Source: Bolinopsis microptera (Eukaryota > Ctenophora > Tentaculata > Lobata > Bolinopsidae). Taken from it: DNA of 64,000 bases. The notes under the pieces were generated by a model that was not told where the DNA came from, made no database searches, and saw only the letters and a list, made by a program, of their open reading frames with translations. The position numbers and the translations under genes were made by a program. Positions within the stretch are counted from its first letter, which is position 1. Each line of letters opens with the position of its first letter. Where the stretch lies: positions 3,123,902 through 3,187,901 of the forward strand of contig NC_087076.1 of NCBI RefSeq assembly GCF_026151205.1, written 5' to 3'. Shown here piece by piece: positions 1 through 64,000 of this stretch.

Positions 1-375
1 AATCGATGTATTTTCGGACGCTGATTCCGAGTCACCCCAATGACATTCACATAAGGTTAAAATGCTCCCCTGACGAGATATTGGCGAAAAACTGTCTCGA
101 TCACGTGATATGACCGTATAAGGAAGTTAGTCTAATTTCTCGTTAGGGTTAGGGTTTCAGCATGTGCTTTTGTAAAAGATTGGGTTAGGGTTAGGGTTGG
201 GATCAGATTAGAGAGTCAGAGTTTCGAATATGGAATAGTCGTTCAGGACATGGACAAGCTAGAGAATGGGTTGCAAAAGTCACGTGACAGTCGAGTGTAG
301 AGTGATTAATCATCATCCCCAATATCTCGCCAGGGGAGCATTTTAACCCTGTGTCATGGGGGATTGGGGGAGGGG
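1..375. repeat. Dispersed repeat copy with inverted ends and telomere-like core
   Basis: Positions 10-86 and about 308-370 are imperfect inverted copies of each other; both contain the motif GGGGAGCATTTTAACC or its complement. The interior has TTAGGG-type runs at 144-156 and 183-199. The same end sequence, with GATTCGGAATCAGCGTCC, recurs at 5740-5795, so this belongs to a dispersed family. It looks like a non-autonomous element; no protein is encoded. The left boundary may lie outside the window. Confidence 0.6.
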
Positions 376-1513
376 ATGATTCGGTTCATATTTCGATTCA
401 AGTTGGTTTCAACTGTTGTTTAGAACAATCTCGAAGATCAACTGTCGATTGATTTAGCACGCTCGAACTTCTAACCCTAATAATAACCCTATTTACTATT
501 TAGTGTTTCTCTGTCATTAAGGATGTTGACCATTGTTAATGGTCTGGCCCGGCGCGCGCTACTTCGTAGCACTTGCCGTCGGGCAACATTTCGAGAAGAA
601 AGCGGCGCGCGCTACTTCGAAGAAATTTAGACGAGTAACATCCGTCAATAAGGATGATGTTTCATTAATTAATTTTTTAAAATGTTGAATTTGAAACGAA
701 ATGAAACTTAGAACTAGCGTCTAGCTGAGAATAAGAATCGACAACTTCAAACTTATAAACTTTAAGCGGTTGTCCATTGTTAATGGACTGGTCCGGCGCG
801 CGCTACTTCGAAGCTTCAAGCCTCGGCGTGGAATAATATTTCGAGAAGAATTAGAAAGCGGCGCGTGCTACTTTCACTTTGAAGAAATGTTGACGAGTAA
901 CATTTGTAAAATAAAGCGGTAAAAAACATTAATACACCGTGTTACTATATAATAATAAATGCGAAATGTTGAGGCAATTGCCAAACATGTTATCATAGAC
1001 ATAACACTGAACACAGTTAACTTGAATACATCGTTTGAAAGTTGAAAGTGTGAATAAGATTTTCATGATGGATTCACTAAAATTTGGGTTCAAATTTATG
1101 TTTGGTCCTCATCGCGGCATCGTCGTTCATTACTCTTAGTCTTACGACGTTTGCAATTACACCAGCGCTCGCGCTTTGTGCCGAGACAGCGTGAGGGCAT
1201 TCCTCGTTTCATAACCCTTTGAATTTTGAGTCTCTTCTCTGGGTCCTGCGGGAGAGAAGGTTACTATTATTAATGGATGATGATTAATCACTCTACTGCT
1301 ACACTCGACTGTCACGTGACTTTAAAAAATCCGTTCTCCAAGTGGCCCTGAATGATTATTTGGAACCCTAACCCTCTAAGTCTAATCTGATTCCAACCCT
1401 AACCCTAACTCAATCACTGATCACTATTACTAACAAAAGCGAATGTCGAAACCCTAACCCTAACGATAAATTAGACCAACTTCCTTTTATGGTCATATCA
1501 CGTGATCGAGACC
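92..1513. mobile_element. Inverted-repeat element, arms about 240 bp (non-autonomous DNA transposon-like)
   Basis: The left arm (92 to about 330) and the right arm (about 1270 to 1513) are inverted copies at roughly 80% identity by eye. Shared landmarks in the same order are GTCTCGATCACGTGATATGA, a TTAGGGTTAGGG run, GATCAGATTAGA, GTCACGTGACAGTCGAGTGT and GTGATTAATCATCATC. The interior between the arms has no convincing coding region. The structure resembles a foldback or MITE-like element, or two inverted copies of the dispersed family flanking unrelated DNA. Confidence 0.6.
527..912. repeat. Duplicated GC-rich unit inside the inverted-repeat element
   Basis: Two related units of about 130 bp start at 527 and 770. 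Each begins with CCATTGTTAATGG followed by a GGCGCGCGCTACTTCG motif, and each carries that motif twice (551, 604, 795, and a variant at 860). Both end with GACGAGTAACAT. The motif is strikingly GC-rich against an AT-rich background. Confidence 0.65.
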
Positions 1514-1565
1514 CCAAGCTATCACAATGCTGGCAAGCATGACCGTGCCTCTTATATTCACAATA

Positions 1566-1697
1566 TACTATTTACCCCCTTTAGTTTTACTATTTACCCC
1601 CTTTACTATTTACCCCCTTTATTATTTACCCCCTTTACTATTTTAATTTACCCCCTTTACTATAATTATACCCCCTTTACTATTATAACCCTTTATT
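1566..1697. repeat. Tandem repeat, unit TTTACCCCCTTTACTAT
   Basis: Seven or so imperfect copies of a 17-bp unit (TTTACCCCCTTTACTAT) with small indels. The open frame across it is an artefact of the repeat. Confidence 0.85.
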
Positions 1698-2604
1698 GTT
1701 TATTTATTTCAGGCATTAAGACTCATCGAAAGTAGTCCAGCAGGCATAATTTAAGTTCAAAATTCTAATTCAATGTCAAAGATGACAGGAATAAGAAATA
1801 TGAAATAGTTATGTGGAGGTTTTTCAGAAATTTGCGCAAAATACGCGCCAGCATGTTATACGAAATTCGGTAAAAACCCAAAATCGCCATATTCAGGAGC
1901 CTTAGAATTGAGTTAGAGATCTGGGCGTCTAGATGTTGACAAAATTGACGGGGAAAAAAGTTTCAAGTTTCAGGAGTATCGGGAAAAGCGTTTTCTGGAA
2001 CAGGGAACCCCTGTTTCATGTTTTACGACAGATTGCCCTGATATATATATTCAGGGATAGACGCTTTGCCAGTCAATTGTAGCCGGTATTTATATTAAGT
2101 GCCCGTAAATTCCAAAGTATAAAAGATACAGCCATTTCTTACCACTGGTCTTAAAGATAATTGTTTACACTTTAGTTTACACTGTATACAAAAGTTATTT
2201 GACGTCATTAACACCCCTTGATGACGTCATCAAGTTAACCTTTTTGAAAACTTGATTTTTGACAAAGTAATAATTTTTTTAAATCGATTTTACACCATTA
2301 AGGAGTAATTTTATTCAAAATCTGAGCAAATTTTAGGTTGGATAATTGATAATTGTGCAAGCATTCTGAAAATCGACCGGAAAGTTTTACTACCTTGCTC
2401 CTTCATAAAGATATTCGCTATTGAAGTTAGTGCTTTATTGAAGAATAATTTAATAAAAACGCTAATTTTACGATATAGTATTCTCTGGTGTTGGGCCATT
2501 CCTTGGATTGTGGAGCTCAATTTTGCTTCCTTAAGGTCTCAATTGTGTCATAGGCTAGTTTTAAAGTTAAAAATAAAAAAGTTACACGCCCAAAATCATA
2601 GAAA

Positions 2605-2935
2605 ATTGCTAAAATCGCTGAAATCGCTGAAAATTGCTATTTTAACGATTTTTATCAACTTTGGAGTCTTGTTGTGATCCAAGTTCTTTTTGAACTCTTT
2701 TGAAACTTTACATGCTTATCAATTAAGTATATATAACATACCACTATGCAAAAATTTAAGGTGATTCAATATTGCTAAAATCACTGAAAATTGCTGTTTT
2801 CACCATTTTCTGTCAATTTTGGAGTGCCTTTGTGATTACAGTTCTTCTTGAAATACTTTGAAACTTTGCATGCTTATCAAAATATATATAAAACACCAAC
2901 ATGCAAAAATTTACGTCAATTCAATATTAGATGCG
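2605..2935. repeat. Tandem duplication, two units of about 166 bp
   Basis: The stretch from 2605 (ATTGCTAAAATCGCTG) repeats from 2771 (ATTGCTAAAATCACTG). Both copies share TTTTGGAGT-, GAAACTTT-CATGCTTATCA and ATGCAAAAATTTA landmarks in order. Around it (1800-3430) no credible gene was seen. Confidence 0.75.
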
Positions 2936-3434
2936 CACGCAACGTCCGCTCAAAGTTTGCACGTGCGAAAGGTGAGAATTTTGCTCATTCGTGATTTCGA
3001 ACAAATTCTGCTTTGTCACGACAGTTCAATGTCATTATATATTAATTTAATGCCAACTTGAATGAGTATAAAGTGGCATATTCAGTCAGTGATCGACCGA
3101 TATGCTTACCTAAACACAAGGAAATATTTTTAAAGGAAAAATTTCGAAATCGTTGAAACTTCCTCCTTATTAATGAAGATATCAGTTTATATTTCGACTT
3201 TATAAAGTACCCTGTAAAATTACAAAAGGAAATGATATAATAAGTGATGTAATTAATCGAAACTTATTACAATTCGTAAGCCGTGAATGAATGGGAAAAG
3301 CGAGCGACCGATTTCATTCTCGGTATCATTTTGAATTTGAGAACGGTCAATCAAATTAATATCGTTTCCTTTTGTTTCGGAAAGAGAGACACTGGCATCG
3401 GTCCACTCTACCCATGATTATGGGTTTTGGTCAA

Positions 3435-3556
3435 AATTATGTATATATACATATACTATATACTATATATATATATATACTATATTATATTATATATATA
3501 TGTATTATATATATATATTATATATATATATATATATTAATATATATTATATATGA
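3435..3556. repeat. AT dinucleotide microsatellite
   Basis: About 120 bp of interrupted TA repeat. The open frame across it is low complexity and not a gene. Confidence 0.9.
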
Positions 3557-3559
3557 TAA

Positions 3560-5500
3560 TTTTCATAGAGATTTGGCGGAATGACAGGCTGAGCGCCGCC
3601 CAATATCAATATGTATTGAACAATTCAAATACCTTCGGCTTCTTGCTCAAAGTCAACATTTTGTCAATATTTTCATCTCCATGCAGTTCGTTGAGTGTCC
3701 GCCTCGATGTGCCTCCAAACATCGGACTTTGATCTGAGAAAATTAACTAGCTGCTTAAAGTTACAGTTAAAGACTTTTAAAGACTGAATTGGCAAGTATT
3801 CATAAATCTTTGTGACTCGATTTTTGGCGTGAGTCGACTCAGTGAAAATTATATAATTACAATGAGACAGCATCAGTATTGCATTTTATAGTTCATACCT
3901 GTACTGATGAAACCATTCCAGTACCTCACTGATTTGCCTAGACGTACTGAAGTTGCTAGTGCACTGAACACGCAAAATGTAAACATTATAAATTGTAGTG
4001 ATACCCTGAAAACCACGGTGTTACCATCTTGATTAGAGTTAAATGGTAGTAGCGAAATATGTAGCTAATAATAAGTAAATAAATAAGCAGCACGTCAGAT
4101 TGCTGGGAATTCTTGAAACCAAATACGTCAGTTTATCAAATGTTTCACACTTTTCATGCACATGCAAAAAAAGTACAAAATAAGCAATAAGGGTCGATGA
4201 TTTACTCACATTTCATCAAGTCAATTGACTGAGAGAAGCACACAGACTTGTCTCCCAATTGAGAAGTAGTTGATACTTGATACAGGGTATACCAGCTTTC
4301 ACTTTCAGTACTCCTAGTAGGAGGAAAAGGTACACTGACCAAGCAACCTTTATAGAAAAACTAACGTGCTTTGCTATTCAAGGCTGACCGGAACTAATTC
4401 AACCACAGATCGTAACCTTCCTATATACTCAATTTTTATGACGTCACTTTAAAAATAAAATCTAAAACTTTAAGTAACGAATGATTTAGTCTTAAAATCT
4501 ACCAGTTATAGTATTTAAAGCGCTGCGTTGCTTTTAGTTTAGACAAATAACATCATAAATACAACTCACTAACCAGCTAGGCCTGGCCTCTTAGTCAAAT
4601 AATTCATAGAAAAATTGTCCAGTAACTTAAAGGATTTAAAGTAGTCTAATCGCACGAAATGGTGGTAGCGAAACTCTTGACCCTACGGCCTACCCGTATC
4701 CAAAACCCAACCCCAAGCATAAGCCCAACCAAACCTTGACAATGATCCTACGTAACCACTTTTGCGTTGCACCCGACCTCACCTGCTCGACTACTGTAGA
4801 ATTCTTTTCCCGGCCAATCTTTGATTGTGCAACAAGGCTGACGTAACGGCAATATATTCGTGACCTGAACAGATTTTGTCCATTTCGTCCAGACTCTGGA
4901 GAACGTGTTTACAATGTCAAGTTTTTAGTAAGTTGTAAAGTGTTTCAGCTGAGGATCCTTTGATCTTCATGGCAAGTCGTGTCATGGCAAATATTAAAAT
5001 GCAGCTCACGAGTTGAGTAAACTGCGTGGTACTGGTAGTAAAATATACAATATAGCTTGGTATTTGATATTGCACCTTGACAATTTAATTACTGGGCGGC
5101 CCCCATGAGGTAACTTGACAAATGTTCCTTAACGGTTCTCTATATTTACTAAGTTAATTCGTACAAATAAAATTCAAAGAGCTACTCTTTAATATTACTA
5201 ACTTGGTAGTGGTACCATGATGTAATTGTAATGATATTCCTCGTCGTTGGAAGTCGAATGTGCGATCGTCGAACATACTTGTTATGTAACCTTATTTATT
5301 ATTTAATTTTAACCTCACGCTGGAATAAGGTTTCAGCCAAAAAATGTTAGGATGAGATTTTTAACATTAACAACGATTCACTTTCAGTACTGGGACCCTA
5401 AGTTTAAGAAATCATTCGGTAATGCATTAGCGACACTATTACTATTAGTATTATGTCCAATAGAATTAGACTGACAAGTCTCCATTACAGCGTACATTGG
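3560..5500. other. Non-coding stretch, no feature recognised
   Basis: AT-rich sequence with frequent stops in all frames. Apart from short open frames with no coding character, nothing was seen. Confidence 0.6.
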
Positions 5501-5504
5501 ACGG

Positions 5505-5795
5505 CCTTACTAATTCGCTCGCCCAAAAATTTCACGTGACTTTGGTTTTTATGGTTTTGCAGCCGTACAAAACGGTTTTACAATTACATAAACCCTAACC
5601 CTAACCATAACCCCGAAGCTATCCATAACCCTTACCAATACCACGACCCTAACCTTAACCCGAGCCCTAAACGATCGAATTTACGTTTTACTAGCCTGTC
5701 AAGTGACCAAAACGGTTTTTTGCCCATAACTCTCCAGGGAAGCATTTTTACCCTACGTCATGGGGGGTGATTCGGAATCAGCGTCCAAAATACAC
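5505..5795. repeat. Dispersed telomere-like repeat, second copy
   Basis: It contains TTACTAATTCGCTCGCC at the left, then CACGTGACTTTGG, then runs of TAACCC-like hexamers (5590-5660), then CGAGCCCTAAACGATCGAAT, then TGACCAAAACGGTTTTT, and ends with GTCATGGGGGGTGATTCGG. The first half matches 31019-31265 and the last 60 bp match the inverted ends at 1-86 and 308-375, so at least three copies lie in this window. Confidence 0.7.
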
Positions 5796-5799
5796 CGAA

Positions 5800-7880
5800 T
5801 TGGTTCAATTTCATACCCAAAGGGCCTTTTCACAAGAATTTTCTTAAAATTTAGGCGAGCGATTTAGTACTAGTAGGAGCGACATTGGACGCTACAATTG
5901 TACTGAACACTGACTGCGAGTTCATCAATCCAATTTTATGAAACCTTCAATTGAAATTCTAGTGGATCATCTGCTAGGTAAGGAGTTATTTGGTGTAGAT
6001 GAGAGGTGTAGTGACATACTCGTAAATATTTCACCTCGGTGCATTAACTTATTTTATTTCAAGTGCAATCATTAATAATTAAAAAACCAGTATTTTGCTT
6101 TTACGATACTTCGTATTATTATAAACTCATATGAACACCAATTTATAAAACATCTTTAACACTTGAGAACACACAGTGGCGTATCATTACGCCCAATACA
6201 TGGATCAATCAAAATAGTAAATATCATAACCAAACATTCACAGTTTATGAACAGTGCTTTTATAAGTTATGAACATTGTTTATAAAATAATTTCACTCCA
6301 AAACGTTGATAACACACTCAATCAAGAGCAACCTTAGCTTTCCATGTAAATCAAGATGTCCAATATCCATTATTTTCGGTTATTGAATTTTAAACCGATC
6401 TAATCATCTATTTCAGTGCCCTTGTTTGAACGAATTTGCGAACAGTTTTGGATCCCAAAATATATTTAAAATGGAAAAGGGTCCAATGAATATCAGACAC
6501 AATGGGCATCTCAAATTACACGAAAATCGAAAACTTGTCTTCGATTTAAAAACATGAAGAATCTTATTTTCAAACAATTTAACAAAACATTTTTTACGAT
6601 CAAAAACACTCACACCATGGTTTTACAAAGGGTATACAATGGCTTCAATAATATTAACAATAGAAAATCTCCCAAACTTTTTATGAAAACAAAAGCTTTC
6701 GTCATATCCTGGCTATTGCAAACGTATAAGATTCAATAGGAAGCTAAGAATTAAATATGGAACATCTACAGAAAGGTGATAAGCCTAAACTTGAAGAAAA
6801 TGTGGAGCAGAAATTGAGATGACCCTTAAAATGATAACATTAAATTGTGTTCGACAGTAACACAAATTTTTCTCAAATATGAGCTACTTTGCAAGCAGCA
6901 GCAGAACAAAACTCGTCATTCGAACATTAAACCGTGTCCAGTGGGCAAAATTTGCTGAATAAATTCAGTCATACATAAGTTAATGAAAATTAAATAAGTT
7001 AGCCTTATCAAGTTAAATAGTAATAAATGTTTTAATTAGTAACTTGGTGATTGGTCAGGTCTCTCATAGGGTAACTATAATCATAATAGAACCTTTCTCA
7101 AGACATCGTAAATTCAAATGATAACAAAACGGACACCACACGAAATCAAACTTTTAAAACGCCCCAGAGTCAATAACATTTTTGAACGGTAAAAACTCGA
7201 TTGAAATTTAAAACCGCTGAAACGAATATTAACTCTGATTTGCTTTTTTATCTCCACAGCTGATTGTCAAACTATTGTTATAAGAATGATGATAGAAGAT
7301 TGATAGTCCAAATCACTCCAGTATTACTGGACCATATGCTGGCGTATCTTTGAAAAAAAACAAATAAATCTGAACCAAAATATTGTGCACCACTACTGTT
7401 TAAGTTAAACATGCTCTGAGCCATTCTGCTGTGTCGCAAAACAACATAAATACCAACTACCACGATCATTCATCCGATAACGAGGAATGATGGTCGCTAC
7501 TGATGGGTAGGCTAAACACGAGAACGGAAGTGTTTCACCTGACCAACGTATCAGTCCAAATCTGCAAATCCTATACTTCAAACCTTGGCCTGACTAAATG
7601 GATGTGAGGTTTCCGGATGTGAACATTCCGTAATGTATAAATAATGTGCGAACTAATTTAGGTGACCTCTCAAAACGTTTATATGCCAACAAATATGTTT
7701 CTTTTCGAGCGACAATAACTGGGAACTCCTCTCGATTAGGTTCGTTAATGGCCGTGATGACGAATATATCCTGTGATGGACTTATTTATCATCTGCTTTG
7801 ATTCAGAAACCCTGAAATAAGTAGATTTGTCAACACTTATAAATTTAATTATTAGTAAAATTATTTTTTCTAAAAAGTCT
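5800..7880. other. Non-coding stretch downstream of the GATA gene
   Basis: AT-rich; the small open frames at 6413-6739 and 7278-7469 have no recognisable domain and no splice context linking them to neighbours. Nothing else was seen. Confidence 0.5.
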
Positions 7881-7885
7881 CAATT

Positions 7886-7891
7886 TTATTG
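7886..7891 (-). terminator. Polyadenylation signal of the GATA gene
   Basis: AATAAA on the minus strand, about 53 bp beyond the stop codon at 7944-7946. Its position supports that stop as the true end of the GATA reading frame. Confidence 0.7.
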
Positions 7892-7943
7892 ATAACAGAA
7901 TTCAAATTGGTAAAATTAGAGGAGATAAAAAGATATGTTTCAA

Positions 7944-10900
7944 CTAACCGAGCTGCTCAACAGGATCCTTGGAAGGAGTGTCGGGTGAGAGCGTATTGAG
8001 GGTGGTGTTAGGAGTGATGGAGTGCGGAGATATCGAGTGCTGGGATAAGGAGTGCGAGCTCTCGAGTGTCAGAGGAGACAGAGCGGGGGGAGGAGGCATC
8101 ATGTGGTGAGCACTCATGCTGTACGCGTACTGCTGCTCCTGCTTGATCAGGGTCGGCGAGTACAGTGAGGTCATCATGTCTTCATGCTTGCCCGGCAATA
8201 TCTGGTGAGAAATTGTGTTAGTTCTGTGCTATTATAAATTAAATTATTTCAGAAGTGGGAAGTTGAAGTTTCACATAAGTCCCGGCGTGGATGTTAAAAA
8301 GTTCCAAATAAGGTAATCTCAGTTCCTGAACTAACCTGGCCAGGATGCAACATGTGACTAGGCAGCTGTTGCTGAAGTGAGATCATGTGATCTGGATACC
8401 GAGCCCCTGGTACTCCAGCTCCCGTCATCTGATCCAACTCAACCTTCTTCTTTGTGTTCTTCCTGCCAGGTTTCCTGTTCCGGCTCTGGATGGTGTCTTT
8501 CTTCATGTTGGGTGGTCGGTTTTGCTGAAGATAAAAGGATTTTTAGGAAAATGTTGTGGATTCAAAACGTAGGTGAAAGTGCCAAGTTGGAATTACTGAT
8601 TTTTAAATTTTAAGTTTTTCGAAGTTTCGATTCACCACTACCACTACCAGGCCAAAGATGTAATAAAGAGTCCTATTCAGTACCTGATGAAGTTTGTAGT
8701 ACAATCCGCAGGCGTTGCAGACAGCTTGTCCGGTAGCGTCCCTCCTCCAGAGTGTTGTTTTCTGAGTTCCACAATTGTTACATGACGTGCCTTGTCGCTT
8801 GTTGCTGCCCGCCTGAAATAAATCACATGGTCAATAATCTTGAAAACTCCTCTATCAAAGCTATCACAAAGTTTTGAACCTGATCGATTTTAAACATGAT
8901 TTAAATGTGGTCTAGACGGGTAAGAGGTCTACTTCTGGCACGGTACGATACCGGTCTAGTTGTCATGGTACCCTAGTTGTCATGGTACCCTATAACTCTA
9001 ACCAAAGGATTTGCCTCCTGCCACAAAAACAACCACCAATTAGAGCTTGTTCGTGCTAAGTACAATTCACTCCTCCCACAAGTATGTGACAAACGATGAG
9101 CCCCCGCAGTAACTCATTGAGCCACAGGGGCGGGGTGCCCGGATTAGTCAACTCATCAGTTCCCTTCAATCTGAGATTCATCCCCTCCATTTAACGAGGT
9201 AATCGTTTAATTGAAGTGGTAACCGAATGAACGGCGATTGCAGCTGATAAGGGAGGACCAGGGCTGGGTGTGACCGATTTTTGTTTAAAATGAAGTTATG
9301 GTTAATGATTCATCGAATAATTACCGGCCTCATAACTCATGAAGAGAGTAAATTATGTTTGCAAAAAGTATTATAATCAGGGCAAGATAATTTGCGGGGA
9401 GGAAGACCTTTCAGAGGATAATTTGAATCTCGGAAGCCAGTACTAATCCAGGTAAGATAAGACGGCAAGTTCATGTAGTCTTGGGATCACCGCCCCGTCT
9501 TGTAAAATTATTATGTGCAGCACTTAAAAAAATGAACATGTATAAATATATTGGTTGGCTGAATGGCTGATCCCAAGAGAACACTATAATAGTAGACATG
9601 TGAACATGCCGGGTAAAGAAGACAACATTCCCCGCTCCTGCAGTTCCGGGTCCTGTCCCCACGCTCGTGCTGTGTACCACGGTGTGGGGTGTTGTCATGT
9701 GTCTTTCTCAACCCCAGACACAGGTGCTACGATCTAGTCCTTATTTTTAGCTATAACCTCACTAAAATCAACATATCGCGTGAAGCGAAACTTCAACAAC
9801 ATCCCCCAAAATATATATCTTTTCACAATTTCCCGGAATCAGAAACTAACTCCATTGTTCAACCTACTGATACTGAAAATCAGTAGATCATTGTTCTAAT
9901 CCTGCAGATACCGACTTATCACCCTTCCCAATCACAAGTGTCATAATTCGTCGCAACTGTTTTTGAAAGGTGCTATCCCCCGCGGCACGTGTGCCTAATT
10001 ACAGGCCGCGCTCGATCCCGAGGATCTGACTTGCCCTGCTGTGCCACGCCGTGATAAGCCCTCTCCCTCTATACGCGGTGTGTGTGTGTGAAAAACCGTA
10101 ATTTAAAACCCTAATTCACTTTTTGTTTGACAGAGTTCCTTATCAGTGGGATGATCTAATAGACCTGCACTACTACTGGTTCCCGGGAAGTCACGTGACC
10201 GTGTACTTGTCTCTGATTGGCTGGCCAGGGAGGCCGGAGTGGAGCAGTTTTTGGTGAAACATGTGCAAGGAAGGTAACCGAGTTAGGGGTCGGGGCTGGT
10301 AATGAAGTAGGAGCACGGTACTGCCTCTCCTCATGCACATGGTGTGTTCACACGTGGCCATGAATAATGGGAGGAGACTGCCCCCTGGCACTGTCAATGT
10401 CTCACAACAGTCAACAGATGATACTTCTGTTAAGAACTGATAGGGACAGGGTAAGTACTGATAGGGACAGGGTAAGTACTGATAGGGACAGGGTAAGTAC
10501 TGATAGGGACTTGGTATTACTTAGTCCCTATCAGTACTTACCCAGTAGGTCAGTACTGATAGGGACTAAGTAAGTACTTTTAGCCATGAGCTGGTGATGT
10601 GACAAGATGATCCGTCTACGTTCCTTTAAGAACGACCGACAAACAAATCGGACAATAACGATTGATCTGGTGACGATTAACTAATAATCTGGTGACGATT
10701 AACTAATAAGTAATATCCTCTAAATGAGCCTCTGTTAACTAGTTGGGGGAGGGTTGAGGATGGAAAACCAGCTTACCAACTGCTTAACAAGTTTACTCTC
10801 AGATAAGATCTGATCTTAGCACGAGGAAATCAAGATCAATCCATCTGGCTAGACTCAAAAGATACGACGCTGTTTCAAAACGTAAGGTGGCCGAAATGGA

Positions 10901-13900
10901 ACAGGTTGAACACTCTCGTGAATCTGCATATCTTCATCTCCCGTGAAGTTAAAGTAATTTACCCTATTTTACTTTACCCCTGAATGAGCAACTTTTGGTA
11001 CAACATGACTTCAGATGGCACTTCAGCCTCATCATGACAATCACACCTGACTAGTGGCGCAATGTCTGCTTTTAGCCCATCGAGGCAAGTTTTGACGTCA
11101 ATTTCTAGAAAGAGGGACGTGACTTCAGAATCCATTTATTTTTCATGACCGGTTTTGAAGTCACCGTTACTTACTTCACCAAGCGATGACAAATCAGGTT
11201 AAATAAATCTGAGGCTGTCAAATGACGGCGGAGGAATAACAGGTAATATTACAAAATTATCCACTTTCAATATCAAATATTGAATTTGACGAACCACAAC
11301 ATAGCTCACTCCGATAGGTCATTAAGTTCAACCCATTATGTAATGATAATGAGACAGGCTGGAACAATGCCTCTTAATTGTCCCTCTCCTTTAAAGGTGC
11401 TACAATAAGGTCCTGTGTTTGTGGAGGAGGAAATGGATTCGAGCTGGTAAATCAGTTTATCTCGTTATGTAGTTGTATGCCATCAGGGTGCCCGTGACAG
11501 GGGCCCCAAATTAGCACCTACAACTCTCCACCGCCATCACTCACACAAAATATTAATATTGTTGAAATGTGACAATTTGGTGGGGGAGTTTGCAATGCTG
11601 ACAATGATCGATGCAGTTTACAGCCAGAGTCTATCATAGTTAGAGCTCAGAACACGCCAACAAACTCACCCTGCCCGCCAATTGGCGCTTCAACGTCACG
11701 TGGCCTGTGAGAAGGATCACGTGACCTGAACACTGCCTCCCCATTGGCCAGCCTCTCCTCCACCATTAAGCGCTGTGACGGGTGTTGATAGATCACTGCC
11801 GATCTTAGCCGCGTAACTTGTCCGGTTTCCAATCATGGAGGGGAATTTTCCATGTGCCAAAAAGTTGGTATACGTCTGTCAGAGAGGAGGGGGGAGGACG
11901 GACCCGACAAAGTGCCGCCGAGTGTGGGGAGGTAACTCACACTGTGCGGAGAGGTAGTGCTCGCAACTGAGTGCCGATAGTGTTTGTGGAAACCTTAACA
12001 CAGCTCCCAGCTATTGACCTTTGTCTTTCACTATGTTATACGATGTGATTATCAGTGGTGGAGGACAAAGGACATCGCACATATTTGCAAGATAAAACAA
12101 CGGGCACAAGCTAACAATATGTCAAATGGAATGCTTGTCGAGGACAAGCAACAAGCTTTTTATCTGACACTTAAAATTTAATAAACGAGTTGATAATCAA
12201 TTTCACTCTTCCATCCATTGTTTATCAGCATTCGAAAATTATGCGGTATCCGGAGATAAAATAGAGCGCGTGCGAGAATAAGTTTAAACTTGAGCCATAA
12301 CAGGAGCTTCTATAATTACCGGAACAAGATAATGTCTTCTGATTTTATCTCCATTCCTATGTCGTATGTTGTAAACAGAAGCATGAACTGTACTGTGGTT
12401 GCATACCTCTAAATTGGCACTTGACAGGGTGGTTTAGTGATTGTTAGGGATAAGACTTATTTTTTGCATTTAATGCTTTTTCGTTTTTAATCTCACACAG
12501 CTTACTTACTTAATGACCAGAAAGATAATATTAATTCACGTGATCTTCAAAAGCAAATACCAAAAGTTAGACAGTGAACCTATTCAAATTAGCATTATTC
12601 GTAATCTTTGAAAAGATAGCAAAAATAAACCGTATATTGTTGAATTAAAATATAAATTTAAGTAGAATTAGATTACGGGTCAAAGACCACTTAAATGGAA
12701 AAATTTGGTTTTTTGTGCAAGTAAAAGGAGATTATGGCGTATTTAAATTTGAAGATTGGAAATTTCACGACCGAGAGGATTCACAGTCAATAGATAATCC
12801 TCAACACGTGATGAGATAGGAACCATGCTAGAATACTGAATTAGGTCTGTGGTGAGGTGAAATAATTGTAGCTACTTTAAATAGATAAGGTGTCCCATTC
12901 GTAATTGATAATGGTTTCTTTATCAAAGTTTGTTAGCTGGCGACAGAAGAGATTTCCCATACTCATTTAAGGAAAGGAAGTTGTGAAAATTTGGCATCAG
13001 ATTTAATCAATCGCCGTCCATTAAGATTTTGCCAAGAATATTGGCATTTTGATAAGGAAATACTCCGCAAGCATTTGGCAATGTTTAAGTTTCTATTTTT
13101 GACTTAAAAGGTTAGAATATCATAGTCAGTATGACGTTTCTCGTAATTTTCCCACAAAGTCAAGTATTTTTAGACCTCAACTTCCTTGTTGGACCAAAAA
13201 CTGATGAAATTTAGAGCGCAGCTGTTTTTTGATTTTTCTCCTTCAAAATAAAATTAGAATTGTGACCAATGAGAGCGCTCCAGGCATTAGCGTGACTCAT
13301 AGTCCCCTACACTTGATCACGCTTACATATGATCAAATTACCAGATTTTAATACTAAAATAACATGCAAATTCGATTATCCCAACAAAAAACCCGAGCAG
13401 TCCAGTTGAATGAAACCCTGGGATTCGCTGCCCGCACTTAATTCAAAAGTTCATCTGTTGTGAAGCAGATGGTCATTGTCCATTTTCAGAGTTTCTCATT
13501 GGCCATTTTCTTATCTCTTAGGGTAACATGATTAGGGAAAGTTTAATAGGGAAGCAGGAATGTTTCCATTTAAACAATGACATTTATTATTCGAAATATT
13601 TGGACTAATGACATGAATGGCGCTGAGAAAAATGAATTTCCCAGCATAATAAAATTGCTGAAAAATGATTCCGAAATTGTAGCAGTTTCCTATTACCTTT
13701 CACCGAAAAAAAAATCTATATTCTAGCGTACATTTACGTAAAGCATGAATTCTGTGAGATTAACTGTTGAAACACTGAAACAGTTCAAACAAGATTTTAA
13801 CGAGAATGAAAGCTTAGAGTCATTATCTTCTAGTGCATCCCAAAAAGCCCTTGAAAATAACCATCATGATCTGAGACAGGCTACTCCCAAACTTGACCAC

Positions 13901-16900
13901 CAAAGGACTCCCTAGTCCCTAAAAACCAATAATATCTTACAGGACAGATATCAGTTTGGTACAAGGTAAGAAGACGTATTACAGTACAGGTCCTAAGTTT
14001 AATTTTGACTCACCATTCTCCTCTTGGTATTCTTGCTGGTTCTAGTAGCCGGACTCTGGACAGCATACTGGGAACAGTTCTCACACAGGCTCCTCCCTCC
14101 GCTGGTTTTGTAAAGGGTGGTGGTGTACGCACTGGCGCTGCACTGATAACACTCTTTCGAGCGGTCTGAGGAAGAGGCGTTATGAGTACAGCATCACCAA
14201 ATTGTTAAATCAAAACAATTGTTTCCCTCCGTGCGCGAGAAGGGTCAAATGGATCAGGCATGATAAATATATCCCTTGCTCACTTGGTACCAGTATAGTT
14301 CCGGATGGTTGCATCTAATTCTAAAGCATAGTTAAGCGCAGTGTAGACATATTTAGAAAGGCGTGTGGTTTGTAACTTTGTACAAGACAGGTCACACGTC
14401 TCAGTGCTGGGCTAATAATCCCCGTTTCACGGATTATTCGACCAACATTTCGACATAATGAAACCATAAAGCCCAGGGAAACTAAGAAGTTTGAAAGTTG
14501 GAGTTTAAACAGAAGAGCTGATGGGAAGTAGTACTCTGCTAAACAATCCACTGAGGTTGACGCTTATGTCATGTCATATAACCAGCGATGAGAGCTCACG
14601 AATTCTCCATCACACGCGCGTGCACAATTAACATTTAAAAGTGTTTAAAACAAATGAGCAGTCACAATCCGGCCTGTTTCCAGTTAAAAACATAACAAGA
14701 CGAGATGGCTCACCTTGGTAGAAGCTGGACTTTGAGGGGCAGGTGTAGGGAGAGAAGGGAGGGTACGAGGCGGCTACTGAGGTCGAGGTAACACTGTAGG
14801 GGTAGTAGGGAGTCGTGATCACTTCGTACCTGAGGACAGCACAGGTCAGTAAGCTCCCTCGACACATATTATTGAATATCTGACCTCGTGTAAGAGGCCC
14901 TTTCATCGCCAAACCACCCGAGTTATCCATCATTAACGCGGAACTGCACACTTGGCAGAGTGCCAAGATCTGAACGTGGTAGTGTTGGACCTTACACCTA
15001 CTCGACACTTACACATCATTGCAGTGCATGGGTTCTGATGTACCAAATATATAAAATAATGTTAGATAAGCTTGTGCCGGACAGCTGGGTGATGATGAGT
15101 CGTTGTCCGGGTATAATTGCCTCGCACTCGATGAGCACCAATTAGGAATAACCTAACGTCTCAGTTTTGGTACTCAGTATGTACGAATATCTAACATACC
15201 CCAATCTCCCCAGATCTCCACCATATACAAGATACCAAAATACTACCCTCCCTAAAACCCACCAAGTGTTATAACTTGTTCTAACCTGCTATCCTTGACA
15301 TCCTCCCCAATGAAGGTGGTGCTGGATACAGATCTGTCCATTGTAACGTCCTCCTTGGTCTGACTGTTGGTGGTGGGTGGAGACAGTGAGTATCCTTGTT
15401 TAGAACTGCTCGGGGACAGCGTCCACGGGTCCGGACTTGCTGTAATGGTTACCGTTAATTAATGTGGCAAAAAAAGACAATATTAGTTCACCAAATAACG
15501 TTCAGATTCACGTGTAGATAGACTTTTAAGATAAATGTGATTTAGTATTCCAATAATTAGTAGATAATTAGTAGACATTACCTGTCATAGGGGCGGCACT
15601 GAAGGGGGTAATCCAAGCTGGGTCACTGCACGCTCTTACAGTCGGAATGCTCGTGTTAGAAACCCTCCCTGAAGTAAAACCTTGTCAATAACAGCTCTAG
15701 TGAGTTACTAGTATACTTACTTACTAACCGGTTTAGATCGCCAGATAATTTTGGGCGTCAAAACAGATGCAGTCGGACATTCCAGTGATCTTAACATTGT
15801 CAGAGGAGTGGGAATTAGAGCGTGATAACGCCCACGTGCAACAGTTAACGTACCAATATAGCCTGTTATAACTGATAAATCGGGTTGTAATTGTCTCCCT
15901 TCCGTGCACGGCTTGATGATTGATCACGGCTTTAAAGTGTTGGCTAAATATGGGTCATCTGAGTATCGGGCTATTAACAAGTTTCCTTATCTACAATACC
16001 ACTTTTAAACCCTAATCGTTTTTTAAATTTGAGGTACTGGTAATGGATTGGATTAGATGAACAATACTGCTGAAGAATTGTAACATTAAGTATTGTAACA
16101 AGTCACAATTAGGGGTTTGACATGGGCTCGCATTATCTTTAAATTAACTTAGCCCAGGTTACAGTCGTGGTGAAAAAGAATAAAATCACAGCAGTGTGTT
16201 TCAAGATAAATAATAAGATTTGGTGACCAGTAAAGATCATTGTGCAGTTAGACTGATCACTGCTTCTGCTACGACTTAATTTTCCTCCAAAATATATTGT
16301 CACTTGATCACGATGACAATCTAATTAAAGATAACAGGTTAGAGGTCAAAAGAATAAAAGAAAACTGAAAATACTGACCAGCAGCGGCAGGAAGAGGCAT
16401 AAAGGGCCGGCCTTGAGAATAGGCAGAGTTCCATTCAGAAGAGGTCAGGGGTTTCGCCTCTGGTTCGGGAAATATGCTGCTGAAATAGCTCTCCACGTTG
16501 TCTAGCTTCAGGATCTCCAAGTTAGCTGGTGAATTCTGAAACATTGGGTAGCATTTAATAATAATCTTAAACGAAACTTATTTTCCGCAAAAAATAATCT
16601 GATTTTCCAACAGATTGAAAAAGAGGCTCAATTCTCTAAATCAGGGAAAAGGAAATAACGGTAAAGTAACAGATAATTAGAGCAGGCTGCTTAAAATAGC
16701 AAATATGTTGAAAGCTTAGTGACGAAGGACCTTTTGAAGACGTTTAACTTCGCCGCATAATCTGACAACTAATCCCTCAAGATCATTCTTTGTCATTTTC
16801 CCGATAATTTTCCCGGCTTCCCCCTGAGCGATCGTTTCGCTCGCTGAATCGCCACATGTAGATTTGTTTTGGCTCGAGTCGCTGGAACTTTCTGTGTTTA

Positions 16901-18800
16901 AACTTTCAGTGGCCAACCTTTTAGAAGCCGAACTTTCACCAGTCGAAATATCAGTGGCCGAATTTGTAGGGGCCGCACTCTCAGGCTTTGGGGAAGGCCA
17001 TGAATTTCCTGGCTTTAATGAAATGGAATCTTCAGTAAGGCTGGTTTCTGTAGCTTTTTGTGGAGAAGAGTTTGATATAAGTCGTGTTTTACTGCGTAGT
17101 AACATTTAAAGTGGCAGGAGACGATAACACAAAAACTCGGTAAAATACTTGTAGAAATGGATGATACTCTCTCGAATAACGCTGTAAGGGACGTGGGTGG
17201 TTTGTGGAAGAGTGGAGCCGCGCTGTCGCGCTTTCTGGTGTGGAGCAGATGGTGATAGTGGAGGAGGCGTTAATGTACTATTTGACGGCGTGTGTAATAG
17301 TTTTGTGTGTAAAGTATGATATAGATTTTGGTGTAGTGTGTGTGCTATTGCTGGCCCTAGCTATGATCGTATTTACATTACGTTAAATTCCTAGCTTTTA
17401 TCGCTTCGTCAGGGTGTGTCCGTCAAATGCCATTTATGATCGCATTGCTCAGCAATATACCTGATCAGGAGACGATGTATTTGATTTTCTGTCTGTCTCC
17501 TCCCCCTCTGAAACTATGTCACGAACCTCCAACTGGGTCGGACACACTGCATTGTATGCAGCTGCAAACTCATTAGACACCAATGTATAGCAGCCGTTAA
17601 CTTGTTTGTAAAGTTTGCGAATAAAACTACGCTGGGCCATATTTAAACTCATGTGGTCAATTATTAAGCGAACTAATTCTAAACAGAGGATTATTTAAGT
17701 TACGAAAACTGACCCTATTAATGCTCGCTGTTAATGTAAAATGGTCGATTTTGCGTTACGATAAGAGTTATCTTGTCGGCTTATTTCAATTCTAAGAAAA
17801 TAACCGTAATTTACCCATTTCTTTTTCTTATCAGTTTTTTTGCCATAAATTTTAAACGGTATGTTCGTTATTGCTTGTATTCATCAAAGTTTGTGCCAGG
17901 CTAGCTCAGAATGGATAATTTCATTTGGTGAAAGCGTCAAATAAAAACGCGAAAGAAGTAATATATGACATAACTATCGGAATTATCTATTATGTCTACA
18001 ACAAGGTATAGTTATACTATATCTATCCGATAGATCCCTCGAGATATTTAAGTTTAATTGACAACCATTTCTCTGAAGAAATTTCCATGTATTTTGAAGC
18101 CCAAATGGGTTTCCGTGAATCTACAAAATCTATTTCAACTTAACTTAGATTTAATTTAATCTCAAATCGGTCTAAATAACAATTGTTATAGAATATGGAG
18201 ATCTGACAGTAGGTACCTGATCACATAAGATAACATTGTCCTTAATACCACGATACTGAATTAATTCCAGAGATAGCCCAGACTGTGTGGTTAATCAGTA
18301 CATTTGAGTCTGAGAGAAACCATATTAATTATTGGTTAATTAATAGTGTATGTGATGGGTAGTGAGAGGATTGTTGTTCACACTAGATACTGCCAGTATC
18401 TTACGGACGGTGTGATCTTTTAAGTGATTCCAGTATGTTAAACTCTGCGATGAACGATGATGCATAGTTTCTATGATTGATTGATAAGTATTATTGCTTT
18501 AAAAGAATTTAAACTGAGTTTGAAAATTATTCCTCACACGTGGACATCATAGGATTGAAAAGGCATGCTGATTCGTTGGGATGCAGGAATTTACCCGATA
18601 CTTGAGGCGACAAAAGGACAAATTCTGCAGCAGAAACAGGAGACGTAATAGCTCCAATTGAAGAACATAAAACAAAGAAAAATAATGGCTTACTATTTGA
18701 ACTTACCAAGTCATGGGTCTGTTCGATAAAGTCCGTTCCTGGTCGGGGGCTGGCGAATGCGCTTGCTTGTGATCCTAAGCTCACTGCCCTTCTTTCCTCC
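7944..18800 (-). CDS. GATA: GATA-type zinc-finger transcription factor (5' end not found)
   Basis: Exons in transcript order: 18800-18707, 16535-16379, 15668-15582, 15439-15286, 14829-14714, 14165-14014, 8812-8684, 8524-8336, 8201-7944; all have AG/GT borders and matching phases. The product is at least 444 residues and should bind WGATAR DNA in the nucleus. The C-finger (exon 8812-8684) is canonical, CNNC-17-CNAC with [20 protein letters not shown], followed by the basic tail [18 protein letters not shown] across an intron. The N-finger (exon 14165-14014) is degenerate: CYQC-18-CENC, with the conserved Trp absent. The upstream region is Ser/Thr/Pro-rich, with a Tyr-rich stretch (TPYYPYSV); the tail is rich in Ser and Pro. 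Exon 18800-18707 has no ATG and needs an upstream exon, which I could not identify. A 5.2-kb intron separates the two fingers. The fingers are certain; the first listed exon is the least certain. Confidence 0.9.
10436..10578. repeat. Minisatellite carrying GATA sites, in a GATA-gene intron
   Basis: Direct 21-bp repeats of ACTGATAGGGACAGGGTAAG plus one base (three near-identical copies and one truncated), then an inverted copy (AGTCCCTATCAGTACTTACC), then a final direct copy. Each unit holds TGATAG, which fits WGATAR. The direct and inverted copies could pair as a hairpin. Confidence 0.8.
11640..11970. promoter_or_regulatory. GC-rich island with E-boxes in the GATA intron (possible promoter or enhancer)
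   Basis: A GC-richer block in the AT-rich 5.2-kb intron with two CACGTG sites about 25 bp apart (near 11697 and 11719) and a G-rich segment at 11885-11935. The role is inferred from composition and motifs only. Confidence 0.25.
16716..17105 (-). CDS. Hypothetical 129-residue protein, intronless, inside a GATA intron
   Basis: Continuous frame from ATG to stop lying between GATA exons 18800-18707 and 16535-16379, on the same strand as the host. The first 90 residues are rich in Ser, Thr and Glu and look disordered. The last 30 or so ([20 protein letters not shown] onward) form a likely amphipathic helix or short coiled coil. I do not recognise the family. The start lies only 51 bp from the ATG of a divergent plus-strand ORF, suggesting a shared promoter. 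It could be a nested gene or a chance frame. Confidence 0.4.
   Translation of the reverse strand: MLLRSKTRLISNSSPQKATETSLTEDSISLKPGNSWPSPKPESAAPTNSATDISTGESSASKRLATESLNTESSSDSSQNKSTCGDSASETIAQGEAGKIIGKMTKNDLEGLVVRLCGEVKRLQKVLRH
17157..17386 (+). CDS. Possible small membrane protein with one tiny intron
   Basis: An ATG at 17157 opens a short frame (MDDTLSNNA) that reaches a donor-like GTAAGG at 17184. Splicing to an AG near 17248 would join in phase to a frame ending at 17386. That frame has two hydrophobic stretches ([15 protein letters not shown] and [16 protein letters not shown]), so the product would be a membrane peptide of about 55 residues. The intron would be only about 65 bp with a poor pyrimidine tract. 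The ORF is head-to-head with the minus-strand ORF ending at 17105. Family unknown. Confidence 0.25.
17449..17652 (-). CDS. Hypothetical 67-residue protein with an RKLYK motif
   Basis: ATG-to-stop frame inside the GATA intron. Its start, [20 protein letters not shown], closely resembles the predicted start of another ORF at 19455 (LNVTQRSLIRKLYKKTKG), so the two look like diverged copies. The R-K-L-Y segment is faintly like the LYR motif of small mitochondrial assembly factors, but the similarity is too short to assign a function. The second halves of the two products do not resemble each other. Confidence 0.4.
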   Translation of the reverse strand: MSLNMAQRSFIRKLYKQVNGCYTLVSNEFAAAYNAVCPTQLEVRDIVSEGEETDRKSNTSSPDQVYC

Positions 18801-18997
18801 CTGAAATAAGGTAAGATTAGTTGTGATGGTCAGGAGATACAGTCCTCGTTTGTCAGTTTGTAAGTTTGTAAGTTTGTAGGTCAGTGTGAGTTTGTAGGTC
18901 AGTAAGTTTAAAGCGAGTTCTCGTACAATTGTGAACAATTTTGTTTGCATGAATTTTTACAAATTTCCAGACTCTTCTGTAGCACTAAAATTCAAAC

Positions 18998-19455
18998 TTA
19001 AATGTTCCGTCCCATGTGCGCTTGGCTGACTAACCCATTGCGAGAACACATGATAGCAGCATTTCTAAGGTTCTGTAGGGACTGAACACGTGCCTTTTCA
19101 TTATTAAGAGAGAAAGCAAAGGAGAGAGAGTTGCTGAGTTTCCTCTCCCTAGAACTCTTGGGCGGACTAAATTGTGCCAGGAACACATCTCGAATTATTC
19201 GCTCATCAACCTCCTCCTCCTCCGCTAAAATTGTTCGTACGACTGTTATTGCCGGACGGACGACGTTAACTTTAGAGGTCAATATTTAGCAATGGTCGTG
19301 TTACAATCTTGCGTTTCTTTCAACAAAATTTCTGATTTTTCTTATTAGACTCAGTTATGAGTTATGAGAACGTATAATACCTTTTGTTTTTTTATAAAGT
19401 TTGCGGATAAGACTCCTCTGGGTGACATTCAAGTTTGCCGTCATAAGATTTATAT
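18998..19455 (-). CDS. Possible two-exon paralogue of the 17.5-kb RKLYK ORF
   Basis: An ATG at 19455 opens MTANLNVTQRSLIRKLYKK. A donor (AAAG|GTATTA) near 19390, phase 1, can be joined to an AG just before 19268 whose exon continues in phase to a stop at 18998. The second exon is acidic then Ser-rich (ILAEEEEVDERIIRDVFLAQ, later NSLSFAFSLNNEKARVQSLQ). The product would be about 112 residues. The support is the shared start with the 17449-17652 ORF and matching splice phase; no known family was recognised. Confidence 0.4.
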
Positions 19456-19599
19456 ACGACCGAAAAACTGAAATTTTAACTAAACGTTTAAGCAAATCTA
19501 AAACGACTTTCGAGAAATCAGAAAGTGAGCTGATCGTATTGTGTTGTCTTTTAAATCTAGAGATAAAAAGATTTATCGACTTTTTGAGTAAATAAAGTT

Positions 19600-22220
19600 A
19601 GCTAATCGTGTTTGGTTATCTTTTAAAAGTAGAGATAATACAATTTAACGATATTTTGAGTGTGATAAGATTTACTTTTAGATTTTTACAATAAAAGTTA
19701 ACGTTAAAACATGTTCATCGATCTTATCCGATAAACAGTTAAAGTTAATCTGGTGTAAATGCCTTTAGCTTTACTAAAAATCGTATTGAAAATGGTAGAT
19801 TTAAATTCAATGTGTGCAGTGTGTAATGAATCGTTACTGTGACCACAAACGTAACAAATGAATACCTATGTTTGTAATATTAATACTAGTTGTATAATCA
19901 TCGTCCTTCAAAGACAGTGTAAAAAAACTGGAAAATTCTACCGAATTTTCCATTTCCTTTCCGTTCTGAACAAATTATAGGCCCATCCTCGTCTCATTTT
20001 ATCAACTCGTATTTCACAGTTTTTTCTCTACCAATTTTCACCTCTTAATTCACTCTCAGTCCAGGATTCCAAATTTACCGTAGGGTTTTACTTAATTGAT
20101 ATAATTATTATTATTGTAAAGGCTACCTATTTAACGCTACCAATTAGTCATATGTAATGGGGTATTGTATGATGGATGTAGAACTAAGATTATAATGTTG
20201 ATAATGAATACGGCTCTCTTTAATAATTGGGTTTAATTGATTTAATTGATGTACTTACACAAGTGATCCCATAATGATACGGTCCACGCTTTGTCAATTA
20301 AACTCTTGCTAGAAACAATAATTTTTAGAACTTAAAACAAAAAAGTCGATACGTGAATAATATCAAAACGGAGGCAAACATTACCACAACAAAATTAAAA
20401 CCTGAGTAACGAGGAAGCGTTTTAAAAATAAGCGAACAGAAGCAATGTAAAATACAACGATATACCCCCTAAACGGGGCCGGACTTTCCAGCGGGGCAGG
20501 CAAAAGTGAGCGTCCGAGTAAGTTGTCATGGAGTGGGCCCAGTAAATGTGGGTTCCAGTTTCAGGAATCTGGGACCGTCTAAAGTTAGACGTTAAGTAAC
20601 TGTGTATCTAACGCAAATATAAAAGTGGAACTAACGAGCTTGAAACGGGTTGACGATTGACAACGTGTGAGGAGAGGCACTGAAGTAGCTTAATGTCCGG
20701 GCAAACAGCTGTCGCATTATTTACGATAACAATTATAATTCCGATCAATATCCAGCATAAATACAACGAGTTTAAAAGTAGCTGAAAGTTGCGAATGCAG
20801 CATGAGAAAGATCCCGTACCAATTCGTAAACCATTGGTTCAAACAGTTAAACAGGGCTGCGTGGTTTGTAGGGTGAGAGCTGGCCGTATATAATTCGTCA
20901 TGGCAACAGTTGCCAATGTGACGAGGTGGGTACGGGCTGGTTGCGGAGGATGACACTGGTAAGGTATCGGGCCGGGAGAGGAGACTGTCCGGGAGATGGT
21001 GGTGCAAACATACACTGCCCCTCACTAATTAACACCAACCAGCACTGACTAAATTTAGTCCGGTTTACCGAGGACCTGGAACAGAATACATACAAGGTTT
21101 TAAGGTGCCCGTCTGCTGTCTGTTGCCAGATCCTCCCGTCAGCGGGATTAAACTTGATGTCATCAAAACAATCTGATCATACTTGCCAAGAAAAAAACTT
21201 AATGTAGCCAGTTAGCAAAATGTTTTGATGTCACCATTATCAGAAAGGATTAATATTGTGATGGTATAGGTGTAGCGATTAATTTTCACGAAAACTTGTC
21301 TTATAAGGCTATTGATAATTCTGCCTGCCATGGCAAAGGTTTTTATCTTCCTTTTCCTTTTGTTGATTGGAAATAAAGTTACTCACATACAAAACAGTTT
21401 GGCTTTATAGATTCATGATTTTTTCAAGCGTTTACGAGGTATCAATTTAGCGTCAGAACCTCCCACAGAAACCTCTATCATTTTTGACAGCAACAGATTT
21501 CTTTGGCAGCAACTATATGATTCGATACATCGGCAAAAGTGAAAATTGAAAGTGTAAAAAATTTAAGAAACATTTCCCGGGTAAAAATCAGACAACGGGG
21601 GAGTGACCTAAGAATTAGAGGGGATAGTGATAATTGACTATCAATCGTTCTGACTCTAGAGATCTGTAAATAAAGAGTCCATACAAGAACAAGAATGCAG
21701 AGCCTTCCATTTCATGATTCACAAACTACGCTGCAACTCCAAGGATGTCGTAACTGTTAATTAGATATGGAGCGTCAAAAACATTGCTAATGTCGGGAGG
21801 CGACTTGTATCTGAAGTAAGGTGACTCGATATATATCTATATTTTACAATGATGTAACTTCGGATCCATCCATTACAAATTACTGTTCGGATCAAGGCAG
21901 TGAAACTAGAAGGTGTTAAGAAACGGGTGGTGAAGCTATTGATCTTTAATTTGAAACATCAACCTCAGAACCTTAGGACTCAAAAATTGCGTGAACGTGG
22001 AACGTTACTATAAGTATAACTAAACAAACTTTGCCCATCAGAGAGAGAAACCCAAATCAGCAAAAACTTAGAGGTGCAACTGTCTGCAAAGAGTTAGAAT
22101 GATGAGCGACTAACAGACTATGAAATACAAGATGACGGATTTCGAGAGGAGGTCGAGCCATTCTAGTGTGTCAGGGGGCCGGTTTTAATTTCTGGCCTGA
22201 GGTTCTTGTGGAGCCCACTA
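19600..22220. other. Non-coding stretch, likely upstream of or within the GATA gene
   Basis: Mostly AT-rich. GC-richer islands lie at 20460-20560 and 20850-21060. The minus-strand open frame at 20717-21025 has no recognisable domain. An unfound GATA 5' exon may lie here. Confidence 0.4.
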
Positions 22221-22229
22221 GCCAGTGAA

Positions 22230-22245
22230 TTGCCTAATTAGGCAA
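22230..22245. promoter_or_regulatory. 16-bp perfect palindrome with a TAATTA core
   Basis: TTGCCTAATTAGGCAA is a perfect palindrome containing the homeodomain core TAATTA. It lies about 3.4 kb upstream of the first GATA exon seen. A dimeric homeodomain site is an inference. Confidence 0.35.
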
Positions 22246-22744
22246 GTATCTGAAAGAAATTCAACAATGGGGGATCATTTAATTAGGGGCAATGTTTTTA
22301 CCTGAACTTGAGCTATGTCGTTAGATGAATATTAAGCAAAACGTGATAATCATTTGCTACAAAACGGGGCAATTAACTAATGTAACATATCATTGGAGCC
22401 GTAAGATCAGAAATCAGAATGGAAGATGGAGCTTATTTTAAGAGATCGTCCCATTTCATACCTCATGTAAAATGTACAAACTGTATATTTGAAGTGCCAA
22501 AAAATCTTTGTCAACGATATTGATAAATAATCAGTTAAATATGTTCTATCGAAAAAAACTTCGCCTGAAACAAGATAATCTCTGGCACTACACTGCCCGG
22601 AAAAGGAACGATGTATTGGTTAAGGAACCGAGAGAGGCCGGCCATGGTATAAAGAGAAAGAGTCCCGCGTGACAACGCCGTCCTCAGTGCTGCACTGGCC
22701 GATGAATTCATCCTCTTGGTCCGCTAATAGCATTAGGGTATTGG

Positions 22745-22800
22745 AGGACACGTGACATCGCGCGCTAGTCACGTGCTAGGTCAAACCACGTGATCAGTGG
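22745..22800. promoter_or_regulatory. Cluster of three CACGTG E-boxes
   Basis: Three CACGTG hexamers within about 50 bp in a GC-richer island (22680-22850), a density unlikely by chance in AT-rich DNA. Such clusters fit bHLH-zip binding and may mark a promoter. No transcript start is visible. Confidence 0.35.
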
Positions 22801-22851
22801 TTGACGTTACATGACCCTCATGATCAGGCCGCGTGTGTGAGGGGTTTCCTT

Positions 22852-22902
22852 TCCCTAATTTTTGGGAGATCGACTCTCACACTTGGTACCAAAAATTAGG
22901 GA
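22852..22902. repeat. Perfect 14-bp inverted repeat with a 23-bp loop
   Basis: TCCCTAATTTTTGG at 22852-22865 is the exact complement of CCAAAAATTAGGGA at 22889-22902. It could form a hairpin. Confidence 0.7.
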
Positions 22903-22909
22903 GATGTTC

Positions 22910-25900
22910 AGGGTGGATACAGGTTGATCTTATCTTCCTACGATATGACTAAAATATGGTCTTCATTGCGTCATTTCGCCATTCTGGAAAATTCTAGCTT
23001 GCACAAAAGATAAGCTTGGTGAATTAAAATGCAATCTTGATAATACAGCTTGTTGTGATATAAAAGTTTTGTGAATGAAATTGTATTCCAACAAAAAGCT
23101 TCGGTAACAACCAGACACTGTAAAGTGTAAACTAAATATTAACGTAAAATTAATTCAAATTTGAAACTTGCAGCACGTAACCTCGAGAAGAGAAATTTAA
23201 AACCGTCTCTTATTTGGTTCGGGAATGTTCTTGTGTAATCGTATTAGCATTAAATCTCACAATTTAATCAACTTAACGAGCTCAAGCTGAATTATTGCCC
23301 TTTATACTTAATGTAATTTGGGCGAACCAATGCAAGTTTGCACATACATCTAAGAACAATACTTACATCTGAGGCGTCAGGTATAAAATATCGAAGTCAG
23401 AGAGCTAATAAAGAAAAAAAAAGAGACCGCAATTATGATAACTTCTCAAAACAGAAAGTACCTTATACAGCAAGTATAATAAGATAATACAAGTTTCTAA
23501 AATGTGTCTTTATAGTCTGAGGTGTTTTCCCACGGTACCTAGGGTCTAAAATTCAAGTTTAACGGTTTTGCTGTTCACGTTGCAGGACATTGTTTATTTA
23601 TCGATATAAATTGACCATGACAGGGAAATGATTAGTAATCATTTCTAAAAACTGATAAGAATTTCATATGGCCTCATTTAACAAATTTACAGTTAAATTG
23701 CTAAATGCAAGTTACAAAGATTATCAAATTTGATTAAATTTCTGTTTTTAAGAAATTAACAGATTAACACTGATAACACAACCTGCTAGATTAAAGTTCT
23801 TCACAATAACACTTACATTTGTATTTAATGACGACTTTAATGTTAACTTTCGTGACTTTATCATCTGTACTATTAATACATAATTATAATATGCAGCATG
23901 GTATGCGTACTCACTATAACAACTCATGATAACACGTGTTTGCGTCATAACTGCTGCTCTACAATCACTGTGTCTTTTATCTGTCCCTTGGTCAGCTCAA
24001 ACGTGACTTATTCATGTCAGAACGACCTGATCGTGTGATAGCCTTTGGGAAATTAACTTTTTGCAGAAAAATAAGAAATTTTCCTGCCACAATTCACAGC
24101 CCAATTCACAGCTCTCCCTTTTTATTCAATTTCTCTGTTTTAACCGGGTGGGAAGAACCCAGATAATGATTTCAAATCCGTTTCTCTCGGCGGTGTCACG
24201 TGCTGTTCTTACAGGTTCCTTGTGCGTCATTGTCACCCTCTGCTGGGCCCGCACGCTACCCCTCAGTATACACCTCTACACCCTACCCTCCTAACCCATC
24301 TCGCTGTTAACTCATCTTAATGGAAAGGAACCTCTCCTTCCTATTCACTGCACGTGCGAACCAGACCAAATAAGTTCTTAAATGAGATAATTTCAGGTGC
24401 ATCAAAATTACGGCATTATTTGATTTATCAGGTGCGGGTTTTAAGAATCAGCTCTCATTTAAATGTGTTAGTAAATCTGTTAGTCATGAATTTAGTCGTA
24501 AATATTCCAAATAAATTGACGTCATTTCATTTCGACGTTCTGTAAACTTCTCGTCTTCCCAAATTATGCAAAAAATGTATAATCACGATAAACTTGAAGG
24601 GGGCCGCAAGTTATTACTTGCTCTGTGATTCATGACTGCCACTACTTATATATTGTATTGTACAATACAATACAATACTTATAATACTTAAGTACACTTC
24701 TACAAATGGTTCAAATTATACCTCATCAAAAGTAGCTAAACGGTAAAGTTGAGATCATTACAGAATACTGCACTTTAGATCTGCATTACTCTTTAATCAT
24801 GAAAAGCGACGTTGATAATTCTAATCAATCTCAGTTTACAAGCAAAAAAAGCATGCGAAGATAAGGAATGAACTTACTACGAAGAATTGGGAGATGTCAT
24901 ATGGATAATGGATATGACTCAAAATGATAAAATTTATACTGATAAGATTTTAGGTTGAAAACACGTTCAAATCATAACCTCCGTTAAAAAGGGATACAGT
25001 TCGTCCTAAAGTTAGAATACGTAGCTAGATAAAATCGCGATCCAAGATGCGGTGATTTAAATTGATAGGATACGTTAATAGACAAAATTGTAAATCATAT
25101 TACCTCTCCGATAATAGTTCTGTCTCGTAGGGATCATATAAAATCTTGCTACAGATGATAAATTGCGTACTGATTCGTGAAATAGTTTATATATCGCATG
25201 ATCATGATTTCATAACTCACCTCTTATGTTTAGTATAGTAGTTTGATTGTCTGCTTTCTCCCAATGACGATGATTTCTCATAAAGTTGAACAACCAATCT
25301 AATTTAATTGAATAATGGTTCAAAGGCCAAAGCATTACTATATTGTATTCAAGTTAGCCAGTATCCATAGTGTATTTGCGCTTGTTTTCATTTCCTGATT
25401 CCTCGAGTTAACTTCGCTGCTCTTCCTTCCCTATTATGAAGTCCGCACTCCATGATCTTTGTGTTCCAATCTGTTTCAAATTTATAGAAAGTTCCCACCA
25501 CTTGAAAACAAAAACAATGCAAGTCTTCCACGCGAAGTATCGCAATAAAAAGAAAGCGTAGCTTGTGAAAATCCGTTAAGATTCTTGATCACAGAGGATC
25601 ACGGGGATAGGAAACGGAGAAAAGTGAACTGTTGCACAGCAACGAATGTGAAAGGGATGATAACAGAAAGATCTTAACAATGCTAAAACACGGTTTCATA
25701 TTAACACTTGATAAGATTTTACTGATAAAAGTATTAATTCCAGGCCTGTAAATAACACGGTCCCAGATTCCCGGGCCAAGATATCGTGATAAATTCTCAC
25801 ATTTAGTACTTACCAGCATATTCCCATAAATTAACATATTAATACTCACATTGAAATGCAGGAGATGATGAGTTACAATCAGTTTAGGAGACTATAAACA

Positions 25901-27020
25901 GAGTTAACCAGGACTTGCTGCAAAACAGCTTCTAAAGAACGAGGTGTGTTTCTCCCTCTCTCTCTCTCCCTCTCTCTGGGTCCTGTCATATGACACCGAG
26001 TTACCCTGACCTAGACCCACCTCTCTCCAATCAGCCCAGGACCCTGAACCCACCGTGACGTGACATTCTGCCCCGAACTGACATGGTACTCTCTTTCCAC
26101 CAATTCGGAAGAAAGCGGGAGGTTGCTTGACTTGGGCGTGACTCCGTCTCCCTGTCTTCCAGATAAGCTGACCACCACAAGCTTCCATTACTCCTGGGTA
26201 ATTGAGGATGACGCAGTTTTTGCCGGAGTGGTAAGTCATTTATACGTCAGAAGTTCAGAGCTGCTGTTATTTTGAAGGTTCCTTGGCAGTGGTTCAAGTT
26301 AGAAGGGGAATGCCTGGTCCCTATCTGACTTGTCTTCTTGTGACGGAACTGACAGATTTTCCAAAAAAATGTATGCACACTTAACTCTTATCTAACATGA
26401 ATCATCTCAGAAGACCAAGTTGTGTAGAGCATTACGATTACAAGTCTGGTTCATTTCTATTCGGTTCAATCGGCTGACCATTCATTCCTCTACCCTTTTA
26501 TTTCAGATAAGAGGCTGGGGAAATCTGATAAGTTCCTACAAAATGAAACGAAGTTTATAATTTAGCCGGAAGGTCAGAGATCAAAACCAAAACTTTTATA
26601 TCCTGCTACTACCTGGTCTTCGAAAAGGCTGCAATCTTTGTTTTAATTACTAGACAGTGTATTTTCTAGGACTAAAACCGTTTACGAGAAATGAAACGAT
26701 AATGTGATGATTATAATTAATTCTAAAAATGAAAAAAGATCGCTCTTGAAATTCATTCTATTTGACATTCTCATTAAACTAAATCTCTTTCAATCTTAAA
26801 ATGCACGGTTGGCCGCTCTACACAGCTTTGTAAGTACGTAAGTATTGAACAGCGTGTGAAACTTAAACACATTATAACACATGATCAATCATCACTCTAC
26901 AAAAAACCATTATCACTTGTCTGATTGGGAAATACAAACTGTGCAATGTTTCAATTATTGACTGATAAGGCACCTGGTCAATTAGGGACCAATCATCACG
27001 TTCCGGTTTAAGAGGTGTTA
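22910..27020. other. Intergenic stretch between the GATA and Kv genes
   Basis: No supported gene. A short palindrome of ATTGTAC/GTACAAT repeats lies at 24650-24676. The block at 25925-26240 is GC-richer with a GA/TC tract; its overlapping open frames on both strands have no recognisable domain, but it could be a promoter or first exon. Confidence 0.4.
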
Positions 27021-27025
27021 GTACT

Positions 27026-27170
27026 GAAGCAAGTCATTGGAGACTGAGGTCCCATTTTCCAAGAATTGGGAGTGAGTCATTGCAAACTTGAAACTGAGGT
27101 ACCATTTCCTAAGACGTATTGTTACTGAAATGAGTCATTGCAAACTGAGGTCCCATGCTCTTCCTCCTGG
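27026..27170. repeat. Three imperfect direct repeats spanning the 3' end of the Kv coding region
   Basis: The motif AGTCATTG-CAAACTGAGGTCCCAT occurs three times (about 27031, 27075 and 27132), the last within the coding exon and the others beyond the stop codon. The repeat has copied the end of the reading frame into the 3' UTR, or the reverse. Confidence 0.6.
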
Positions 27171-30100
27171 TGCCGACAATCTTCTGCCAGGAGATCGTCT
27201 CCTCAGAGTCCGAAGAATCCTCGCTCTCAGGAATCAGATCGGTGTTTGGGGAGGTGCTTTCTGTCAGCATTTTCTGAAAAGTCGAAGTTAAATCTTTTTA
27301 TACCCAAAATATTTGTTACTAATAAAATTGATGGAGATTGGCCACTGCTAGGTACATCGCATGAGATTAAAAGAACAGACTTGATTTGAGATAAAATTCG
27401 CGACTAGTCATCGGTATACTTAGAACACGAGTGAAACATAAAAGGAAACTGTTGCCAAATTCTTGAAATTATTAAGTGTTACATATTATGACAAGGGCAC
27501 CTGATAACGAAATTTCGAGACATATTTTCATTTTTCATGCGTAACACGTCGAGTTTAGATTCTTATTGTATCGAACGAGAAACTCCATGGCGAAAATAAC
27601 CGGTGAATGATTATTTCACAAGATTGAACCCCCAGCTTGGAAAAGTCATCATCTAATTTAAATGAACATTAACAGGTTACCACCTGTACAGTATGTAAAT
27701 GTTAGAAAGCTTGAATCAACAGCAAATCTGTCAAAACACCTGTGAGAGCAGCTTCATTTTGTGGTTGAGAAGTTTGTTCCTTCTCAGCTCTCGCTGGTAC
27801 ACCCTCTCCAGGTGCTTACTGAGTATGGGTATGGGTATGGCGAACAGAGGTACTCCTGATATCGCGCACAAAGCACCGACTACCTTGCCAGCAGTTGTGT
27901 AGATCCGAGTATTACCATACCTGCCATATTGATCGTTATTGATTGTTATGATACTCAAATAGTGCGCAGGAAGGGGGGATGGTTTTTTAGCTGATATAAT
28001 CAACTACATCAGTAATCAGTACTAACTATATAAAGCTATATATTTTTACATTATCATTGTGAGTTTCACGGCTCATTACCCTATGGTAGTTATGGTGATA
28101 AGACTCCACCAAACATAGTCCATCAGACTTGTGTGCTCATCTTTATCCTCCAGGTGATGTTGACAGTCGGAGTGGACTATTCCATCACAGTTCACGTGAT
28201 CATCCTGCAAAGAGAGTTCTAGAACGATCTGAGACGAGAACACGTGCTATCTAGTCGGAATGAAATAAGGATTCGGCGTTTGCTGCACAATTAACAACAT
28301 TTATATAAGCGAGAAAATGTTTGAGACTTCCTCTTGGATATTTGCTGAGAGTAAGAGTATGACCAGTTACAATAAATTATTTTAAATTTTGATGTATTTA
28401 AACGATTACCTCAGGCTCTTTGCTTGGTTCCTCTATCTCCACAAAGTACTCGAAGCACGCAAAAATAAATACGATAACAAACACAAAGAGGAGCACCGAT
28501 ATCAGCTCCTTCGACGCCTCTTTGAGTGCGATTCCCAACGAATTCAGCAGGAGGGAATGCTGGGAAAGCTTCAAGATCCTTAGGCTGAAAGTTAATCGAA
28601 CAAGAGTGTGAAGGAATGAGTTCTCGATGACTGGCGAGTAAGCTAGAACGACCGAGATTACAAAAGCGGTGATGAGTATGAGGTCAATGCCTGATTGGAA
28701 GGATTTGAGAAATGGTTGCTTCTTGGGAGCCGCGTAGTAACGAAGGATGAACATGGCAAAGAACCAGATCATACAAGTTCCGTCGATTATAACAAATTCC
28801 TTGATTGCACCAAATCTTGAATAGAACAATGACTGATCCTCAGTCCAGTTTCCACTGTTGTTTTGATGAAGAGGAGGCTTGTATTTAGGGATTGTTGCAG
28901 TCAGAAAGCTAACCACGGACGTCAAAATGAAGATGATGTCTATAAAAGTATAAATCTTCGTTGTAGTTGAGGACTTATGGTAGAGAAAGAGAAATACCCT
29001 GGCTTGGAATGAATCTTGCTCGGGGACAGCGTGATCGTAATTATCTTGAAGTTCATGTTCAAAAGGACCGACCGTGATCTTATCATGTCGAATTCCAAAA
29101 AAGTCCAGCTCAGCGAGAAATACCTCCTCCTTCACTCCCTTTGGAGACCTTAAAATACCGTCCTGATAATAGAAGAGTATCGACTCAAAGCAGTCTTGAC
29201 GAATGTGGGGGAAGTTGAAGACCTCTCTGTTGTAATCGTAGTATTGTAACTTGTCCTGACAACCCAGAAGAGTGTCTGGGTGCCTGTCCAGTGTGGTCCA
29301 ATGTGTCTGAAACATTGTTCCAGCCACCTGGATATATGCGTATTTTGCTGGATTTCGCTGGAGGCAAGAGCAGGATGGTGTGTCGGGCTCTAGAATTATA
29401 ACCTCTGGTTCTAGATTGAAAGTAACTTTTTTAACAGTGGGTGTTTCTGGGTACCCCTGGTTACCTTCATCTTCAGATTGCCCACTGGAGCTGGACTCAG
29501 ACAAGAAGAAGTTGTGCATTAAATAGTAATGGTAAGAGTGTTTTTGGAGCATTTCATCGGTAATAAGTGGCACCTTCTTTACTATCCTTGTTATGTTAGA
29601 AGTATTTCCGGACGTAATGTCTCCATTGGGCTTGACGGCTTCATCTGTACCCTCAGGAATTTCCAAAAGCATTTCATCATTATGATCCAACCTTTTTTCT
29701 ATCACAAGGTCCAACTTGGGATTATTGCACTTCACGTTCTCCGTCACAGAACTACTGGTAAAGTTAACAATACAGGCAGGGTTTTCAATGCCGGTCGTTT
29801 CAGGTGTTCGAGGTGAGCTAACAGCTGAATTGAGGGTGGACTCAGTGCCGGAGTCTGATTCATCTGTTATCGATATTAAAGGTACACCATTTTTACCTTT
29901 ATTATCACTGGGCTTTTTCATAGAGTCCTTGGCTCTGGAGAATGTCCTCTTTTTGGACGTCACAAAATTTTGATCTTCAGGTGAGTCAAAATGGTTATCA
30001 GAGAGTTTTCCTGATGGGGCAGAACCGGACAGCGGACCATTTTTTAGGGTCAGTCCCAACCCTGGTTTTACAGCTAGTCTGAATGTGCTGGGGTTGTCGA

Positions 30101-30245
30101 AGTATTTTTCCTCAAGAGAACTGGGACTAAGGTCCATCAGGTCGGTTTGACTGGCGGATCTGGCTCGAGAGAGACTTCTGCAAGCTAGCGATGGGCTTTT
30201 AACTTCCTGTCTGGACAGATCTGTCCAGGAACCACGTTGGGCCAT
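27109..30245 (-). CDS. Voltage-gated potassium channel alpha subunit, Shaker (Kv1)-like, divergent
   Basis: Exons 30245-28410, 28204-28080, 27920-27740, 27273-27109 are phase-consistent; the product is about 768 residues in the plasma membrane. The first 300 residues are Ser-rich and disordered, far longer than usual. The T1/BTB_2 tetramerisation domain starts near residue 299 (YAYIQVAGTMFQTHW) and lacks the Kv2-4 zinc motif. S1 to S6 follow. The filter is TIGYG, split by an intron after its first Gly codon's second base; S6 keeps PIP (FAIPIPIL). The voltage sensor is altered: S4 reads LVRLTFSLRILKLSQ, missing the first and third canonical arginines, and S2 has Met where Shaker has Glu293. 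The residue after GYG is Asn rather than Asp. The turret is long and acidic. It may be a shifted-gating or silent modifier subunit; this is inference. Confidence 0.92.
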
Positions 30246-31010
30246 AGCTTGCTACGATTTATATATGAGCACTAAAGTCTGAAGAAATTCATGGAAAATT
30301 ATGTCATTAATAACGATTCAAAAGCAAATAATAGAATTAGAATGAATCGTAAATAAGCAAGTGCAAACTTCTCATACGCATCGACAGGAAACAATAAACA
30401 TTTGAAGCTGATAAATTGGTCCCTTTATTACCGATCCTAAGATGTTGAATGTTAGGGAAACAACAGTGATTTATGCACTACCACCAGTCAATTACATTTG
30501 TCTAGAACTGACAAATATTTACTCATGGCCCATCTAGTCGACAGAATGGACAAAATATATGTCAACAGAATATTCAGTGGTGTGGTAGTCGCATAGAAGT
30601 TCAGAATCTTCGAAGTGTTTTCGTTAAAATTAGTAAATAATAATTAAACCTTCCTGCTGGCTTAATTTGCGAGGTATTGGAAACCGATGTGGAACACTGC
30701 GCTACCGGCCAAATTTGTTTTGAGAATTTGTACTGTTAGTGTTATGGTACGAATAATAGAATGAAGAAAACAAATATCATAAACTTTACACCAATTATGT
30801 CTATCGCCATCTTGCTGAGAAAGTAAGGTTTCTCTGTGCTTTGCTTCGCCATGAACACAATTTTGAAAAGTGATCATGCTCGGTTAACCAAAGCGTGCTA
30901 TAATGGTCTTGTCTCTTAAGCGCATTTCACAAGTAATGTTGATAGTAACGGTATGCAGAAAGAAGCCGGAATTGTTGTGCATTAGGTAGACTGGTAGAGC
31001 AGAGCATAAT
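30246..31010. other. Kv upstream region
   Basis: AT-rich, no open frame of interest. It presumably holds the Kv promoter; no core element was recognised. Confidence 0.4.
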
Positions 31011-31265
31011 GTTAATGTGGTTTTTACTAATTCACTCGCCAGCGAGCTGTCACGTGACTTGGGTTTTTGCTGTTTTGTAACCGAAAGAAACGGTCTCACC
31101 GAAACTCCAACCTTTACCATAACCATGAAGCTAGCCATGACAATGATCAGAACACCAACCCTTATACACCAACCCTTATACCCTAACCCTAACCCCAACC
31201 CGAGCCCTAAACAATCGAATTTGTATCCTAATAGTATGTCACATGACCAAAACAGTTTTTGCTCA
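31011..31265. repeat. Dispersed telomere-like repeat, third copy
   Basis: It matches 5510-5730 through TTACTAATTC-CTCGCC, GTCACGTGACTTGGG, TAACCC-like runs (31150-31200), CGAGCCCTAAACAATCGAAT and TGACCAAAACAGTTTTTGC. The short open frames on both strands across it are by-products of the hexamer repeats. Confidence 0.7.
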
Positions 31266-32317
31266 AAAATATTCTGTGTTTATTTTAATCAAAATCCGTC
31301 TGAAAACAGTAAACACAAGTGTCGTCCAGCATAATGCGTAACCAGTACATTTTATATAAAGCGAGACGATATAATATTTCTGGTAGTGTTACCATTTTAC
31401 TGACACCACGACATCAACTTTAACACAACTTTTCACGAAAACCGTGAGAGATATACCATCGAAATTTGTTATGTTGGTTCGAATATTTTTATTGCCTTTT
31501 GACCAGTATGTAGAAATAAAAAATTGGCCAAGAAATAAGAACTTAAGGTCCCGAAATTTGGACCCCAAAATGGTGTAAAAATCACAAAATGAATAAATAT
31601 TGTTTTATCTTGACACAACTTTAGGGTTAGACGGGTTTCTGCTAGTATCCATAAACACTAAACATGACAGCATACTATAAGTATATACCATATTAGTCGA
31701 AGCTTGACTTTGTCCAACTTAGGGTTAGGCCAACTTATTCGAACCAGAAGTCGAACCAAGCAAAACATTAATAGGAGAAAGAGAATGCTAGAAGGAGGAG
31801 GGAGATAGAGTGCGATCTACGCAGAATCCCTGGTATTAAGTATTGATTAATATATTTAATATTCATCCTGGTATTCAATTAGTATCCCTAGAAAATTCAG
31901 AATAAATATTGAAACTTACTATTTACTATATTGTATCAAAATATGAAGTTGCTGAGTTGGTGAAAGGATTAACCAATCGTACCGTGTCTCGATCGAAGCC
32001 GCGTTTGGCCTGTTACAGTTAATGACCTTTAACAATCCAATATTCAGATGTATTTAAGTAATTAATGGATCAACGAGGCAGAATGAGAAGAAATTGCATG
32101 TATACAGCTCTGATCTTCATGCATTAAGAGTGTACAGAGTCCATAATTTATATATTTTCGTCTCTTATCCTCTGATTTCAGGAGATTTCACTACGATCGA
32201 TTTATCGGTTGAGCTTTCTCATTTTCATTATTTTTGAACCTTGCACAATCATTTTTGACCGATTAGCGAGCCAACGCCGTTGCAGTTGTCAAATTTCATC
32301 ACTGTCGCCAATTAATA

Positions 32318-32454
32318 GTACTACTAGTGCTACTAGTACTACTAGTACTGCTAGTACTACTAGTACTACTAGTACTACTAGTACTACTAGTACTACTAGT
32401 ACTACTAGTACTACTAGTACTACTAGTACTACTAGTACTACTAGTACTAATAGT
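32318..32454. repeat. Tandem array of the 9-mer ACTAGTACT
   Basis: About 15 copies of a 9-bp unit with few mismatches. It contains the palindromes ACTAGT and AGTACT and is open in several frames as Thr-Ser or Leu-Val repeats, which are not taken as genes. Confidence 0.9.
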
Positions 32455-32459
32455 TAAAA

Positions 32460-33716
32460 GAGATCTGAAGAAAATAAATAAGCTATATCTTGTTTTGCAA
32501 ATATTTGAATAACGAGCTGCCACTATTATTATCACCCTCCTTAAATGATTGAACAGATTTACATCTATTTACTATACGTCTATATTGCGCAGGTTTCCAT
32601 GGATGCACACGCAGCGCACTGGCGCTGTGAAGTATTAAAGTATTAAACTGGTAGTCACTTTTGGAAATAAATGCTGCTATTTAAAGAATTATAAAATACA
32701 CTGTTTGAGGCAACGTTAAGTGCGTGATGCTTTAAAAGTACGTTAAGTGCGTACTAACCAACTATGGTAGGCACGGAAAGAAACTACAAACATATGTCAG
32801 AATTCAACTAATGGCCATCAACTCCTTTTCCTTCTGTTTGATTTTCCCTCCAGTTACCCAATAAAACCATTATAAGCATTGACCCATATCTCATACCTTT
32901 TTTGTCCCTTATACAAATTCCTGCTGTGGATATTTTCAGGCTCTTTCGGCAATCTTCTGGCCCCAGAATTTACTCTTATAGCATGACCAACCTTTCTCTT
33001 TATCAGATAGTCAGGTAGTTTTTCGCTTACACAATAGGAACTTAACCCTGGCGATTGTTCAATGTCCTGTCTCCATTGTTCTGCATAACACGGCGTTGCA
33101 CAGGACTGCTTGTAAACTGGCAGATTATTAATGAAAACCTCGCTGGGGGGAACAACATGCTATACATCCTCGTTAACCTGAGTCCATATACACTCGGTCT
33201 TTGTGCAAACATCTCATCATTTGTTTTTTAGTTAATTTGTTCGTGGGGATGAAGTAGTTGGAACTATCTAGAAGAAAGAGGTATGTATCATGTAATTGAC
33301 CGAGTATATTGTCTATCGATCGAAAGGTGAGTGATGATCATCGATTTAATTGATTGTCAGATTAATTTATTGATAAGGTGTTGTCTTAAACTGGTCTTAC
33401 ACTACAATTCAAGACAACACTACGATGACTTACTCGCTAGATAATGACGTAACTGACCAACACCTGTCAATGTTCTTGTCAAATGAACTCATAATTATAT
33501 TTGTAATGTATAACAGCTCGCATGCCGACGTTCACTCTTCCAAGCCAATCTTCAACCTTGCGATAAATCGCACTTGTAATGTTTTTAAAATGACACTACA
33601 CGTTAATACGATAACGCATTAAGTGTGCTTGTTGCCCGTAACCAGCACTCGACACGCAAATTTGCATTGCTTTCTGATTTCATCTGCTCTTGATTGCGAT
33701 ATACACGCGCCTCAAC
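32460..33716. other. Intergenic stretch before the SAXO5-like gene
   Basis: No convincing gene. The open frame at 33425-33622 lacks recognisable features. It probably contains the promoter of the plus-strand gene starting at 33717. Confidence 0.4.
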
Positions 33717-36700
33717 ATGCCTCCAACCGTAGCCAAACTTGCTCCCCAAAAAACGGGCAAGGAATTCCTTGCTGCGTCCCACTTCACTGTTGGCATGGAC
33801 AATGCATTCTTAGAGGTACGAACGCATTACGCACTGAGAATATCCATCCTGATTCTTTTAGTTGCACAAATAATCGTCACTCTTTGACGTCACGATTTGT
33901 CATCATTCAAACATACGCATGGTTATTGGTTATGGGCCGGAGGGTTTGAACTTGAACTATTATCGCAAGGCGTATATCCGGTCATCCGGTGGTTATTGTA
34001 GGGATTGTTGATTCAGTAAAGTTATGCAGTTTCTTCCAGGAAACAAAGAGCACACAACACAAGGCGGAGTTTCCAGCTTACAAAGGGTAGATATCTCGGG
34101 AGAGTTCCAGTGGAATCACTTGACGACAGTCAGATCATGCACAGGTTATCTCCCATATCTACTTACTTACTTAGCTTTAGATTTGTGTAATTGTTGTTAT
34201 CATAAATTGTCATGATCACTCGATAATAGCGGTAATGGGCAGTTAATTTCATCATCGTTAATCCTGATCCTCTAAACTGAGTTTTTACAGCAGCGACCGA
34301 GACCGGGGGCTGCCAATGTCTCAGACGAAGGACTCATACCAGCATTGGGGAGTTGCTACAAGAGAGTGGAACGACTACACTGGTAAACTCAACACAAACT
34401 TCAAGGGTCACAGCGACCAACAGTGTCAATCTTTTGAGTGAGTTTCTTTCAATGTACAGTTTCTCCTGAAATATTTTTTTAAAAGTTGAGACCGAATGGA
34501 TTTTTGATTTTAGACCTTTACTTTTACCTAACTCTAAGTACACAAAACCAGTCTCAAAACAGACTTCTAACAAATTATGATTTTTGAAACGGCTTTTAAA
34601 AGCTTATCGAGGAATAATTGGTTGGCGAGTTTAACTTTAACAAAAGAAAAAAAAGTAATTTGGAACAAAAGCAAACGCACATTTTTAACGGAATCTCCCC
34701 AGGACGACAGCAGCGGCTCACTTTACAAAGGACAATGCTCTGAAGTTTGACCCTCAAGGCCAGAAGTCACTCATGGTCAGTTCAGTTCCAATGGGGGACA
34801 GCGAGATGGTGAGGATACCGGACTCGGAAGTACGGGGAAACTTTAAGGGACAAAATGTTGATCACATCAAACCAAGCAGGTATGTGATGCTTTGGGATAC
34901 AGTATCGGAATTTATTTGGTAAGTCATTATATTGGTGATAAGGTGCTGATAAACAAGCAACTGATAACGACACACAAGGTTAAAGATTATTTGCACCATC
35001 ATTTGTTCTAATGATTGAAATGTTGAGCAGGGCTATTAAAGCCGGGGGTTCAAAGCTAATACTGAAACTTGTAACATTTTCCAAACTACAGGTACCCTGC
35101 TTACATAGACTACGGAATCATAGACACCCTCAAAACTGACAGGAGAAAAGCACCGGCCTACGTCACTACCAACAATGTACTTCCTGGTTCCTTAATAACA
35201 TTCCTTATAACATTTAAAATATATTTTCTTTCAAGCGTCTGAAAACAGAACTACGAAAAGCATGGTTATTGGTTATATTAGAACAGATGTACATAGTATG
35301 ATCTCTTAATTTACATAGTCGAGATTCCTGACCAACCCAGTAGATCTTATTAAGGATGTTTCTGAAAGTATTCTTCCACTCAGGAACTTCATTCTGGTCA
35401 GTTTAAACCGGCCATCAAACAAGAGTACGGTACAGCTGCAGTGATAAGAGGGGCGCACTCTGTGGGTCTCGGTAATGAGACAACTCCAGAACACACTACT
35501 AATGTTAGAGATACTTACTACAAACAGGAGTACAAGACTGGCAGGTCCGACATCATTTCTTCCCTTTAGTATTATATTAGTATTTCTTGATATTCCGTCT
35601 TAGTAATTTATAATGTTAGAAAAATGGTTTGAATCTAGGATCAGATTTGTACAGAAGGTGGATGATCTTTTTTGAATTCTTATTTAAACTGGCAGGTATA
35701 AGAAAACCTCGGTGATGAACAAAATCCTGGGGACCACATTTCTGTTTGGCGGTGAAGTTCCTCATGCTGGAACGCTCGACTCTGATACCACCTGTAAATT
35801 CTACCATACAGGAGCCAGCTATGGTACAGATTTGTTTCCCAATTTGATTCAAATTTTTCATGTTCCAACTTTAAACGACCATTCATTTCAATTTTATAGC
35901 GCTATATATATACTAAGCAATTGGTATGTTTTAAATAAAGTAAAGGCTTGTTATTTTGAAACATGGTTACCCCCTCCCCATTGTTACCCCCTCCCCATTG
36001 TTACCTCCTCCCCATTGTTATCCCCTCCCCATGGTTACCCCCCTCCCCATTGTTACCTCCTCCCCATTGTTACCCCTCCCCATGGTTACCCCCTCCCCAT
36101 GGTTACCCCCCTCCCCATTGTTATCGCCTCCCCATTGTTACCCCTCCCCATGGTTACCCCCTCCCCATGGTTACCCCCTCCCCATTGTTACCCCCTCCCC
36201 ATTGTTACCCCCCTCCCCATTGTTACTCCCCAGGAAGAACTGAGTCGATGAAGCCGGAGAACGTGTTTAAGAGCAGTTTCCCAGAAGGAGACAGACACCC
36301 TGAGAGGGTGATGCAGCTTCAGAACGACACCTCTTATGCTGAACACTACCCCGTGGTATGTAACTACCATTTACCACTTTGTGTGTGACTTTATTGGTGT
36401 TTGTATGGACGGCCTTGTTAGAGCAACTTATCCACTACTACTCCAAATGAAGACCTCTCAGAAATTGGTCTAGAAATTTAGTCTTATCATAGTTTACGAT
36501 ACTCTTACATTGATCTGTGTGTGAGATAATTATTATATGTCTATAAACATTCCATTCGCGGACACTGGCAATCTGGAAAGATAGCAAGAATGATACAAGA
36601 CTGGTTGTTAAAATCATGTTTGTTTCAGCGTGCCCCGGGGGTGATTCTGAATCCTAAAGTAAAAGGAGAGGAGATTATCACAAGAAGTAACGTGGAGATG

Positions 36701-39700
36701 GGCACTGATAATCCCAAACTTTCTGCTTCAACCAGGTTTCTAATGTTAATTAATTAATTAATTATCCAATTAATCTGATGAGGTTATTTCATTTTTCACT
36801 GATGATCTCCTCATTCTTTCACTGCGTTTTGGTCTACAGTTACACAAATACAAACAACTCATATAACGCAGGAGGAGAAAGTAAAAACTAAAATCTCCGA
36901 AACAACTCCAAATATTTAACTACAATTATAGGTCGTGCTATGTGTCTCAAGCCGAACACGTTCGACCTAGAGACAGAGTGGATCAACTTGTAAAGTTTAG
37001 AAACGGTTTCTCTCTTGGTTCCTTATCTGGTTAGAAATTCATCAAGTTCTGTTTTTTTATCTTGTGTGCTTCATTTCCTTGTTATTTCTTCTTTTCAAGA
37101 AAAAATAAAATGTTAAAAGATGTTAATTATGTTAAGTTATTTCACATTTAGTTAAGTCATGTCACATAATTCACCATATACTTTTTGATAAATCTAATCT
37201 CACAGAATATCGAGAACCACCTAAATCTGAAATTCAAGACAATTTCAAGGAGAACTCTGGGTTCCAGAAATTCTGCCACAACCCAGTCGTGCTTAGCAGG
37301 GTGAGGATCTTACTTTAATTCTTTTGATTTGTTTAGGGAATTTTCTTATATTCACTTGATCAACTTTAACTTCTACGCTTATCGTCATAATATCAAATAA
37401 AAAGCAGATTTTATGCTGAAAAATTCTAATTTGAAATACATTTGAAAATCCAAAATAAATTTTAATATTATATAATGGATCAAGGCAAATCAAATGCATT
37501 TAATTAAAGTAATAAAATGACTCCATAACAAATCGCATGCAACTAATCCAACTCTAAAATTTTGTTAGAAGTTCACTGAAGTGGCATGATTTTGATTCTC
37601 ATACATCAGATTCAGTTTTTTGTTAACTTTCTGTCAACCATTCCTCTCCATTTTAATTCTGAGTGATCGTTCAAAAAGTAGGTATTTCAATTTCTGCATG
37701 GTACTGCATAGTACATACTCAGATTTGTCGTTTGATGTTATAAGCAAATATGCTCATATTTGTCTGAAAAGTTAAAATATAAACTGCTTTTCACAATTCC
37801 CTAACGTCGTTTGCTACCATCATATATTTCACCACTTCCTTTTTCAAACATCAAAGGTTGCTCTACGCTGAGAATGTCTAGCCGATTTTGTCCCTGTTCT
37901 TTGGGCATCATCAAACTCAGCCGTCTTAGCTCGTTGTTTCTCAGCATTGTTGGCATTCTGTAATTTCTTTCTCGCTTGTCCAGGACTGCTTCCCCTACTT
38001 GGGCCTGGTTCTGAACTCGATTTTAATTGCTTTACACTGCTGGTTCTTCTCTCCATTATTAAACTCTGCTGTCGCAAACCATTAATCTTTTGTTTTCCCC
38101 CCACCAACAATGGTTGCTGTGCCGAAACGACTTTATCCTGGCCCAACAAAGGGGCCTCTTGTTCCACATTGAGTGGTTGTGACTGAGTATTAAATTGGAC
38201 GCTAGCAACCTCCTCAATTGAGGGATCAGGTGAAGGGGAGCTGTCTGGTCGCTTCACTTCCATATCCAAAACAGTGCAGTCAAGTGGGTCAATAGGAACA
38301 TATAGGCCAGTAACAGGATCGTGCACTACTTTAACTCTGTCCAGAGTATGACAGCTAGCCCCGATCACGCGGTAGTCCAGAGTGTGATCAGTAGAGTGCC
38401 TGTTTCTCAGGTAGTTGCTGATCTTGTCGTACAAAACACACAGACTGATCAGCACAATGCAGCCTAGGACAGGTCCGTAGATCATCCAGTTACCCGCCAC
38501 GTGGCTGAAATCAGAGCCCTCTCCTTCCCCATCCAGATTGCTCACATCGTTTTCTTGTTGGCGGGAGTTAGCAGCCGCTCCTTTGCCCTTAATGCCGCCC
38601 TTACTGGATATCAGGGTGCAGAGACACAGGAGAATCACCTCCCGAGCTGGGTTTCTAGACAAACTCAGCGACATTCCTAGAATTCATAGAGAATTTATAG
38701 TGTTCAAAATAGGTGAATGAAGTTGATTCGCTACGAATAAAAGTTTTTCAATTTAAAAGAAGCAGACAGAGTCGATGCTAGATATTATGATTAAATTTTT
38801 AGAGACAAATCAAAAGTCAAAAATATTGAAAATATTGAGAGGAAGGCTGTGGAATAATTTTATGATCTATTACAAATTAATCAAGATTTATGATCATATT
38901 ATTTAGCTAACAATAAACCTAAATGAATGAATACGCGCTACAAGTAAAAGAGAAATTGGTGAACAAGAAAAGTTTCATAGTTGAGAAAGTTGTTAATACA
39001 TGGCTCAAACAATAAATTAGTCAAGATATTCATTAAGTTGTATTCACATGTAAAAATTCGACGAGGATAAGAAATGAAACAGCAAATAAACAGAAAATGC
39101 CACGAGAGCAAATAAATTAGAAATGCTTAACGACATAATAAGGCCATCGAGGTAAATACTATTATAAATATCACATACAAAAAATCTGTTACACTATTTA
39201 CAATATGATGGATAGGGTTGTAGACTATTTACAAATCTATTTACACTTTACAGTTTACACGAATATGGTCAATTGAATGATTTACGATAGATGCCCTACA
39301 GTCCATTTATAATTCTCAAATGATTAGTATATAGTATAAAGATTGTTGTCTTAATGTTGGCTTTTCATTTCCAATAATTTCCTTTGATCTAAGAGTGGGA
39401 CGCTTTGTTCTGATAACGATGTTTCCTGGTCCAAACCAACTCCTCGATCACTAGAACATACTGTGGTATCGGAATTTGAGGACAAAAGAGGTTGTCTCAC
39501 TTCTTCCCTAGATGAGCCAGGGGGCTCTATATCTGTGACATTTAAAGATTTTTGCTTTTTAACGCAGCTGTACTTTTCTTTTGGCTTGTTTTGCTCCAGT
39601 ATGGCTATCTTTTGATCCAACACAGCTATCTTATCCTCCCATAATCTCTGCTGATCCCAAATAGGTAACTGTTGATCACAGGTTGGAATTTGTTGAGCAT

Positions 39701-42700
39701 ATGTGGGACTTTGTTGATCACAAGTGAAACTTTGTTGATCACAAGTGGGACTTTGTTGATTACAGGTGAGACTTTGTGGATCACAGGTGGGACTTTGTTG
39801 ATCCAAAGCTGGCTTTCGTTGGTCCAACATAGTCATATGTTGGTTCAACATAGATATTTGCTGGTCCAACATGAATCTCTGCTGTAGGTCCAATGATCGC
39901 CGCTGTTGATTCAGCAAGATTCTTTCCCGATCCACCGATGGTATTCGCTGATCCTCATTTGGTTCCTGCATTCTAAAGAACTCCATAGTGTCCGAGGGTA
40001 CCCTCTGCAGTACTTTTCTTTCGAAACTCTCTACGGGCAGAAAGAACCCGGGTGCAGTATCCCTTGTATTTACATCCTTGTATCTGAGATCATATTCTGA
40101 CCTCTCCGCCTTCTCCTTAGGGTTCATTTCCATTTTCTCCTCTTTCTCCTCTTTCTCCTCTTTCTCCTCTTTCTCCTCTTTCTCCTTTGGATTTGATCCT
40201 CTTGGGTACCTTCTCTTAGCAACGTGTGCGTTATCGTGACGTTTTGTCATCAGAAAGTTGTTGATCTTGTCGTATAGCAGGCAGAGCGAGATTAGGAAAA
40301 TACACCCCAGTACTGGTCCGTATATAACCCAGTTAGCCAATCCGGAGCCTTCCGTTTTACCTGTGTGAGGGCTACCATTGTTCAGGTGGGGTCCAGAGTT
40401 TGCTGCGGCTCCCTTGCTGGCTCCTCTACAGTGGACCAAGTGTAGGATGGATAGGATGATGATCAGTATCAACCTTGTGGCCGACATGGTATATTGTACA
40501 GTGGCGCACGCAAACAATTAACAAAATAGACTTTGAAGTGAGCTCATACATTGTTAAATACGTATAGTGATCTAAAAATACTTATAGATATAAAGTAAAA
40601 GTAATTGAGGTAATGAATAGGACCATGCGGAAACGCTGACATTTCGAGTAGACAAAGAAAAAGAAACCACGCTCTTACACAACGAGACAAAAGCGAGTAA
40701 GCGAAGAGAGTGGTAACTGGTAGTGTTGCTCTACCATACTATGTGTGGAGTGGAATGTGTTTTTCTGAAATACTTCATAATGCTCTTGATAATCCCATGT
40801 GGATTAAAGGAGGAGGCTTTGGAATAATTTTATGATCTATTACAAATTCATCAAGATTTATGATCATATTAGTTAGCTAACAATAAACCTAGATGAATGA
40901 ATACGCTCTACAAATAAAAGAGAAATTGGTGAACAAGAAACGTTTCAGTTGAGAAAGTTGTTAATAGTCTTAATACATGGCTCAAACAATAGTCAAGATA
41001 TTCATTAAGTTGTATTCATATGTCACAAAATTCGATGAGGATAAGAAATGAAACAGCAAATAAACAGAAAATTCCACGAGAGCAAATAAATTAGAAACGC
41101 TTAACGACATAATAAGGCCATCGAGGTAAATACTATTATAAATATCACATACAAAAAATCTGTTACACTATTTACAATATGATGCAGATAGGGTTGTAGA
41201 CTATTTACAAATCTATTTACACTTTACAGTTTACACGAATATGGTCAATTGAATGATTTACGATAGATGCCCTTCAGTCCATTTATAATCCTCGAATGAT
41301 TAGTGTTTAGATTCTACCCGGAAATATTATGACGAATGAATGCTCATTCTATATAATCCAAGAATAAAGATTTCCAGTCTATATGAAACGGAGCCAAACC
41401 CTGAATCCAGACTTAATCTTTCTTGTTAAATTCTGAGGGACTTGGAGGACAGTAATGGGGGTCTGGTCGACGAAATCTGGGGTTATCGGCTTTTCGTTTC
41501 CAATATTTTCCTTTGATCTAAGAGTGGGACGCTTTGTTCTGATAACGATGTTTCCTGGTCCAAACCAACTCCTCGATCACTAGAACATACTGTGGTATCG
41601 GAATTTGAGGACAAAAGAGGTTGTCTCACTTCTTCCCTAGATGAGCCAGGGGACTCTATACCTGTGACATCTAACGAACTTTGCTTTTTAACGCAGCTGT
41701 ACTTTTCTTTTGGCTTGTTTTGCTCCAGTATGGCTATCTTTTGATCCAACACAGCTATCTTATCCTCCCATAATCTCTGCTGATCCCAAATAGGTAACTG
41801 TTGATCACATGTGGGACTTTCTTGATCACAAGTGGGACTTTGTTGATTACAGGTGGGACTTTGTTGATTACATGTGGCACTTCGTTGATCACAAGTGGGA
41901 CTTTGTTGTTTACAGGTGGGATTTTGTTGAGCATAAATGGGACTTTGTTGATTCAAAGCTGGGTTTCGTTGGTCCAACATAGGCATCTGTTGGTTCAACA
42001 TGAATCTCTGCTGCAGGTCCAATGATCGCCGTTGTTGATTCAGCAAGATTCTTTCCCGATCCATCGATGGTATTCGCTGATCCTTATTTGGTTCCTGCAT
42101 TCTAAAGAACTCCATAGTGTCCGAGGGTACCCTCTGCAGTGCTTTTCTTTCGAAACTCTCTACGGGTAGAAAGAACCCGGGTGCAGTATCCCTTGTATTT
42201 ACATCCGTGTATCTGACATCATACTCTGACCTCTCCGCCTTCTCCTTAGGGTACATTTCCATTTTCTCCATTTTCTCCTCTTTCTCCTTTTTCTCATCTT
42301 TCTCCTTTGGATTTGATCCTCTTGGGTACCTTCTCTTAGCAACGTGTGCGTTATCGTGACGTTTTGTCATCAGAAAGTTGTTGATCTTGTCGTATAGCAG
42401 GCAGAGCGAGATTAGGAAAATACACCCCAGTACTGGTCCGTATATAACCCAGTCAGCCAATCCGGAGCCTTCTTTTTCATCCGTATGAGGGCCACCATTG
42501 TTCGGGTGGGGTCCAGAGTTTGCTGCGGCTCCCTTGCTGGCTCCTCTACAGTCGACCAAGTGCAAGATGGATAGGATGATGATCAGTATCAACCTTGTGG
42601 CCGTCATGGTATATTGTACAGTGGCGCACGCAAACAATTAACAAAATAGACTTTGAAGTGAGCTCATACATTGTTAAATACGTATAGTGATCTAAAAATA

Positions 42701-43595
42701 CTTATAGATATAAAGTAAAAGTAATTGAGGTAATGAATAGGACCATGCGGAAACGCTGACACTTCGAGTAGACAAAGAAAAAGCAACCACGCTGTTACGC
42801 AACGAGACAAAAGCGAGTAAGCGAAGAGAGTGGTAACTGGTAGTGTTGCTCTACCATACTATGTGTGGAGTGGAATGCGTTTTTCTAAAATACTTCATAA
42901 TGCTCTTGATAATCCCATGTGGATTAAAGGAGGAGGCAGCGCAGCAGATCGAACTTACTAAGATAATTTGAACCACCCGGTGTTTCGTCCCCAACGTCCT
43001 CTTTTCCTTAAGTCGTCACAGGCTAACTATTATCGCGTGATGACCGTATTGAATAGTCGTTACTCGTTTTTACTAATGCTTTAAGTTTTGACGCAATTTA
43101 ATCCACTAATTGAGACTATAGTCTTCAGGAACTAAGTTCGCGTATTCAGCATAGCGTTCATAAATTACGTAATCACCGAAAGGGGGAGAATGATGTTCAA
43201 ATAATGGCGCCTAAGGCTCATGGTAGTCATGTGAAGTAATGTGAAGTAATGATGAAATGGAGTGGACGGGTCTAAAATGGGCTTAAAGTGTTGACACGTT
43301 ATATCTAAGCGGTCTCATAAGACAGTTGGATTCTTTGGATAAATTCAAAAGATTTGTCATGGATCAGACTTACAATTACAAACTACAATTACCTATTCAA
43401 TTTCTAATTACCAATAAACTCCCGCAGCTTAAAGACAGTCACATCTCCCTGAGCCACGAGGAGGCCCCCCAATACTCCACGTCCTACAACTCACTGTTTT
43501 ACAAGAAGGACGCGGACCCCCAGGGACTAGCTCCAAAACTACAAACCAGCTCACTGCCTCTTGGGACCTTCTCTAGATACGTGGCACGGAGGTAG
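33717..43595 (+). CDS. SAXO5/TEX45-like axonemal microtubule-associated protein
   Basis: Twelve exons: 33717-33815, 34040-34086, 34291-34437, 34703-34879, 35092-35176, 35384-35544, 35696-35823, 36234-36355, 36629-36735, 36932-37029, 37206-37300, 43428-43595; phases match and the total is 1434 nt (477 residues). The N-terminus EFLAASHFTVGMD resembles the start of TEX45/SAXO5 as I recall it. Repeated Ser-Ser-x-Pro-x-Gly-Asp motifs (SSVPMGDSEM, SSFPEGDRHP), each followed by an aromatic-containing segment, recur through the protein, as in stabilisers of axonemal microtubules. The C-terminal exon (SHISLSHEEAPQYSTSYNSL) continues this pattern. The expected role is in the lumen or on the surface of ciliary doublets. 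The last intron is about 6.1 kb and holds three minus-strand genes. The gene structure is well supported; the exact family name less so. Confidence 0.8.
35962..36231. repeat. C-rich 17-bp minisatellite forming the intron 7 acceptor tract
   Basis: About 16 copies of CCATTGTTACCCCCTCC and its variant with CATGG. The final copy runs directly into TTACTCCCCAG and exon 8 at 36234, so the repeat supplies the pyrimidine tract. The minus strand has many GGGG/GGGGG blocks and could form G-quadruplexes. Open frames across it (up to 179 residues) are artefacts. Confidence 0.9.
36840..36880 (+). other. Possible alternative cassette exon of the SAXO5-like gene
   Basis: A good acceptor (GGTCTACAG) precedes a 41-bp segment (SYTNTNNSYNAGGE) ending at GTAAAAAC. 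Inclusion changes the frame of exon 36932-37029 and would end the protein early (WINL, then stop). The main model skips it. Confidence 0.3.
37844..38674 (-). CDS. Single-pass membrane protein, nested gene 1 (276 residues)
   Basis: Intronless ATG-to-stop frame inside intron 11 of the SAXO5-like gene, antisense to it. It has an N-terminal hydrophobic signal (VILLCLCTLIS), a short Gly/Ser-rich outer part, one transmembrane helix (NWMIYGPVLGCIVLISLCVL, about residues 62-81) followed by YDKISNYL, and a 190-residue cytoplasmic tail rich in Gln, Ser and Lys. The helix and the flanking YDKI motif are shared with the two genes at 39351-42607, so this is the diverged member of a three-gene family. I do not recognise the family; type I topology is inferred from the signal and stop-transfer order. 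Confidence 0.75.
   Translation of the reverse strand: MSLSLSRNPAREVILLCLCTLISSKGGIKGKGAAANSRQQENDVSNLDGEGEGSDFSHVAGNWMIYGPVLGCIVLISLCVLYDKISNYLRNRHSTDHTLDYRVIGASCHTLDRVKVVHDPVTGLYVPIDPLDCTVLDMEVKRPDSSPSPDPSIEEVASVQFNTQSQPLNVEQEAPLLGQDKVVSAQQPLLVGGKQKINGLRQQSLIMERRTSSVKQLKSSSEPGPSRGSSPGQARKKLQNANNAEKQRAKTAEFDDAQRTGTKSARHSQRRATFDV
39351..40487 (-). CDS. Single-pass membrane protein, nested gene 2 (378 residues)
   Basis: The first ATG in frame (40487) gives a signal peptide, MSATRLILIIILSILHLVHC; the open frame continues upstream but without ATG. A short outer segment follows, then the helix NWVIYGPVLGCIFLISLCLL and YDKINNFL. The tail has a KEE repeat (five KEEKE units), then a Gln-rich part in which seven-residue units of the type DQQSPTC recur about eight times, a region with coiled-coil character (IAVLDQKIAILEQNK), and two LLDQ motifs near the end. 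The repeated cysteines lie on the predicted cytoplasmic side. It is intronless, antisense inside intron 11 of the SAXO5-like gene, and duplicated as the gene at 41483-42607. Function unknown. Confidence 0.8.
   Translation of the reverse strand: MSATRLILIIILSILHLVHCRGASKGAAANSGPHLNNGSPHTGKTEGSGLANWVIYGPVLGCIFLISLCLLYDKINNFLMTKRHDNAHVAKRRYPRGSNPKEKEEKEEKEEKEEKEEKMEMNPKEKAERSEYDLRYKDVNTRDTAPGFFLPVESFERKVLQRVPSDTMEFFRMQEPNEDQRIPSVDRERILLNQQRRSLDLQQRFMLDQQISMLNQHMTMLDQRKPALDQQSPTCDPQSLTCNQQSPTCDQQSFTCDQQSPTYAQQIPTCDQQLPIWDQQRLWEDKIAVLDQKIAILEQNKPKEKYSCVKKQKSLNVTDIEPPGSSREEVRQPLLSSNSDTTVCSSDRGVGLDQETSLSEQSVPLLDQRKLLEMKSQH
41483..42607 (-). CDS. Single-pass membrane protein, nested gene 3 (374 residues)
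   Basis: Tandem duplicate of the gene at 39351-40487, with the same signal (MTATRLILIIILSILHLVDC), helix and tail. The proteins differ mainly in the low-complexity parts: the KEE repeat is shorter here (KEKDEKKEKEEKMEKMEM), and the DQQSPTC-type array differs in the number and order of units. The C-terminus is KILETKSR instead of KLLEMKSQH. The upstream flanks (40488-40820 and 42608-42940) are almost identical, so both copies probably share one promoter type. Intronless; function unknown. Confidence 0.8.
   Translation of the reverse strand: MTATRLILIIILSILHLVDCRGASKGAAANSGPHPNNGGPHTDEKEGSGLADWVIYGPVLGCIFLISLCLLYDKINNFLMTKRHDNAHVAKRRYPRGSNPKEKDEKKEKEEKMEKMEMYPKEKAERSEYDVRYTDVNTRDTAPGFFLPVESFERKALQRVPSDTMEFFRMQEPNKDQRIPSMDRERILLNQQRRSLDLQQRFMLNQQMPMLDQRNPALNQQSPIYAQQNPTCKQQSPTCDQRSATCNQQSPTCNQQSPTCDQESPTCDQQLPIWDQQRLWEDKIAVLDQKIAILEQNKPKEKYSCVKKQSSLDVTGIESPGSSREEVRQPLLSSNSDTTVCSSDRGVGLDQETSLSEQSVPLLDQRKILETKSR
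43150..43200. repeat. Decayed MITE end resembling the 54.3-kb element
   Basis: GCGTTCATAAATTACGTAAT followed by CACCGAAAGGGGG resembles the left end of the element at 54242-54376 (GGTCGTTCAAATATATTACG and then a G-run). Only one end is seen. Confidence 0.4.
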
Positions 43596-43960
43596 GGCGA
43601 AGAGATCTGAGGAGAGGACAATAGTACGGTTAAGAGTGGAGAAGGGGGAGTAAAATACAATTTAGAGTGGGGACAAAAATACTGTAATCGTAGAAGTCGA
43701 GGTAATAATTAAATAATTGGTGTATCGAAATGGGAGAAGCACAGACTTTTAACTAGTGCCTTTGGCGGAGACTCCTTACTTATCTTTCATAGATTTTATA
43801 TTGAAAGCACGAATTTTGGTAGGTCAATTGTTTTGAAAAATATAAAAGTAGAGTATCGGTTAAATTTTAACTCCTCAATTGCAAATATTTGTATCATTTC
43901 AATCATTCATTATAGTAAAGACACTAAAAATGGATTACCTTCTAATTCTATACAATCAAA

Positions 43961-43966
43961 AATAAA
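43961..43966 (+). terminator. Polyadenylation signal of the SAXO5-like gene
   Basis: AATAAA about 365 bp beyond the stop at 43595, and about 120 bp before the stop codon of the convergent minus-strand gene, so the two 3' ends lie close together or overlap. Confidence 0.5.
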
Positions 43967-44081
43967 GCATCCACTTGAGGGTTGCTATAAAATAACGGTG
44001 GAATTTAGAAAGTAGATTATTTTCTATGGTCTAAAATTCATCAACCGATTTCGCTGAATTTTGCTCTCTGAAACAGTGAAA

Positions 44082-47000
44082 TTAGTAAAAATTACTTTCT
44101 TCTAAATCTCCCATTGTACTGCCCATTTTTTGGAGCATGGTTTCCTCAAGAAAACTATTCATCACCGACTGAATGGTATTATTGCTCTTACTGTATGAAC
44201 TTCTGCCACTGTGAGAAACCGGCTGTGTTTTCTCCACTGGTTTCTCCTCGTCCATCTCCCTGGCTCTATTTACAAATATCTCCATATCAGTATCACCGTC
44301 TTCATCAATTGAGTGGTCGTGATTGAAGGAGGGGGATGAGGAACTCATGAATTTATCCCTTGCCGACCTTCCCCCCGACGAACTGTCTTCAGACGTCAAC
44401 CTAGCTTTACCGAACATTGACGACAAAATGTCGCTCACATGGTTCTGGTCCGAACTGCCATTTCTCTTTCGCCCCACCCTTTCGTTTGAGACGGCGAGAG
44501 TTTTGCTGAGGTCGGAAATGAGGCTCTGTTCACTGCTGGTTGAACAGTGGGATCCTGATGGCGAGCACTGGAGAACGGAGGGACGATGTGGTTTGCGGGA
44601 ACTAGTTACTATGATCTGAGAGCAGGAGGCTCGTCTTGTTCTGCTATCTAGGCAGGAATAATAAGTTATTTTTATAACTTATAAGTTATTAAGTAAGAAT
44701 ATGGAGGTTAACACTGGATATTATGCAGGGTAGGACAGGCGACAGTATTAACACAGTGTAAGTACTTTGTAATACTTACAACTATAGAAATAGCTGTAAT
44801 AATTGTTAGTACTACAAAGTATGACGGGGAACAATTTTCCTCTAACCTACAGATATAATTGTCGCGTTAATACTAGCTTATTCTATAAACTATTTTCCTT
44901 TACCATTATTAAATTTACCTGTGTTTTTAGTAACGTTGTATGAATCTCTAGATACATCGTCAGATTTGGAAATGTCGTTCTTGACTATTCGGGATATCAG
45001 TGCGCCAGCCAAATCTGTAACTATATGTCATGTCCGTTTGGATATAATTCGATAGTTGGTACAAAATAAAAATAATATTGAAATACTAGTTTCGCTCTGT
45101 CCTTCTGTCCGGTCAAATAAGATATTAAATGAAAGATATCATTAAAGAAAAGTTGCACTAACAAAAGACAGCAAACCTTTTTTATCTTTTGCATTAGCCA
45201 CAGCAAAGTTTTCGTGGTTCGTCTTGCGCCTTGTCTTCTTGTCGGTAACGAAAACACAGTTGGAAGAGCTTGGAGGCGAGGTAGAATTGGGTGGGGAAGG
45301 TGAAACTTTTTGGTTTGACTTGACCGATTGTTTTTTAATCATCCCTACTAACGCGTGTTTCATTATATTGTCGGCAGCATCTACCCTGAAATTTGTTGAT
45401 CATCAGTATAAAAAGTATTGAAAAATGAGAACTTGGTAAAAACGTACCGCTAAAATTACTGTATAGAGAAAGAGTTGTGGATATAATTTTCATCTGTTCG
45501 TGTTAACAATATGACCTACTTTTCAGGTTCTTCTTTGGGCTTCAAAATATCTTGAAAGCAGAATAGGTCGGGTGGGTCCACATCACCTGTGACCATTCTC
45601 TGTTTCGCCTCCTCTACCTGCCTCAACATTTCCCCTATGAGACCCGCTGTTGCCATTTCTTCGTCCTCATTCCTACCAGGTTCTACATAGGTTACACCGT
45701 ATCTTGACCGGGCTAAGTTAGCCTCTCGAACCTGCAAAATGCTGCATTAAAACATATCTACTCGTAATTTTTTGTGTTAATTACATTATGAATAAATATT
45801 TTAAGATACGCCTTGAAATATACCTCCTGTTTCAGAATCATTTCAAGGTCTTATAAACATTAATGTGTTCTCACTTTCATTAAGAGATCTTGAGTCTCCT
45901 GACTGGTGGGTCGCTCCTTCATCAACTTTACCAGTCCATCTAGTTTACAGAAATAAGAGTCCTCTTGATCCAACATGAAATCTGAAAAGTCCGGCGGCAT
46001 CTCTTCGTACTGGACAGAAACATTCCGGACTACTTTGCAATTGGTCTTAGGGATACAGTTTTGCGTAGGATGAGGTTTATCTTTGAAAGAGACCTTCCGG
46101 CTTGAGTCATAAGTTGGCTTGCTTCCCCTTTGCAAAGATTCTGTAAGCATTAATCCTTTAGTACCTCCATTAACTTGTTTGTTTTTGACCGGTCGATGAG
46201 TTCGTTTGGGTTTTGGTGGAGGAATCTGGGGGTTGGATGGGTACCCCCTTGATTTAGTACTGTCCTCTCGAAGTGGAGTCAAAGGGATACCTGGCTGTTG
46301 TTCACGTTCACTTGATGCGGCTCTTCTCCTGGATCCTTTAGGTCTCTCAGTTGATTTGTAAGATTGATTTGTTGATGCTCTGCCACGGATAGATTGAGTT
46401 TGTAATGAATTCACATCAAATTGCGTTTGATTGTTTGTTTGAATGATTGATGAAGACTCCCGCTGTGTTGATGAATTAACTTGGCGCCTTGATGGCGTCG
46501 GTGGGCGTTGTGGCGACGTCACTTGCTGGCTAGATGCAATAATTGTTCTATCTGAAGGTTCTGACCCATCCACCGAGATTGTACTTCCTGACATCAGCAC
46601 AGTGTGAGATTTGGACCGCTCTGATTCCCCAAAACTATTTTTTGGGGTACTAGAATATTGTTGATAGCTGGAATTTGATTGAGTAGATTGCAAAGAGCTT
46701 TGGTTTGAAGCCGCGTTTTGATCATAAGGTCTCTTCACACCCCCGTTTTGCTGCACGGGGTGTATACCAGTTTTCGATGAAATTAACATTCGCTCGATAG
46801 CTGAATAAACTGATGTATCTTGAGGAGGAGCCAAAACCACACCTCCACCTGATTTTGGCTGATAATGCATTTGGTTTCTAGTTTGACTCTGTTTCTTATT
46901 GGAGCCTGTCGGAGGAAGTGACCTTACTTCAACCTCTTGTCTGGGAGGTTTTTCCTCGGATCTCTGCTGAACCTGTTGACCGTTTCTTGAGTTCGAGGGA

Positions 47001-49671
47001 ACACGATCTACCGAAGACTCGCTGTCTGCAGACTCTCTCCTAGATCCTCCGCCTCTTCCTGCTGGCCTACTGCTTACTTCTCCAGTATGTTCTATTGAAT
47101 CAAAGGCTCCTGAAGACCATTGAGACCCACCAAGTGGTGACAAGGTGCCCAGAGTGTAGTCCATACTGGTCATCGGGCTGTTATTTGTTGAAGTCTCTCC
47201 CGATGTCATAAAGTGAGCAGATTGGCCAGTACCACTGTTTGGGTAGAGGAGGAACGCTCGAACCGTGTGTTCCCCTATCTGGATAGTCCCTGTTTCTAGA
47301 ATGGCGAGGAGCTTCTTGTGAGTCGACTCCAGGGTCACCACCACAACCTTCGTCTTTTCTCTCGTCACCTGACATTTTTTGTGTAGAAAACATCTTTCGA
47401 TTCGCTGTGTAATTAAACGATTAGCAGTGTAAATAATTGATTCGTTTGTAATTAATTGATGTTATCCTGGTTTGGTGAGTTCAAACTTTGTATCATGTAA
47501 GGTTTCATCTCATTTCTCAACGAAGAGTACAAATAGCAGTTACAAGATATCTAACTCTCACCTTGTTCGAAATGCGTTTAATTTTTTTGACGGGGAACTT
47601 CTTCTCAATAAGGGACCTCATGACAGTTGATATAACAATGTCTTCAGGGACCGGTTTGAGGATCAGATAAAATGTGTTGATCTCCTCATCTGATGACATC
47701 TCATGAACCTGCAAAATAGTTGATAACGTGACTTTCAAACTCAATCCTTTCTTTGTCTTGTAAGAATATTTAAAACCACGGAAAAAGGCAGCTGTATAGT
47801 AAACTTCCCTAACGCTTGAACAACACAGTCCATCAGTAGAGATCGAAAGTAAAGAAGCTTCATTAAATACGTATTACTGTCACTGATTAGAGCATGCAGC
47901 AATTCGGTCAGAATTAGGGTAAATCATTACTGATTTCCCTTACAGTTCAGGGAAACATGTGCTTACTCACCGAACATCCGCCTGGAATGATCATCGGTAG
48001 CTTTACTTTCAGGAACTGAACATCCTCCTTGCTGGCTGTGATTACAAAACCTCTGGCTGCCTCGATTACTGGGAAGATATTTTGACTTTTAGTGGGTCAT
48101 TAGCCAATTAAAATCATCATAATTTTCCGAGGAAAGTATTATTGTCAAGCCTAATGTTAATTCAAATTGATATCAGATATTCTTGTCTGACAGTGTATTT
48201 GGTTACTTATTATCTGAACGATCCAAAATATAGACATACCAGTCTCGGTGTCAATTATTTGCTCATTCGAAAATTGGATAATTGATAATTAAGTCACTTA
48301 TTCATTGGTTATGTAGTCAATTTAGCTGGCTAGGTCTAACTTCAATTCTATACTTCTATACGAAAGCGAATTACTTATATTATGGAAGTCTTATTTTAAG
48401 GAACAGAACATATTATTGAGCCCATTTCGAATAGTTCTTTGTTTACATCATGTTGTCCATATTCTAAAATTCTAAAGGCCAGTAGGAAAACTTGGCGTAT
48501 GCATAATGCATATTGCATAGTCTGGCTAGCGTATGTTTCGTTAGTGAGGGATAAGTAAAGGATTTGGACAGCTTAAAAAATACATCAGTGTTACTGGGAT
48601 CATTATCTATGTCAAAAGAGAATTGCATTTCAATTAGCTGCTTTGTTAAAGTCAGTAATCAAGTAATTGTCTGCAAGAAAGCAATTTCTCGACATAAAAC
48701 ATGACAGAAATAAGCTTACCAGAAGCCACAGCTACGTATTTGAACTCTGATTTCAGAAAAGCCTCAAAATGTCTCTTTGTGGTAAACAATTCCGACAGTT
48801 TATTGACGTAAAGTGGAACATTAGCGGGAGACATCTCTCTGTTGGGCGGGATCGTCTTGTAATACTCCGCCTCTATCTCACTGATATCCACCGAATCCGA
48901 CTTGTCTATGCTTAATTTCCCCGGACTGTTACCGTATCCGGAGTCGTGGGAATCCATTTTCCGGATATCTCCAGATCTTGCTAGATTGTCCGTGCTGTTT
49001 GCTCTGTGTCGGGCAGGTGGTGGGGAGGCCGTTGTTAGCCGGATACCAGGTGATTTGGAACTGGGGTTGGCTAGAAGGACGCTAACTTTAGGTCCCTTTT
49101 TATCCAGGTAATTGAGAGCTCCCCGGATATGTTTGTGTGGATCTGGCGGAGAGAGGTGGTTTTCTGGACCAGCCGCTGGAACACTGCTTGATCTCTGGTA
49201 TTGAGGTGAAGTGGGGTGTATTCGTCCTGAGCTCGAGGAAGTACTTAGCGGTTTTGGTGGTGGACTTCCCGGGTCAGTGAGTTGATATTGCAAGCCTGGT
49301 CTGATCGAACTTGCTTGCTGAAGGACGACTGTGGGTGGAGAAGTTCGGAAACGTGAGCTTCCGCTTCCGCTTCTTAGATAAGCTTCAAAATTGGCCTTTT
49401 TACTGTCAATCAGAGGAGTTGAGCTTAGAGTTAGTGTATTTGTGATTGTAGTTTGAGTGCGAATCACAGGCACGAATGCAGGGACTGCTCTTAAAGGACT
49501 ACTGATCTGGCCTTGATCTGGCCTTGTGAAGTTCAACGAAACAACTGGACGAGAATAGTCTTTAATATTTCTGCCTCTTGTTCTATTGTAAATGCAATCT
49601 ACACGGCCAGGTCTGACGGCCACATGATTGTTTTCCGGCATGGGACTAACATTTGCTGAAATAACTGGCAT
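44082..49671 (-). CDS. Large disordered protein with an RRM-like segment, family unknown (1257 residues)
   Basis: Eight exons: 49671-48720, 48068-47971, 47708-47562, 47368-45875, 45731-45520, 45385-45177, 45014-44919, 44647-44082; all phases match and the total is divisible by three. Residues 1-290 are Ser/Pro-rich and disordered. About 290-440 look folded: EINTFYLILKPVPEDIVIST, then a helix, then two strands (KTKVVVVTLES), a helix (HKKLLAILE) and a strand (HTVRAFLLY), a beta-alpha-beta-beta-alpha-beta order as in RRM folds, though no RNP1 motif is evident. From 440 to about 890 it is Gln/Ser-rich, with basic and Pro-rich parts; the last 360 residues have short helical segments. It could be an RNA-associated scaffold, or derive from a retrotransposon ORF1-type RRM; both are inference. 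Confidence 0.8.
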
Positions 49672-50650
49672 GTCACAATCGAAACGTTACGAGAACGCGA
49701 ACTAGGGTAATATTACAACGACGGAACTCGAATGATCTGCTGCTCTTTACTATCTCATCTCGCTTGCTCACAAGCATGAAGAAGGCAACCTCTATTTATC
49801 ATATAATGGTCTAATAGCGTAGGTTAAGTGAGTGCACTAAATGTGTAGTCATGTGACCTCAGGCAGGAACCACATTGGACCTCCGCTGTCTCCGCAAAGA
49901 TTAGGCGGCATTATTGCAGGCACAATTTGCCCATTTGGATATCTTACATACAATTTAGGGCACGTCATATCTGTCATTATTATGCCCTAGTTCGATTTCT
50001 CCGAGTAGAAGCTGGCAGACAGTAAATAATAACACATACTGGCTTTCTACCGGTGCTCTACAACGGTTAGGTCATGTCCACGATAGAGGGCTTTTGTAAA
50101 CTAAATTTCATCACAGCACACTGACTCCAAAAGGCCGTAGGGAGATGTTTATTATGTATGTGGCCAGGCTTCTTCCCTTGTTTTATTTAGTTTAATGTTT
50201 AACTGGGCAGTTAAAGTCGGAGTAAGAAGTGCGGTGTTGAGATTAATGCGATTTGGCCAAGAGCGATGGGATGCAGATTAGAACTGAACAAAGGAAATTG
50301 TTGTAGAATACAGAATAGACATTTGCTTTGTGATGTTAAGACGAAATTAAAAATAGCCTTTGCAATTGCATTTGAATCTACCGTAATATTCCCTATGGCC
50401 TGCATAACTATAAGAAAAGAAGCAGCAACAATATTCACAGCTGGCAGCCATGAGAAGGCCTATATAATTATATTGTATGGCTCACAATTCGTCTAAAATG
50501 AAGCCAGCAAGCGCTTAACTTTTGTCCTGAATATATCGCAGTTAAGCTTATCATGAATTACTCATTCGAACACATTAAGGCTAAGCAACGAGGGTCCTGT
50601 GTCGGTGTCATGTGTTAGAGGGTAATAGATAATATCTCACTTTAGGGTTT

Positions 50651-50837
50651 GTCGAACTAGATTACACGTGTTGAACTACAGTACCTGTTGAACTACAGTA
50701 CGTGTTGAACTACAGTACGTGTCGAACTACAGTACGTGTTGAACTACAGTACGCGTCGAACTACAGTACGTGTTGAACTACAGTACGCGTCGAACTACAG
50801 TACGTGTTGAACTACAGTACGCGTCGAACTAGATTAC
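50651..50837. repeat. 17-bp minisatellite bracketed by identical variant units
   Basis: About ten copies of the 17-bp unit ACGTGTTGAACTACAGT with ACGCGTCGAAC variants. The first and last units both carry the variant GTCGAACTAGATTAC, giving matching ends. Confidence 0.85.
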
Positions 50838-51473
50838 GACCTAATATATTATTATTATTTTATTAGGCTGTAACTAAACCTTGTTTTGCTTAAAGGCACA
50901 AAATTACAGAAGCAAAATCAAGCCATGAAGTTTCAACTTGACATGAGCCTGAACATATCATTTGCAGTATCAACGAGACTTATGAGATAAGAAGTTTGAT
51001 GGTGCTAGATTCTTAGTGACAGTGTGGTTTCTGGACTGGGGACATCAGTAATCAGTAATGCAACATTCTGAATTAGAACGTAGCATTACTGGTCCCGAGT
51101 CTGCTTGAGTTTTAGGCACTCATACAGTTTATAACTATTTCCGGGAATTATATGCAACAAAACTCGTCGACACTGAGAGCTGATAATTTGCAGATTTTCC
51201 CCGCAAGGAACCGAAGGTATTATATGAGCACATATTGCGAGTCACCTCGGACTGGCTGGCAGGAAGTTTCAAAACAAATAACAGTGGCGCACTTACATAT
51301 ATTAGATTATTACACACTATATTGTATCATGCGCACGTATCATATTACACATCTTACAGGAGCCACCGTCAATAGTTATTGTATTGTAATGTTCTTATCG
51401 AAAGCAAGATTTTATTCAAGCGGAAGCAGGAAACCTCGACATTAACCCAAACTGAAACTGAAAGGTAGGCTTT

Positions 51474-51515
51474 ATCGGGAGCCAAGATACTTGGATCGGG
51501 AGCCTAGATACTTGG
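51474..51515. repeat. Tandem duplication of a 21-bp unit
   Basis: Two adjacent copies beginning ATCGGGAGCC and ending AGATACTTGG, differing at one base. Confidence 0.8.
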
Positions 51516-54241
51516 ATATCGATAATAAATTGCTCTTAGCGAGCAACAACATTCAACAATCATGATGATTTCAACTTCAAAGAAAGTAAATAGAGCGATT
51601 AACTTGTTAATCTGCTCCATGAAGTATATCTCTGTCGAGATGGAGCTTAATTCTTATTGAAGCCAATTTTGAGCATAATGGATTGATGAGTCATCTAACA
51701 AACGACCAATTAATTAAATAAGATAAGTAAATATATGACATTTGTTATTGGTGACGTTAAGATAAAGTTCACAGAGATGATGGCATTGTGAGCAAAGACC
51801 GGCTGCCTGGCAACACAGAGATGCTTGTGAGAGCATGTGCGTCGTTTTGACCACTTATCGGGGCCATGTGAACCGGTCTAATGTCTATGTGACGTCACAA
51901 AGTTATGTTTTAATGTTAAACGAAAGGGTAAGCCAAAGATTCGGGGATTTTCTTGAGACGGGAAGTGAACTTTAACAAAGACTGAACACGACATGAACTC
52001 ATGAATTGAGCGTACTCGGAGTCAAGCCGAGGTTGCTACATTGATGCAGACTAAGACTATTAATACTATGACAATAATACAGGTACACTACAAATTGCTT
52101 AATCGAACTAATATATAATCTGAGTTGGATCACGGAGCTTCCGAGGATTATGGGCGAGGATATACACCTCGTGACGTAACCGTGAACAGGCCGTCGGCAG
52201 AATAAACCTAAAGAACTAGCATACACCCGAATAGAAACCGCCTTCTGCGGCCTACGTGGCGTAATTGGTTAAGTGAGAAAGTAAATTGGTTAAGTGATCT
52301 TTTCTGAAAATAAAGTGCCCACAAAACGTTGATACCACTAAGCATATATTCGCTATAACTATTTATATATCTGACAGTGACACTTAGGCAGCATAATAGC
52401 AGCTTTAAAGCAATGGCAGTTTCCTTGAATTTAATGCTCTTCTCTCTACAACTTAAAACGGGAAACTGATCCAAATTAAGAGCTGAAAGTGAAACTAAGA
52501 CTTGTGATTTCAAAACGTTATCTGTCTGGAATCTGGCAATATATCATTGACCGCTGATATAGATAATGATATTTACGTCAGGTACCCGTACCTAGGGAAA
52601 CGTCTGATCATATCATAGTTATACCGCGGCCGCGGCACTTTGATCGCACTTTTTTAAAGTTAAACCTCGCTTTCGCTAAATGTTTCAATTTCATTGGATG
52701 TTTCACAAAAAAGAAACGAAAGACCAATGACTTTGAAGTCCAATCTAACTTACAATTAAGAATAAATTTAACAATCAGAGTCATAACAAAATACGCAAAA
52801 GATACTAAATACATCAGCGTACTATTTTGCAAAAATTGTGCCATTAAAAAAAACTATTGCCGCACAAGGCGTGTAAATGTAATGTCTGCCGACTATGCGA
52901 CTAGCTGTAAGTGTAATCATCTCGTGTATATCAGATCATATGCCACATTTAAAATTTCTAGCATGTTCATTGTTCACAAAGATAAGTATTTCAAAGGAGT
53001 TGTATATTGATCAAATAAATTGGCACTGCAAATGCTCCGTATATTATTTATTTGGAATATTTAAAAAATCCTATTTCTAAAATTAAAAGGTGAATTAGCT
53101 GCTATAAATATAATTAGGTAGTGCGCCATCGACGGTGAGCCGCACGTGCCGACTGTAGGATGGTTTTTATCGCTAATTTCGGCCAGCACAATTTTCTTCA
53201 AACAAATAGATATTAAGTATCCTTCCCGACCTCCAATTGCAACAAAAATTGGCGAGCTTACTCATAGACTTACAAGGAAAGTGTCCGAAAAGTTTAAAGC
53301 ATATCCAACCATCAAACATTATGTTACAGCTAAAAGCAGCGTATTTTGCCTCATTTTGATCACTATATCAACTCCGATATCCACCAAATTTTTCGGACAG
53401 TCGTAAAAGCCCTATTGGAAGGTCGTCGCCAATTTTCAGAATGATCTCATTCAAGGAACTGAAGATATATCCAAATAATACGACAAAAATCAACGAATTT
53501 GGTCAAATTAGGTCAAATTACGCGACTTTTACAGCTAAATTTGCTCCAAAAGCCGCGCACTATCAAATATGGCACCTAGGCGAAACTCACTGATCTTTCC
53601 AAAAAGGTATGACAAATTTGGTATTGTGAAAATTCTCACAGTCTCTAGAGTAGAAACAATGGTACAAAAATTTTTAAAATCCGAGCAAGTTTATTTTTAT
53701 GGTGCACCTCCTACTATAATAATAATTGGCACACAATACGAATGATGTTTTCTTCCTCGAAATTATTCTATTATTTAAAATAGATTGATTAGGTGTCTTG
53801 ACATGAACAGTCCTAATTAGACTAAATTAGACGCATCAATTATGCAGTTTTAAAAATTTAATGGATCACGGGTTTTATCAATAAAGTGGCCCTCCGAATA
53901 ACTGTCCAAAAAGTGATTATGTGATACTAATAGTGATAATTGAACGACCCCTTGCCCTTGGTCTTGGCAAGTGCCTCTCCACTCTCGAATAATTACTCTA
54001 TAATCCGACGAAAATTTGAAAAATCGACGGCAAAAAGCGAAGAATTTCTACTAAAACTAGGAATCCGGCTAATTTTATAAATCCAACAAACTCTTGATGC
54101 TATTTGTATTTGTTTCGCTCTTTATAAGCTTTAAAAATGTTTAATACAAAATAGCGGCTTAAAATATGAGAATGAGAAAAACAGTAATATTTATATAGTC
54201 AGTGACAGTCAACCTTTCATCAGAAATTTAATTGTAACTGT

Positions 54242-54376
54242 AAGGGGTCGTTCAAATATATTACGTAATCAGCCGAGGGGGGGGGGGTTTCGAAATGCTT
54301 ACGGTTGATTACGGGGGGGGGGGGGGGGGGGGGGGGATTGCTAAAATATTCATTACGTAATATGTGAACGATCCCT
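54242..54376. mobile_element. Short MITE-like element with TIRs and long poly-G runs
   Basis: The left end GGGTCGTTCAAATATATTAC (then GTAAT) is inverted at the right end (ATTACGTAAT, then ATGTGAACGATCCC), about 25 bp each with small differences. Between them are runs of 11 G (54277-54287) and 24 G (54313-54336). The total length is about 135 bp with no coding capacity. The poly-G run is prone to slippage and its length may be uncertain in an assembly. Confidence 0.7.
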
Positions 54377-55749
54377 CACCAAACGTCAGCATCGTATAAT
54401 GGTGGTGCAACCAAAATGTCCTTTTTTTAGTCTACAGACAACTGTAAAAGCCTAACATCATAATGGCAAGCCCAAAAACCGGGCAGCTGAACAATTTATA
54501 AAACTGTTCATAGGTCTCAAACAAAAACCGTGCCGCTGAACAATTTACAAGACTGTTCCTAGGTCTCAACTCTCAAATATGCTATAAATAAGAGACGACT
54601 ACACGAATATTGGTAAACAAGGTTCACGATGTTAGGAAACTCATAATTACCGCTAGCGCAGCCGCAATTAGCCATTGAACTCCCGCTATTACTACTAGTA
54701 CTATCTATAACGTCTGTGCTTACTTCTCCATACAGTTCAATTATTACTGTGGGAAATTTGGCACAGAGTATACTGATTATACTTAACTCATATAACCTCC
54801 ATACCATGACCAGCATGCTAACAATTTAACCCACTGTTACGACCATTAAAATGATACAATCCTAAACTGAACGATTTATTTTGGCTGAAGCTGAAGAACC
54901 TATAAAAATGGCGAATCAGACAGACAAGAAGAGGAGCTGGGAGATCTCAGTACGTCTAGTAAAGGTCCAGTGACGTAGGAACAGTTACTAAACCACCCCG
55001 GACTAATGGCATGATTGTATTTCTGGTGCCCTGGTTCGGTTATCATGGCTTAAAGATCTGAGTTAGGGGTATTACAGGGTTAGAGAGGGAGGAATTAACT
55101 TACAGTAGCTAGTTTACCGGCTTTGTGTAATAAATATATGATAGTTGGCAGTAAAAGATGTGTCCGATTCTTCAGATCGTTCAGCTAGGCGCTGTGAGCG
55201 TATTACATTATATTCATATTGCATATCATATGATATTGGTAAACGGTTAAACGCGATTCTGTCGAACCAGAAAGTTATTTCGCTCCCGATACCATGCTGT
55301 GTGTATTTGATGTTCATTGGTCTGTGATACATTTGATCAAAGTTATTGAGTTCATCAGAATGAGACTCAAAGACCCAGCAATTTTATTATTTACCTCTAA
55401 TCAGGGACAATTATAAGATCAATTAAATAATAAGTGTAAATTAATACATGTCTAAGTTTTAATTTTCCCGATTTTGAGTTTTGGTAAAGACTAGATATGC
55501 ATTAGAAAGTATAGGTTGATTTTGTTCTGAAAGTCATTTAATTGAAATCAAAAATTGTACATTATCATTTTATCTAAAATAAAGCTTCCATTTTCAAATT
55601 ACTCAACTGTAAAGTAACACTGTTGGAATATCAAAATGTCATTACTCATTGCATACTGAAAAACAATCTTTGCTAAACTGACATAATACGGACAAACAAA
55701 TAGGGAAATTTAGACTGGAACTTTAATCGTTTCCCTCAATCTCTCATGC

Positions 55750-55755
55750 TTTATT
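55750..55755 (-). terminator. Candidate polyadenylation signal of the TPR-CHAT gene
   Basis: AATAAA on the minus strand about 350 bp beyond the stop codon at 56102. Confidence 0.4.
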
Positions 55756-56101
55756 CTAGAGAACTTCTAATTTCTTCTGAATAAACTCAGTCTAATTAGA
55801 AGAAATCAGAAATTCTCTAGAAATAAAAATCAATAAATTACTTCACATGTACAGATTCATCAAGAGAAAAACTTATTTCATGGTCTACCAAACCCACTGA
55901 TACGTCATTTCTAACTTGGCACGTAACAGATGCATTGAACTTCGTCGGTTTGAACATTCTTTTTCATTCGCATTGTTGCCTAATACGATATCATTTTACT
56001 GTTCACTTTCGTATCTCGGGAGTAAGCTGACAGCAGGTTGGAAATCTCTTTTGGTAGTGTCTTAAGTAGTAGTAGTAGTAGTTGAGCTGTGAGTGGGCTT
56101 T

Positions 56102-59100
56102 TTAAATCTCTATAGCTCCGACGTCATCAGCAGGGGAGAGGTAAGGTTGTTCAGCGTTACCCAAATCTGCAAGTAATGGAAATATTATTTTCTCTACCAT
56201 TTTAACTAAGAAAAAATTATCAGTAGGGAATAAGGGGTCAGGATTAGTTGTATCATGTATGACTATGAAAAATAGTGATGAATTTGGGGTGACTGTGTCA
56301 AAAAAGTAAGCATCAACTGACTAAACTGATTGTTATATGTTTATTATACTAACCGAAGAGAGACTTGATGACGAAGAGAGCAGCTTCGGCCCTGAGCAGG
56401 GAAGTTTCAGAGGACACAGTCAGCAGAACACTCCCCTTGACAACACCACCTGTGTCATATAGACCTATTGCCTGGGGTCATCACGCGTTAAAACAAGTAC
56501 AAACACAGTCAAGTGAAATAAAAACGGAGAAGAGAACTATACATCTCTCTAAAATCAATAAAATAGAATAGTAAGGAACTATAAAGTGCGAGAAGGACAG
56601 GAATCCATATTCAGTGTACCAGAATTAAATATCTCAGTCTATGACACTGTAGTCCCCACTGTGAACATAACAGACCTGAATGAGAGCGGCAGCTGCTGTG
56701 TAGATGTCAGTGGGTAGAGGTAGTCTGGGAGGAGGACCATTCTCTTGTGAGGTGCTCAAGTACACTTCCAGCTGGGTTATTTTGTAATTGTCAGCAATTT
56801 TTTACGTTTTTCAACATTCATCGCAGAATTATTGTGTCATACGCCTAATCAAATAACAATTTCTTTCGAGAGCCCAAACTAGTTCTGCCAACTAGACAAA
56901 AATTATTGAAGAAAGAAAAAAACAGCAATATAAAACACTCACTATGTCAGCGATGTGAGTGACGACATTAGTGTTCTTGTTCCTGAGCAACAGAACGAGT
57001 TCCCGACAGAGATCATCCCCGCAGTCCAAGAGAGAAGTCAGCATGGTCCTTACCTCCTCTGTTTTCAGAAGCCAGTCCTCCTCACCCTCCTCTCTCTCCT
57101 CAGGGACTCTGCGTATACAGCGGGTTTAAGGGGGTTTAAGGGGTTTAAGGGGTTTAACTTTAAGGGGTTTAAGGGGTTTAAGGGGTTTAACTTTAAGGGG
57201 TTTAAGGGGTTTAAGGGGTTTAAGGGGTTTAAGGGGTTTAAGGGGTTTAAGGGGTTTCATTATCTTGTGAAGTGTTGTTCAGTATATTCTATTTATACAT
57301 TTAAAAGAACTTGCGGTGTTTCAAAAGATTATACATTTCCAAAAATCGATCTAAGGACAGTAGAAAAGAATACATTTAACAATGCTATCCTCTCCCTGCT
57401 TCTAATAGCTGTTCTAATAGATTCCCTAATATAGTTTTTCATCGCTCAACATAGCTTAAATACTTCACCATTATTTGAATGGAATAACAAAGAAAAATTG
57501 AAATGACTCACGATACTCTATCCCTGAACACGGCTGCTCCCACAGAGTGTAGGATTTCATCCCAGCCTTGAAGAGGACCCAGTATATCAAATTGTACCGT
57601 CATCGGACCCTGTCTATTGAATCCCGTCTTTATCTTGTCAATCTGCGAAGATAACATTAATAGGGAATTTATTAGCAGCTAACTGACCAATCTGTTCACA
57701 AAAAATTAAAAAACGTTTCAGTTTACGACATAGTTTCTCCTCAACTCATTTCGAATCAGGCTCTTTGAATACTGTGTATACCCTTTTGGGCCTGCCTACA
57801 CTTATAAACTAACTGTATTAATTTACAGAGAAATCGTTTTTTCTCATTATTTAAATTTGAAGTCGTCGTTTCATACAGTATCATGATTGCAGCGTGAACT
57901 CAAAGATCCGGTGTAATATAATTTCTTCGTCTTTTAGCAATGTGCGGGTTCCACGACGATTCTGATTTCTGATCATGAAATTATCGATGAAGATAATTAG
58001 GTCCATCATCACTATCCCACTGTCATTTAATCGAGCAGTTGTAAAATCATTCTTGTCATACCATACCCTCAATATAGACCAGTGCACTACACTGCACTAC
58101 GCTGCACTACCAGTGCACTACGCTGCACTACCAGTGCACTGCGCTGCACTACGCTGCACTGCTCCACTGCACTACGCTACACTGCTCTTAAGAACGAACA
58201 TATGTGCTCGTTAATTAAACAAATCACAAGTTGGCTGCACGAAAAGAATATTGTTTTGATACTGAAGATTGATCAGTACATATTGTAGCGATCAGATTTG
58301 TAACATAGTTGCATTATATTAAGTACATGTTTTGCACGTATTTAGGTTCCTTTATCTTGGAGATCTGATCAGGCAGACAATGGAACTGGATACTGATGGG
58401 GAGTTGGACAGTATTTGACCTTCTATAGAATAATCGTATTATGATGCATGCAGTTCGCTTTTGTTTAGTTTGACCGTCAGTGCATGACGTTAAGCTGATA
58501 TGCTTCAATTTAAGTACTTAGTTGTATGTTGATCCATTTTCAATGATGACTACAAAAGTCTGCATTTTTACGCAATCATCAAATTCATAAAGAAGCACAT
58601 GTCATCCCCCTCCCCCACCATAGTCCTGCCCACCACTTCCAACTTTTACCTGTTACCTTTTAGCGTGCATAGTTGGATAAATTATCTCCCAGTATACCTG
58701 TGAAGCTAGTAACAATAATCGATTTGTTAATATTGTCGGGCATTTTGTAAACCCTGAGAGCAGATGTTACCCAACTGAAAATACATAAGTTGAATGAAGT
58801 TATACCAAACTTAGCACTCCTCTCCTATTGAATCTCGCATCTGTAATGACCTCCCATAAAACTATTCAATATATCCCTTAGTAACCCCACACGCTTCCCA
58901 TCGAGCGCTCCTGCCTATATTATACATGGTTTGTATATTATACAGGGTGGCCTTTAATAAAGTCTGTCTCATGTGATGGGTTGATCGCCTCGTTTGACAT
59001 GCAGTTAATTATGGTTGTACGAGATATTGTCTGATTAATTATTAGAAACATATTACGTTCGTCTTAGCATATAATGTTTGTTAAACTGCTTTCTCTACGT

Positions 59101-62100
59101 AGCTTTATAACATCAAACATATCATATCTGCGTATTATTGAAGTTTATGTTCGTATGCACAAATATCATACATTATGTATTATTTGCACGTATTTGTGTC
59201 TGTAAATTTGACTACGTATGTAAGCTGAGGTTTCTGGAGATGCCACAAGGTTTTAGGTTTTACCCACCATCAGTGCTGGGGGTCGGTCAGGGGAGTGGGT
59301 ATTGTGTCTTGGGTTTGTGAAGATCGGGTTACTGGAACCAGTATCCCGGTATGATAATTGATAAACTATCAGCATTTGAATTTGAACTCTAAAACAGGTT
59401 AATGTTATCTGAAGAGGATCATTTAGGAGATGGGGATGAAAATGAAACATATCTTGTTCCTTCAACTGGTCCCCCAGTTCAGGCAGATCTACCGAGACGA
59501 ACTTGTGTGAGGAAGAGAATAATGATTGTGAGTGTCATCTTAGCAAGTTTAGCCCTGACTGGGGTAGTGTTGGGCTTGGTCTACTACTTAAAGCTAGGTC
59601 AACCTTCCACCACCAGAACCTACTCCTTTCAGATCAAGCAGACGAAGAAAAAAGTTGGTGACCGAAAGTACATGGTCAAGACAATTAATGGCAAGATACC
59701 AGCGCCTGCAATACACGTCAGACAAGGGGACATCCTCCATGTTACAGTGACTAACGGACTTGCTAACAGTGGGGTCACTATTCACTGGCACGGTCTGAAC
59801 ATGAGGGGATATCAGGTGTACGACGGAGTGGCGGGTGTTACACAGTGTCCCATAGTCCCGGGGACATCTTACTTGTATCAGTTCAAAGTAGAGGATCTGC
59901 CCGGCACTCATCTGTATCACACCCACAATATGTTGTCTGATGTCACACCCTCCGGTCTGGACTTTGTCCGTGGACCACTCATTGTGCACGATACAGATGC
60001 GGTCATTATTCCTGAATGTACTTCACAGGATTGTTACCGGATAGGAAATGAGAGGATTCTCTTATATCAAGATCTTTATCCAAACTATTTAGGGTCAGGT
60101 GTGCTTAATGGCGAGGAGACTCACGAAATAGAGGTTGAAAATGGAGAGCATAAGTTCCGAATTATCAACGGAGGGAATAAGTTCGCATTCTTCTTCAGTA
60201 TTGATGGATACAAGCTAATAGTGACTGCCACAGACGGGCACACTGTTGAAGCTTATGAAACTGACTTGATTCTCATTCATTCAGGAGAAAGGTATGATGT
60301 CTTGGTCAACTTCAACATCACACTTCCGACGGAAAATGTGTGGATTAGAGCAATGGAGAGAGATAATGAAAACGAAGGAACATTGGGCGTACTTAGAATT
60401 AGGATGAACGATTTAATTCCCTACAATAAAGAAATACCCCCAAACAAGGACCTTACAGTAGAGATGGACACAGTAAACATACTCAACTGTATGTATCCTG
60501 AGAGACCGGAACTGAACTGCAAACTTCTCACAGACCTAGTTCCTACAAGACAGCAGAGTTTGTTGGGTTCTGTTGAATATCACACGGTAGATTTTATGGA
60601 GGGTAACAGTGGGGAGTGGTTCGTTTCAATGGACGGGGGGAAATACACACAGAACCTAGTTCCCCACATTCCAGTAATCATGTCTGCTGCTAAAGATAAG
60701 GTGAACTCACACACACCCATCCTATCCGTACCAACAAACAGATCCGTCACTATAGTGCTCCGAAACAGATCCTATCTAAGCCACCCCATGCACCTGCACG
60801 GACACCACTTTGAAGTCCTCGAAATAGTCACAAGAAAAACACTAGGATGTCAGGATGACCTTTGTCCGTTACTGGACATCAACACTGACTTCTCAGAGCC
60901 AATAGAAGATCTGATGAGGAGGTCCAGACAGGGGGTCCTGAAGGACACAGTAATCCTACCAGCTGGAGGAGCAGTGGCACTGAGACTCAACACTAACAGC
61001 CCAGGGGCATGGTTTCTCCACTGTCACGTGTCCACACACTTACGGGACGGGATGGGGTTAGTTCTGAACGAAGGAGGTTACCTCTTCTCACAGGACAAGT
61101 TCCCTCAGGATTATCCCGAGTGTGACTCCTCATGGACTGAGCTTCAGTCGACTACTTGCAACTGTACTGATTATAGAAGTGGGCTTGAAGTGAGATGCAG
61201 TAGGTCCTGGTTGTGCGGAGCTGGTGGTGGTTAATGACACTGCCACGTGAAACTTCATTATTCCAGATCCAGAATGCCAGATCGGAATGCTATCTTTATG
61301 ACATTTATTATTCTTGAGTTATGCATGTTCAATTCCGTGAAATGACCCTTCACACTATGCTTAGAAAATATTTTATTTTATTTTTGACTTACTGTAATTC
61401 TTTGATGTAATAATGTATATATTTTGAAAATTTGTCTTCCAAAAACTTCTTTAACACTATCCTAAAATTTGTAACTGCTTTCTTGTCATTAAGTTGATTG
61501 TAATTATTGTTTTAAGTTTTAATGTTAGAAATGTTACTGTATGACGTTGATTCGAGCATGGCTCAAATAGCAAATAGCTTGATGTAACCACTTACAAATA
61601 ATGTCTTGATAATTATTTATTATTGATTATTAATTATTGTTTTTATAAACGTATCAAATTATTCAATTGTTAAGATAAATAAAAGAAGATCTTTGAAAAT
61701 ACAGTTAACCGAGATAAGATTTACGATATATGTATATATAACATGTAAGACATTAAAAAGCCCTTACGATTTCAAGAGTGGCTCTGATAGCCGGGCAGAT
61801 TTCATTATCATCAGCAGAGTTTAGCAACAGTCGCACACCTGACACGTAGTCAGGTTGTCTTGGCAACCAATCGCACCCGTAACATTGTACTGTAGCAGGA
61901 TTGGGCAAGAGACTCATCTCCGAGGTTACCGCCTCTATCACGCTCCTCCCTGGAAAGAGAGAGGTCAGCTCAGTATGGGTCAGTTCAGGGGTTTTAAAAC
62001 TTAAATGTGATTTTATAGAGACACAAGATCTAGTAAGATCTAGTAAGATCTAGCAAGATCTAGCAAGATCTAGTAAGATCTAGTAAGATTTAGTAAGATC

Positions 62101-64000
62101 TAGCAAGATCTAGTAAGATCTAGCAATATACACGTAGCAATATAGACAAGATTGAGCAAGCTGGAAATTTACCATGCTTGAGAAGATTACTGATAGTCTC
62201 GATGAACAGAAGAACATTCTCAGAAACTTCCAGAAGGGTTACAACACACCGAACATTCGAGAGTAAACAGACAGATATTCTCGTGATGTCCTCGTACAAC
62301 AGCTCCCTGGGAGAGTCGTGGTTTTAAAGGAATGTTAATTATTTGCTTAGTTAAAGTTAACTATAACATTGTTAAATTGAACATAATTTGGCAGACTTAC
62401 AAGATTAGATAGACAAACTTTGAGGCAATTAAAATTGGAGTAAACTGTAACATAATAAGATTGAACTGAATTTGCAGTGATAAGGAGTTCACAGTTTGAG
62501 TGTATGTACCCTGTATTGTAGAGAATAACACAGTCGGCAGATACGTCTCCAATAAAGATCATATCCGGATCCAGTTCTGAGAAGGAAATAACATCTGCAG
62601 ATATGTGGAGAATGTGGGACGATCTGAGGTCTTCAACTCTTGTCGTGCTGCGACCTGAGAAATAAAGGTCAACAAGTGAACTGAGAGTACCACCGTACCA
62701 AAATAAGAGGGGATAACTCATATTAACTGATTAAGCTTCTTACCATTAACCAGGTCAGAAACTTGGTTGAGAATGTCATGTGATGAGAAGACGACGGGAG
62801 TTAGACTTTTCTCTGGAGTCGTGTGGTGAGCATGTCTACTGAGGTCGTCAACACACCCGCTGAGAAATTGATCAGTCGATTTCCTCTAATTTGACAGCAA
62901 GCTAGGTCAGTTAATAGTTTGTGTGGTTATTATTTTCAATAAACTCATTTCGATGGTCGAATTTCTCAATATTTTGACTCACCAAATGGAAACAGGTATG
63001 CTAGGAAACAGCTGGAACTTCACTTGGTCGACAATGGGTTGAGTTATGGAGTCCTCCGACAGAACCAAGTAAATTAGGGAATCTGGAGTGTTTAGGACTC
63101 GCTTGATGTCACTCACAACATTTCCAAACATCACTTCAGCAGCTTCTGAGGACATGAGGAACTCGTTCCTGTCGCTGATCTCAACCTGGTGGTAATCACA
63201 GAGACCCTGCTGACCTCCAGCTAAGTACCAGGTATGTACCAGGGTAGTGTTTACTTTCACTACCAGGCACACACTATTCTCTCCCAGAGCCCCACACACA
63301 TCACTTAGAGACTGGGATGAGACGTGAGGGGCGGGAAATGGGGACGAGGGGGCTAAGTACCGGGCCCTCTCCCACCTCAGGAGGCGCTCATGAACCCACA
63401 TTGTGTCTATAGGTTTGTGTTGCATGTTGTAAAGGTAGGCGTAGGAGATCTCCTGAATCGGGCTCACTTGCTCGTAAATAAAGTCTATACTTCGTTGAAG
63501 CAGAATGATCTCAAATTGGGAACAAGAGGAAACGATTGCCTCGTGTCCGGCCGCTTCTTCCTCATTTTCAACGAGAGCTTGACCAAGAATTGCGGTGGCA
63601 GTAGCTAGCAGCAGGGGTGAGTAAGTTGCCTCTTCGATACACATCCTAGCATGTTCTATGCACTGTTCTAATTCGTTCAGTTCCAATGCTGATCTTGCCA
63701 AAAGTAGGCGACACTCGCACGAGATCAAGGTGGAATTCTTGTAGAGATCATCGACTTCGTCACAGAGCCTGAGACAAGTGTCAAACTCGCTCATCTGAAA
63801 ATACGATTTAGCTTGACCTATGAGAGCGTAACACTGCCCGATCACATGATCAATATCACGTGATATCATGAGACTCTGGTCATAGTTTACAAGCGCCTGG
63901 TCGAAGTGCCCCTCCACCAGGTAAGCGTTTGCCAGATCACTCAGAACCAACAGCTCCTTAACCCTGTCTCCTTGTCTTCTGATCAGATCTAACCTCATCT
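56102..64000 (-). CDS. TPR-CHAT protein (TTC28-like), 3' part; 5' end outside the window
   Basis: Exons seen: 64000-62983, 62883-62744, 62654-62510, 62306-62173, 61949-61768, 57642-57512, 57108-56943, 56771-56676, 56471-56354, 56166-56102, all phase-consistent. Residues from the first exon form TPRs (DLANAYLVEGHFDQALVNYD, CYALIGQAKSYFQM, then RLLLARSALELNELEQCIEH). A CHAT domain follows (YLAPSSPFPAP, NSVCLVVKVNTTLVHTWYL, then ILHISAD and DCVILYNTGE). The usual CHAT catalytic His is replaced (HISAD for H-x-x-T-H-G) and the Cys of S-A-C-x-T-G is Tyr (ILYNTG), so the caspase-like site looks dead. The C-terminal part (GWDEILHSVGAAVFRDRV and after) is helical. The link from 61768 to 57642 spans a 4.1-kb intron containing a multicopper oxidase gene; if not spliced, the frame stops at 61753. 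Confidence 0.8.
57122..57257. repeat. 9-bp GGGGTTTAA minisatellite at a 3' splice site
   Basis: About 15 copies of AAGGGGTTT with two GGGGTTTAACTTTAA interruptions. Read on the minus strand it is CCCCTTAAA, and it ends only about 12 nt before the AG (57110-57109) that opens TPR-CHAT exon 57108-56943. Its plus strand encodes a GFKGFKG-type frame, which is an artefact. Confidence 0.9.
58082..58187. repeat. Imperfect tandem repeat of CTGCACTACG
   Basis: About ten 10-11-bp units (GTGCACTAC, CTGCACTACG, CTGCACTACCA) within the long TPR-CHAT intron. Confidence 0.85.
58190..59400. other. Intron sequence upstream of the multicopper oxidase gene
   Basis: AT-rich, no exon recognised. It should hold the promoter of the plus-strand oxidase gene; no core promoter element was identified. 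Confidence 0.4.
59402..61234 (+). CDS. Membrane-anchored multicopper oxidase (laccase/ferroxidase-like), intronless
   Basis: A single 610-residue frame. There is a cytoplasmic N-terminus (about 40 residues), one transmembrane helix (IMIVSVILASLALTGVVLGL, about residues 41-60), then three cupredoxin-like domains outside the cell: type II topology. All four copper motifs are present: HWHG (near 127), HTH in LYHTHNM (near 172), HPMHLHGHHF (near 460) and HCHVSTHLRDGM (near 539), with the T1 Cys and a Met at the axial position, so it should be active in coupling substrate oxidation to reduction of oxygen to water. Substrate (phenols, amines, iron) cannot be told. The C-terminus is Cys-rich. There is no intron, and the gene lies antisense inside an intron of the TPR-CHAT gene, which suggests a retrocopied or transferred origin. 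Confidence 0.93.
   Translation: MLSEEDHLGDGDENETYLVPSTGPPVQADLPRRTCVRKRIMIVSVILASLALTGVVLGLVYYLKLGQPSTTRTYSFQIKQTKKKVGDRKYMVKTINGKIPAPAIHVRQGDILHVTVTNGLANSGVTIHWHGLNMRGYQVYDGVAGVTQCPIVPGTSYLYQFKVEDLPGTHLYHTHNMLSDVTPSGLDFVRGPLIVHDTDAVIIPECTSQDCYRIGNERILLYQDLYPNYLGSGVLNGEETHEIEVENGEHKFRIINGGNKFAFFFSIDGYKLIVTATDGHTVEAYETDLILIHSGERYDVLVNFNITLPTENVWIRAMERDNENEGTLGVLRIRMNDLIPYNKEIPPNKDLTVEMDTVNILNCMYPERPELNCKLLTDLVPTRQQSLLGSVEYHTVDFMEGNSGEWFVSMDGGKYTQNLVPHIPVIMSAAKDKVNSHTPILSVPTNRSVTIVLRNRSYLSHPMHLHGHHFEVLEIVTRKTLGCQDDLCPLLDINTDFSEPIEDLMRRSRQGVLKDTVILPAGGAVALRLNTNSPGAWFLHCHVSTHLRDGMGLVLNEGGYLFSQDKFPQDYPECDSSWTELQSTTCNCTDYRSGLEVRCSRSWLCGAGGG
61616..61621 (-). terminator. Possible minus-strand polyadenylation signal for a short TPR-CHAT transcript
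   Basis: AATAAA on the minus strand in the TTATTTATTATT stretch, about 135 bp beyond the in-frame stop at 61753. It could end a transcript that does not use the 61767 donor. It overlaps the 3' UTR of the multicopper oxidase. Confidence 0.3.
61678..61683 (+). terminator. Polyadenylation signal of the multicopper oxidase gene
   Basis: AATAAA about 445 bp beyond the stop codon and 85 bp before TPR-CHAT exon 61949-61768. Confidence 0.6.
62026..62126. repeat. 10-bp AGATCTAGTA minisatellite in a TPR-CHAT intron
   Basis: Ten copies of AGATCTAGTA or AGATCTAGCA within the 223-bp intron between exons 62306-62173 and 61949-61768, filling almost half of it. Confidence 0.9.

Follow-up and report, generated by a model that had tools for sequence, protein, structure and literature searches.

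The gene cluster and its surroundings

Three open reading frames (ORFs), here named A, B and C, adjoin one another head to tail on the minus strand of the window, i.e. the whole analyzed stretch of 64,000 nt. Gene A (37844–38674, minus strand; 276 aa) is the diverged member, with a tail devoid of tandem repeats, and genes B (39351–40487, minus strand; 378 aa) and C (41483–42607, minus strand; 374 aa) represent the downstream and the upstream copy of a tandem duplicate, respectively. All three run from ATG to stop, at the positions given in the original prediction. Its description of the genes as clustered and intronless likewise holds at the level of the ORFs, each of which is a single exon; introns may still exist in the untranslated regions. 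The stop-to-stop runs comprise 279 (A), 388 (B) and 384 (C) codons; by comparison, the 6801-nt region simulated 200 times under a first-order Markov model yielded no run longer than 188 codons (median 110). No other copy was found in the window by tblastn with the N-terminal 110 aa of A, B and C (E up to 1).

Among 20 other ORFs of the window that were scanned with Pfam (E limits 0.1 and 0.05), 16 gave no match, two gave sub-threshold matches only and two scored above the cut-off. The latter are a BTB/ion-transport channel gene and a multicopper oxidase. Together with apparent GATA-type zinc fingers, these genes indicate that the window is probably animal, although none of the three alone excludes other eukaryotes. 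Rfam returned nothing in the 64,000-nt window at gathering scores, and a tRNA search of the window found nothing.

The shared N-terminal part and the membrane helix

A, B and C follow a common plan, in which a hydrophobic N-terminus and a short Gly/Ser/Asn-rich part containing KGAAANS precede a helix, the motif YDKI and a long tail. The short outer part had been predicted for all three proteins and is indeed present in each, including an invariant KGAAANS (A, 38564–38584; B, 40395–40415; C, 42515–42535; all minus strand). The membrane helix reads WMIYGPVLGCIVLISLCVL in A (38432–38488, minus strand) and WVIYGPVLGCIFLISLCLL in both B (40275–40331, minus strand) and C (42395–42451, minus strand), and is followed by YDKI at 38420–38431, 40263–40274 and 42383–42394, respectively. 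Its consensus across the three proteins is W(V/M)IYGPVLGCI(F/V)LISLC(L/V)L, continued by YDKI(N/S)N(F/Y)L, so that the near-invariant helix ends in SLC(L/V)LYDKI, as had been described.

Comparison of the putative signal peptide plus outer part of A with that of B gives a score of 61, which is reached by 0 of 2000 shuffles. At the DNA level, the helices of A and B differ in 23 of 84 nt over 28 codons, with five, three and 15 differences at codon positions 1, 2 and 3, respectively. This corresponds to a pS of 0.685 and a pN of 0.135 over the 28 codons, and the values for A versus C are 0.685 and 0.151. The codons of KGAAANS (A versus B) contain five synonymous differences and no nonsynonymous one. 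Since most of the nucleotide changes that separate A from B/C in the helix and in KGAAANS are synonymous, the family is real, and the large excess of pS over pN in the helix means that the latter has been kept as protein and not as DNA. Judged from their sequences, A, B and C thus form a family by their N-terminal part. The substitutions in the helix are too few for revealing any constrained face.

Each protein harbors one strongly hydrophobic internal segment, the best internal 19-residue mean hydropathy being 2.25–2.28. The 15 residues before the helix carry a net charge of −4 (A), 0 (B) and −3 (C), versus +1 in each protein for the 15 residues from YDKI on. Lys and Arg amount to 0 (A), 1 (B) and 1 (C) in the 15 residues before the helix and to 4 (A), 7 (B) and 7 (C) in the 25 residues after it. 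According to the positive-inside rule, this distribution fits a cytosolic tail. The signal peptide of the original prediction stands in so far as a hydrophobic N-terminus is common to all three proteins; however, 19-residue windows above a mean hydropathy of 1.4 occur there in B and C, whereas A has none. Conceivably, no signal peptide is cleaved off and the N-terminus remains as another segment within the membrane.

In each of the modeled proteins, AlphaFold2 predicts a helix at the N-terminus as well as a single long one (residues 56–96 in A and 51–85 in B). Mean pLDDT values are 46.8 (A) and 45.9 (B) with a pTM of 0.20 and 0.24, and 188 of 276 (A) and 255 of 378 residues (B) fall below a pLDDT of 50, values that may be caused by the shallow alignment of three sequences on which the models were built and not by disorder. 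In the model of A, the membrane helix is the best-scoring part. In that of B, it has block means of 66 and 63, and the tail helices located at either end of the heptad array described below (residues 184–223 and 274–299) reach block means of up to 65 and 69. The center of this array shows no helix, at low confidence. As the tail helices of B score as well as its membrane helix, parts of the tail may be structured. Hydropathy, flanking charge and these low-confidence models fit a predicted type I single-pass plan for A, B and C.

Tail repeats and the duplication of B and C

The tails differ more strongly than the N-terminal parts. After YDKI they comprise 191 (A), 303 (B) and 299 residues (C), with a Gln content of 8.4%, 11.2% and 11.0%, respectively. 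A juxtamembrane K/E-rich stretch is encoded in B by 5.9 copies of a 9-nt repeat (40134–40186, minus strand), and a corresponding K/E-rich stretch in C by a 9/18-nt repeat (42258–42308, minus strand), both detected in a tandem-repeat scan. Further along, the tails of B (39582–39917, minus strand) and C (41711–42046, minus strand) each contain 16 consecutive seven-residue units as framed by eye, the last three of which are looser. The same scan located a 21-nt tandem array within each heptad tract (B, 39670–39803; C, 41799–41952; both minus strand), which is tracked by the central, SPTCDQQ-like units. In contrast, it detected no repeat inside A, neither of the K/E nor of the heptad type. The original prediction of long, Gln-rich repeat tails therefore needs to be restricted: a long tail is common to all three proteins, but only B and C are repeat-tailed, and A, in which Ser is commoner than Gln, is not notably Gln-rich. 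Similarly, the proposed quick change is compatible with the tails, but not with the helix, which is near-identical across A and B/C.

The tail of A resembles that of B with a marginal Z of 3.7 (13 of 2000 shuffles reach the score) and that of C with a Z of 3.2 (23 of 2000). Against the two non-repeat pieces of B, its score is reached by 183 and 399 of 2000 shuffles. Because the similarity is weak against shuffles, common descent of the A and B/C tails is not demonstrated.

Two readings of the heptads were discarded. By inspection, a neuropeptide precursor would be at odds with the lack of dibasic sites between the central SPTCDQQ-like units, RR and RK being present among the first heptad units, and with the location of the heptads in the tail beyond the helix. 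The proline residues of the central units make it unlikely that a coiled coil extends over the entire array.

The tandem duplication units that contain B (38839–40817, minus strand) and C (40810–42937, minus strand) with their flanks are approximately 2.1 kb long and align in stretches of 1461 and 503 nt, each with 93% DNA identity. In this one assembly, B and C are, by sequence comparison, a young tandem pair. Hence, the predicted three-member family holds with regard to the shared N-terminal plan, but it consists of two lineages and not of three independent members. Substitutions between the two copies amount to 6 of 330 nt in the 5′ flank, to 26 of 585 and 12 of 234 nt in the coding sequence outside the heptads, and to 24 of 504 nt in the 3′ flank; outside the heptads, coding divergence is about that of the 3′ flank and above that of the 5′ flank. 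The heptad tract itself differs strongly. The dN/dS ratio is 0.75 overall and 0.84 outside the heptads (dN 0.043, dS 0.050), and a ratio of 2.4 in the C-terminal part is based on only nine changes. With coding divergence not below that of the flanks and a dN/dS of 0.84, these counts do not demonstrate amino acid constraint since the duplication. The gaps lean towards a maintained coding frame when the aligned copies are compared: the only internal gap of the coding alignment measures 9 nt, and a 101-nt gap is placed at the last codons, and the 3′ flank (512 nt) has a 52-nt gap right after the stop, followed by gaps of 2, 2, 5, 9, 2 and 1 nt. The 5′ flank (330 nt) is gap-free.

The word GCCTCCTC occurs at the upstream boundary of C and at the B/C junction. 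A version with one extra T, GCCTTCCTC, lies at the downstream boundary of B and matches the former only with a one-base gap. Such a word might be expected at the breakpoints of a duplication mediated by short homology, which is a weak hint, as the word was spotted by eye.

Proposed function, rival readings and known systems

We tentatively favor a reading, somewhat likelier to be wrong than right, in which the family formed by A, B and C consists of type I single-pass proteins whose constrained helix makes contacts within the membrane, either with itself or with a partner, and whose tails give paralogue-specific cytosolic contacts. The hydrophobic N-terminus would target the chain to the secretory pathway, which would place the Gly/Ser/Asn-rich part of 30–40 residues on the outside or luminal side. 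One helix would then span the membrane, and the long tail, mostly without confident structure, would reside in the cytosol. The shared function may be carried by the helix and the LYDKI boundary. Both lineages keep the helix together with its inner boundary, from which we infer a role beyond anchoring, as a plain anchor would require hydrophobicity but not these particular residues. Contacts inside the membrane are a first guess at this role. GxxxG patterns are significant for helix packing. The helix would most likely pack on itself via GPVLG, which has this pattern, or on a partner membrane protein, as in an assembly or auxiliary subunit. Tail contacts could be made via the heptad and K/E repeats in B and C and via a different sequence in A.

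In a more far-reaching version, the near-invariant helix would be a dedicated intramembrane binding module, such as that of a channel or receptor auxiliary subunit, which is employed repeatedly in combination with cytosolic tails that exchange quickly and include a multiplying SPTCDQQ-type heptad array, and the family would be an undescribed one. We regard this as unlikely. If true, it would provide a clean case of tails that turn over next to a membrane helix preserved despite far-diverged synonymous sites, and it would point to a partner in the membrane. Otherwise, A, B and C are one among many uncharacterized single-span families. They form a real but small family, less extensive and less uniform than earlier described, and probably an ordinary uncharacterized one.

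Other explanations start from the same features. The proteins might serve in endomembrane sorting, with YDKI as a YxxPhi-type signal and the PLL motifs of the tail directing them to endosomes, lysosome-like organelles or secretory granules, and with the rest as filler. YDKI is invariant in A, B and C and each tail has two PLL motifs, one of which lies in EQEAPLLGQDK in A and in the similar EQSVPLLDQRK in B/C, the two being aligned in the C-terminal comparison of A and B. However, YDKI is located directly at the membrane edge, whereas YxxPhi-type signals are usually farther from the membrane. The canonical dileucine motif, [DE]xxxL[LI], has an acidic residue at a defined position, which by eye is found at 0 of the 6 PLL sites, and the C-terminal similarity of A and B is within the shuffle range (399 of 2000, see above). 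This role is improbable. The same low probability applies to an origin as young orphans with little selected tail function, in which nothing beyond membrane insertion counts and the repeats would stem from minisatellite drift. Such orphans would account for the dN and dS of B versus C outside the heptads, the strongly different heptad tract, the coding divergence that is not below the flanks, and the repeats that track 21-nt and 9-nt DNA units. Yet, helix and KGAAANS are strongly constrained across the older A/B split. The frame has also been kept, with one internal in-frame gap compared to several gaps of lengths other than multiples of three in the 3′ flank, although the 5′ flank likewise has none. 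Moreover, with 35 random substitutions the chance of encountering no stop is approximately 0.16; with 84 it falls to 0.013, a value that the repeat tract makes misleadingly low.

B and C could also be two alleles of one gene that were placed in tandem through an assembly error, which would reduce the family here to two members. We doubt this, even though the 93% identity extends as homology into both flanks and the 6 of 330 nt that differ upstream are within the heterozygosity range of some outbred marine invertebrates. Both counterarguments are weak, namely the breakpoint word, which a real duplication could leave, and the difference of 4–5% in the coding sequence outside the heptads, which exceeds that of the upstream flank. 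Far less probable still is distant membership of A, B and C in FAM176/EVA1 (PF14851). This proposal arises from a weak Pfam match of B (residues 65–127, 15 bits, E 0.022) that stays below the gathering cut-off of 31.5 bits. A and C are unlisted at E up to 10, the three trimmed N-termini gave no match to PF14851, and B trimmed to its first 94 aa, i.e. without the K/E stretch, is unlisted as well.

The searches of Pfam and the PDB offered no established family. None of the three full proteins and none of the five pieces scored above the curated cut-offs of Pfam-A, with eight and three sub-threshold matches, respectively. Those of the full proteins, five for B in the helix and K/E stretch and three for C in the heptads, were all dropped, as were the three of the pieces. 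The best of the three for C, the C-terminal domain of herpesvirus Gp350 (PF20678), matched C only (19.1 bits versus a cut-off of 26.4, E 0.00066) across residues 215–272, within the heptad array, and is regarded as compositional. In sequence searches of the PDB, the best E values of 1.2 (B) and 1.4 (A) are not significant, and the N-terminal profile of A, B and C retrieved nothing at E up to 10. The earlier remark that a family with this plan is not known agrees with the outcome in Pfam (three proteins, five pieces) and the PDB (A, B, N-terminal profile), the plan itself being real. In a phage collection, a single record matched B by tblastn with 29.7% identity (E 0.04); the matched residues 205–372 of B cover the Gln-rich tail, and the match was left aside as compositional. 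Scans of viral and prokaryote contigs gave peptide patterns at 161 and 45 stretches, 0 of which were confirmed; as these collections are poor places for such a gene, absence there says little. Among the literature matches listed, none deals with this family; as evidence, this is weak.

Regarding known membrane proteins, KCNE-type channel subunits were considered, and no such family was listed in the Pfam scans of the three proteins and five pieces. FAM176/EVA1 proteins are single-pass. Like A, B and C, they constitute a transmembrane family, and their weak match to B covers the helix end and the K/E stretch; the match is far below the cut-off, concerns one of three paralogues and is gone without the K/E-rich stretch. 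Parallels, albeit ones of plan only, are offered by two nematode proteins. SPE-56 of Caenorhabditis elegans is described as a taxonomically restricted protein that spans the membrane once, lacks known domains and has a disordered C-terminal region in the cytosol (PMC13070043). In contrast to A, B and C, its membrane segment is found at residues 218–233, and no signal peptide is reported (PMC13070043). EAT-18 is likewise a small, single-pass membrane protein that, at 71 or 78 aa, differs from A, B and C in having no long tail (PMC7173930). According to the same source, it lacks vertebrate homologues and is an auxiliary protein of a nicotinic receptor (PMC7173930), and by analogy this auxiliary role is of the kind that the conserved helix of A, B and C may play.

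Tandem repeats and the B/C stop codon

According to a tandem-repeat scan, the window frequently carries short tandem repeats, with arrays at 35962-36230 (17-nt unit), 50666-50838 (unit of 34 (17) nt), 57122-57257 (9-nt unit) and 62025-62123 (10-nt unit). Hence, the repeats found within the ORFs of B and C, the young tandem pair of predicted one-pass membrane proteins, are less remarkable. At 39336-39355, approximately 153 nt adjoining the stop codon are present in C and missing from B, where the alignment shows one gap of 101 nt and another of 52 nt; the two proteins also end in different residues (KSQH versus KSR).

Neighbouring genes

Upstream of the cluster formed by A, B and C, long ORFs rich in Ser, Gln and Pro occupy 44082-49686 (minus strand) and are perhaps exons of a single gene; a Pfam scan of four ORFs within this interval gave no match. 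On the plus strand, a single ORF (59393-61234) with three Pfam Cu-oxidase matches encodes a multicopper oxidase that harbors a hydrophobic segment at its N-terminus.

A voltage-gated potassium-channel-like gene lies at 27731-30251 (minus strand; Pfam BTB_2 and Ion_trans above cut-off). The odd filter in its raw ORF is a splicing effect, since exon ends set by eye at about 28079 and 27921 yield TIGYGN.

GATA-type zinc fingers are encoded at 8294-14085 (minus strand): a standard finger lies at about 8782-8719, and a second stretch, which may be a diverged finger, ends close to 14085.
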